Shown piece after piece: positions 1-43,316 of a stretch of DNA of 43,316 nucleotides (position 1 is its first letter; every line of letters begins with the position of its first letter). Source of the DNA: a virus. Below the pieces are notes generated by a model. That model did not search any database, had not been told where the DNA came from, and saw only the letters and a list, made by a program, of their open reading frames with translations. The translations under genes and the position numbers were made by a program. The DNA lies in IMG/VR virus record IMGVR_UViG_3300025168_000174, positions 1-43,316 of that record, one strand, 5' to 3'.

Positions 1-93
1 TACGAACAAGCAACAGGATTATGGGGCGCATCTTCAGATAAAGTAGTGCGCGGGCAAGGGCCAACACACAGATCACAAGAGTTTAAGGATTAA
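1..93 (+). CDS. C-terminus of an upstream phage gene (partial)
   Basis: An open frame enters from the left edge and stops with TAA at 91-93, giving the last 30 residues of a protein that ends in SQEFKD. It is followed after 2 bases by the next start codon, and that gene's AAGGA ribosome site (85-89) lies inside this frame, so the two are probably co-transcribed. The fragment is hydrophilic, with no motif I recognise. Its place just before the lysis cassette suggests a late or structural gene, but the product cannot be named from this piece. Confidence 0.55.
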   Translation, partial: YEQATGLWGASSDKVVRGQGPTHRSQEFKD

Positions 94-95
94 TT

Positions 96-320
96 ATGGC
101 AAAGCGCGGACGACCTAAGAACCCAAACACAGTGACTCGCCTATCTGCACGCGAGGTTCTGGTTCAGTTAGAGAAACATGAAGCCCTTTGTGCTACTAGG
201 CTTGACGCTATCGAAAAGCGGTTAGAAGACGGATCTAATAAGTTTATTAGGATAGAGCAGTACATTTGGGGGTTATATGCGGCTATTTTTGTTACCGCTA
301 TTGCTGGCAAGCTCTTTTAG
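96..320 (+). CDS. Small protein with a C-terminal membrane anchor, lysis cassette
   Basis: This encodes 74 aa. The N-terminus is basic (MAKRGRPKNP), followed by a short amphipathic helix with alternating charge (about residues 17-50), and one hydrophobic segment at the extreme C-terminus (about 54-74, YIWGLYAAIFVTAIAGKLF). The topology recalls small XhlA-like accessory lysis proteins, with a cytoplasmic helix and a C-terminal anchor, but I cannot assign it to that family. An AAGGA site at 85-89 lies 6 bases before the ATG. Its last 44 bases also encode the signal peptide start of the next gene in another frame. A membrane location is well supported; a role in lysis is inferred from position only. 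Confidence 0.65.
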   Translation: MAKRGRPKNPNTVTRLSAREVLVQLEKHEALCATRLDAIEKRLEDGSNKFIRIEQYIWGLYAAIFVTAIAGKLF

Positions 321-828
321 CCTAGCTCAAGAGCCGCAGGACGCAACAGTTGGCGACTTTGGGTCTAATAACCAGCAGTCTGCCGAAACCATTGATAACA
401 GGACATCTACGACTGTTTCGCAGGAGGGTACGCCAGTAAACACGGCTGTTGCCCCCAGTAGCCCTAGTTATAACCAAGATGTGTGTACGTTTAGTGGATC
501 TGCGGGTGTACAAACACAAGTATTTGGATTAGCATTTGGTAGTCCCATAAAAGATGAGACATGTGAGCGCCTAAAGCTCAGTAAACAGTTAAATGCTCTA
601 GGGCTAAAGGTAGCCGCTGTGAGCGTCATGTGCCAAGACTACCGCGTGTGGTGGGCACTTTATGAATCAGGGACTCCGTGTCCCGTAAATCAAGGATTAA
701 TAGGTGATGATGCGTATACTTTCTATAAAAATCGCCCTGACATGGTTCCTGATGAGCCTCTCATTTACCGTGCTAGCCGATCACGAGAACCAAACGGATC
801 TACAAACTCAAACCGCAACCATAAATGA
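277..828 (+). CDS. Exported Cys-containing conserved phage protein
   Basis: The 183-aa product starts with a clear Sec signal peptide (MRLFLLPLLLASSFSLA, probable cut before QE), then a Ser/Thr/Asn/Gln-rich linker to about residue 68. A compact domain with four cysteines follows (DVCTFSGSAGVQTQVFG, ETCERLKLSKQL, VAAVSVMCQDYRVWW, GTPCP). The cysteines probably form disulfides in the periplasm. The CERLKL and VAAVSVMCQD core looks like a protein type often seen near lysis genes of marine phages, of unknown function; this is recalled by eye, not searched. The start at 277 is supported by the signal peptide and a GGGGG run just upstream. It overlaps the previous gene by 44 bases and the next by about 120. 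Confidence 0.72.
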   Translation: MRLFLLPLLLASSFSLAQEPQDATVGDFGSNNQQSAETIDNRTSTTVSQEGTPVNTAVAPSSPSYNQDVCTFSGSAGVQTQVFGLAFGSPIKDETCERLKLSKQLNALGLKVAAVSVMCQDYRVWWALYESGTPCPVNQGLIGDDAYTFYKNRPDMVPDEPLIYRASRSREPNGSTNSNRNHK

Positions 829-1516
829 CTTAATTGGGCCTGAGAAAGACAACTTTATTAGCCAAATGGCCGCTAACATGGTTACTGGCGCTACAACCAT
901 TGTAGACCCCACCACAGGTCAGCAGTACCACGTTACGCAAGCGCAGACAGATGCGTTTAACTCTGCGTACCAAACTGCCTTAGAGCAATCTACCCAAGAG
1001 TATTTGACTGGTTTACTTATCCAAGATGAGATAATTACTCAACAGGTCGAGTTTGAAGAGCAGAAAAACAACATGATTGAGGAAGCTCAAGTCATTGCAA
1101 CTGTTACTGCTATAGCCGCTGAGATAGAAGCCGCTGACGAATCTACCAAAATAGGTATGGAAAAGTACGCTACAGACAACGATTTACGAGCTATTAAGCA
1201 AGAAACAAGAGATGCTTACCAAGCAAGTATTGAAAACATGGTAGTAGCTAGCCGTACCAAAAACATGCTTGAACAGTACTCCGGGGCGATCATTGAATCA
1301 ACTACGTTTGTCACTCAGGCTACCGAGACTGTTCAGGCATTTTACGATGGTGCAGAAGTAGGTATAGATAAGATGCTTCTTGACCAACTTAACATAGCAT
1401 GGGCAGGACAATCAGTGGGTGTTGAAAACGGTTTTTGGGCTGATATAGGCAGTATCGAGGCTCAATTCTTACCCACCAATGGTGATGGCCCATTAATTGA
1501 GGTAATTCCACAATGA
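707..1516 (+). CDS. Exported helical protein of unknown function
   Basis: About 269 aa. The N-terminal signal peptide (MMRILSIKIALTWFLMSLSFTVLA, cut before DHE) is encoded inside the 3' end of the previous gene in a different frame. The mature part is Ala/Gln/Glu/Thr-rich and strongly predicted helical by composition, with no cysteines and no motif I recognise. Three consecutive start codons exist (GTG 704, ATG 707, ATG 710). I chose ATG 707, which has AAGGA at 692-696 ten bases upstream. The stop overlaps the next start as ATGA. With its neighbours it looks periplasmic, possibly part of an envelope-disruption or host-surface set. No function can be assigned. Confidence 0.7.
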   Translation: MMRILSIKIALTWFLMSLSFTVLADHENQTDLQTQTATINDLIGPEKDNFISQMAANMVTGATTIVDPTTGQQYHVTQAQTDAFNSAYQTALEQSTQEYLTGLLIQDEIITQQVEFEEQKNNMIEEAQVIATVTAIAAEIEAADESTKIGMEKYATDNDLRAIKQETRDAYQASIENMVVASRTKNMLEQYSGAIIESTTFVTQATETVQAFYDGAEVGIDKMLLDQLNIAWAGQSVGVENGFWADIGSIEAQFLPTNGDGPLIEVIPQ

Positions 1517-1962
1517 ACATAGATGCAGAACAAATAGGCACTTGGATAGGTATTTTAGGTGCTTTAGGCGGTGTCGCCATGACATTTGCCACAATGGAAG
1601 AAAAAGTAGCCCAACTGGAAGGTTCTATGTCAGAACTGTATAATGTTGAGGAAATCCGTACTATGGAGAAACGTCTTACTACGCTAGAAGTAACGCAAAA
1701 TAACAGCGATGTGGGGCATTTATCAGCCACAATAGCCACTATAGAGGGGCAAATAAGCAATGTTGAGCAAACTATTGGACGACTTGAAAGCGGTCTTAAC
1801 GAAGTACAAGGTAGTGATACAAGCGCGTTGGACAGCGGCATCGAGGTTAATAAAAGTCGAATATCGACTATTCAAGGCCAGATTAAGGCGCTTAACAGCA
1901 AAATTGAAAGGCTTGTTGACAAACTGGACAGGCTAAAAAACAACAGCAACCCACTGGGGTAA
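1513..1962 (+). CDS. Membrane-anchored coiled-coil protein
   Basis: 149 aa. One hydrophobic, glycine-containing segment near the N-terminus (about residues 9-27, GTWIGILGALGGVAMTFAT) is followed by a long heptad-patterned coiled coil to the end (MEEKVAQLEGSMSEL, LSATIATIEGQISNVEQTI, KSRISTIQGQIKALNSKIE). The N-in anchor plus periplasmic coiled coil is the layout of an inner-membrane spanin (Rz-like) subunit. No lipoprotein partner is evident, so this remains a suggestion. It is translationally coupled to the upstream gene (ATGA at 1513-1516) and followed 3 bases later by the holin. Confidence 0.68.
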   Translation: MNIDAEQIGTWIGILGALGGVAMTFATMEEKVAQLEGSMSELYNVEEIRTMEKRLTTLEVTQNNSDVGHLSATIATIEGQISNVEQTIGRLESGLNEVQGSDTSALDSGIEVNKSRISTIQGQIKALNSKIERLVDKLDRLKNNSNPLG

Positions 1963-1965
1963 ATT

Positions 1966-2445
1966 ATGAACTTTGGCGCATTAAAAGGTGTTATTAGTGC
2001 AGTTGCACCCACATTAGGTACTGCATTAGCAGGGCCACTAGGTGGCACAGCCGCACAAGCTATATCCGCCGTATTAGGCTGTAAAACTGATGCTAAGGCT
2101 ATATCTACAGCTATGCAGAACGCCACACCAGAGCAACTTGCTGAGATAAAGAAAGCTGAATTAGACTTTGAAGCTCAGATGAAACAGATGGATGTAGACA
2201 TATTTGCCTTGGAGACTGCCGATGTACAGGACGCTAGAAAAGCTCATAAGGGAGATTGGACACCAAAAATACTTGCAATTGGTTGTTTATTACTTTTTGC
2301 AGGCTACGCGGTATTGATAACGGTATCGCCGCCTCCAGAGGCATCAGACACCATACCGTCATTGCTGATTGGTGCGATGTCATCGACCCTCGCGGCAGTG
2401 GTCAGTTTTTATTTTGGAGCAAGTCATGGTGGCAAAGATGATTAA
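1966..2445 (+). CDS. Holin, three-TM gene transfer agent type
   Basis: The 159-aa protein has three hydrophobic parts: an N-terminal Gly/Ala-rich segment (about residues 3-38), a TM at about 104-124 (ILAIGCLLLFAGYAVLIT), and a third at about 133-155 (SLLIGAMSSTLAAVVSFYFG), ending in a hydrophilic GGKDD tail. Between TM1 and TM2 is an acidic helical region followed by DARKAHKGDWTPK, typical of the GTA_holin_3TM family used for release of gene transfer agents and many phages. It would form inner-membrane lesions that let the endolysin reach the cell wall. The endolysin overlaps its 3' end, as expected for a holin-lysin pair. Confidence 0.85.
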   Translation: MNFGALKGVISAVAPTLGTALAGPLGGTAAQAISAVLGCKTDAKAISTAMQNATPEQLAEIKKAELDFEAQMKQMDVDIFALETADVQDARKAHKGDWTPKILAIGCLLLFAGYAVLITVSPPPEASDTIPSLLIGAMSSTLAAVVSFYFGASHGGKDD

Positions 2446-2854
2446 CTTAAAAAGACTGCAAGATCAATTAGTTATAGACGAGGGTTTGGAGCTAAAGCCC
2501 TACCGCTGTAGCGCCGACAAGCTGACCATTGGCGTTGGGAGAAATATACAGGAGGTCGGAATCACTAAAGATGAGGCCATGATGCTCCTTGCCAATGACA
2601 TAGCGCGATGTGCAGGTGAGTGTACGCGTGAGTTCCTTTGGTTCGCCGAATTGACCCCGTTACGTAAAGAAGCGGTGATTAACCTTGTGTTTAACATGGG
2701 TATGGCTACGTTTAAGAAGTTTAAAAAAACCATTGCCTTTATAGAAAACGGTGAGTACGAACGTGCTGGCACAGAGTTGTTAGACAGCAACTACGCCCGC
2801 CAGGTAGGCCAACGTAGTCAACGTGTTGCGAATATGCTTGCTGATGGAGAATAA
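2426..2854 (+). CDS. Endolysin, GH24 (T4-type) lysozyme with Cys in the nucleophile position
   Basis: 142 aa from ATG 2426, chosen because GGAG at 2416-2419 lies 6 bases upstream; an ORF extension to 2369 is inside the holin and unlikely. It cleaves the MurNAc-GlcNAc bond of peptidoglycan. The GH24 signature is present as E19-x8-C28-x5-T34 (DEGLELKPYRCSADKLTIGVG). Cys sits where T4 lysozyme has Asp20, a substitution known to be tolerated in this family. The C-terminal helices (NLVFNMGMATFKKF, YARQVGQRSQRVANML) match the family. There is no signal peptide or SAR helix, so release should depend on the overlapping upstream holin. Confidence 0.88.
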   Translation: MVAKMINLKRLQDQLVIDEGLELKPYRCSADKLTIGVGRNIQEVGITKDEAMMLLANDIARCAGECTREFLWFAELTPLRKEAVINLVFNMGMATFKKFKKTIAFIENGEYERAGTELLDSNYARQVGQRSQRVANMLADGE

Positions 2855-2856
2855 AT

Positions 2857-5382
2857 ATGCCACTAAGCAAGATACAGCTAAAACCGGGTATCAACAAAGA
2901 AGGTACTAGGTATAGCGCTGAAGAAGGTTGGAACGACTCTGACAAGGTGCGGTTTCGTAAAGGCTTGCCAGAAAAGATAGGTGGGTGGAAAAAACTATCT
3001 GAGAACACATTTCAGGGTATTGCACGCTCTATCCGCACCTGGCGTACTCTCGCTAGTAAGCTGTATATAGGTATAGGCACTAACCTCAAGTTTTATATTG
3101 AGTCTGGTGGTGTGTACAACGACATCACTCCTATTGACCAAGCCACGGGTGTAGTAAAAGCTACCACCTCTGGTTCTACTACAGTCACACTAAAAGATAC
3201 TGTAGGCACTATTCGCACGGGTATGACTGTGACAGGCGTGCCTGCCTCCGCTACTGTAAAAGCCGCAACTTCTGGTGTTGTAGGGGTTACGCTTGAGAAC
3301 AATGTAGGCACTATTCGGGTTCACATGTCTGTAATTGGCACAGATGCTAGTGGTTCGGCGATAAACACTACAGTAGCTACAGTAACTGACCAATTTAACA
3401 TAGAGTTAGCCGCCACAAAATCTCTTGCGTTAGGCGCGGCGTTGACTTTCCAAGATATTGCAGACGGCGTGACTGTAGCCACAGTAACTAACCAAGGTGA
3501 AATAACGTTATCTGCCACTGAAAGCATTACTGCGGATACTTGTTTACACTTTCAAGCAGTTATAACTCTAGCCGCTAACCCCATAATTACAACAGCTAGC
3601 TCTACTACAGTGCGAATCATAGACACTAACGGTGGGTACGGTAATGGTGATTTTGTTACGTTTGGGGGCACTATAACTACAGTCAATGTTATAGCCCAAG
3701 CGGATCTTAAAGATAAAGAATTTCAGATAGCCTACAACGATGCAATAGCTACAGCAAAAGCAGATGGTTCTACTGGTAATCCCGTAACAATAAACACTAT
3801 CGACGGCGCTTACTCCGCTATAGAAATAGGTATGTTAATGACAGGAACCGATTCTAGTGCGGCGGCTGTTAGTGAGCGTGTAACAGGAGTTAGTGGTAGT
3901 GGAGACAGCACAGAAGTTACGCTAGCCGCAGGTAAAAACTTTACTACCGATGCTGTTTTAACTTTTGCTTTTAGTGATTCGTACACTGTAACTGTAGGTT
4001 CTACTTCTGGGGGCACGCCTGCTACTGGTGGAGGTAGTTCTGTAACTGCTACGTACCAAATAAACTCTGGTGACGAAATACAGATAGCCGAAAGTGGGTA
4101 CAGTGCAGGATCGTGGGGCGGCGGTTCTTACGGCACTGGGCTTACCTCTGACTCTAACATACGTCTGTGGAGCCAAGCTAACTTTGGTGAGGATCTTATC
4201 CTATCTGCTCGTGGGGGGCCGTTGTTTTATTGGGATGGCGATAATGCTTTAACCACCAGAGCTACATTGTTATCAAGTAGAGTTGGCGCACTCAGTGTAC
4301 CGGCTAAAGCAAACAGGATACTGGTTTCAGACATTAGTCGATTTGTGTTCTGTTTTGGTACAACGGAGTATTTAGATACTACTTATACTTTAGACCCACT
4401 ACTATTGCGTTGGTCTGACCAAGAAGACTCTGGCGATTGGGCACCCACTACAATCAACAATTCAGGCAGTTTGCGTTTATCTAGGGGTGGCGAAATAATT
4501 ACTGCGGTGCAGGCTCGCCAAGAGATACTTGTGTGGACAGATGCCGCACTATACAACCTACAGCTTCTAGGTGGTGACGGTTGGGGCGCACAGTTAGTCG
4601 GTGAGAATATATCCATAGCAAGCCCTAATGCGGTTGCGTACGCTAATGGCATAGCATTTTGGATGGGTAGAGACAAGTTTTATACCTATGATGGTAATGT
4701 TAAACCCCTACCCTCTAGCGTGCATAGGCACATCTTTAACGACATAAACAATAACCAACTACAGCAAATTACCGCAGGCACAAACGAAGCGTTTAACGAG
4801 GTGTGGTGGTTTTACCCCAAAGATGGCGCCGAAGAGAACGACAGGTACGTAGTGTTTAATTACCTAGAAAACCTGTGGTACCACGGCACAGACATAAAAC
4901 GTTCCGCCTGGGAAGATTCAGGCATTCGTAGTGCGCCCATTGCCGCTACAGTTACTACAAAAAATATTGTTGAGCATGAAGTAGGTAACGATGACGACGA
5001 AACCGCCGCTTCTGTAGCCATAACAGCGTCCATAACCTCTGGCGAGTTTGATATAGAAGATGGTAATAATATGGCGTTTGTGTGGCGTATGCTACCTGAT
5101 CTAACGTTTAGTGGGTCTGACGCAACCGCACCTAGCGTTACATTGACGCTAAACCCACTAAAGAGTTCTGGTTCTGGGTATAACGACCCGTTGTCTGAGG
5201 GCGGTAGTAATTCAGGCGCTGTTACTAAAAGCACTACTATCACAGTAGAACCTTTTACCACACAGATAAACACACGTATACGTGGTAGACAGATGGCGTT
5301 GAAAGTAGAGTCCACCGAGCTAGGAGTAAAATGGCAGTTAGGATACCCACGTATTGATATGCGCCCTGACGGGAGGCGCTAA
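2857..5382 (+). CDS. Large tail hub/adaptor-like structural protein (P22 gp10/T7 gp12-like)
   Basis: 841 aa. The start (MPLSKIQLKPGINKEGTRY, then DKVRFRKGLPEKIGGWKKL) is typical of tail-completion or DNA-stabilisation proteins of marine podoviruses. Residues about 95-400 are Thr/Val/Gly/Ala-rich beta repeats (VGTIRTGMTVTG, VGTIRVHMSVIG, ELAATKSLALGAALTF) that look inserted. The part after about residue 430 resembles beta-propeller blades (LWSQANFGEDLILSARGGP, GIAFWMGRDKFYTYDG, VVFNYLENLWYHG), as in hub or nozzle proteins. The C-terminus ends in a beta-rich receptor-like domain. It would sit at the head-tail junction or tail tube. It ends TAATG with the next gene. A function in DNA retention and ejection is inferred from family resemblance. 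Confidence 0.7.
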   Translation: MPLSKIQLKPGINKEGTRYSAEEGWNDSDKVRFRKGLPEKIGGWKKLSENTFQGIARSIRTWRTLASKLYIGIGTNLKFYIESGGVYNDITPIDQATGVVKATTSGSTTVTLKDTVGTIRTGMTVTGVPASATVKAATSGVVGVTLENNVGTIRVHMSVIGTDASGSAINTTVATVTDQFNIELAATKSLALGAALTFQDIADGVTVATVTNQGEITLSATESITADTCLHFQAVITLAANPIITTASSTTVRIIDTNGGYGNGDFVTFGGTITTVNVIAQADLKDKEFQIAYNDAIATAKADGSTGNPVTINTIDGAYSAIEIGMLMTGTDSSAAAVSERVTGVSGSGDSTEVTLAAGKNFTTDAVLTFAFSDSYTVTVGSTSGGTPATGGGSSVTATYQINSGDEIQIAESGYSAGSWGGGSYGTGLTSDSNIRLWSQANFGEDLILSARGGPLFYWDGDNALTTRATLLSSRVGALSVPAKANRILVSDISRFVFCFGTTEYLDTTYTLDPLLLRWSDQEDSGDWAPTTINNSGSLRLSRGGEIITAVQARQEILVWTDAALYNLQLLGGDGWGAQLVGENISIASPNAVAYANGIAFWMGRDKFYTYDGNVKPLPSSVHRHIFNDINNNQLQQITAGTNEAFNEVWWFYPKDGAEENDRYVVFNYLENLWYHGTDIKRSAWEDSGIRSAPIAATVTTKNIVEHEVGNDDDETAASVAITASITSGEFDIEDGNNMAFVWRMLPDLTFSGSDATAPSVTLTLNPLKSSGSGYNDPLSEGGSNSGAVTKSTTITVEPFTTQINTRIRGRQMALKVESTELGVKWQLGYPRIDMRPDGRR
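3157..3360 (+). repeat. Tandem 102-bp (34-aa) repeat within the tail hub gene
   Basis: Two adjacent copies (3157-3258 and 3259-3360) encode related 34-residue units starting KATTSGSTTVTL and KAATSGVVGVTL. They share the 15-base block TGTAGGCACTATTCG at 3201 and 3303, exactly 102 bases apart. Further degenerate units follow in the protein. The pattern suggests duplication of a small beta-sandwich module. Confidence 0.7.
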
Positions 5383-6845
5383 TGGCGAACAATATAAAGT
5401 TTAAAGCCCCCGTACTGCCTTCACCCCCACAACAGTACAACCAAAGCCTATTTCAACGGACTTTCAGCGTCCTACGCCTGTATTTTAACCAGATAGACAA
5501 TCAATTCCGTGAAAACCTAAACAACCCCACTATTGATGGTGATTTAACTGTCTCTGGCACGGTCACTGCCCCAACTTTTGTAGGTGCTTTAACAGGCAAC
5601 GCCACAACCGCCACTTTAGCTTCTACTGTGACAGTCACAGACAGCACTGCAAACACGGACTTCCCTGTTGCTTTTCATAACGAGTCAAACGCGCTTTTAG
5701 ACGATACTGGTGTTTTTGAATACAACCCCTCTACTGGTACGCTAAACACTACAAACGTGACGGCAACAGGGACTATTAGTGTGTTTAACAACACTTCAGA
5801 GGCGGCATTACTTAAAGTAGGTAGAGACGATAACCAAGACATTACTATGTTTGCTAATGACCTTTTTCTAACTATTAAAGCTACTCAAGATAGTGATTCT
5901 AATCGTGACCATAGTTTTATACTTGATAGAGTGTTTGCTGGTACTGGCCTAAGTGACTTCAGAGTGCGTCATGACGGTAGTGATGAGTTTGTTATTTCAG
6001 ACAACGGAGGCACTGTTACAGCAACTTTTAACAGTTCTGTAGTAATAAACGACAACTTGTTAGAAGTTGTTAGCACAGACGCAGATGCAGACAGTGACCC
6101 AACTTTATCTTTGTATCGTAATTCAGCAAGTCCAGCAGTTGGCGACGATATAGGCAAAATTAAGTTTTACGGTAACAACGATGCCGGTACACCCGAAAAG
6201 ATAGAGTACGCAGGTATATATGCTGAAATAGATGACGAGACTGATGGCACAGAAGATGGCGAGTTAAACTTCTATGCTATAGCTGGAGGGGTTATGGAAG
6301 ACCCTGTAATGCGTTTAGACAAAAACGGCCTTGAATTACTTGCTAATAATGACCTTATCTTTGGGTTAAACTCTAATATTCAGTTTGAGGGAACCTCTTC
6401 AAATTCAAATGATACGACTCTTTTTTGCGTAAACCCTACACAAGATAACACCATTTTACTGCCAAATAACAGCGGTGTTTTAGAGCTAGGCGCTTTAGGT
6501 TCAGGCGCGGTCGTAACAGGTACTTCTATTGCACATGCTGTATTTACTGATTACAGAGGCCAAAAGGTCGTGTTTACAGGCTCTAGCAACTGCACCATAC
6601 AGCTACCAGACGTTGCCGCAGGTGATGTGGGCGCTACATGGACTGTGTGCAATGCTGGCTCTGCTAACGTAATATTTGACCTAAACGGCAGTGGCTCGGC
6701 ACAAACCCTTAAAATACTCACTGGTACGGCAGTTACCACCGTGGGGACAGATGACCCACATATAGTACCTGGTGGTGTAGCTAGTTTAGTTTGCACTGCG
6801 GCAGACAATTACATACTATTTGGTTCTGGCGTGGTGGACAACTAA
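5382..6845 (+). CDS. Tail fibre / receptor-binding-like protein
   Basis: 487 aa. The N-terminal region (PPQQYNQSLFQRTFSVLR, then LYFNQIDNQFRENL) is the short attachment segment often found on phage tail fibres. It is followed by LTVSGTVTAPTFVGALTGNA, the repeated 'Gly-Asn-Ala' shaft motif of trimeric fibres. The remainder is beta-rich with many Asn, Thr and Asp residues and repeated FRVRHDGSDEF-like segments, then a C-terminal domain (FTDYRGQKVVFTGSSNCTI, TWTVCNAGSANVIFD) like those ending many fibre proteins. It should bind the host surface. The start overlaps the hub stop (TAATG), and its own stop overlaps the next small ORF the same way. Confidence 0.78.
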   Translation: MANNIKFKAPVLPSPPQQYNQSLFQRTFSVLRLYFNQIDNQFRENLNNPTIDGDLTVSGTVTAPTFVGALTGNATTATLASTVTVTDSTANTDFPVAFHNESNALLDDTGVFEYNPSTGTLNTTNVTATGTISVFNNTSEAALLKVGRDDNQDITMFANDLFLTIKATQDSDSNRDHSFILDRVFAGTGLSDFRVRHDGSDEFVISDNGGTVTATFNSSVVINDNLLEVVSTDADADSDPTLSLYRNSASPAVGDDIGKIKFYGNNDAGTPEKIEYAGIYAEIDDETDGTEDGELNFYAIAGGVMEDPVMRLDKNGLELLANNDLIFGLNSNIQFEGTSSNSNDTTLFCVNPTQDNTILLPNNSGVLELGALGSGAVVTGTSIAHAVFTDYRGQKVVFTGSSNCTIQLPDVAAGDVGATWTVCNAGSANVIFDLNGSGSAQTLKILTGTAVTTVGTDDPHIVPGGVASLVCTAADNYILFGSGVVDN

Positions 6846-6955
6846 TGTCTTACGCTGATGTGGGTAGCTACGTACAATGGACATTTACTACGTCAGATGA
6901 TGCAATAAGTTCTAATAACGGCAACACAATATTTGTACAATTAAGAGCAGATTAG
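6845..6955 (+). CDS. Small 36-aa protein coupled to the tail fibre gene
   Basis: A 37-codon frame starts in a TAATG overlap with the fibre stop and ends one base before the next start. The peptide begins MSYADVGSYVQWTF and ends TIFVQLRAD. It has no signal, TM segment or motif I recognise. Complete use of the space between two genes and the stop-start coupling favour real translation. It could be a fibre-associated small protein or the remnant of a longer tail gene. Confidence 0.5.
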   Translation: MSYADVGSYVQWTFTTSDDAISSNNGNTIFVQLRAD

Positions 6956-6956
6956 T

Positions 6957-7415
6957 ATGGAATTGGTAGACGGTAAACAAAAACAATTATCAAACTTCGA
7001 TGTTGTAACAGGAGCTATAAACAACGCGGGGCTTGCCGAAGATGATGGAATATCTATGGCGTTAGGTCTTATTGGGGGTCACATGTCAAACCCCAGTACA
7101 ACAACTATACAAATAAATAACACTGTGTTTTTGTATAACGCCACAAAGAAAACCAAACGTGCGGCTTGTTACGTGTATAATTTAGATGTTGAAAACCAAT
7201 TACCTACTAATATCTACAAATTTTTACGTAAAGTGCGAAGACGTGGTGTTTCTTCAATAATGTTTATATGCCGAAATGAAGTGTTTTTGCGTTCTTTTCT
7301 ATCACTAATTCCGCGATTAGACGATATGGGGTTTAAATCAGGTATTGGTGAAAATAAAAAGAAACGTGGTGTGTACATTGCCGTCGTTGAATTTAGTGAG
7401 AGTGAAACAAAATGA
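6957..7415 (+). CDS. Conserved-looking phage protein of unknown function
   Basis: 152 aa, soluble, mixed alpha/beta. The first third contains an Ala/Gly-rich helical stretch (DVVTGAINNAGLAEDDG), then a strand pair (IQINNTVFLYNATK) and a basic helix (IYKFLRKVRRRGVSSIMFIC), ending in a strand (GVYIAVVEFSES). Its length and alternation of strands and helices are similar to the GNAT protein directly downstream, with which it shares an ATGA overlap. It may be a divergent partner or relative, but I see no acetyl-CoA loop. No function is assigned. Confidence 0.6.
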   Translation: MELVDGKQKQLSNFDVVTGAINNAGLAEDDGISMALGLIGGHMSNPSTTTIQINNTVFLYNATKKTKRAACYVYNLDVENQLPTNIYKFLRKVRRRGVSSIMFICRNEVFLRSFLSLIPRLDDMGFKSGIGENKKKRGVYIAVVEFSESETK

Positions 7416-7873
7416 ACGTGCAGATACGAGAGGCTACACTAGCGGACGTAGAGCCATTTGTAGTGCTAGGTAAAATTATGCACGAAGAAACTGCTTTTGC
7501 CGACATTACTTGGGACAATGAACGAGTCATGCGTTTCGGTAAACTAGCGGTCACACATGACGATTTTTGTGTTTTCGTGGCTGAAGCTGATGGGGCATCC
7601 GTAGGCATGGTAATTGCGCAAATAGTGCCATTTTATTTTAGCGCTGAACGACGTTTGTGTGATCATTTGTGGTATGTTGCCGAAGAATACCGTGGTGGCC
7701 CCGTTGCGGCACAGTTAATAGAAAAGTTAATTGAATTTGCTAAACTTAATAAAGTAAAAGAAATATATTCTGGAGTTTCTACTGGTGTGAATACGGACAA
7801 AACTCACGACTTACTAACAAAATTAAACTACCAACACTTAGGTGGTTTATATAAATATAAGGTACAAGGGTAG
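7412..7873 (+). CDS. GNAT-family N-acetyltransferase
   Basis: 153 aa with the GNAT layout: an N-terminal strand-helix (MNVQIREATLADVEPFVVL), central strands (DDFCVFVAEADGASVGMVIA), motif A with the acetyl-CoA pyrophosphate loop (WYVAEEYRGGPVAAQLIEKL, the usual R/Q-x-x-G-x-G/A pattern) and a C-terminal strand (YQHLGGLYKYKV). It should transfer acetyl from acetyl-CoA to an amine; the substrate is unknown. GNAT proteins of this size are common among structural genes of T7-like and marine podoviruses. It overlaps the preceding gene by ATGA and precedes the giant virion gene by 3 bases. Confidence 0.82.
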   Translation: MNVQIREATLADVEPFVVLGKIMHEETAFADITWDNERVMRFGKLAVTHDDFCVFVAEADGASVGMVIAQIVPFYFSAERRLCDHLWYVAEEYRGGPVAAQLIEKLIEFAKLNKVKEIYSGVSTGVNTDKTHDLLTKLNYQHLGGLYKYKVQG

Positions 7874-7876
7874 CTT

Positions 7877-10800
7877 ATGTGTTTTATTGGCGGTTGGCTT
7901 GGCGAACAGCTAGACGACTTTAAAGATAACGTACTAGACGATTTTCTTGGTTTCGTGCCAGGAAAAGGTGGGCTTGTAGGTGACCTTCTACAAGACGCGG
8001 ATGAATTTCTTTTTCATGGGGGACTTGAAGACTTTACATTAGATTTAGGCCGAAAGATTAACGAAGAAATTTTTGAGCCTGCATGGGAGTACCTAGACGC
8101 TTACCTGTACTACTCAGGTCAAAATATGGACTTTAGCGATTCGTTATGGGACATGGCAAAACTAACCGTCGCTATTATTTACCCCCCAGCATTGCCTTTT
8201 GTAACAGCGGCGGCGGCAAAAGACCAAGGCGCTGATTGGGATGAAGCCTTGCTTGAGGGCGCAAAAGTTGCCGTAGGGCAACAAATATCCCAAGGTATTT
8301 TAGACTCTGACATAGCCTCGAACGTAGCAGGTGGACTAGAAGCTAGTTTAACAGCGGCAGGTATTTCTGGCGAATTTATAACGACGTTCACTGAGGCCAC
8401 GGGTAAAATATTTACATCGGGCCTTGCGGAAGGTTCAGTGGCTCTTTTAGAAGGGGATAGCTTTTCAGATGGGTTTGTTGCCGGGGCTATATTTGAAACG
8501 GCTCAAATGGGCACCGATGCAGTAATGAATTTTGTGGACGAGCGAACTGATGGTTATCAGTTTAAAACGGACAAAACACAAGGGGCAAAAAACAATATAA
8601 TTGCGACAGACGGCCAGCCTTTGTATAACAGTTTGCCCGATGGGTCTGATGATTTAACTTCAATAAGAACAGACGCAAATGGGCTTGCACTTAAAGCTCA
8701 AGAAGTTTACAACACCATGCCAGCCATAGTGCAAAACGTACTTGCTAGAGGCGTGCAAGCTAAATTACAAGGGCAAGAAGTAACCGATTTTTTACTCGCT
8801 GAAGCCGCTTTTGAATCATTAATAACAGCGGAAGCTCTAGGAGAACTTATAGAGCCAGTCTTTGCAGGCACTGGGCTTGACGTTAACACAGACGACGGTA
8901 GGTTGTTTATGGCGTTTCTTGCCCCTGCGGTGCAACGAAGTGCGGCGGCCATAACCACAATGGGTTTCGGTGCGGAAAGCGCACTTATATCACAGCAATC
9001 ATTTAGCCAAGTACTAGATCAATACAGTAGCGCACAGTTGTTCAATTTTACAAAAGATGCGATACAAAACACATCAATTGTTCAAGGTTTGTTAAGTCAA
9101 CTAGACGGACTTACAGGTAAAACAGAAGCCGTAGAACTAGCCGCGCAAAACACTGCCGTAACCGCCGCGCAATTAAGTGAAGCACGAGCACCGTTAGTAG
9201 ATGTACTTAATCAGCATGATGATAAGTTAGCCAGCCAACGCGAAGCTAGAGAAGCTGTAATTAGTACCGCAGAAGGGCAATTAATGCTTAGGGTCATTAG
9301 TGAATATACTGATGCTGTCATTGTAGAAGACGATCCTAACAATCCCGACAAAAAAATATACACCATAAAAGAGGGGGCGGATGGGGATATTGCACGCGCA
9401 TACAACACCCATAAAGAAGCCTATGAAGGATACAGAGAGTTAACACCCACATACGTAGATGCCGCAGGCGTAACCAGAGAATACGCGCCGTACGCGCAAA
9501 TAGCGCCTATGATAAACACCTACAAAGAATCTATTACTGAATGGAACGCATTTGTTGCGGAAAACAAAAACATTCTTGAAAACAGCGAAAGTGTTTTAGC
9601 GCCATATAAGCAAGCGTATGAAAATGCGGCGACGCAATTACAACTTGACAGAGACGCTTTGTACGCCGAAACCGATTCTCTTGGGGATTATTTTGATGCA
9701 GAGTTACAAACATTACTGCAAAGTGACTATGTGCAAGTAATACAGCCAGATTTTGATGAAACTTTTTATACTAATTTGTACGGCCCTCAAATAGACGCGG
9801 GTATGACCGCGCAACAGCATTGGTTAGCGACAGGGGCGGCGAACAATTACCTTGTTAGTCAATCTCAAAGGGACGCTTTAGAGCAGTCCATGATAAATAG
9901 GTTTAAATACGACACAATAGAAACTGTTTACGGAGAGGGTAACCTTAGCGCTTTTGAAAAGAGTGACCCTACAAAACGAGCCGCACTTAACACATCCATA
10001 AATAACTATATAAACGCTAACTTTTATGACGCTCTTGGTGATTTTAAATTTGACAGTATTACAGAGTACAAATATTTTGATGAAGATGGCAATGAAATAC
10101 CTACGTTTGTAGAGGGCGCTAGAGTAGAGCGGTATGCTAACCAGGAATATGTAGCCGGGTTAATGTTTGTAGATAATGAATTTAATAGCTACTTACAGCA
10201 GTCTTCTGGTTTAAGCCTTGAAGAATATGTAAATCAACTAAACACAGTTCCTTCTCCTGTTGCTACACCTTTGATGCTAGACGCTTCAATAAGTTCGTAC
10301 TCAGGGCAACAAGTTAACGACTATTTTAATGATTTGTTGTTGTACGGTGGTATAGGTTTAGATGCTGTTACAGGACAGCAAGAATACGTATCTAGCCCCA
10401 CAGCAGGCGCTCAATATCAGTTTAACCCTTTTACTGGTGAACGTGAAACACTATTAACTAACGGAGTGTCGTTTGCAAGTTTAGCAGACAGCGACCCTTC
10501 TGGATTTTTTAGTACCGCTGGTGATTTACTAGGTAACTGGTTTCAAACTTGGTCAGAAGCTACAGGCGCGGCTTACCAATCAAAAGCTGAATACGATCAA
10601 GGTAGGCGAGCGTTTATAAATGAACAAATGGCTAGCGGTGCCGAAGTTGGGAAAAAATGGTGGTGGTCAACAATAGACGTGTTGTCGAACGCTTCAGCAA
10701 ACGCTACTGAAACTGCCATGTTAAACAATGTTCCTGGAGCAGAATTACAATATAAGGTAAATGTAGACGCTAATGGCGACGTAGTAAGTTTGTTTTCGCA

Positions 10801-13800
10801 ACAAAACGCGCCCGATAATAGGTTTGTGTACTACAACACTAAAGAGGACGTACCTAGAGAATTTTTGCCTTACGCTAGTTTAGATTACAAACGAAACGCT
10901 GGCGGACAGATAATAACAGACGTAGCTAATATTGCTAAAGTAGAAGAGAAAAAACTGGATATAAACAACTACTTTAACGATGTGTGGGACAGAGTGCGTA
11001 TGACGGATGTGTACACCCTAGCTGGCGCGGAGGGGCTACTTAGTTGGGTACAAAACACATTTGTGGCAGGCGCTGGGTATTTCATTAATATGGATGCACA
11101 GGAGATTTTAGATAACCCAGTATATAAATGGTTTGACGTAGCCACACAAGTCACAGAAGCCGCCAGACTTACTATTGCCAATCAATTTGACCCGACCTAC
11201 GCAACTAATTTAGAGGCTATGAACAGCGCCTTTAGTCCGATTAATCTAACGCAACGTGCGGTAGACGACCCTGCTACACCGTACATAAATGAGACTGTAT
11301 GGGACACCATGGCTATATTCGGTGACAACTACCAAGCGTACCCTACAGAGTTTATAGCGGAAGTTCTATTTAAAGAAAGTGTAGAAGAATTAGGGCCGTT
11401 CGCGGCGGGTGTTGCTGTTAAAAAAGGGGTAGAAGCGTTTCCGGAAATATCAAGTAACGTCGCCGCGGCTCTTGGTTTAGGCACCGCGTTTTCGCTAGAG
11501 GTAGCAGAAAGTGCTGGTGGTGAGTATGTGGGTAATTTTGAAGAAGCGAAGGCTGTAATCGCACAGGTTCTACGAGACAGAAGAGCTAGTAATCAAGACG
11601 TAACGTGGACAAGTCAACAGATTGATATAATGGCTGACCACTATGCGCAGGGGATAGCTAGAGAAACCGCTACATACGCAGGTATGTTAACTGCCGCTAT
11701 GTTTTTTGCTGGTGGTGGCGCTCTTGATCAATCAGCAATGCGGAGAATGGGCATCCCTCCCGACGTCCTTTCTGATTTAGGTCGTAAACTAAACAATGAT
11801 TTTCTTATAAAGAACGGCACTAACGCTTTTTCAAATGGCGCGGCAGTTGTAAGTAAAGAAATTCTTTCTGAGTATGTTGAAGAATATTCAATTGCAAATA
11901 AATTTGAATCTCTAATATATAAATGGGACAACACACGTAACATACCCGGTAATGTGCAGTTTGCAGGTCAGTTTGGCGCTTTAATAGCAGGTACGGCTAC
12001 CACCGCAGGTATTTTGTTTTACCCTGGTGTGTGGCTTACTGATAAAGATGGTAATTCATACGCGGAAGAATTTGACATACCTACGTTTTCTGAAGCTACG
12101 GGTAGGTTAGAGTATAAACCTACAGGTAACTTAGCCGCGGATTTTCTTTTAGCAAACGTACCAGAAATTGCTACCGCAGTATACACAGGAAACGCTTCAT
12201 CCATAGACAGTATATTACCAACACTTGGTATTACAGGGGACGTTGCTACCGCACTAGCGGATGCGGCTAACGATCCATATTACGCGGACACAATATATAG
12301 ATTACCTAGCCCAAGTCCTGGGTTTATTGACCCAGACTTTAACACTTTTCCAGTTGGTACTAATAATGAACTTTATTATGACCCTACATCGGCTGGCACA
12401 TATAAGTTTAAAGATGGTAACTGGGCACGCACCGGTAATGGGAATCAAACCGTAGCTGATTGGAAATCTTATAACGAGTATGGCACGATTGTAGACGTAA
12501 CAATGCCTACGTTCGAGCAAGTAAAACGGTCAATTCAACTGACACTTAACGATAGAGAAATGTTAGAGGGTCGCTTTACAACTATTGATGGTCTTAGTGT
12601 ACAAGGGTTTAATTTTCCTGACCATCCAAGTTTTCCAGGGAATTCACATGGATATACATTACCGGATGCGGTAAAAAATTCGTTTCACCCCGCAGATTTT
12701 ATACCAGAAAACTGGGAAAGTTTAACTTACGACCAGTTGTTGCCGTACTACACTGGGTTTCGTAACATACAAGAACTCGTCTTCGTTCCTAGTCCACTTG
12801 CCGTAACACAGTATTCGGCGATAGATCCGAGCGATGGGCTTTTGTATATATACAATGGCGAACCTTATATTCCACCAGGGCAAACCGAACCAGGTTTTAT
12901 GGTGCCAGGGTGGGACGGCGTAGCAGGCGCTAGGAGTAGCGACGAATCAATTCCTGACCAGTTTTTTGAAGGGATTGAAAACCAACTTATAACTGATCCA
13001 AATACAGGAGATCAATACTTAGTTAGCGTTACGTTTGAAGAAGGTCAAAACGCTATGGAATCGACCACAAGGCTAACAAAATGGATAACGGATGCGCCTA
13101 GTGCTTACGAGGTATGGGATAAATTTACTACTGACGACCAAGGTTCATGGGTAATTGATGGTGGAGTTGGTTACCAAAGTGATTTTGGTAGTGGGGGAAA
13201 ACGATTACGTTACTTACCTCCTGTCACAATTGCCGGGGGCAGTGCTTTAAACACGAGAAATGGTGAAGGTATGTTTGGTGGGTGGGAGGCTATATACGGC
13301 CCTGACGCTCCTTCAGACAGGGACATGGAGTACAGAAGAACAAATTGGATAGAAGATAGATACGGTAATGTTAACAATATACCTGAACTCCTGCAAGACG
13401 GTAAGGGTCAAACCCTCGGTGGTATGGAAACCATGATAAATAATGCCGCTGGGTACGTTATGATGGCGACCAGTGAAGCAGATTTTGAACAGCGTATGGA
13501 AGATTACTCGACTGTGTATGAGGCTTACTGGCCTTATATTGCAAGAGAACGCGCTAAGTACGGACTAAAAAACCAAGATACCGTAAACGAAGCGTTTTAC
13601 GGTGGTAGCATACCGCTTAGAATAAAGACTATAAATCCGTATGACGTAACCGGGGTAGAAGAAGTAGCAGGGAGCGAGTTATATTATTCCGATGGTTATG
13701 GCTATAATCTATATCATAGGGCGGGAAGGTTTACTCAGTTACCCACTTCTGAATACGTAAACAATTTATTGTACCCAGATGGGCTTTTAGCGGATGGTGA

Positions 13801-16800
13801 AGGTAATTTTACACCAAAAGTAACGGACTTCCCCGTTGCGCCTACAAATACAGCCCCTGAAAAGTGGTGGGATCAAGAGAACCATCATCGGTACTATGCC
13901 GCCTACGACTCAGGTATTTCGCATAATGGTAATTCTACGGATGCCGAAGGGTTATTTATCCCTGTAAGTGAAGAAATGGCGGTAGGTTCATGGAGTGCTG
14001 AGCTTACAGGCACCCTTCAAATTGAAAGTGGGCGTTTTACTGCGGGTTCAGTTCCTTGGCAATGGTTAGTAAACCCTGCTTTTCATACAGAGCCAGAGCA
14101 TGGTGAGGTTACGACCTTTTCATACATAAGAAATAATAGTTTGGGGGTCGACCATAGTGGGTATGGTGGCTTGGGCTACAAAGGAATATGGATTCACCCG
14201 TTTGAAAAGGACGCTCGTGGAGACGGGTTGCAGTATGTGTATAAAAATGGACAGTGGCGAGCCGCATGGTATTGGCACCCGGCAGTAGATGATGATGGTC
14301 AGTGGATCCCGTACGACGAAGAGGGAGGTACGCGCAAAGGGTTAAAAGTAAACACTGGCGTATCAAACCTGGCAAGTAGCGATAGTTATGGACTACCAAT
14401 ATGGACAAGCGGTACCAATGACGCCGGCGGACAAATTCCAAATTTTAATAAACCTTATAGGAGCGACAGAGATCATGTTTGGGGGCACACGGAGTATGAT
14501 GAAGCAACCGCCGGTGATTATCCTGGCGAAAATGCTACTTCTCCCGGATTAGGCGCTACTACAGAAGAGTTTTTAACTAATATTGGTTTTACTGGTAGTT
14601 ATGATGACTTTACTCCTGCGGCAAGGGCTAGATTACAGACACCCTATTCTTCCTCTGATCAACTAGCATTGCCGCCGGGGATGATTGACCCCATAGCCCA
14701 ACAAGAAGAGTATGAGCAAGCGCAGTTTGATTATTTTATATCTAAATCTGTAGAAAACGGGTGGTCAGTACCCGATGCTAACTATTATGTATTTAAAAAT
14801 GGACGTGACATACTTAACGTAATGGACGGTATGCAAAGTACCGACGACTTCGATGCTTATTTTGTTAACAATGCTGACCAAGCGCAAACGTTTAACGGTA
14901 TAGATCCCTCTCCTACATTAACATTGTCTTCTTACAAACGATTATTTACTGATACGTATGGTTTAAGTGAAGAAGAATTCTATGCTATGCACAGAAGTCC
15001 GTCGTTGGGGATGACTAATGAAGCTGTGGATGACACGTTAAATAATTATGTATTTAACCAAGTAGAAGATCCTAATAAACTTGACGCGTTTGGCAATCCA
15101 ATTATAGGTATGAGAGGGAACAGTGATTTTGTACAAAATTTTGTTGCCAACAATATTAATACAAGAGAAGACATAATAGCCAAATACAAAACAGAATTAG
15201 GTCAATCTTATGAGCCTACAGAGGCAGAGATAAATCAGTATTTAGGTTACAGATACAAGTTAGACGATAATGGAGATCACGATTTACACGCGAGTGGAAA
15301 CAAAAAACAATATAAACTGTTAAATAATATTGATCTAAATTATTTTACAGACGTTGAACGAGAAGATGCGGTTGAACGCAGGCTTACCACATTAGAGAAA
15401 GACACAGTTAGAAGTAACTTTTTTGAGTTAAATGACCCAATAAAACGCGCTCAGTTTAAAGACAGATTAATAGACTTGTATCAACATGATTCTTTGATAA
15501 GCGAAGCTGAAAACCAAAGGGCATTTGATATTTTAGTTAACGACACTATAAACAACGAGTATAACCAAAACTTACGTCGTAGAAACGCCGCATCTCAACT
15601 TAGAACACAGTTGTTTATAAAAGATGCTAGGGGCGACGAGGAATATAAAAAATATCCTAATATAAACGTGTCCACGTACGACGAAGATCAAGAAACGTGG
15701 ATAGAAGCAAATTTTGGCGCCGCTTTAGATGCGTATTATGACGCTGACCCTACAAAATATACTGTACCTATTACTGATATTAAAACACTTATAGAAAACT
15801 ATGAGGCTACAGAAAAAGCTAAATTAACGGCTGTGTTACCTGGCCGATCAACTCTTGTGGATGAGTTGTTTAGAGTAAACGGTACAGTAGCTGACGCACA
15901 GAAACTGGCCGACATAGTTACTAACTTTGAAGCTAAATGGGGTTATACACCTAGCGAAAAAGACTTATACATACTAGGCGCAAACGCAGGGTTATCAGTA
16001 AGTGGTATAAAAAATACAAACAACACGTTTGGCCTATTTAATAGTTTTGCAACAGGTGGGCGTCAGGTAAACAATTACTTTGCGGCGCAAAATGCGTTTA
16101 GGACAATTAAAGAAGAGTTTGAAAAATACGGGTACACACCTGACGACGCCGAAATACGTGGGTATATGAATGCCGTAAACACAAACTTAGGTGGCGTAAC
16201 TACTATACCTGTATTAGACCAAAATGTAATTGCCCAAATAGAGGCTTACGTAGCCCCTAAAATATTGGATGCAGGAGAGGTAAAAGGTTTACTTGAAAAC
16301 GCCGGTATAACAGCGGCAGAGTTTGAAGCTAGGTTTGGGTATGACCCTATCAGTAGATACACTGACACTAGAATCGACTCGTTTGACGCAGGGTTTAGTC
16401 CGTTAGAAAACGACATCTCTACGTTTGTTGCCGATAGAGATTTACAGACACAAAGAGATTATAACGCGGCTGAGTACAACAGAATAGCCGCTGAGTTTTC
16501 TAAGTACGGTATAGACATTTACGCAACAGAAAAAGCTAATGATTTAGCGGGTGCATTTTTCGAGCAAGACCTAGCAGACGTAGAACAAGTGGTAATAGAT
16601 AACTATCCCACTGGCACGCACGTTGACTTCTTAAAACGTTCTAGGTTAGTAGAATATTTTGAGATGACAGGTGAAGCAATACCTAGTGAGCAAGACCTAC
16701 AGACTATGATAGATCAGATGACTGGGACTACTAAAGCCGAGTTAACTGACACTAATCAAATATCCACCATAGCAACTACCTATTTAGCGGCGCAAACGTA

Positions 16801-19800
16801 CGATACGAGCGATGTAAGACGTGACTTAGCCGCCGAGTTGGGTATAGAAGAGAACCTAATTCCCGCCGATTTCAATGACTATATAACTAACTTAGCCGCT
16901 GAAGAACTTACCGATGGTGGTGCCGCAGGACGTATAGCAGGTGATATAGCCAACGCAGAAACTGCTTTCGGCTTATACGATGAAACCCCTGCGGAGTTGG
17001 CTGAAGCGTTAGACGGCACTATAGCAGACGTACCTACGTATTTAGAAGACAAGCAGTACACACTAGAAGACGCTAAGGCAGATTTACGTACAGAGCTTGG
17101 GTTGGCCGCCGATGCCGATGTGTCAGCGTATAACACATACCTATTCCGTCTAGTAGACATGACGGGCGCTACACCAGACGCCGATGGTGAGATTAAAGTA
17201 CAAGGTGATATAACCGGTAGCACAGATTTAAGAGATTACCTACAAAATATAAAAGGGTTTGACGTAGGTAGGGGTGAAGGCGAGGTACTACTTAATCCTT
17301 TTACTGAGGGTATGTCAGACGCACTTGGGTTAGGCGTAGATTTAGACACTACGCAAAGTGTTATTGATTACATGGATGCCAATGAGATAACAGGCGATGA
17401 GATACGTAATCAAATTGTTACTGAAACAGGCGTCAATATATACGAAGAAGACGGGACACTCAAGGCTGAGTTTACAGATCAAGCCTTAACAGCGGCTGGG
17501 TTCTTAGTTGATACAAAAGGTAGAGATGGTTACCAAGCCGCAGAGTTAACAGGCAACGTTGCCGATAACACTATAAGCGAGTCTGATATAAGAACTTGGT
17601 TGGGTAACAACGACTACGCCGCACCAGGTGCTGAAGTAGACTTTTTAGGCTATACAGGGTTAGGTACAGACATTGCTGGGCAGGCAGGACAGTATGTAAC
17701 TGACGAAGATTTAGTTACTCAAACACAAACAACGATAAATAACGAACGACAAGCAGTAAGCGACTACTTTGACACAGCCCACAGTTACTTTGATGAAGAT
17801 GCGGCTGTTAACTTTGATATTGATGCGTTACGTAATGCTGACCCTGCAACCATGCAAGCCGCAGTCGATGCGCTTGTAGACGACCAGACGTTGGATTTTG
17901 ATGAGATAGAAGACTACTTCCAAACAGAGCTTGGTTATGGTAGTTGGGTTCCTAGAAGCGTAATAAAAGGCGCGTTGCTTGGGCAACCTGATAATCCTGA
18001 TTTCCCCACACCTCGGCAGTTAACAGCAGGTGAGCTAAACGAGTCAGGTCAATTAGACTCTGTTGCGAATATAGCGCAGTTGCCTGACCAAACAACGCTA
18101 GAAGATTTAGTTAATTATACCACCATATCGCCAGAAGAAGCTCGTGCATACTTAAAGGGCGAGGATCTCTTTGGTGGCCCTCAAATAGATGTACCGTACA
18201 GCGCCGCCGTAGTCGATGCGTTAAGTGACGAAGATTTAGCGACTTTGGGACTCACAGGTAATTACGGTTGGCAAGGTCTAGCATTACCTGAACGAGTCAA
18301 TCCTGTAGATCCTGAAAATATAACGAGCCAAGGTGATTCAACTAATAAAGGCGCGTTTTTAGCCAGTGGGTTTTATAATGACCAAAACCAAGATGAGGAT
18401 GAGGCGCGAGCATACCTAGCAGGTCTAGGGTTAACGCAAGCCACTGAGCTTAACGATCCAGCCGACCCTGACTCTGGCTATAAAGTTGACTTTGCGACCA
18501 TAAACAACTTAGCGGATAACTCACTGGAAGGTCGATTTGATGCGACTGAGCTAGCCCGACGTGCGACACTAGAGGGCGGATACTTTGACCAAAACGAAGT
18601 TACCTTTGATGAGATAAGAGAACAAATTGCTAATGAGTTAGGTGTAGCCCCTGCAACGCTATACGATGAAAATGGCGATCCTATAGCTGGGTACACAGAC
18701 ACTGATATAACCGCCGCTGGGTTTACACAAGGTGTAAATGTTGTAGAAACTGGCCTTGGTACAGAGATTACTGACAACGTACTAACAAGCGGTGACATTG
18801 AGAATCACTTGTCTGGTTTAGGGTACTCCGCAGAACAAATAGCTAATTTTGACTCTAGTGGTATTGCCTGGAACGACACTACTGCGCTAGATGAGCTAAC
18901 GGCTGACTTCCAAACCAACAACAGAAACACAACACAACAAGCAATTGCGGCTGATTTAGAAACTAATTTTGGTTGGTTAAACGCAACTGATGCAGACATA
19001 GCGGCTGTAGCAGACTTAGATGCCGCAGGGCGCACGGCGTGGGTAGGCGACAGAAGGTTTACTTCAACACAAGCCGCTACTGCGTTAGCGAATGTTGGGG
19101 TGCCTACAGATCACCCTGAATATAATAATTTACTTACGGCGTTAACCGTCGATCAAGATAGAACAGGTAGCGTGCCTGCTACACAAGCCGCGCTAGTCGA
19201 TAGCGTTGAAGACCCATTACTTGACCCGTTCTTTATTGATCCTGGCGAAGTAGCCACTGAATTTGGTAACTATACTTACTTTGAAGCCCCCACAGATTTG
19301 TTACCGTTTACAGGTTTAATTGACGATACTGGGCTACCCACCACCATAGAAACTTATGTGAACGAAAACTACGTAACTGCTGATGAGGCACGCGCCGCGT
19401 TAGATGGCGTAGCAGGTGTAGATGCGTACGCTAGAGACGACCAAGATAACTACATAATAACAGACCAACAGCTACTTGACGCAGAATTAACTGGTCAATA
19501 TGTAGACACCGTAGAGAACCAGGCGCTTGCAGATAGGGTCGGGAATCTTACAACAGACGAAACCGAAGCTAGGAATTTACTAATAGCGCAGGGTGTTGTA
19601 AATCCGACCGATGAAGATATACAAAACTACATGGGCTTTACTCCAGAAGCGCCTACATTTACACCAACTGATATAGCTGACCTGCGCTACAGAGGTATAT
19701 TGGATCAGTTTGGCACACCTGCGGTATACAGTGATACGGAAACAGACCTAGACGGTAACCCTGTCTTAGTAACCCCAGCAACTGGTATCTACGCCGAAAT

Positions 19801-20632
19801 CGACTCGTTACGGGGTCAAGGGCTGGATGCTGACGCGATAGGGACTGCTATATCGACCTATATTGGTGGGTTAGGGCTACCTACCAGCGGTGATCTGGAT
19901 ACCTTAGAAGGCGAAATACAAAATTATATTGGCGAGCAAGGGTTCTTTACTGGCGATGCAACTGATATACAACGAATTGTAAGTGACGTAATTGGTAAAC
20001 CTGCTGAGTTAGTTACACAAGAAGATATTGACTATGTAAATAATATAATACAGGGCAACATTGGTGTACAAGATCCTACTTACGACTCAACGAATTTAGG
20101 GTTATATGACGTAAATAGCGATGGATTTATTAATGTAGACGACAAAAACTTACTTGACCAACTTTACGCTGGGCAGGACGCAGAATATAATCAATATGTT
20201 GCAGGTATTGACCCTACCTCACAATTTGCAGATACTGGTATTTTTGATACACTTGCATATGAAAGAGAACAAGATAGACTAGCGGAGATAGCTCGTCAAA
20301 CAGAGATAGACGCGCAGACGCAAACAAACATAAATTTACAGACCCAAATCAATGCACAAAGGTTAGCTACACAAGAAGCGGAACAAAAACAGTTACTTAC
20401 CGCACTTGCGGCCTCACAGCCCCCTCAACAGCAAATGAAACAAGAAGAACCTGAGCTTGCCGAAATGGGGCCAAGGTATGACTTCTCAACAATATTTAGT
20501 ACCCCAGAAGTAGCCGCACAGAAAGCGGCGGTCAGCCCGTATGGTGGATTTAGACAAAAAGCGGCGGCTACAGGTGGGTTGATAACAAATGAAACAGATG
20601 AGTTACTAGCGTTGCTAGAGGAGATTGGATAA
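7877..20632 (+). CDS. Giant 4251-aa repeat-containing virion-associated protein
   Basis: One uninterrupted frame of 12.8 kb. Visible regions: Gly/Ala-rich hydrophobic stretches at about residues 95-230 and 1160-1385; helical or coiled-coil parts at about 390-620; a DFDETFY...HWLATGAANN unit at about 625-660; a Tyr/Trp/Gly-rich beta region at about 1490-2250; then from about 2680 to 4070 many degenerate acidic helical repeats (SPEEARAYLKG, DEDEARAYLAG, TADEARAALDG, GYTPTDAEIRGYM). An EF-hand/dockerin-like loop (DVNSDGFINVDD) begins at residue 4078. A Gln-rich helix follows, with the C-terminal tail SPYGGFRQKAAATGGLI. No enzymatic motif is recognised. Its place before the injection-type proteins suggests a structural or injected protein; a tape-measure role is possible but less likely. 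It is coupled TAATG to the next gene. Confidence 0.75.
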   Translation: MCFIGGWLGEQLDDFKDNVLDDFLGFVPGKGGLVGDLLQDADEFLFHGGLEDFTLDLGRKINEEIFEPAWEYLDAYLYYSGQNMDFSDSLWDMAKLTVAIIYPPALPFVTAAAAKDQGADWDEALLEGAKVAVGQQISQGILDSDIASNVAGGLEASLTAAGISGEFITTFTEATGKIFTSGLAEGSVALLEGDSFSDGFVAGAIFETAQMGTDAVMNFVDERTDGYQFKTDKTQGAKNNIIATDGQPLYNSLPDGSDDLTSIRTDANGLALKAQEVYNTMPAIVQNVLARGVQAKLQGQEVTDFLLAEAAFESLITAEALGELIEPVFAGTGLDVNTDDGRLFMAFLAPAVQRSAAAITTMGFGAESALISQQSFSQVLDQYSSAQLFNFTKDAIQNTSIVQGLLSQLDGLTGKTEAVELAAQNTAVTAAQLSEARAPLVDVLNQHDDKLASQREAREAVISTAEGQLMLRVISEYTDAVIVEDDPNNPDKKIYTIKEGADGDIARAYNTHKEAYEGYRELTPTYVDAAGVTREYAPYAQIAPMINTYKESITEWNAFVAENKNILENSESVLAPYKQAYENAATQLQLDRDALYAETDSLGDYFDAELQTLLQSDYVQVIQPDFDETFYTNLYGPQIDAGMTAQQHWLATGAANNYLVSQSQRDALEQSMINRFKYDTIETVYGEGNLSAFEKSDPTKRAALNTSINNYINANFYDALGDFKFDSITEYKYFDEDGNEIPTFVEGARVERYANQEYVAGLMFVDNEFNSYLQQSSGLSLEEYVNQLNTVPSPVATPLMLDASISSYSGQQVNDYFNDLLLYGGIGLDAVTGQQEYVSSPTAGAQYQFNPFTGERETLLTNGVSFASLADSDPSGFFSTAGDLLGNWFQTWSEATGAAYQSKAEYDQGRRAFINEQMASGAEVGKKWWWSTIDVLSNASANATETAMLNNVPGAELQYKVNVDANGDVVSLFSQQNAPDNRFVYYNTKEDVPREFLPYASLDYKRNAGGQIITDVANIAKVEEKKLDINNYFNDVWDRVRMTDVYTLAGAEGLLSWVQNTFVAGAGYFINMDAQEILDNPVYKWFDVATQVTEAARLTIANQFDPTYATNLEAMNSAFSPINLTQRAVDDPATPYINETVWDTMAIFGDNYQAYPTEFIAEVLFKESVEELGPFAAGVAVKKGVEAFPEISSNVAAALGLGTAFSLEVAESAGGEYVGNFEEAKAVIAQVLRDRRASNQDVTWTSQQIDIMADHYAQGIARETATYAGMLTAAMFFAGGGALDQSAMRRMGIPPDVLSDLGRKLNNDFLIKNGTNAFSNGAAVVSKEILSEYVEEYSIANKFESLIYKWDNTRNIPGNVQFAGQFGALIAGTATTAGILFYPGVWLTDKDGNSYAEEFDIPTFSEATGRLEYKPTGNLAADFLLANVPEIATAVYTGNASSIDSILPTLGITGDVATALADAANDPYYADTIYRLPSPSPGFIDPDFNTFPVGTNNELYYDPTSAGTYKFKDGNWARTGNGNQTVADWKSYNEYGTIVDVTMPTFEQVKRSIQLTLNDREMLEGRFTTIDGLSVQGFNFPDHPSFPGNSHGYTLPDAVKNSFHPADFIPENWESLTYDQLLPYYTGFRNIQELVFVPSPLAVTQYSAIDPSDGLLYIYNGEPYIPPGQTEPGFMVPGWDGVAGARSSDESIPDQFFEGIENQLITDPNTGDQYLVSVTFEEGQNAMESTTRLTKWITDAPSAYEVWDKFTTDDQGSWVIDGGVGYQSDFGSGGKRLRYLPPVTIAGGSALNTRNGEGMFGGWEAIYGPDAPSDRDMEYRRTNWIEDRYGNVNNIPELLQDGKGQTLGGMETMINNAAGYVMMATSEADFEQRMEDYSTVYEAYWPYIARERAKYGLKNQDTVNEAFYGGSIPLRIKTINPYDVTGVEEVAGSELYYSDGYGYNLYHRAGRFTQLPTSEYVNNLLYPDGLLADGEGNFTPKVTDFPVAPTNTAPEKWWDQENHHRYYAAYDSGISHNGNSTDAEGLFIPVSEEMAVGSWSAELTGTLQIESGRFTAGSVPWQWLVNPAFHTEPEHGEVTTFSYIRNNSLGVDHSGYGGLGYKGIWIHPFEKDARGDGLQYVYKNGQWRAAWYWHPAVDDDGQWIPYDEEGGTRKGLKVNTGVSNLASSDSYGLPIWTSGTNDAGGQIPNFNKPYRSDRDHVWGHTEYDEATAGDYPGENATSPGLGATTEEFLTNIGFTGSYDDFTPAARARLQTPYSSSDQLALPPGMIDPIAQQEEYEQAQFDYFISKSVENGWSVPDANYYVFKNGRDILNVMDGMQSTDDFDAYFVNNADQAQTFNGIDPSPTLTLSSYKRLFTDTYGLSEEEFYAMHRSPSLGMTNEAVDDTLNNYVFNQVEDPNKLDAFGNPIIGMRGNSDFVQNFVANNINTREDIIAKYKTELGQSYEPTEAEINQYLGYRYKLDDNGDHDLHASGNKKQYKLLNNIDLNYFTDVEREDAVERRLTTLEKDTVRSNFFELNDPIKRAQFKDRLIDLYQHDSLISEAENQRAFDILVNDTINNEYNQNLRRRNAASQLRTQLFIKDARGDEEYKKYPNINVSTYDEDQETWIEANFGAALDAYYDADPTKYTVPITDIKTLIENYEATEKAKLTAVLPGRSTLVDELFRVNGTVADAQKLADIVTNFEAKWGYTPSEKDLYILGANAGLSVSGIKNTNNTFGLFNSFATGGRQVNNYFAAQNAFRTIKEEFEKYGYTPDDAEIRGYMNAVNTNLGGVTTIPVLDQNVIAQIEAYVAPKILDAGEVKGLLENAGITAAEFEARFGYDPISRYTDTRIDSFDAGFSPLENDISTFVADRDLQTQRDYNAAEYNRIAAEFSKYGIDIYATEKANDLAGAFFEQDLADVEQVVIDNYPTGTHVDFLKRSRLVEYFEMTGEAIPSEQDLQTMIDQMTGTTKAELTDTNQISTIATTYLAAQTYDTSDVRRDLAAELGIEENLIPADFNDYITNLAAEELTDGGAAGRIAGDIANAETAFGLYDETPAELAEALDGTIADVPTYLEDKQYTLEDAKADLRTELGLAADADVSAYNTYLFRLVDMTGATPDADGEIKVQGDITGSTDLRDYLQNIKGFDVGRGEGEVLLNPFTEGMSDALGLGVDLDTTQSVIDYMDANEITGDEIRNQIVTETGVNIYEEDGTLKAEFTDQALTAAGFLVDTKGRDGYQAAELTGNVADNTISESDIRTWLGNNDYAAPGAEVDFLGYTGLGTDIAGQAGQYVTDEDLVTQTQTTINNERQAVSDYFDTAHSYFDEDAAVNFDIDALRNADPATMQAAVDALVDDQTLDFDEIEDYFQTELGYGSWVPRSVIKGALLGQPDNPDFPTPRQLTAGELNESGQLDSVANIAQLPDQTTLEDLVNYTTISPEEARAYLKGEDLFGGPQIDVPYSAAVVDALSDEDLATLGLTGNYGWQGLALPERVNPVDPENITSQGDSTNKGAFLASGFYNDQNQDEDEARAYLAGLGLTQATELNDPADPDSGYKVDFATINNLADNSLEGRFDATELARRATLEGGYFDQNEVTFDEIREQIANELGVAPATLYDENGDPIAGYTDTDITAAGFTQGVNVVETGLGTEITDNVLTSGDIENHLSGLGYSAEQIANFDSSGIAWNDTTALDELTADFQTNNRNTTQQAIAADLETNFGWLNATDADIAAVADLDAAGRTAWVGDRRFTSTQAATALANVGVPTDHPEYNNLLTALTVDQDRTGSVPATQAALVDSVEDPLLDPFFIDPGEVATEFGNYTYFEAPTDLLPFTGLIDDTGLPTTIETYVNENYVTADEARAALDGVAGVDAYARDDQDNYIITDQQLLDAELTGQYVDTVENQALADRVGNLTTDETEARNLLIAQGVVNPTDEDIQNYMGFTPEAPTFTPTDIADLRYRGILDQFGTPAVYSDTETDLDGNPVLVTPATGIYAEIDSLRGQGLDADAIGTAISTYIGGLGLPTSGDLDTLEGEIQNYIGEQGFFTGDATDIQRIVSDVIGKPAELVTQEDIDYVNNIIQGNIGVQDPTYDSTNLGLYDVNSDGFINVDDKNLLDQLYAGQDAEYNQYVAGIDPTSQFADTGIFDTLAYEREQDRLAEIARQTEIDAQTQTNINLQTQINAQRLATQEAEQKQLLTALAASQPPQQQMKQEEPELAEMGPRYDFSTIFSTPEVAAQKAAVSPYGGFRQKAAATGGLITNETDELLALLEEIG

Positions 20633-23286
20633 TGGCTTACTACGGCCCAGGGGTACAACAAGGTAATTTTCTTGACGGTATAGATTTTGGTGGGTTTTCT
20701 TTTTTTCAAGACCAACCCGTCGTTAGCGAGAGCAAAAAGAACGTGCAGGGCGACCCAGATTTTTGGTCAGACCTTGGAGGCAGGTTAAAAGATTTAACCG
20801 CTGACGGACTTGAAAAAGGCACTGACTGGTTACTTAGTGGGGAGGGCGCAAATTTTCTAGCCTCGGCTGGGTTAGGGTATCTTGCGGGCGATAAACTCCA
20901 ACCCGTGTCTCCTCCAGTTGGTTACCAGGGGAAGATCAAAGATATAACGGCTGTTAGAGAGCGCGTTCCTGGCACAAATATGGTAGCGCCAAATAGGTCT
21001 GATCTTTTACGTGGCGCCCGTGCCAATCGTTACTTCTCTGATATTAATTACGTAGAAAACCCTGATGAATTAAGTGATGCCGTAAAAACTGCGGCAACAG
21101 AAGCCGGCGATACCGATGATGTATACGAAAAACGTGCGCGTGTTGCCGGGTCAGATAGATACAATCAAGAAATTGCGGGTAGTAAAAAATACACGCAGGC
21201 GGAGATGGACGCCGATCCTACAGCCGCTGGGTTTGGTTACACAGCAGATGGTCGCATAATATACAGCCCCGACCGCCAAACAGAATATACGGACAAGATA
21301 ACAGGCATAGCGGAAGAAAACCCAATACTTGGTGATGTTATACCAGAGCAAGTGCTTGTAGATCCTACGCTCGAAGAGGGTGACACAGGGTTTGGTGACA
21401 CGGTAACTAATCCTTTGGCCCGCGATCCTGCTACGGGTAGAGAGATACTAGATCAAGCAAAATTTGATGCTTTAACCGGTAGTGAAATACTAACAGACGA
21501 TTTTAGATTGGGCGAACAACTTAATCTTGGTGCAGAGTTTGATGACGAAGGGTATTTGTTAGAAGCCAAAACTCCAGGTACGCTGTACCAAACTGACGAG
21601 TTTCAATACGACGACCAAGGTAGAATATTTAGACCCGCAGAGTATTACACAAACCTAGAGGCCGCACAGTTAGGAGCTAAAGACCAAGCCGCAGGGCTTG
21701 CAGGGCTTGTATACGATAGAGATACTGGCGCGTATAGGTCAAGAATTATGCCTGACGTTGACAATAGTATTGAGGGTGATCCTGCCGCTACAACTGCGCG
21801 GTTTAACACAGCCACCCCTTTTACACAAATGTTTGCAGATACGCCAGAACCTGTGCAACAAACGGCGCAAACGCAAGCTGTTAGGGCGGCAGGAGACACC
21901 GCAGATAGAACGGCGGGTGTCGGCGAGTTTAGTGGTATTGGTGGTGTAGCTGGTGGTGGCCCTCCAGGTTCGACACCATTTGTTGGTGGTATGATGGGTA
22001 GACTTGCTAAAGGTGGTCTTGCATCGTTTAGTATGGGTAGCGAAGTAGAAGCAAGAAAACGTAAACCTGTTAACATGTACAGTGGGTTTTTAGGTGGAGA
22101 CACCAAAGGCCAGGACGACGCGATACCTGCTAGCATTGAAGGCTCGCAACCTGCGGCACTGAGCGACGGTGAGTTTGTATTGACAGCGGACGTCGTTGCG
22201 CATCTAGGTGACGGCAACACTGAAGCGGGCGCTAGAATACTAGATGACTTCATGCGTGACGTACGTAAAGAAGCAACAGGCACTGAGCGACAAGCTGAAA
22301 AAATTAATGGTGAAGGTATGTTAGGTAGTCTAAAAAAACGTCGGTACGCACAAGGCGGCCTTGCAACACTTAATCAAGGCGGCGCAGTAAAAGGATTTAA
22401 CACAGGAGGCGGTACTACCGGCGCTACAGCGGGTACGCAAGTGGGTACAGAAAGTGGTGTTAATGAATTTTTTGGTGATTATATAAGCACTGCGCTTGGT
22501 ATGGGTATGGATGCGGCTAATCAGCCTTTTGAAGCCTACGCTGGCTACGGCGCCACTTATGATGCAGAAGGTAACGTAGACCAACCAGGTATTATATCGG
22601 CGGGAACGTCTGGGCTACAAGACCAAGCGTTTGAAGCCGCGAGTAATATAGATACTAGTGGGTTCGGTGATTTAGATGAAAACGAACTGACAGGTATGAT
22701 GAACCCCTACACACAGCAGGCGCTTCAACCACAGATACGCGCAGAGCAAGAGCGTGCGGCTATACAACAACGTGACAACGCGGCACGTATGGCACAGGCA
22801 GGATCATTCGGTGGTTCACGACAGGCTATACTAGATGCCATGGGCACACGAGATTCGGCGAACACATTAGCTGACATTCGTGCTAGAGGGTACGAGAAAG
22901 CGTTTGACGATGCTAGATCACAGTTCGGTGAAGACAGACAGTTTGGTTTAGATGCTATACAGAAGCAAGCCGATTTAGGTAAAACACAAAGCGACATACT
23001 GCAAACTAACATTGACACGGATAGAACTCAGTTTGAAGATCAACGTGACTATCAACAGAAAGTTCCTCAGTATTTAATGGACTTACTAGACGGTATGCCT
23101 GTAGCGTCCAAGTCGGGTGTGTTTAGTCAACCAAGTGATTTGTCTCAGTTACTATCTAACACAGGGCTGTTTAGTAATTTGTTGGGTGGTAACAATGCTA
23201 ACGAGTATACCGACCCTACTACGGGTACTGTATATACAATAGGCACTGGCACTGACGGCGCTCCAACATTCATAGAAAAAGTATAG
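20632..23286 (+). CDS. Internal virion / DNA-injection-type protein
   Basis: 884 aa. The N-terminal half is acidic and low in motifs. Residues about 455-480 have a GGLASFSMG motif. Residues 506-539 carry QPAALSDGEFVLTADVVAH followed by LGDGNTEAGARILDD, a segment I recognise from many phage internal or tail proteins. A second YAQGGLATLNQGG lies near 575-590. The C-terminal part (NPYTQQALQPQIRAEQERAA, then AGSFGGSRQAI at 723-733 and long charged helices) matches the conserved (A/S)FGGSR segment of T7 gp14/P22-like injected proteins. It probably sits inside the capsid and leaves with the DNA. Its start overlaps the giant gene's stop. Confidence 0.75.
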   Translation: MAYYGPGVQQGNFLDGIDFGGFSFFQDQPVVSESKKNVQGDPDFWSDLGGRLKDLTADGLEKGTDWLLSGEGANFLASAGLGYLAGDKLQPVSPPVGYQGKIKDITAVRERVPGTNMVAPNRSDLLRGARANRYFSDINYVENPDELSDAVKTAATEAGDTDDVYEKRARVAGSDRYNQEIAGSKKYTQAEMDADPTAAGFGYTADGRIIYSPDRQTEYTDKITGIAEENPILGDVIPEQVLVDPTLEEGDTGFGDTVTNPLARDPATGREILDQAKFDALTGSEILTDDFRLGEQLNLGAEFDDEGYLLEAKTPGTLYQTDEFQYDDQGRIFRPAEYYTNLEAAQLGAKDQAAGLAGLVYDRDTGAYRSRIMPDVDNSIEGDPAATTARFNTATPFTQMFADTPEPVQQTAQTQAVRAAGDTADRTAGVGEFSGIGGVAGGGPPGSTPFVGGMMGRLAKGGLASFSMGSEVEARKRKPVNMYSGFLGGDTKGQDDAIPASIEGSQPAALSDGEFVLTADVVAHLGDGNTEAGARILDDFMRDVRKEATGTERQAEKINGEGMLGSLKKRRYAQGGLATLNQGGAVKGFNTGGGTTGATAGTQVGTESGVNEFFGDYISTALGMGMDAANQPFEAYAGYGATYDAEGNVDQPGIISAGTSGLQDQAFEAASNIDTSGFGDLDENELTGMMNPYTQQALQPQIRAEQERAAIQQRDNAARMAQAGSFGGSRQAILDAMGTRDSANTLADIRARGYEKAFDDARSQFGEDRQFGLDAIQKQADLGKTQSDILQTNIDTDRTQFEDQRDYQQKVPQYLMDLLDGMPVASKSGVFSQPSDLSQLLSNTGLFSNLLGGNNANEYTDPTTGTVYTIGTGTDGAPTFIEKV

Positions 23287-23299
23287 TAGGGTATAAATT

Positions 23300-24934
23300 A
23301 TGGCTATGATAAACAACATGACTAATTTTATGGACACCGTTGATAAAAAAGCTGACGGGAATATGAATGCTGGTGGCCAACAAAAATTAGAAGCGCAAGT
23401 TAAGCAAAGCAAAGGTATGAAACAAGACGATGCCATTGCCTTACAAATAGTAAAAGACGGTTTAGATGCGGCTAGACGGCAGATAGAAGCAGTTAAAATG
23501 CCGCAAGAGAAAAAGGTTATAGAGCAAACCGCTGAAGATGTACTGATGGCGGCGATGGAGCAGGTAAAAGGTAATGCTCAGACTGGCCAAGATGTAAGTA
23601 AACTTGCGCAAAGCAAAGCCCAAAAAGGCATGATGAAAAATGCTTTGACGCAACAACAAGGGCAGGGTATGCCGCAAGGTAAACCACCAGGATTAGCCGG
23701 TATGCTAAAACAGGCGGCTGGCCCACAGCTTTCTATGCCCGGAGGTAAACCCCCTATGCCTGGCGGTATTGCAATGGCTGGAGGTAAACCCCCTATGCCC
23801 GGCGGTATGCCTATGCCCGGAGGTAAACCCCCTATGCCTGGCGGTATGCCTGGAGGTATGCCACCTAGTGCGCCTATGGCGCGTGGTGGACTAGCACGAT
23901 TTCAAGCAGGGGGTGATGTAGATATAGAAGACCCACGCAAGAAAGAGAAAGGTATGCTTCGTCGTGGGCTTGAGTATGTAGCAGAAAACCCACTACAGTC
24001 GTTGGGCACAGTGGCACTTGGTGCGGCATCTTTACATCCGATAGGGCGTGGAATTAGTGCGGCTAGGGCGGGGGCACCTGGACTAATGAGCGGCGCAAAA
24101 AACCTCCTACAGAAAACTTATAGCAAAAAGGTGCCTGTCCAAACTTCTAAAAGAGGCGCACAATATACAACGGCTACACCAACAGGGGCGGCGAAGTTTC
24201 TAAAAAAAGGAGAGCCTATACCTCGTCAACGCGATCTGGGTAGAATGAGCACTACAGCCGGTATAGCGGGGGCAGGTATGTTAGGTTTAGACGCGCTTAC
24301 CGATCCTTTACCAGAAGGACAAGCGCCCCAAGGAATGCCTGAAGGACAAGGGCCGTCAGCGCCAATGACACCGCAAATGACAGAGCGCGAGATGTTAATG
24401 GCAAGAAAACCTACGCTTCCAGAACGTGGTGAAAGGTCGTTTACTGATAAGTTTGAAACTATGGCCGCTAACTTAGAAGGTGGTTCTCAATCAGCGTTAA
24501 GAGCGTTAAAAGCACAAGAAGAGGCCGACTTTAAACAAGTGTATGATAAAGCATTAGCAGACCAAGAAATGTGGGCGACTGAGCTTAAAGACTTGACCAC
24601 ACGTGACGTAAGTAAAATGGGTAACTTGCGACAGTACGCAACAGATTTACAAAAAGCAAAAGCTAATATCGCAAAACTAATTTACGATTCGTCTAACATA
24701 AAATTATTAGAGATGCAGGCAATGGGTGGTGATGAAAAAGCCATAGCCGCTCTTGAACAAGCAAAACAAATGGTATTGGTGCAGATAGCCGCTATGGAGG
24801 GTGTAACAGGTATAGCAGACCAAGAGAAAGCCGTACTGCGAGCATTGGGCGATGTAATGGGCTTACCTGCTACACAAGGGGTATCGTTAGATCAACGGGC
24901 GCAACAAGCCCTTGCCAATGCACCGGCAACATAA
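23300..24934 (+). CDS. Virion-internal protein with Gly/Pro/Met tandem repeats
   Basis: 544 aa. An N-terminal helical region (about 1-115) is followed by a Gly-Pro-Met low-complexity segment with three 13-residue repeats (GGKPPMPGGMPMP type, about 148-186), then ARGGLARFQAGG, sharing the GGLA motif with the upstream 884-aa protein. Next come a hydrophobic Gly/Ala stretch (NPLQSLGTVALGAASLHPIG, and GIAGAGMLGLDAL) and a C-terminal helical domain (ADFKQVYDKALADQEMWATE, MVLVQIAAMEGVTG). No enzyme motif is seen. Its position between two injected-type proteins suggests an internal core or assembly protein. It starts 13 bases after the previous stop and ends 3 bases before the next start. Confidence 0.65.
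   Translation: MAMINNMTNFMDTVDKKADGNMNAGGQQKLEAQVKQSKGMKQDDAIALQIVKDGLDAARRQIEAVKMPQEKKVIEQTAEDVLMAAMEQVKGNAQTGQDVSKLAQSKAQKGMMKNALTQQQGQGMPQGKPPGLAGMLKQAAGPQLSMPGGKPPMPGGIAMAGGKPPMPGGMPMPGGKPPMPGGMPGGMPPSAPMARGGLARFQAGGDVDIEDPRKKEKGMLRRGLEYVAENPLQSLGTVALGAASLHPIGRGISAARAGAPGLMSGAKNLLQKTYSKKVPVQTSKRGAQYTTATPTGAAKFLKKGEPIPRQRDLGRMSTTAGIAGAGMLGLDALTDPLPEGQAPQGMPEGQGPSAPMTPQMTEREMLMARKPTLPERGERSFTDKFETMAANLEGGSQSALRALKAQEEADFKQVYDKALADQEMWATELKDLTTRDVSKMGNLRQYATDLQKAKANIAKLIYDSSNIKLLEMQAMGGDEKAIAALEQAKQMVLVQIAAMEGVTGIADQEKAVLRALGDVMGLPATQGVSLDQRAQQALANAPAT
23741..23857 (+). repeat. 39-bp tandem repeat, three copies, coding for GGKPPMPGG units
   Basis: The block GGAGGTAAACCCCCTATGCC starts at 23741, 23780 and 23819, an exact 39-bp period (13 codons). 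Copies differ at a few positions, mainly third bases. The unit encodes GGKPPMPGG plus a variable IAMA or MPMP tail. It is a minisatellite prone to copy-number change, inside the 544-aa virion gene. Confidence 0.85.
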
Positions 24935-24937
24935 TAC

Positions 24938-27900
24938 ATGGCTACGTTACAAGAGATAGCACAGGCAATAGAATCCCACAAACGTGCAGGGAATGTGGAA
25001 GACGCCGCTGTATTGCAAGACGTTTTAAATAGGGAAATGCGCGTCCCTCAAATGCAACCCGTAAACGCAAGACCTGACTACGGCGCAGTTGGTAATTTAA
25101 CTCGTGGTATTGGTAGAGGTATTGTAGGCACTGCCGAAACTACCGCGCTGGGGTTGGCGTCTTTACTTGACGAAGAATCTGAAAATAATGCGCGTGCGAG
25201 AATACAAGCCGCCGCTGAGAAGGCGCGTCCAGATATAGATCCCACTTCTAAGTTAGGTAAGTTTGGTGAAGGGTTAGGTTCGTTTGCCTCATTTGCTGTA
25301 CCAGGTGGCGCCGCCGCGAAAGGTGCTCAATTACTTGGTAAGGGTGCAAAAGCACAGCAAGCCGCCGCATTAGGCACTGCCGGTACATTAGGTGTAGGTG
25401 CAGGGGCAGGTGAAGCAAGAGAAAGGGCCAGAGCACAAGACGCCACTCCTGGTGAACGTGCTATATCAACATTAGGTGGCGCACTCGTTGGCGTTACTGA
25501 AGTTCTCCCACTCGGTAAGATATTCCCCAAACAGTTTGAACTACCCATTATGAAGAGCTTAAACTCTAAGATGGGGCCGCAGGGGGTCAATAGCTTTAAA
25601 GACAGAGTATACCGCGCAGGTATAGCTGGTGGTTATGAAGGTGCGCAAGAAGCGACCGCCGCTATCTTACAAAACTTAATTGAGAAAGGTGTATACAATC
25701 CTAAACGTGAGCTACTTGATCTTGGTGTTGCTGAAGAAGCATTAATTGGTGGTGAGGTTGGCGCGTTTGTACAGTTCTTTACTGACTTGTTCTACAGAAG
25801 AGTACCTAAGAAAGCTAAAGTTGGGGATGCAAAAACTGACACTGCCGAAACTGTTGACGTACAGGGAGCACAAACACAGGCAACAGTAACACCGCCAACT
25901 GAGCCAGGTACTGAAGCTGAAGAGGCTGTTGTAACACCGCCAACCGAAGAAACAAAAGAAGAAACGCCCGAAGAAACGCCCGAAGAAAAACCGGTTGACC
26001 CTAAAAAAGTAAACGAAGCTATTGCCGGGTTTGATGAGACTACTTTAGCCGAACGATCACAACAAGCAATAAACCAAGCAACAACAGAGGCAGATAAAGG
26101 AACGTACGATAAAGCCGTTGCGTTTGTTAAAGGCAAAGAAACAGTAACAAAAGACGCTATCCAAAACGAACTTAAAACAGATGCAAGTGAAGTAGACCTC
26201 ATTGTTTCTCGAATGCGTAAAGAAAATATACTTGATAAACGCGCAAAGAACGGCAATATTGTAGTTCGTGCATCCGTACCTAAAACAAATGTCACTCCAG
26301 CGCCTGAGCAGGTAGGCGGGCCAATGGAGTCGTACGTACCTTCCTTTGAAGATCCTTTTTTCTATGGTCAAGCATTATCTTTTGTAAGAGAAGAAAATAA
26401 ACCTAGTATATCTGCAATCCAACGCAGGTTTAAAATTGGTTTTAAGCAAGCGTCTGAAATTATGGAGCGCCTGGAAAAAGACGGTATTGTATCTCCTATG
26501 TCAATGGAAGGTAAACGCACAGTTTTAAAGACAACAGACCTTGAACCAGTAGTAGAAAAAACAACTGTTGCGCCAGAATCTGAAAAAGCCGCCGCGTGGG
26601 TGGCGGATGCAAAGAAAAAATTTCAAACAGTTATACAGGGGTTAGAAAAACCACAAACAACTAAAGCTGGTAAGCCCGTAAAAGGCTCGTTCGGTAGCAC
26701 CCTGGGGGATGACGCACAGATAGAAGCGTACCAAGATGATTTAAACAAATTAGAAAGAATGGAACAGCAGTTAAACGAAGGTCAGCCTTGGAAAGTTGTG
26801 CAAAAAAACCTAAGACCTAAACAAATAGGTTCAGGTAAAATAGATTTAAACATACCACTTATACCTACGGATATTAGGGACGAGTCATTAGCGCCTAATG
26901 CAGAGGGCAAGAAAGGCACTAACTACGGAAAATTTCCGTTTGAAAAACAGGAGACTACCGATGAAACTGGAACCGGACAGCGTGCTAAATCTGGACAAGG
27001 ACGACGTAGAGTTAGCGCTAAAGACAATAAACGAGTGGACAGAAAACGAAAGAAAAGCACCGCCACCAAAGCTAAAGCATCTACAGTGGACGCAGTGGAA
27101 GCAACTGGTGGTGCTACTGCACGCACTGATGGAGGAAAAGGAGCAGGCGTCTCTACACTAACAAAAGAAGTAACTCCAGATGATGTAGAGGGTGGGCCTA
27201 ACGATCCAAATTTTTACTCTAACAAAGAAACTGGCCTCATTGACCCTATCAGCAAGCCAGCTATGCAAAGCGCAGGGAAGAACGAAATAAGCGGCGTGCT
27301 CAATGAAATTATAAATACAACTAAAAACCCTGTTATAAAAACTATAGCCCAAAAGCTATCGGTGTACTCTGATGGAGTTAATATACGCGTTGCCAATGAC
27401 AAGGATCCAGACGCACAGAAAGTTGTAGAGAAGTTAACTAAACAATACGGTAAGTTTGACGGCGGTGTGTTCTTACCTGCCTCAGACTCTAGTCGTCAGC
27501 TTGGTATGGAAAACACTATCATAGTAATACCTAAGTCAGACGGCACTGTAAACACACAAACTGTGCTACATGAAATGACACATGCGGCAACTCACAAAAT
27601 TCTAGCAAACAAATCACACCCAGTTACTAGACAACTAATGACTTTGTTTGAGACAGTCAAAGACTATTCCCCTAGCATATTCGGCGCAACTGATGTTGAC
27701 GAGTTTGTTGCAGAAGCATTTAGTAATGTAAATTACAAAAACTTTTTAGCTAATGTGCAAATAAAAACACAGGGCAACAAGTACATAAACGCACTTGAAT
27801 CGTTCTTTAATTCAATTGCTAACATCCTTAGAACCATGGCAGGTAAAACACCTAAACCTATAATTCGAGTAGACGCACGAAGTGATCTACTGGGTATGAA

Positions 27901-30900
27901 CTTAGCAAACAAAACAGATGCGTTAATTAGTCAAATACTAGCGCCGCCTGGTACGAGTGACGCCGCACCACTGTTCTCGTTTACTAGACCCGAAACCAAA
28001 GTACCGGCCTTAAACAAGTTGTTTGGTGCAATCGGCGATGCCATGAAACCCATAACGAAAAAAGAGTCTAACCAAGTTGTCGATAAGTTTATGAGTTTTA
28101 TTACCAACGGCAAATACAAAGTGGGAGATTTGTTTGATCTTATACGTAACGGCGCGGCGCCTATGCACTTTATGGTAGAGCTATCACAAAATGAAAAGTT
28201 TGCCTACGTCGATGGCGATGGCAAAAAACAATATCGCCTACGAGATGCAGTTGAAAGGTTGCGGTTAGCGTTTGAAACTCAACGCGGTAAAGTCGGTAAG
28301 TTAATAGAAAGCACCGAAGCCATGAACCTAAAGCTACAAGAATACACAAACAAAATGGGGGACACGGACTTAGAAAAAATAGATCAGCTTATGTCTCGTG
28401 AAAGTCAGACTAACGTTAATGTAGACATGGCAGATACTTACTACGACCCTGATGAGCGTGTAGATCCAGACGACGAAAGTTCAGAACTTAAAAGAGATAT
28501 ACACAAAAAATTAAAGCGTGACTACGCTAAGATGTCTAAGGTACAAAAAGACTACCGCAAAGAAATATTGGGTAACTACAACGTGCTAATAAACAGATTA
28601 CGAGCGCACGTTGAGACTGCGATAAAAGAATCAATAGATATAGACACAGGCGAAGTTACCGTAGACGCTAAGACAAGAAGTAAACTCGCCAAGTTAGTAG
28701 ATGAAAAACTATTTCCGTCAGGTATTATAGATCCGTACGTACCTTTCTTTAGAGAGGGCGATTACCGTTTAATGTACCAAGTAAAAGACCAATACGTTGA
28801 TCCTATATTTGGTAATACTTATGTAGAATTCTTTAAAACAAGATATGACATGGAGCAGGCCATACTTGAATTACAGAACAGCGATAAAGTTAAACGTGTG
28901 GTAGATAAAGACGGTAAAGAAACAGCTGAGATAGCTGGGTTTGAATCAACTAAAGATGATGGGACATTTTCTTTTACTAAAAGTAAGAATATATCTTCCG
29001 GATTTATAGGTGATTTAATAACAAATCTTACTAAAGCTAAAGTGCCAAAAGAACAACAAGACGAAATTATTATGGCGTACATAGAGTTAATGCCAGGCTC
29101 TGCGTTTGCTAAGATGCTACAGAAACGAAAAGGCACGCCAGGTTTTCTAGGGCAAGAAACGCCGCTAGGCACACGCGAAAACTTTGCTTATGTTGCTGGC
29201 AGAAAAATACCAGAGTTCGGTAAACGAATTATACAATTAGAGATGGCAACTGAGTTTAACACAATAGGCTCTGAACTTGACACAGTGCGGAAACAATACA
29301 AAAAATTTACCACTGACGCTAGGATGCAAGATGCTGTAGATAATATGGTTGAGGATTTAGTCTTACGCATGGAGTTTGGCAAAAATGCTAGGCGTGGCGG
29401 ACTTTCTAATTTTTTGCGTAGGACAGCGTTCTTTTACACCATTGGTTTTAACGTATCATCGTCAATAATTAACCTGTCACATTTACCTCTCATTGTATAC
29501 CCATGGTTAGCCGGTAAATACGGCTACGGTAAGACAGGTAAAGCCATAACTGACGCTGGCAAATTAATGAACGCTGGTAAAACTACCGATAAGAAACGTA
29601 AGAAGCAAACATTAGCAGGGACTGAAGTAGATATAGATGCACCGAAAATGTTTGGTGTTGAGTATGATTTTGTAGAGGGTATAGATACATACTTTATAGG
29701 AGAGATAGATAAGAAGACTGGCGAGACAACGTACGTGTTACGTAAAGATTTAAAATTCCCTAACAAAGAAACTGAAACCATGGTTAAAGCCATGCAACCA
29801 CTTGTCCAAGAGATGAAAGACAGAGATTTGTTTACAAGTTCTTACTTGTCAGCAGAGTTAGACGTTAACGAAATGGGTAGAAAGAAAACATTACTCGATG
29901 AGTTGACGGGCACAAGTGCGTATTGGTTTAACTATATGGATACTCGCACCAGGCAGACCACAGCCATTGCTAACTTTTTATTAGAGACTGGAATAAATGA
30001 ACCGGGCGCTAAAAAGCTAACTGCAAAAGAGTTAAAAGAGGCCGCCGAAAACGCTGTATACACGACACAAAAACTAAATGGTGGTACAACCGCAGAGACT
30101 GGCGCACGGTTTGCGCAAGGTGACTTCCTTAGTGTAGCTCTGATGTATAAAAACTACGGGCTTACTGTGTACGGTAACTTATTTGAAGCCGCTAAACGTT
30201 ATTATGATTTTCGTTTTGGTAGTAAGGTAGATCAGAACACAGGTAAGAAAGAATCAGATATAGCGTTTAAACAGTTAGTTGGTATTCACGGTGCGGCTTT
30301 GGTAGTAGCGGGCGCACAGGCAATGCCCTTGTACGCTGTGTATCGTATTGTAGCTAACCTTTTCCTTGGTGATGATGAAGAAGACGCTGATGTATTAGCG
30401 CGTAGATTTTTAACTGAGTTTGGGTATAAAGGGCCGATAGTTGCACTGACAGGTATAGATTACGCGTCGCGTGCCTCGTTGTCAGAATTATTATTTCAGT
30501 TCAATCGGTTTAATCCAGACGCTAATTTAGAAGAACAGTTGTGGTTCTATTTAGCTGGCCCGGCAGGGGGTGTGGCTAAAACATTTGATCGCGCCATAGG
30601 TGATTTTAAAAACGGTAACGTTGAACGTGGAGTAGAAGGCTTTATGCCAACAGCGGTACGTAACTTGTATCGCGGCACCGTGCGCTACCCCAGAGAGGGC
30701 GCACTTACTCGTCGGGGTGACCCGGTATATACTGACTGGAGTGTAGGGGACTTGGCGTTTCAAACATTTGGCTTTGCCCCGTCAGAATACACCAGAGCTA
30801 ACGAACAAAAAATGTCGTTGAAGAACATAGACAACGCAATATCCAGGGAGCGCACTAATCTACTAAGAAACTACTACGTGGCCGTACGAGTAGGAGACTG

Positions 30901-31132
30901 GGAGAAGTCGCAGGGTATAATGAAAGATATAGTTAAGTTTAACAGCCGTCACGGTTTAGGTAAGGCGGGTATCACCGCAGATACAATAGAGAAATCTATG
31001 ATGCAACATGCAAAAACATCAACCGAAATGTGGAACGGTGTGTTAATTAGCTCTATGAACCGAGATGCGTTACGGATGAAGCGTGATGAATGGGACGATG
31101 GAATATCATTGTTGCCAGATAACTTACTATAA
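24938..31132 (+). CDS. Giant polyvalent-type virion protein: FtsK gamma-like winged helix plus zincin metallopeptidase
   Basis: 2064 aa. In order: a Gly/Ala-rich membrane-active region (about 45-290); a Thr/Glu/Pro linker (about 305-355); a winged helix (about 386-445); a second winged helix (472-530, SISAIQRRFKIGFKQASEIM) very like the FtsK gamma domain; a basic linker (about 676-716, GRRRVSAKDNKRVDRKRKK); a zincin-like domain with H878-EMT-H882 and a downstream candidate ligand E922/E926 (DVDEFVAEAFSN); and a long helical C-terminal half with hydrophobic stretches near 1497-1525 and 1782-1810. The C-terminus (FLTEFGYKGPIVALTG, RTNLLRNYYVAV) resembles large polyvalent-protein-associated domains of phage internal proteins. 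It is probably packaged and injected, acting on host DNA or proteins. The final gene of the rightward arm. Confidence 0.75.
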   Translation: MATLQEIAQAIESHKRAGNVEDAAVLQDVLNREMRVPQMQPVNARPDYGAVGNLTRGIGRGIVGTAETTALGLASLLDEESENNARARIQAAAEKARPDIDPTSKLGKFGEGLGSFASFAVPGGAAAKGAQLLGKGAKAQQAAALGTAGTLGVGAGAGEARERARAQDATPGERAISTLGGALVGVTEVLPLGKIFPKQFELPIMKSLNSKMGPQGVNSFKDRVYRAGIAGGYEGAQEATAAILQNLIEKGVYNPKRELLDLGVAEEALIGGEVGAFVQFFTDLFYRRVPKKAKVGDAKTDTAETVDVQGAQTQATVTPPTEPGTEAEEAVVTPPTEETKEETPEETPEEKPVDPKKVNEAIAGFDETTLAERSQQAINQATTEADKGTYDKAVAFVKGKETVTKDAIQNELKTDASEVDLIVSRMRKENILDKRAKNGNIVVRASVPKTNVTPAPEQVGGPMESYVPSFEDPFFYGQALSFVREENKPSISAIQRRFKIGFKQASEIMERLEKDGIVSPMSMEGKRTVLKTTDLEPVVEKTTVAPESEKAAAWVADAKKKFQTVIQGLEKPQTTKAGKPVKGSFGSTLGDDAQIEAYQDDLNKLERMEQQLNEGQPWKVVQKNLRPKQIGSGKIDLNIPLIPTDIRDESLAPNAEGKKGTNYGKFPFEKQETTDETGTGQRAKSGQGRRRVSAKDNKRVDRKRKKSTATKAKASTVDAVEATGGATARTDGGKGAGVSTLTKEVTPDDVEGGPNDPNFYSNKETGLIDPISKPAMQSAGKNEISGVLNEIINTTKNPVIKTIAQKLSVYSDGVNIRVANDKDPDAQKVVEKLTKQYGKFDGGVFLPASDSSRQLGMENTIIVIPKSDGTVNTQTVLHEMTHAATHKILANKSHPVTRQLMTLFETVKDYSPSIFGATDVDEFVAEAFSNVNYKNFLANVQIKTQGNKYINALESFFNSIANILRTMAGKTPKPIIRVDARSDLLGMNLANKTDALISQILAPPGTSDAAPLFSFTRPETKVPALNKLFGAIGDAMKPITKKESNQVVDKFMSFITNGKYKVGDLFDLIRNGAAPMHFMVELSQNEKFAYVDGDGKKQYRLRDAVERLRLAFETQRGKVGKLIESTEAMNLKLQEYTNKMGDTDLEKIDQLMSRESQTNVNVDMADTYYDPDERVDPDDESSELKRDIHKKLKRDYAKMSKVQKDYRKEILGNYNVLINRLRAHVETAIKESIDIDTGEVTVDAKTRSKLAKLVDEKLFPSGIIDPYVPFFREGDYRLMYQVKDQYVDPIFGNTYVEFFKTRYDMEQAILELQNSDKVKRVVDKDGKETAEIAGFESTKDDGTFSFTKSKNISSGFIGDLITNLTKAKVPKEQQDEIIMAYIELMPGSAFAKMLQKRKGTPGFLGQETPLGTRENFAYVAGRKIPEFGKRIIQLEMATEFNTIGSELDTVRKQYKKFTTDARMQDAVDNMVEDLVLRMEFGKNARRGGLSNFLRRTAFFYTIGFNVSSSIINLSHLPLIVYPWLAGKYGYGKTGKAITDAGKLMNAGKTTDKKRKKQTLAGTEVDIDAPKMFGVEYDFVEGIDTYFIGEIDKKTGETTYVLRKDLKFPNKETETMVKAMQPLVQEMKDRDLFTSSYLSAELDVNEMGRKKTLLDELTGTSAYWFNYMDTRTRQTTAIANFLLETGINEPGAKKLTAKELKEAAENAVYTTQKLNGGTTAETGARFAQGDFLSVALMYKNYGLTVYGNLFEAAKRYYDFRFGSKVDQNTGKKESDIAFKQLVGIHGAALVVAGAQAMPLYAVYRIVANLFLGDDEEDADVLARRFLTEFGYKGPIVALTGIDYASRASLSELLFQFNRFNPDANLEEQLWFYLAGPAGGVAKTFDRAIGDFKNGNVERGVEGFMPTAVRNLYRGTVRYPREGALTRRGDPVYTDWSVGDLAFQTFGFAPSEYTRANEQKMSLKNIDNAISRERTNLLRNYYVAVRVGDWEKSQGIMKDIVKFNSRHGLGKAGITADTIEKSMMQHAKTSTEMWNGVLISSMNRDALRMKRDEWDDGISLLPDNLL
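26961..27161 (+). CDS. Nested (overprinted) 66-aa gene inside the 2064-aa gene
   Basis: In the +1 frame relative to the host gene. The ATG at 26961 is preceded by a perfect AGGAG at 26949-26953 with 7 bases of spacing. The product (MKLEPDSVLNLDKDDVELAL, then INEWTENERKAPPPKLKHLQ and QWKQLVVLLHALMEEKEQA) looks like a normal folded, mostly helical small phage protein with three tryptophans. The host frame here is a low-complexity basic linker, as expected when the nested frame is the constrained one. An upstream ATG at 26898 lacks a ribosome site. I recall similar small proteins ending in LLxEKE from marine phages but could not search. Function unknown. Confidence 0.55.
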   Translation: MKLEPDSVLNLDKDDVELALKTINEWTENERKAPPPKLKHLQWTQWKQLVVLLHALMEEKEQASLH

Positions 31133-31177
31133 AAACCCCTTACTACCGACTGAATGAGGGGGGTCAATAGTAAGGGG
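31133..31177 (-). terminator. Intrinsic terminator of the leftward operon, at the convergence point
   Basis: The inverted repeat CCCCTTACTA (31136-31145) / TAGTAAGGGG (31168-31177) forms a perfect 10-bp stem with a 22-base loop. Read on the minus strand the stem is followed directly by TTTTT (31131-31135). It lies between the ends of two converging transcription units, about 60 bases past the 75-aa gene. On the + strand there is no T-run after the stem, so termination there would be weaker. Confidence 0.7.
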
Positions 31178-31239
31178 CTGGAGCTTGGAGAGTTATGGCA
31201 GGGGAAATTCGATAAAACCTTACCACAGCACAAACTATA

Positions 31240-31467
31240 TCACATAGTTCGCCAAACGCGAACCCCTAAAATATCATTTTCTATCACTATTTTAGTTGTA
31301 ATTTGTTGTAACCTATCGTTGGTTATTGTGGTTATTTGTCGTACAGCCGCAGTAGTATTTATACATGGTATAAACATAGACGATCCTACGGCAAATTTAT
31401 TCCAATCAATGACGATTCTTACCCCATCGGGAGCAATGTCATACGTCCTCAACGCTCCCATCGCCAT
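31240..31467 (-). CDS. Small conserved-looking phage protein, last gene of the leftward operon
   Basis: Up to 75 aa; alternative ATG at 31461. The core reads like a compact beta-alpha-beta protein: VRIVIDWNKFAVGSSMFIPC, then TAAVRQITTITNDRLQQIT and a final strand IENDILGVRVWRTM. I recognise this general pattern (strand, 'VG.S.F.PC', helix, 'G.R.WR') from small phage proteins near primase genes, function unknown. Its start lies inside the 3' end of the primase-helicase gene (29-base overlap). No strong ribosome site is visible, so translation may depend on coupling. A + strand frame over the same bases looks like its shadow. Confidence 0.55.
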   Translation of the reverse strand: MAMGALRTYDIAPDGVRIVIDWNKFAVGSSMFIPCINTTAAVRQITTITNDRLQQITTKIVIENDILGVRVWRTM

Positions 31468-34267
31468 GTAAAACCTCGTCGGGTTTATCTACTTTACAAT
31501 CTACGATAATACAGGGTTGCGACCCGTGATCCAGTTTAGTACCTCGATACAGCCTTACCCTGTGTTTCTTTGCGCTCATATTTTCTTGTAGATCAGTCAC
31601 CATTTGAGCGTAGTTTATCTGCTGTTTAGCGCACCAGAGCCTAAGTGTTTTTGGTACGATATACGCACGTCCAATGTCATGCTCATACCGGTAGGCAAGT
31701 ACATCTCGTTTGGGCATCATGTCAGGTATAACTAAATTATTAAGGCCGCCATCGTCCCCTTTCCGTAAGTCTTGTGTGCTGTTTATCCATATCGCGCTGG
31801 CAAAATGCTCATTAAAGAATTCGTTTAGTAATTGTTCTACGGGAGTGTCCATTTCAACCATAGCTTCTTTGTTCTGTATAAGTAACTTAACAGTCCAAAT
31901 TTCTAGGTTTTTTAGGTCGTAGGTAATAAACCCTAGCTTTTTAGCTATGATAAGCCCTGCCAGACTTGTAACTACCCCAGCAGACCAAAATCTATTTTCG
32001 GCTGACAGCCCCGCTTTTGTGTCTATACGTGTTTGTATTTTATCTAAAGCTATTTTTATTTCTGCTAAGTTGTTAATTACGAACTGTATGTAGGGTATAC
32101 CTACGTGCGCACAGTGCTCCTCAACAGACCTAGCGAAGTCGTCGGTTACTTTCTTACTGGCAAAGTGCATCTTCTTTGCGGGACATTCTAATATCCTCTG
32201 TGCCTCTGCTTTCGGCGCATTCTTAGTAACACCCACAGATTCAACAATGCTTGTATTGCCAGACAGTACAGAGCTAAATGCGAAAGGTCTGCCCCTGGTG
32301 CGTTCTTGGTTTGACCCGCTGGACATACGTGCCCGCTGTTGCCCAGACGATAGCTGATACAACAAGTCAGATAGCTCATCACCCTTGGCGTTTGTAACCT
32401 CATCTACAAGAAACGGTAAACTATGGTATATCTCAGCGCGGTTCATCTTACTGGCGTGCGTATCTTTTCTATCCAACATAAGCTCTCTAGGAGTGCCCCA
32501 CACAGACGCGGCGGCTAACATAGCTGTGGTTTTACCTAACCCAGAGTCTTTACTAAATATATGTATGGCCGCACACTGTACTGGCATGAGTTCCATCAAA
32601 GCCGAGCCAAACGCGGTGCCCATTACATACTGGTGCATTTCCATGCCTGGTTGGTTATAAAACTCTGCCATTTCTTTCCAGCCTTCTAACGTGCCTCTTG
32701 GCTCAAACGCCGAAAACAACGCGGCAGTGGGGGCAGAGGGCGGGTTAAACTTCAACTCATCTGCCGTGACTTCTGTGTTACCCAGTACAAACGACGTACA
32801 GTTCTCGTCTGTCCACCCAAACTCTCGGTGCGCTGTATCTGCGGTAGAGTTTGCTTGTAGCTCGTTTACCCAATCAGTTGTATATCGCATAAGTTCATCC
32901 ATTTTGCTGACGGCCACGCCTTCTTTTGACATAGCCTTTCTAAATTCTTCTCTTGAAGTTACTGCTGTCAGTGGCACCGTAAATTCACGTACCCCATCTC
33001 TGGGTAGATGCAACCGCATAACAATAGCTTCCCCAACTTCTATATCTTTCAAACGCCGCATAACATACAAGTCATTGTGATATATGGCTTTCTCATCAAC
33101 AATGCCTTCTGCGTCCTGCGTACGTATATACACCCCACCGTTCCTACCACGAAAGTACGGCTCTGGGTAAGTGGGTATTGTGTATTCTTTCACCGGCGCA
33201 TTAGGTAAATCTATAGCCGTTTCTTGTACTACTACCTCACCACTTTCGGCGACTCGGCTACCTAATACAATTGGTGACTTAACCTTGCCCCAGTTAGGGC
33301 AGTCCATACACACACCTTCTACACGGTCGTCAAACGTAGAGCAGGTATGTGGGTACTTTATATTGTCGTATTTAGTGTCTGTCTCGTCAGGGTCATACTC
33401 TTCGTAACCACGAGACAATTCGTGCGCTGTTTCTCTGCCAGCATCACTGCAATGTTTTGCTATAGACATAGCAGATACCCATACAGGTTCGCTTTGTGTA
33501 TTGGGTTCGTCGATTACTCTACGTAGCTGTTCACACCCACTACCGTCACGAGACTTAGCTATAATGTCATCGAAACTACTCTCTCGATTACTAATCAATG
33601 CGTCCATAACAGCGTTAGTACCACTGGTAACTGTGGGGACTGGTATCGTTTCATACCCAAGCAATTCAGCGAACTCACCAACATCAACAGGCTTAGCCTT
33701 AGCGTACATAAACTCTACGGGTATAGGCGGGTCTGTCTTGTGGTTGTGTGTATTCGGTATACGTAACACCCTGGCGGAGTCTGACGTTACTGCGTGGTCA
33801 GCTAACAAACCTTTTTCTTTTGTCAGCGATTTCAGTCGGTTAGCTACTACTTCCCAACGTTCACGTTCCACACTCTCAGCCAATGGCCAGTGTACATGTA
33901 CCCCCCTACCAGAATCGACAATCAATGGTTTAGGTAGCTGTAAATCCTTACAGAAACTACGTAGCCCATGCAATGCCTCGGCTTGCGACGCATACTTCTT
34001 ATCGTCGTCTGGATCGACGTCAAGATCAAAGTAAAACGCCTTAACATTTTGTACGGCTTTTTGTGTGCGTGACCCTTTCTCTGCGAACGTACCCATAGCA
34101 ACATAAGCATCCCAGCCCCCCGCGTCATACTCATACGCGGCCTCAATGAGATCATCTATGGAATCGTAAAAAGTTTGTCTGCGCCCCTCACTACCGTTAA
34201 GTAACGCCAGAAGGCAGTAGTAACTACCCTCGGCGAGCACCTCCGATAAAAACTCTCTTGTGTTCAT
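31439..34267 (-). CDS. Primase-helicase fusion (AEP prim-pol plus DUF927-like AAA+ helicase)
   Basis: 942 aa. The N-terminal archaeo-eukaryotic-type primase domain shows the DxD motif (FYFDLDVD, D81/D83) and the paired-histidine strand (SGRGVHVHWPL, H124/H126), followed by ARVLRIPNTHN. A middle region carries conserved cysteines (GCEQLRRVI, SIAKHCSD, HTCSTF, CMDCPNWGK), probably a zinc site. The C-terminal ATPase has a Walker A (SGLGKTT, K579) and Walker B (FLVDEVT, D622/E623) and resembles DUF927/SF3-like helicases. It should prime and unwind DNA at the phage fork. The ATG is preceded by GGGGGGAG. A terminator separates it from the SSB-like gene upstream, so its expression may be set independently. 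Confidence 0.85.
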   Translation of the reverse strand: MNTREFLSEVLAEGSYYCLLALLNGSEGRRQTFYDSIDDLIEAAYEYDAGGWDAYVAMGTFAEKGSRTQKAVQNVKAFYFDLDVDPDDDKKYASQAEALHGLRSFCKDLQLPKPLIVDSGRGVHVHWPLAESVERERWEVVANRLKSLTKEKGLLADHAVTSDSARVLRIPNTHNHKTDPPIPVEFMYAKAKPVDVGEFAELLGYETIPVPTVTSGTNAVMDALISNRESSFDDIIAKSRDGSGCEQLRRVIDEPNTQSEPVWVSAMSIAKHCSDAGRETAHELSRGYEEYDPDETDTKYDNIKYPHTCSTFDDRVEGVCMDCPNWGKVKSPIVLGSRVAESGEVVVQETAIDLPNAPVKEYTIPTYPEPYFRGRNGGVYIRTQDAEGIVDEKAIYHNDLYVMRRLKDIEVGEAIVMRLHLPRDGVREFTVPLTAVTSREEFRKAMSKEGVAVSKMDELMRYTTDWVNELQANSTADTAHREFGWTDENCTSFVLGNTEVTADELKFNPPSAPTAALFSAFEPRGTLEGWKEMAEFYNQPGMEMHQYVMGTAFGSALMELMPVQCAAIHIFSKDSGLGKTTAMLAAASVWGTPRELMLDRKDTHASKMNRAEIYHSLPFLVDEVTNAKGDELSDLLYQLSSGQQRARMSSGSNQERTRGRPFAFSSVLSGNTSIVESVGVTKNAPKAEAQRILECPAKKMHFASKKVTDDFARSVEEHCAHVGIPYIQFVINNLAEIKIALDKIQTRIDTKAGLSAENRFWSAGVVTSLAGLIIAKKLGFITYDLKNLEIWTVKLLIQNKEAMVEMDTPVEQLLNEFFNEHFASAIWINSTQDLRKGDDGGLNNLVIPDMMPKRDVLAYRYEHDIGRAYIVPKTLRLWCAKQQINYAQMVTDLQENMSAKKHRVRLYRGTKLDHGSQPCIIVDCKVDKPDEVLHGDGSVEDV

Positions 34268-34284
34268 TAAGCTCCCCCCAATCC

Positions 34285-34315
34285 AAAAAATACCGTGAGG
34301 CTATTAACCCCACGG
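34285..34315 (-). terminator. Internal intrinsic terminator between the SSB-like and primase genes
   Basis: On the minus strand CCGTGGGG (34315-34308) pairs with CCTCACGG (34300-34293), 8 bp with one G-T pair and a 7-base loop. It is followed by TATTTTTT (34292-34285). It lies in the 59-base gap after the SSB-like stop and just before the primase ribosome site. This looks like a partial terminator setting the ratio of abundant SSB to primase. Confidence 0.75.
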
Positions 34316-34326
34316 CCAAGCTAGAG

Positions 34327-35013
34327 CTACTCGTCGTCCCAATCATCAACGATAGAACTAAGCTCTTGTTTGTCTTTTGGTTTGGGTGTTGCTTTTTTCT
34401 TCACAACTTTTTTGGGTGCGGGTTCAGGTGCAGGCTCTTCTTCAAAGATGTCGTCGCCATCATCTGATATGTTAGAATCAAACGGACTAGCATCTTCTGA
34501 AGTAAACCCATCAACAGCGCCAAATGGTGAGCCACTGTCTTTAGGTTCTGCGTATTTAGTAACCTGTACAGCAGACAACCGTAGTGATACACCGTGGTCA
34601 CGCATGTTGTAAGGTACAAACACAATCGCTATGTTAGCTGTGCTACCTGTGGTTAGTTTAAAATCATCGGGTAGTTTGTTGTTTTTGGCGTCAAACTGAC
34701 GTGGTTTCTGCGTAACGTCTTTGCCATACGCACCTTTCAGTTTAGCTTTACCAATAAACATACCGTCGTCGTCTTTCTTAAACGGCATCTCTAGCTTCTC
34801 AGGCCATTTGTCCTCGCGCTTTTCTTTGTACGCGGCACTCATGGCTTTGAACAAAGCCTTAGCCTGGTCTGTGTCCATACGAAATGACATCTCATATGCG
34901 GCGCCATCATCAAGAGGGTCACATGGGATAGAGCGGTTCTCTGTGTTGTCAAACCGATAAGTCTGGTTGATACGTGGGTACATTACTTCTACATCATTTA
35001 TTACGTGTTTCAT
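34327..35013 (-). CDS. SSB-like single-strand DNA-binding protein with acidic tail (DUF2815-like)
   Basis: 228 aa from ATG 35013, chosen because AGGAGA (35026-35021) sits 7 bases upstream; the longer frame overlaps the neighbour and lacks a site. The protein has beta-rich OB-fold-like content (YEMSFRMDTDQAKALFKAM, FIGKAKLKGAYGKDVTQKP, GSTANIAIVFVPYNMRDHGV, LRLSAVQVTKY). A disordered C-terminal half follows with a Lys/Pro stretch and a very acidic end, VDDWDDE, the hallmark of phage and bacterial SSB tails that recruit partner proteins. It should coat single-stranded DNA during replication and recombination. It is flanked by replication genes and followed by a terminator. Confidence 0.75.
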   Translation of the reverse strand: MKHVINDVEVMYPRINQTYRFDNTENRSIPCDPLDDGAAYEMSFRMDTDQAKALFKAMSAAYKEKREDKWPEKLEMPFKKDDDGMFIGKAKLKGAYGKDVTQKPRQFDAKNNKLPDDFKLTTGSTANIAIVFVPYNMRDHGVSLRLSAVQVTKYAEPKDSGSPFGAVDGFTSEDASPFDSNISDDGDDIFEEEPAPEPAPKKVVKKKATPKPKDKQELSSIVDDWDDE

Positions 35014-35035
35014 TGCGCATTCTCCTAAGAATGGA

Positions 35036-35659
35036 TTATTTGTAAGCGTAACCCTCGACGGAATCGAAGGGTGACGGGTTCGCGCTCTGTTTTTCAACAG
35101 AGGTTATTGCGGCACGAGTATCTGGATGGTCGATAAGGTCAGCCACCACAGCCACTTCATGTTCTTCCAACGTACGTATTGGTTTAAACAATACTTTCGG
35201 CACGCTACTGTTGTTATCGAAATAAGCCTTGGTCAGTATTGTCGTAGCTGAAGTGTTGTTGCTGTGTAGATGTCTTGCGTATTCTTGCAAGGGCATACCA
35301 CCACCAACTGTTTTACCAAAAATAGAAGTCGCTGGCAACTGCAACTGATAAACTTCTTCTAAATTATCCTCCACTACTACTGCCAACCGTTGTAAAAACC
35401 GGCAGGCTCTACCGTACCCAGACGTACCACGGACGTTTTGTTTACAATCCATACAACGTCTAGCTTGCACCTGCTCTCCAGGTACTGCGGGGTCGGGTGT
35501 CTGTGTGTTACTTGACCAACATGTTGGTGCCACTGTTTTATCGACATCAAACTCGTCAGCAAAATACGCACGCGATACCTTGGCCGCGTTCACTATAACA
35601 AGGTTTACACTATCACCGTGGTAAGAAAACGTACCCCCACGTATGCTAATTCGGCGCAC
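35036..35659 (-). CDS. Conserved Cys-rich phage replication-module protein
   Basis: 207 aa, GTG start at 35659 directly after the previous stop, with GAGGA 7 bases upstream. The middle part has a zinc-finger-like set (TCWSSN, then RRCMDCKQNVRGTSGYGRAC), followed by a strand-rich region (FLQRLAVVVEDNLEEVYQL) and LPATSIFGKTVGGGMPLQEY. The C-terminus ends in FDSVEGYAYK. I recognise the 'C..C..N..G......RACRF..RLAV' pattern from phage genes adjacent to SSB, but no function is known to me. Placement next to the SSB suggests a DNA-bound accessory factor. Confidence 0.65.
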   Translation of the reverse strand: MRRISIRGGTFSYHGDSVNLVIVNAAKVSRAYFADEFDVDKTVAPTCWSSNTQTPDPAVPGEQVQARRCMDCKQNVRGTSGYGRACRFLQRLAVVVEDNLEEVYQLQLPATSIFGKTVGGGMPLQEYARHLHSNNTSATTILTKAYFDNNSSVPKVLFKPIRTLEEHEVAVVADLIDHPDTRAAITSVEKQSANPSPFDSVEGYAYK

Positions 35660-35893
35660 CTAAATATCCTCATCAAGATCAAACACATCTACCTTGGGAT
35701 CATTACCTAACTCATTGTTAGCAAACAATCCTTCCTTGACTCGCTCCAAATCAAACCTGTATTCATTACCAGTCTTGATATAAGAGTTTGGTGGTATGGT
35801 ATTGCGCTTTATCCAACGACGTACCGTTTGTACTTCTACATTAAAATACTGTGCGACCTCTTCTGACGTCACAAAGGGACTTTCATTCGTCAT
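35660..35893 (-). CDS. MerR/excisionase-like helix-turn-helix protein
   Basis: 77 aa from ATG 35893 (GGAG with 6-base spacing); an upstream ATG at 35905 is also possible. The N-terminal winged HTH is clear (VTSEEVAQYFNVEVQTVRRW, then IKRNTIPPNSYIKTGNEYRF), the helix-turn-helix type of excisionases and MerR-like regulators. An acidic tail (KVDVFDLDEDI) ends the protein. It overlaps the AlpA-like gene by 11 bases. It should bind DNA, either at an operator of this operon or as an accessory replication/recombination factor. Confidence 0.75.
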   Translation of the reverse strand: MTNESPFVTSEEVAQYFNVEVQTVRRWIKRNTIPPNSYIKTGNEYRFDLERVKEGLFANNELGNDPKVDVFDLDEDI

Positions 35894-36089
35894 TTTGTTC
35901 TCCATTTACAAGTTTACTTTCGTTTATCTTATTACTTATCCACTCCTCAACATCACGACTGTCCCAACCCGTGGCACGAGCTGTGAGCTGAATATTCTTG
36001 GGAAATTCGTTTAAACGAACTTGTTTATATATAGACGAAGGGGAAAGCCCCGTTAAGTCTGCCACTTCTTTAATACGTAAAATTTTCAT
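35883..36089 (-). CDS. AlpA-like transcriptional regulator
   Basis: 68 aa matching the AlpA/CP4-57 regulator family from end to end: ILRIKEVADLTGLSPSSIYK (helix-turn-helix), then the short wing FPKNIQLTARATGWDSRDVE and the helix EEWISNKI. AlpA-type proteins regulate excision or middle genes in phages and satellites. Its start shares an ATGA overlap with the preceding gene, and its 3' end is overlapped by a second HTH gene, so a two-regulator cassette sits inside the replication operon. Confidence 0.82.
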   Translation of the reverse strand: MKILRIKEVADLTGLSPSSIYKQVRLNEFPKNIQLTARATGWDSRDVEEWISNKINESKLVNGEQNDE

Positions 36090-36481
36090 TACTTACTCCT
36101 CACAGTTATTACAAATTCAGAATCCGCATTTAATCCTGGTGGGACTACATCTGGATTCTCCTCTAAAAACTCTTTGACGTGCTTCTGGTTGAGTCTTTTC
36201 TCAAAGAACTCAGGTATCTCATGCTCCATGATAAACTTGTGCATGGATCCCCAATCACTTGTCCAGTAGCGGGTTTTCACCGTGCGATAGAACAAACCGT
36301 CGGGCGTGCGTACACTCTCGACACCATTGTCCTCACAGTGTTTTAGTAGGGCTTGTTTGATAGTGTCTTGCTGTTCCTTTAAGTCACCATCTTCTTCTTT
36401 GAATTTTGCAGATAAATCCGCACGTTTTGTACGTATTTTGCGATAGACACGCAAGAGCTTACCTAAGTCAGTATCTGACAT
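36089..36481 (-). CDS. Conserved phage protein with N-terminal coiled coil, unknown function
   Basis: 130 aa. A charged helical N-terminus (LLRVYRKIRTKRADLSAKFK, then EQQDTIKQALLKHCEDNGVE) leads into a small alpha/beta domain (SVRTPDGLFYRTVKTRYWTS, DWGSMHKFIMEHEIPEFFEK) and an ending PPGLNADSEFVITVRSK. I recognise this helix plus 'S.rT..G..yR....' arrangement from phage replication clusters, without a known function. GAGGGGG lies just ahead of the ATG. It is separated from the SNF2 gene by 52 bases that carry a dyad. Confidence 0.65.
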   Translation of the reverse strand: MSDTDLGKLLRVYRKIRTKRADLSAKFKEEDGDLKEQQDTIKQALLKHCEDNGVESVRTPDGLFYRTVKTRYWTSDWGSMHKFIMEHEIPEFFEKRLNQKHVKEFLEENPDVVPPGLNADSEFVITVRSK

Positions 36482-36513
36482 ATTTCCCCCTCATTCTAGT
36501 TGTTTGTAGTACA

Positions 36514-36529
36514 GTGTAGCTATCTACAC
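36514..36529 (-). promoter_or_regulatory. Inverted repeat between the SNF2 gene and the next gene
   Basis: GTGTAG-CTAT-CTACAC (written on the + strand) is a perfect 6-bp dyad with a 4-base loop. With one bulged base it extends to about 9 bp per arm. It lies just past the SNF2 stop, 33 bases before the next start. It may be an operator for the AlpA/MerR-like regulators encoded downstream, or an mRNA hairpin. There is no U-tract, so it is not a standard terminator. Confidence 0.4.
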
Positions 36530-36533
36530 GTGT

Positions 36534-38069
36534 TTAGTCAAGCATTTCATTATATAAATCTATCATTTTTGTATGCACGTCTATTCGGTTGTCCAACAAA
36601 CTATAGACTCGTTTCTCCACATCCGACCCTTGTAGCTGTACCACCGTGCATTTCTGATCTTGTCCGCTCCTGTGTACCCTAGCGTTTGCTTGTGCATATA
36701 CTTCCAATGATGAGGTTGGCCCCCACCATACCACGGTGTTAGCCGCTGTTAGTGTAATACCATGTGCCGCCGCTTGCGGTTGTATCACCAACACCTGCGG
36801 AGTATCGTTCTCTTGAAATCGTTTAAATATGTTTGTTCGTTGTGTCGCTGACACATCCCCTCGTATGATTTCTGTTGTTATACCGTCGTCTCGTAGCTTA
36901 GCAGTCAGTATATCTATGGCATGTTTAAACGGCACAAACACTAAAACTTTTTTACTCGACTCGTCTATAACCTCACGTAGCACTTTGTATCGGTGCTTAA
37001 TATCAAACTCTAATGTCTCATGGTTGTCTGTGTATACCGCACCTGCGCTAATTTGCAGTAGTTTGTTCATGTTTACTGCGGCATTGACGGCTGTAACTTC
37101 CTCACCTGCGGCAACCATAGCCATCTTGGTCTTGAGTTCTTTGTAGTACTTCTTCTGCTGTGGGGTCATCTCAACCTCACGCTTAACGTACACCATAGGC
37201 GGTAAGTCTAAACACTCATCCTTGGTAAACCGTATGGCTGGTTGTAGGGTAGTGAACACCGTGTCGGTAGCGTTCTCCTTGGGTATCCACTTGAAGTTAG
37301 TTATCTTGTGCATCACCAGGTCACGAAATGTACTGTAGTATCTTGGCACCGACTTAGGATTGACTAACTTAGCAATACCAAACGCATCAAGTGGACTCTG
37401 TGCCGCTGGTGTGCCTGTCATCATCCACAGCCAAGTGTCAGGTTTGACTAGCTTGTTCAATGTTTTCCATCGTTTAGTCTGCGCATTCTTATAGTGCGTT
37501 GCTTCATCAACAATAATACAATCAAACCCACCTTCAGCTATGGCATCCTGCACTATCTCCACGCCATCATAGTTTATAATCACAAACTCAGCGCCATCTT
37601 CTATAATCTTACGACGTTTAGCTTTGGGGCCATACGCTATATCAACTGTCCTGTGCATCGCAAAGGTAAACAAGTCAGCCCGCCACGCACTGTCCATGAT
37701 CGACAATGGGCAGATAACTAATACTCTGTTGATCTTGCCCTCGTTCATTAAATAGTCAGCCGCCCATATTGCGCTGGCTGTCTTGCCTGTACCCTGCTCG
37801 TTAAAACAAAACGACTTACGGTTCATGGTCATAAATGCAGAAGTCTTTTTCTGGTGGTCAAACGGTGGATACTTACCCGTCCATTCGTACCGCCCCTCGA
37901 TAGGTGAGGGCGCATCTATGTTCATGTTCCGTAACGCCTTTGCCTCATCCAAGCCCCAGTTCACTACTACCTGGTGGTCGTCAACTACCGTGCTTTTAGG
38001 TATCACCTCAGTCACACGGCCAGGATTGCGTAAGTTTAAGACAAGGGCTTTGTTGTCGTATATTCTCAT
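36534..38069 (-). CDS. SNF2-family DNA helicase/translocase
   Basis: 511 aa with all main superfamily 2 motifs: Walker A FNEQGTGKTASAIWA (K96), motif Ia VLVICPLSIMDSAW, DEAT box CIIVDEATHYKN (D188/E189), motif III WLWMMTGTPAA, motif IV KKVLVFVPFKHAIDIL, motif V VIQPQAAAHGITLTAANTVV and motif VI YAQANARVHRSGQ. It is a compact stand-alone phage SNF2 protein and hydrolyses ATP to translocate on duplex DNA. Stand-alone SNF2 helicases are commonly paired with VRR-NUC nucleases in phages, and one is encoded upstream here. A role in replication restart or recombination is inferred. Confidence 0.92.
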   Translation of the reverse strand: MRIYDNKALVLNLRNPGRVTEVIPKSTVVDDHQVVVNWGLDEAKALRNMNIDAPSPIEGRYEWTGKYPPFDHQKKTSAFMTMNRKSFCFNEQGTGKTASAIWAADYLMNEGKINRVLVICPLSIMDSAWRADLFTFAMHRTVDIAYGPKAKRRKIIEDGAEFVIINYDGVEIVQDAIAEGGFDCIIVDEATHYKNAQTKRWKTLNKLVKPDTWLWMMTGTPAAQSPLDAFGIAKLVNPKSVPRYYSTFRDLVMHKITNFKWIPKENATDTVFTTLQPAIRFTKDECLDLPPMVYVKREVEMTPQQKKYYKELKTKMAMVAAGEEVTAVNAAVNMNKLLQISAGAVYTDNHETLEFDIKHRYKVLREVIDESSKKVLVFVPFKHAIDILTAKLRDDGITTEIIRGDVSATQRTNIFKRFQENDTPQVLVIQPQAAAHGITLTAANTVVWWGPTSSLEVYAQANARVHRSGQDQKCTVVQLQGSDVEKRVYSLLDNRIDVHTKMIDLYNEMLD

Positions 38070-38071
38070 TG

Positions 38072-38308
38072 TTAAGATTTTTCAAACGGGTACAGCGTTT
38101 CGACAAGCTCTACAATTTCTTGTGGCGATTCGTCTACGTTTATATAATCAAAATTATCACCACTATCCGCCGATGCTTCACCCATACCGAAATAAATTCT
38201 GGTATATGAATTTGAACGCCTTTCCATCCATAACATATTGCTTAAATTTATTACTGTTGTACCTATTGGTGTTAGACCATTATTTTGAGTTACGTATATT
38301 AATTTCAT
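38072..38308 (-). CDS. Small FlbD-like protein (copy 1)
   Basis: 78 aa from ATG 38308, preceded by GGAGGGAGAAAAG; this start overlaps the previous stop as ATGA. Layout: KLIYVTQNN, VINLSNMLWMERRSNSYTRI, a short acidic loop and INVDESPQEIVELVETLYPF. This strand-strand-helix plan with a closing 'V.ESP.EI.ELV' helix is like the short FlbD-type fold and like the adjacent upstream gene, so the two are probably paralogues. Function unknown. Confidence 0.6.
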   Translation of the reverse strand: MKLIYVTQNNGLTPIGTTVINLSNMLWMERRSNSYTRIYFGMGEASADSGDNFDYINVDESPQEIVELVETLYPFEKS

Positions 38309-38616
38309 CTTTTCTCCCTCCACCTAGAACCTTTAATAACCTTACCGCCAAATGAATTTGCATTTTTAATTAATTCTAATATTTCTTTTGGCGATTCTAT
38401 TACTTGATCGGTAAGTATGTTTTCTTTAACGGCATCGGTGTAAACTAATCTTGTGTAAGGCCGTTCCTCATCATCTGAACCACAAGTGTTAATATCATCA
38501 GGTACATCTGCCCAAGTAACCAAGTCAGAATCTCTATACATTTGTAAGACATGATCTATGTTTACGTATATTTCAGTTGCATCTCCATAAATAGTCAATT
38601 TAATAAACTTACTCAT
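38305..38616 (-). CDS. Small FlbD-like protein (copy 2)
   Basis: 103 aa. It begins MSKFIKLTIYGDATEIYVNI, then DHVLQMYRDSD, a loop, YTRLVYTDAVKENILTDQVI and the helix ESPKEILELIKNANSF. The same order of strands and the shared YTR and ESPxEIxEL signatures mark it as a relative of the downstream 78-aa protein. It has a basic C-terminal extension (KVIKGSRWREKR) that the other lacks. It is ATGA-coupled on both sides. No function known; possibly a small protein-protein adaptor. Confidence 0.6.
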   Translation of the reverse strand: MSKFIKLTIYGDATEIYVNIDHVLQMYRDSDLVTWADVPDDINTCGSDDEERPYTRLVYTDAVKENILTDQVIESPKEILELIKNANSFGGKVIKGSRWREKR

Positions 38617-38864
38617 TTTTTCTTCCTTTTATAGTTACGGCTACGGTTCTTACCACTGTCCTCTACCTTGTAGCCATCTTTGTTGGAGCCACCATTGTGA
38701 AGTGACTTGTTGTGAGATATGTCTTTGCCTTTACGCTTGCTGTACCCTTTCTCTCGGTCAAACTTACGTCTGGCACGCTGTCGTTCCATACGTGCTTCGT
38801 GAGCTTTACTACCCACGGGCGGGTTCTTTTGTTTCTTTCTATCCTTCGGGTTCTTGTATGGCAT
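38613..38864 (-). CDS. Small very basic HNH-like protein
   Basis: 83 aa, extremely Lys/Arg-rich (MPYKNPKDRKKQKNPPVGSK, HEARMERQRARRKFDREKGY). The C-terminal part KGKDISHNKSLHNGGSNKDG, then SGKNRSRNYKRKKK, resembles the D-x-x-H...GG-x-N...N-R core of small phage HNH proteins. The usual final His of the HNH triad is not evident, so it may be a DNA-binding relative rather than an active nuclease. ATGA overlap with the next gene; AGGA lies 8 bases before the ATG. Confidence 0.55.
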   Translation of the reverse strand: MPYKNPKDRKKQKNPPVGSKAHEARMERQRARRKFDREKGYSKRKGKDISHNKSLHNGGSNKDGYKVEDSGKNRSRNYKRKKK

Positions 38865-39015
38865 CGTTCTCTTCCTTCGGTTGGTGGTACACCTCTACAT
38901 GGGCGCCACACTCAGGGCATGATAGGTTAGTCACGATACAGAAAAACTCACTCTCCTCATCTATATCGTGGTCGCCACCCCATATTAATGTACTCTGACA
39001 TACCCAGCAATTCAT
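38839..39015 (-). CDS. Small zinc-ribbon protein
   Basis: 58 aa from ATG 39015, which overlaps the nuclease stop as TAATG and has GGAG 6 bases upstream; the longer frame has no site. Two CxxC pairs (MNCWVCQSTLIW and NLSCPECGAHVEVYH) about 24 residues apart form a classic zinc ribbon, with a glutamate-rich tail (PKEENDAIQEPEG). It may be an adaptor or nucleic acid-binding factor. Its place next to the nuclease and among replication genes is the only clue to its role. Confidence 0.68.
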   Translation of the reverse strand: MNCWVCQSTLIWGGDHDIDEESEFFCIVTNLSCPECGAHVEVYHQPKEENDAIQEPEG

Positions 39016-39686
39016 TAGTTTCTCCCGTTGTGAGCGCACTCTAGCACTTCGCACCACGCCCGGCACAAGCCACTAGGGTTCGGATTCCACACGTCTTTGT
39101 CTGACGCTATAACCATCTGACTAAACTTACCGTTCCACTTGTCCCATAACGTAGCACTATCGGCACGCTCGTAGCTGTCCTTAACAAACTCACCCGATAC
39201 AAGGAACAACAACCCACCTCGTACCTTGTCTACCTCTGGAAAATGTTTGAATACTGCAAGAGCCATTAGCTCTAGCTGTCCTTTGTCCGCGTAACGCGCT
39301 GACTTGCCTGTTTTGTAGTCAATAACCCACGCCAGTTTATTGTCACTGTCACGTATAATTAGATCAGCTATACCTCTGAACCACACGTTGTCATCTTTAA
39401 ACCCACACGGCTCCAGGTTCTCTGTTAGCCCTAGCTCGTACTCGCATAGCTTCTTCCCTGGTTTACTGTTTAACGCATCTAACACGGGGATTACGTAGTC
39501 ATACTTCTTGGGTACTGGCTTCATATCTCGTATGTATTCTTCGCACGCAAGGTGAACATCGGTACCGTAGCGCATCGCCTCAGTCTCTACCTGTGGATAC
39601 TCTTTCAGTATCTTCATGTGGTAAAACTGTTTGGGGCAAGTCTCAAACGCTTTGAGCTTACTAAATGACCACGGTGTCAAACTCAT
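39015..39686 (-). CDS. Cas4/RecB-like PD-(D/E)XK nuclease
   Basis: 223 aa. The N-terminal signature WSFSKLKAFETCPKQFYH and GTDVHLACEEYI is followed by FRGIADLIIR (metal-binding Asp), VIDYKTGKSA (D123-Y-K125, the D/E-x-K motif) and the closing QLELMAL (motif Gln). Cys17 together with the C-terminal set GLCRAWCEVLEC may hold a 4Fe-4S cluster as in Cas4 and AddB. Such enzymes trim DNA ends and act in recombination or replication. It is part of a tightly coupled chain (ATGA and TAATG overlaps) between two zinc-ribbon genes. Confidence 0.85.
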   Translation of the reverse strand: MSLTPWSFSKLKAFETCPKQFYHMKILKEYPQVETEAMRYGTDVHLACEEYIRDMKPVPKKYDYVIPVLDALNSKPGKKLCEYELGLTENLEPCGFKDDNVWFRGIADLIIRDSDNKLAWVIDYKTGKSARYADKGQLELMALAVFKHFPEVDKVRGGLLFLVSGEFVKDSYERADSATLWDKWNGKFSQMVIASDKDVWNPNPSGLCRAWCEVLECAHNGRN

Positions 39687-39895
39687 TCGTAAAATTCTTC
39701 CTCGTGTCTGTCGTCAGCATCAATCTCGGCTTGGCATATATTACACGTCAACAAGTAGGGAGAACCCCACTCTGACACCAAGTCACCGCAATGCTGGCAG
39801 TCGGTATTGTCTGGCTTGCGTCTATTACCCTCTGGATAATATCTCGCATTCCACTTCCGTATTGCCGCGTCAGGCACTACTATCTTATCCATCAT
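39683..39895 (-). CDS. Small zinc-ribbon protein
   Basis: 70 aa. Two CxxC pairs (TDCQHCGDLVSEW and YLLTCNICQAEID), 17 residues apart, form a rubredoxin-like zinc ribbon. A basic N-terminal segment (IRKWNARYYPEGNRRKP) precedes it and an acidic tail (DADDRHEEEFYE) follows. ATGA overlaps at both ends tie it to the HTH gene upstream and the nuclease downstream. Function unknown; probably a DNA- or protein-binding adaptor. Confidence 0.65.
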   Translation of the reverse strand: MMDKIVVPDAAIRKWNARYYPEGNRRKPDNTDCQHCGDLVSEWGSPYLLTCNICQAEIDADDRHEEEFYE

Positions 39896-40101
39896 TCACC
39901 CCCAATAAGTTTTTTAATTTCATCTACTGACCACGCAAGGCGAGCATGAACACTACGTGGTTGTAGTGGGCCATTTTTGTAACACGCCCAGTTTCTTAAA
40001 GTTTGTGGCTCACGATTTAAGTAGTACGCGGCTTGCGCGGTCTTTATTGTAGCTGACGTAACTTGTTCAATTGGCGGATAGCCCGTATTTTTACTCATCA
40101 T
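39892..40101 (-). CDS. Small helix-turn-helix protein
   Basis: 69 aa. The central part IKTAQAAYYLNREPQTLRNW followed by ACYKNGPLQPRSVHARLAWS and VDEIKKLIGGE is the layout of excisionase-like winged HTH proteins: helix, turn, recognition helix ending in RNW, wing, and a final helix starting at a Trp-Ser. It could repress the early operon or aid recombination. It sits directly after DNA polymerase with an ATGA overlap, the third such small HTH gene in the module. Confidence 0.68.
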   Translation of the reverse strand: MMSKNTGYPPIEQVTSATIKTAQAAYYLNREPQTLRNWACYKNGPLQPRSVHARLAWSVDEIKKLIGGE

Positions 40102-41915
40102 TCACACCCCCCGTAAGTTTTACCCACACCACTCTCACAATCAAGTGGCATACCTTTACACCATAAGGGTACTTTACGCATACACCCCTCGATATATTTC
40201 TGTGCCTTGTCTACCTCATCTTCAGGCACCAAACACACAATACTATCGTGTACTGTCATAACAACACGATACTCTTTGGCTATCCATAACATCTGGTCAC
40301 CAATGATACAACGCGCTATAGCTTGGCATATGTTCTCTGTGACCTTGCCACCATAGATACGGGTTCGGCCTTGCCTAGTGTCATAGCTAAACTCTTGGCC
40401 TTTCTCACCCTGTTCCCAGTCTAGCCCATCGTAGCGCATTAGCAACCCAGACGGTAGCTGTACTGCGTGGCCTTTACTGTTAATCAGTTTGCTACGGCCA
40501 ATACTAACATCTTCGCGGTTGTTCATACTCACTAACATATTCTGACACTCACGCCAGAATTGTGCTATCCGCCAGTTAGAATCACGGTATACATTAATGA
40601 TGCGTCTAGCTTCTTCAAGTTCTACCTCAACCCCTGCCTGCCCTTTGAGTTGGTCTTTGAACCGTAACGCACCCATACCGTACCCGGCACCGAGTATAGC
40701 TGTCTTACCCACAAACCGTTGTTCCTTGGTTACGTCTTGTACTGACACGTTATAGATTGACGAAGCCATCTTCTTGTAAACATCTTCTCCTCTGTCAAAC
40801 GCATCAACCAAATCATCTTGGTGCGATAGCCAGGCTAGCACACGCGCCTCGATCTGTGACGAATCACAGTCGATTAACATATAACCTTTGGGGGCGCATA
40901 TACTTTCCTTGAGAGTCTTACCCCCACGGCTCGGTAGGTTCTGCATATTGATCTTATCATCACCACCCCATCGACCCGTGTGTGCGGCATAGTATTTGAT
41001 CGGCACGGGTAGTGCGCCACGCTTAGATATATCAATGAACCTCTGCGTGCGTGTCTCTTCAAGTGTGGATTTTATACCTAGGCGTGCTTCCGTAAGGGCT
41101 TTTACATACGGGTTTTTACTTACGAGCATACGCTGAAACTCTTTGTCAGTCTTGGCAAAGGCGTATGTTTTCTTACCAGTAGTAGGGCTAACTTTCATCG
41201 GGGGCTTCATGCCAGCATCCATCAGGGCATCAGCAAACTTGTCGTTGCTCATCAATGTTTCTTTATCAACATTGACAGTACTTAATAGCTTTTGTTTTTG
41301 TGACAGTGTTAACCGTAGATGAGAGTCAAGTGCCTGCGCATTAAGCAATAGCGTAGGCTCAATAAACATACGCAAGGTAGTATCAATCAACTTGAGTTCT
41401 TTCTTTGGAAACTCTACACCCATGATACCGAACAGTTCATGAGTTAGTTCTACATCGTTTATACAGTAATCACCGTATGCACTTAGTTCGTCTGGTTGAA
41501 AGTCTGCCCGCGTTTTGCCCAGCGCGGATTCCACCTCTGTACCTTTCTCCCCAATCCCATAACGTGTAGCAAGTGCCTTGAGAGAGCCACCAACTTGTAC
41601 CCCATGTAAAGCACGGGCAATACACAAAGTATCGGTATAAACGCGAGGGCAAACATCAAACACCCAATTGAGAATAGCGCCATCGAACATGGTATTGTGA
41701 GCAACAAGACAACTGTCCTGCCAATTGAACGATTGTAAGTATTCTTTGAGTTCAGATTCTGTCCCACTTGCCCATTCTGTCGGTTCGTCATTGTATTTTA
41801 CCCCCACTCCTATGACTTCAAATTGATCGTTGCGTATGTATTCTTCGGTTGTTAACTTACTCAGCGAAAACTTTTTGTCGTAATACGTCTCGAAGTCTAC
41901 CGTAATCAAATCCAT
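40098..41915 (-). CDS. polA: DNA polymerase, family A, with 3'-5' exonuclease domain
   Basis: 605 aa from ATG 41915. The exonuclease domain is intact (ITVDFETYY with D7/E9; VAHNTMFDGAIL; YCINDVELTHEL). The polymerase domain has motif A LIDCDSSQIEARVLAW (catalytic D351), motif B RFVGKTAILGAGYGMG (R400, K404) and motif C VMTVHDSIVCLV (D557). In motif B the residue equivalent to E. coli Phe762 is Leu408. Motif C reads HDS rather than HDE. There is no 5' nuclease domain, as usual for phages. It should be the replicative enzyme, working with the primase-helicase and SSB. A palindrome covers its ribosome site. Confidence 0.95.
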   Translation of the reverse strand: MDLITVDFETYYDKKFSLSKLTTEEYIRNDQFEVIGVGVKYNDEPTEWASGTESELKEYLQSFNWQDSCLVAHNTMFDGAILNWVFDVCPRVYTDTLCIARALHGVQVGGSLKALATRYGIGEKGTEVESALGKTRADFQPDELSAYGDYCINDVELTHELFGIMGVEFPKKELKLIDTTLRMFIEPTLLLNAQALDSHLRLTLSQKQKLLSTVNVDKETLMSNDKFADALMDAGMKPPMKVSPTTGKKTYAFAKTDKEFQRMLVSKNPYVKALTEARLGIKSTLEETRTQRFIDISKRGALPVPIKYYAAHTGRWGGDDKINMQNLPSRGGKTLKESICAPKGYMLIDCDSSQIEARVLAWLSHQDDLVDAFDRGEDVYKKMASSIYNVSVQDVTKEQRFVGKTAILGAGYGMGALRFKDQLKGQAGVEVELEEARRIINVYRDSNWRIAQFWRECQNMLVSMNNREDVSIGRSKLINSKGHAVQLPSGLLMRYDGLDWEQGEKGQEFSYDTRQGRTRIYGGKVTENICQAIARCIIGDQMLWIAKEYRVVMTVHDSIVCLVPEDEVDKAQKYIEGCMRKVPLWCKGMPLDCESGVGKTYGGCE

Positions 41916-42379
41916 TGGAGGAACCTCCACAATTTAGCGCGTAACTTCATACGCCAAGTAAGTGTTGGTTCTTCTTTCTCTGCGTTGCCTTCAAAAGCCA
42001 CCATTTCTTCGTGTGCGGGTAGCCTTACCCATCTATATTGGTACGAACCATGCTCGGCTGGATATTTTACTAGGGTAAGGCCACCTATCATCGTGCCTTC
42101 CTGCGCCCACCGTTTATGTTTTGGGTCTACCCACAGATCCTCTGCCTTGTCATCATGTTCTTGACGTTTCTGTTCTAGCTTCTGTCTAACCTCAAACTCA
42201 ATGTTCTTTAAACGTTCAGCTTCTATCTGCTCTGGCCTGTAGTAGCAATAATATTTTTTATGTTTTAAGTGCCCAGCAACCGTTTTATACTGTCGCCCAC
42301 AGCCATGGCATCTTCGTTTATAACCTTTCTTTAACGGCTTCGCTAAACTTCGCTCCCGCCTCGTCTGTTTGTCGCTCAT
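41906..42379 (-). CDS. Zinc-finger and basic-helix protein of unknown function
   Basis: 157 aa from ATG 42379, with GAGGGG just upstream; a GTG at 42385 is an alternative. A basic N-terminus leads to CHGCGRQYKTVAGHLKHKKY, a C2H2/C2HC-like finger (Cys-x2-Cys...His-x3-His, with another Cys soon after), then a Glu/Arg-rich helix (LKNIEFEVRQKLEQKRQEHD) and a beta region (MIGGLTLVKYPAEHGSYQYR). Its start lies inside the VRR-NUC gene (62-base overlap) and its end covers the polymerase ribosome site. Probably nucleic acid-binding. Confidence 0.6.
   Translation of the reverse strand: MSDKQTRRERSLAKPLKKGYKRRCHGCGRQYKTVAGHLKHKKYYCYYRPEQIEAERLKNIEFEVRQKLEQKRQEHDDKAEDLWVDPKHKRWAQEGTMIGGLTLVKYPAEHGSYQYRWVRLPAHEEMVAFEGNAEKEEPTLTWRMKLRAKLWRFLQWI
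41916..41929 (-). promoter_or_regulatory. Palindrome overlapping the DNA polymerase ribosome-binding site
   Basis: TGGAGG-TT-CCTCCA, directly before the polymerase ATG, is a perfect palindrome that includes the GGAGG Shine-Dalgarno. As RNA it can fold TGGAG/CTCCA around a 4-base loop and hide the site. It could act as a translational operator, as for T4 DNA polymerase, but it is short and also codes for the end of the upstream gene. Confidence 0.4.
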
Positions 42380-42668
42380 ACTCACCCCTCAATATTTGCT
42401 CAACGTAGTGCATATTTTGCTCATTCACAACCTCAGAGATACCTCCGTTTACCAGTATGTGATACAAGTTTTTTTCCTGCAATACCGTTGGTTTGTTGTC
42501 CCCAGCCTTACATTCAAGACCGAAGAATTTACCTTCAAAACAACCCACAATGTCAGGTACGCCACTACGCCCATACCCACCTGTAGCGGGATAGAAGTAG
42601 TAGCAACCCAAGTCATCTAGTTGTTTAGCCACTGTCCTCTTGACTTTCTTCTCTGGCGTCATCGCCAT
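42318..42668 (-). CDS. VRR-NUC domain nuclease
   Basis: 116 aa. Classic stand-alone VRR-NUC: N-terminal helix (KKVKRTVAKQLDDLGCYYFY), then GYGRSGVPDIVGCFEGKFFG with the metal-binding Asp, and LECKAGDNKPTVLQEKNLYH with the E-x-K motif and the conserved Gln. A C-terminal extension of about 25 residues (YERQTDEAGAKFSEAVKERL) is encoded in the region overlapped by the next gene. Phage VRR-NUC proteins act on branched or flap DNA and are often paired with SNF2 helicases, one of which lies downstream. A GAGGA site sits 8 bases before the ATG. Confidence 0.88.
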   Translation of the reverse strand: MAMTPEKKVKRTVAKQLDDLGCYYFYPATGGYGRSGVPDIVGCFEGKFFGLECKAGDNKPTVLQEKNLYHILVNGGISEVVNEQNMHYVEQILRGEYERQTDEAGAKFSEAVKERL

Positions 42669-42741
42669 TGCGTGATTCCTCGACCATGCTAATTAGCTTT
42701 TCAAGGGCGTCAGCAATCCTTTGAAGTTGCTCTTCAATCAT
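42625..42741 (-). CDS. Short 38-aa helical protein
   Basis: A 39-codon frame reads MIEEQLQRIADALEKLISMV followed by EESRNGDDAREESQEDSG. The first 22 residues form an ideal amphipathic helix of the LxxIAxALEKL type common in small phage proteins; the rest is acidic and disordered. It starts inside the stop region of the preceding gene and runs 44 bases into the VRR-NUC gene. Only a weak GGGG site is visible; coupling is likely. It could oligomerise as a small coiled coil. Function unknown. Confidence 0.55.
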   Translation of the reverse strand: MIEEQLQRIADALEKLISMVEESRNGDDAREESQEDSG

Positions 42742-43129
42742 CGTTAGCCCCGTAGCTGTCCATTGAAACTGCTCCGTCACTAAACATACCACCAGTCTTG
42801 GCAGATAGCAAGGTATCTACCTCTGCCTGCGATACAGCGGCACCGACGTGTTCATCGTCAATCGCCTTACCTCCACTGATTTCGGCACACACGTTGGCTA
42901 TTCCTTGTTCGGGCGTTATGCGTATATCTACCTTCTCAAAGTATTTTTCCATGTGCTCCTCAACTATACCTGCAATATGTATATAGTTGTTTTGCCCAGA
43001 CTCGGTAAAAACTTGGTGGCCAAACTCGTCTTCATCCCATACACCATCAAGACTAAATTCTTCAGTCAATTCACCAGCCAGTTCGCTGTAAAACGCGACC
43101 CATTCTTCTGCTCTAAGTTTAATTTTCAT
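42734..43129 (-). CDS. Acidic phage protein of unknown function
   Basis: 131 aa, strongly acidic. The N-terminal part MKIKLRAEEWVAFYSELAGE, then VWDEDEFGHQVFTESGQ and IAGIVEEHMEKYFEKVDIRI, looks like a small helical domain. The C-terminal third (KAIDDEHVGAAVSQAEVDTL and MFSDGAVSMDSYGANDD) is disordered. No motif recognised. ATGA overlap with the upstream 57-aa gene (GGAGG precedes the ATG) places it in the same operon. Confidence 0.6.
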   Translation of the reverse strand: MKIKLRAEEWVAFYSELAGELTEEFSLDGVWDEDEFGHQVFTESGQNNYIHIAGIVEEHMEKYFEKVDIRITPEQGIANVCAEISGGKAIDDEHVGAAVSQAEVDTLLSAKTGGMFSDGAVSMDSYGANDD

Positions 43130-43299
43130 GCCTTACCTCCATTAATTTCGGCTAACATTCTGTCTAGCTCTTGGATTAACCGTTGGCGTTCATCGTGGCG
43201 CAACGCATCAACGGGACTGGTTTCAGGGGCGGTGTTACCCGCCTGCCTGTCCTTAACTTTAAGCCCTAGGGCTACCTTGTCTTTCTTAGTTAATTTCAT
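43126..43299 (-). CDS. Small 57-aa basic protein, first visible gene of the leftward operon
   Basis: The 58-codon frame starts at ATG 43299 with a strong AGGAG site 7 bases upstream. The product MKLTKKDKVALGLKVKDRQA has a basic start, a Pro/Thr linker, and a helix ending RQRLIQELDRMLAEINGGKA. Its stop overlaps the next start (ATGA). No family recognised; it may be a small regulator or binding partner. The promoter, if any, lies beyond the right edge. Confidence 0.65.
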   Translation of the reverse strand: MKLTKKDKVALGLKVKDRQAGNTAPETSPVDALRHDERQRLIQELDRMLAEINGGKA

Positions 43300-43316
43300 C
43301 GTCACTCTCCTATTAT

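Follow-up and report, generated by a model that had tools for sequence, protein, structure and literature searches.

The open reading frame (ORF) at positions 26961-27161 of the window, which is the whole 43,316-base virus record IMGVR_UViG_3300025168_000174 analysed without a host genome, most probably represents a real overprinted gene of ancient origin, independently translated from within the gene of a giant polyvalent protein. The probability of this reading is estimated at about 0.93, a figure from which the function of the product is excluded. Gene status, a conserved start, purifying selection and a constant location are all shown by comparative sequence data from uncultured phages, and translation in the infected cell is inferred, no expression data being available. 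An overprinted gene overlooked at this site had already been proposed in the original prediction, and this proposal is now supported by the existence of homologues, by strong purifying selection on the inner frame and by relaxed selection on the outer one. According to the mechanism considered here, the gene would have been overprinted in the +1 frame on a disordered linker of the giant (ejection-type) protein, and ribosomes would start it independently, at its own Shine-Dalgarno (SD) site on the mRNA of the giant gene. The features involved are the following:

24938-31132, + strand: outer gene, encoding a 2064-aa large polyvalent/ejection-type protein (domain matches; LPD38/LPD39 in relatives)
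26360-26530, + strand: FtsK gamma domain, of winged-helix DNA-binding type, at residues 475-531 of the outer protein and 5' of the nested gene (Pfam PF09397, E=3e-19)
26949-26953, + strand: Shine-Dalgarno site of the nested gene, AGGAG, 7 nt 5' of its ATG (sequence; SD matches in the family)
26960-27160, + strand: low-complexity linker segment encoded by the outer frame across the nested gene (composition)
26961-27161, + strand: nested (overprinted) gene for a predicted 66-aa acidic helical microprotein, stop codon included (ORF; profile built without this record; family frame)
27569-27583, + strand: HEMTH, the HExxH motif in a zincin-like peptidase domain of the outer protein located 3' of the nested gene (motif)
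30107-31105, + strand: C-terminal conserved region common to DarB-like/PLxRFG proteins (similarity matches)

The nested ORF extends from an ATG at 26961 to a stop codon at 27159-27161, lies entirely within the 2064-aa gene in frame +1 relative to it, and encodes 66 residues with three Trp and no Cys. These coordinates and letters, including the AGGAG 7 bases before the ATG, were confirmed as first described. The stop-to-stop run in this frame comprises 89 codons and is the longest in either alternative plus-strand frame of the outer gene, the next longest being 47 codons. Late expression together with the virion genes, which had also been proposed, is inferred from position only.

A run of this kind could nevertheless be a chance open frame in a low-complexity linker, and the statistics that can be obtained from a single genome are weak. 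When the synonymous codons of the outer gene were redrawn, the +1 frame remained open across these 66 codons with a probability of 0.08-0.11, and a run of at least 89 codons appeared anywhere in the outer gene with a probability of 0.14. The six structural genes would contain any nested ATG ORF of at least 60 aa preceded by a 5-base SD with a probability of 0.02, rising to 0.09 for a 4-base SD. An open +1 frame is not rare here because a linker made of Gly, Lys, Arg and Thr has few codons with T in the second position. Thus, the composition of the linker, which had been taken as a sign that the inner frame carries the constraint, is not by itself evidence for an inner gene, since composition alone holds the +1 frame open. 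The record considered by itself is suggestive of a nested gene, not conclusive, and since much of the openness of the frame is accounted for by the composition of the outer protein, the decision falls to the comparative data alone.

Direct tblastn and peptide scans of IMG/VR with the 66-aa protein returned nothing, and scans with single sequences of the outer protein returned only one near-identical contig. This contig (L002), the sole near-identical relative found, is 99.67% identical to positions 29090-37292 across 8203 bases (27 mismatches) and does not cover the nested gene. Relatives were reached when the stabilization-type protein and the outer C-terminus were used in profile alignments, which led to two sets of uncultured phage contigs, and in those contigs tblastn and profile searches located inner homologues, all within homologues of the giant gene. 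The family was then enlarged by two position-blind peptide scans of IMG/VR and a profile search of whole records, a 10-member alignment being too divergent for scanning. The protein search suggested originally was thus successful, though by this route and not by direct search, and yielded 125 distinct copies of the inner protein, all of them (125/125) reading in frame +1 relative to an enclosing ORF that has 300 aa or more and, when complete, about 2000 aa. The stand-alone gene that had been expected in related phages did not appear, as no copy among the 125 was standalone or relocated.

A profile built without this record ranked its nested ORF first among 598 ORFs (E=1.2e-10), and the assignment of this copy to the family rests on this match together with its frame, SD and position. 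The inner proteins have a median length of 57 aa, and nearly all of them end in Gln or His. A very divergent member (L060:20371-20592; 73 aa, GGAGG, nested in +1) is found only weakly by the profile, and the true family is therefore probably larger than counted. The inner protein gave only chance-level matches in Pfam and PHROGs, none in PDB sequences and none among the cultured phages searched, and a scan of genome contigs was also negative. In the literature on nested phage genes and on this phage group, limited to open-licence papers, no description of the gene was found.

The start region is conserved as well. Among the 124 copies having a start (ATG in 97, GTG in 21, TTG in 6), 119 show an SD match of at least 4 nt, and in the main subfamily the start positions align. 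These observations bear on the possibility that ribosomes translating the giant gene enter the inner frame by programmed +1 frameshifting, which would yield a shortened giant protein with a different tail. The inner frame is indeed often open for some codons upstream of the start, as this would require, but in six copies a stop codon lies 0-1 codon upstream, so that initiation must be internal. Together with the conserved SD and the aligned start, these copies make a frameshift product very improbable.

Selection on the two frames was estimated in 23 independent pairs of relatives, mostly from the main subfamily. None of them belongs to the branch of this record, whose copy has no close relatives, so that the selection figures do not cover it. 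The inner frame showed a pN/pS of 0.12 with 91% residue identity, and the outer frame over the same bases a pN/pS of 3.7 with 70% identity. Constraint in both frames had been put forward as a check; in the relatives, it is purifying in the inner frame and relaxed in the outer one. Simulations in which only the outer frame was under selection gave an inner pN/pS of 0.98-3.3, with inner stops expected in about 13 of the 23 pairs; the observed inner frame is open in all copies. In pairs 90-99.9% identical, outer wobble substitutions amounted to 0.014 per site in the overlap versus 0.33 in the upstream flanking outer codons and 0.27 in the other flank, a 23-fold drop within the overlap. A drop of this kind could, taken alone, mark an overlapping RNA or DNA signal instead of a protein. 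However, the substitutions follow the codon structure of the inner frame with three-base periodicity, position 3 being the fastest (0.158) and position 2 the slowest (0.014), and protein similarity persists where family members share only 25-40% residue identity; a nucleic acid signal is consequently given next to no weight. A chance frame, which the composition of the linker had left plausible, is contradicted by the profile match obtained without this record, the constant frame, the low inner pN/pS and the conserved SD, and is considered extremely improbable.

The outer protein is assigned to the large polyvalent class on the basis of its sequence matches, although firm LPD matches are found only in relatives (1e-16 for LPD38; 1e-12 and 1e-6 for LPD39), that of LPD39 in this record (E=0.05) being below the cut-off. 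For polyvalent proteins, delivery alongside the DNA of phages or plasmids has been predicted (PMC5512222). The FtsK gamma domain, of the KOPS-binding type, is here part of a polyvalent protein encoded in the structural block, and related domains occur in several phage families. The region around the HEMTH motif weakly resembles, by tblastn, domains of virion RNA polymerases of the N4-like type. The overlapped outer segment consists of 65% Gly, Ala, Pro, Ser, Thr, Gln and Asn, has few hydrophobic residues, and is likely to form a disordered linker. Its original description as a basic low-complexity linker applies to this copy, rich in Gly, Lys, Arg and Thr, but does not extend to the relatives, in which the segment is rich in Gly, Ala, Pro, Ser and Thr and contains 7% Lys/Arg versus 13% overall.

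The nested gene is not present in all relatives. It is absent, with no remnant detected, from the two contigs nearest to this record by outer protein (L091 and L092), absent from L099/L100 though the outer gene is kept, and absent from the whole genomes of HTVC023P, HTVC027P, DSL-LC04 and CRP-902 searched with the profile. Related phages that kept the outer frame while breaking the inner one would have spoken against the gene; all copies found are open, and the relatives mentioned lack the gene altogether. Hence, the gene is dispensable in some lineages and not universally required. Its presence and absence on a tree of the outer C-terminus needs three changes, compatible with a single old gain followed by two losses; the tree was quickly built, has no inferred root and contains several long branches. 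The origin of the nested gene would be ancient, with one event or only a handful of them, and the gene would have been passed on at the same site ever since, the outer protein meanwhile diverging to about 20% identity.

The product is predicted, from sequence and structure models, to be a soluble acidic helical microprotein. Net charge in the family ranges from -8 to -1, and the maximum 19-residue Kyte-Doolittle mean from -0.18 to 0.84, without any segment of membrane-helix grade. AF2 modelled three helices in a typical member (pLDDT 84) and two helices in the copy of this record (residues 13-25 and 43-63; pLDDT 72), in line with the helices claimed for it at the outset. Fold searches of BFVD with the model of this record and of PDB with that of the typical member gave nothing above chance. 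Where the function of a small nested phage gene is known, it is often lysis, so that a lysis protein of the phiX174 E or levivirus Sgl type, or an outer-membrane spanin of the Rz1 type, had to be considered. The former is not compatible with the hydropathy of the family, nor the latter with the lack of a lipobox cysteine in this record's copy, and a role in lysis is regarded as improbable. Thus, a chance ORF, a frameshift product, an RNA signal and a lysis protein were all rejected or put low on comparative and hydropathy evidence.

Regarding function, two readings of a real nested gene are about as likely as each other. In the first one, the product acts independently of the giant protein, in host takeover, in counter-defence or as a minor virion protein, and its location merely reflects vertical inheritance. 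Many accessory roles in phages could be filled by a short, soluble, acidic and helical protein, the gene is present or absent without a strict link to the outer domains, and some lineages have lost it while retaining the outer gene; the absence of any relocated or standalone copy is, on the other hand, unusual for a freely acting accessory gene. This reading is a serious possibility, held at somewhat less than even odds. In the second one, which is the favoured function, a small partner is made together with the giant protein and serves as its chaperone, or holds it in an inactive state, up to its packaging in the virion. This role has not been demonstrated and is inferred from constant co-location, acidic charge and size, and it remains tentative. 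There is no tight link with the peptidase, since HExxH is missing within 700 residues downstream in 6 of 87 outer proteins bearing the inner gene, and outer proteins lacking the inner gene keep the motif. The loss of the gene in some lineages also speaks against a strict partnership. An inhibitor specific to the zincin domain was also considered, and inner presence did not strictly track HExxH. A more specific proposal, doubtful for now, is that the obligately nested microprotein might serve, encoded in cis, as chaperone or antidote to a giant multi-effector protein packaged in the virion. If true, one mRNA would encode both the effector and its keeper, and the lack of any copy outside the host gene would then be explained.

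Some other characteristics of the record deserve mention. A 4251-aa gene (7877-20632) occupies almost a third of it, with no Pfam match and no relative in the viral-contig peptide scan. A GNAT-type acetyltransferase gene (7412-7873) lies among the structural genes, and the structural block of Roseobacter phage CRP-902 also has one. A minus-strand gene located amid replication genes (36089-36481) has a match to a PHROG that carries the label minor head protein.

The searched family libraries and the cultured-phage collection thus lack a protein family that is conserved among widespread aquatic phages, apparently because its gene sits inside a giant gene. Systematic +1-frame searches within phage giant genes would be worthwhile, and the family provides a defined entry into the question of what happens to giant ejected polyvalent proteins prior to packaging. 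The case is among the clearer examples of overprinting in tailed dsDNA phages, with a strongly selected inner frame and a drifting linker in the giant protein.

The arrangement resembles those of phiX174 E in D and lambda Rz1 in Rz, in which a small gene with its own start is likewise wholly contained within another one in the +1 frame, the frame in which most internal overlaps of viruses are found (PMC8227390). It differs from them in that the nested gene would encode a new protein family without membrane or lipoprotein features, and in that its host gene encodes a giant polyvalent protein, an arrangement common to a broad range of uncultured tailed phages from aquatic sources. Among cultured phages, the HTVC023P-type pelagiphages, DSL-LC04 and CRP-901/902 carry a stabilization-type protein related to that of this record (33-38% identity). 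The latter (2857-5382) has 841 aa compared with about 620-710 aa in relatives, with an apparent insertion between conserved N- and C-terminal parts. The outer protein itself is similar to the large polyvalent proteins described by Iyer et al. (2017; PMC5512222) in its multidomain organization, its FtsK-type DNA-binding domain, its zincin-like HExxH motif and, in relatives, its LPD38/LPD39 domains. In comparison with that description, in which a text search does not return the word "overlapping", the nested partner gene would be the addition made here.
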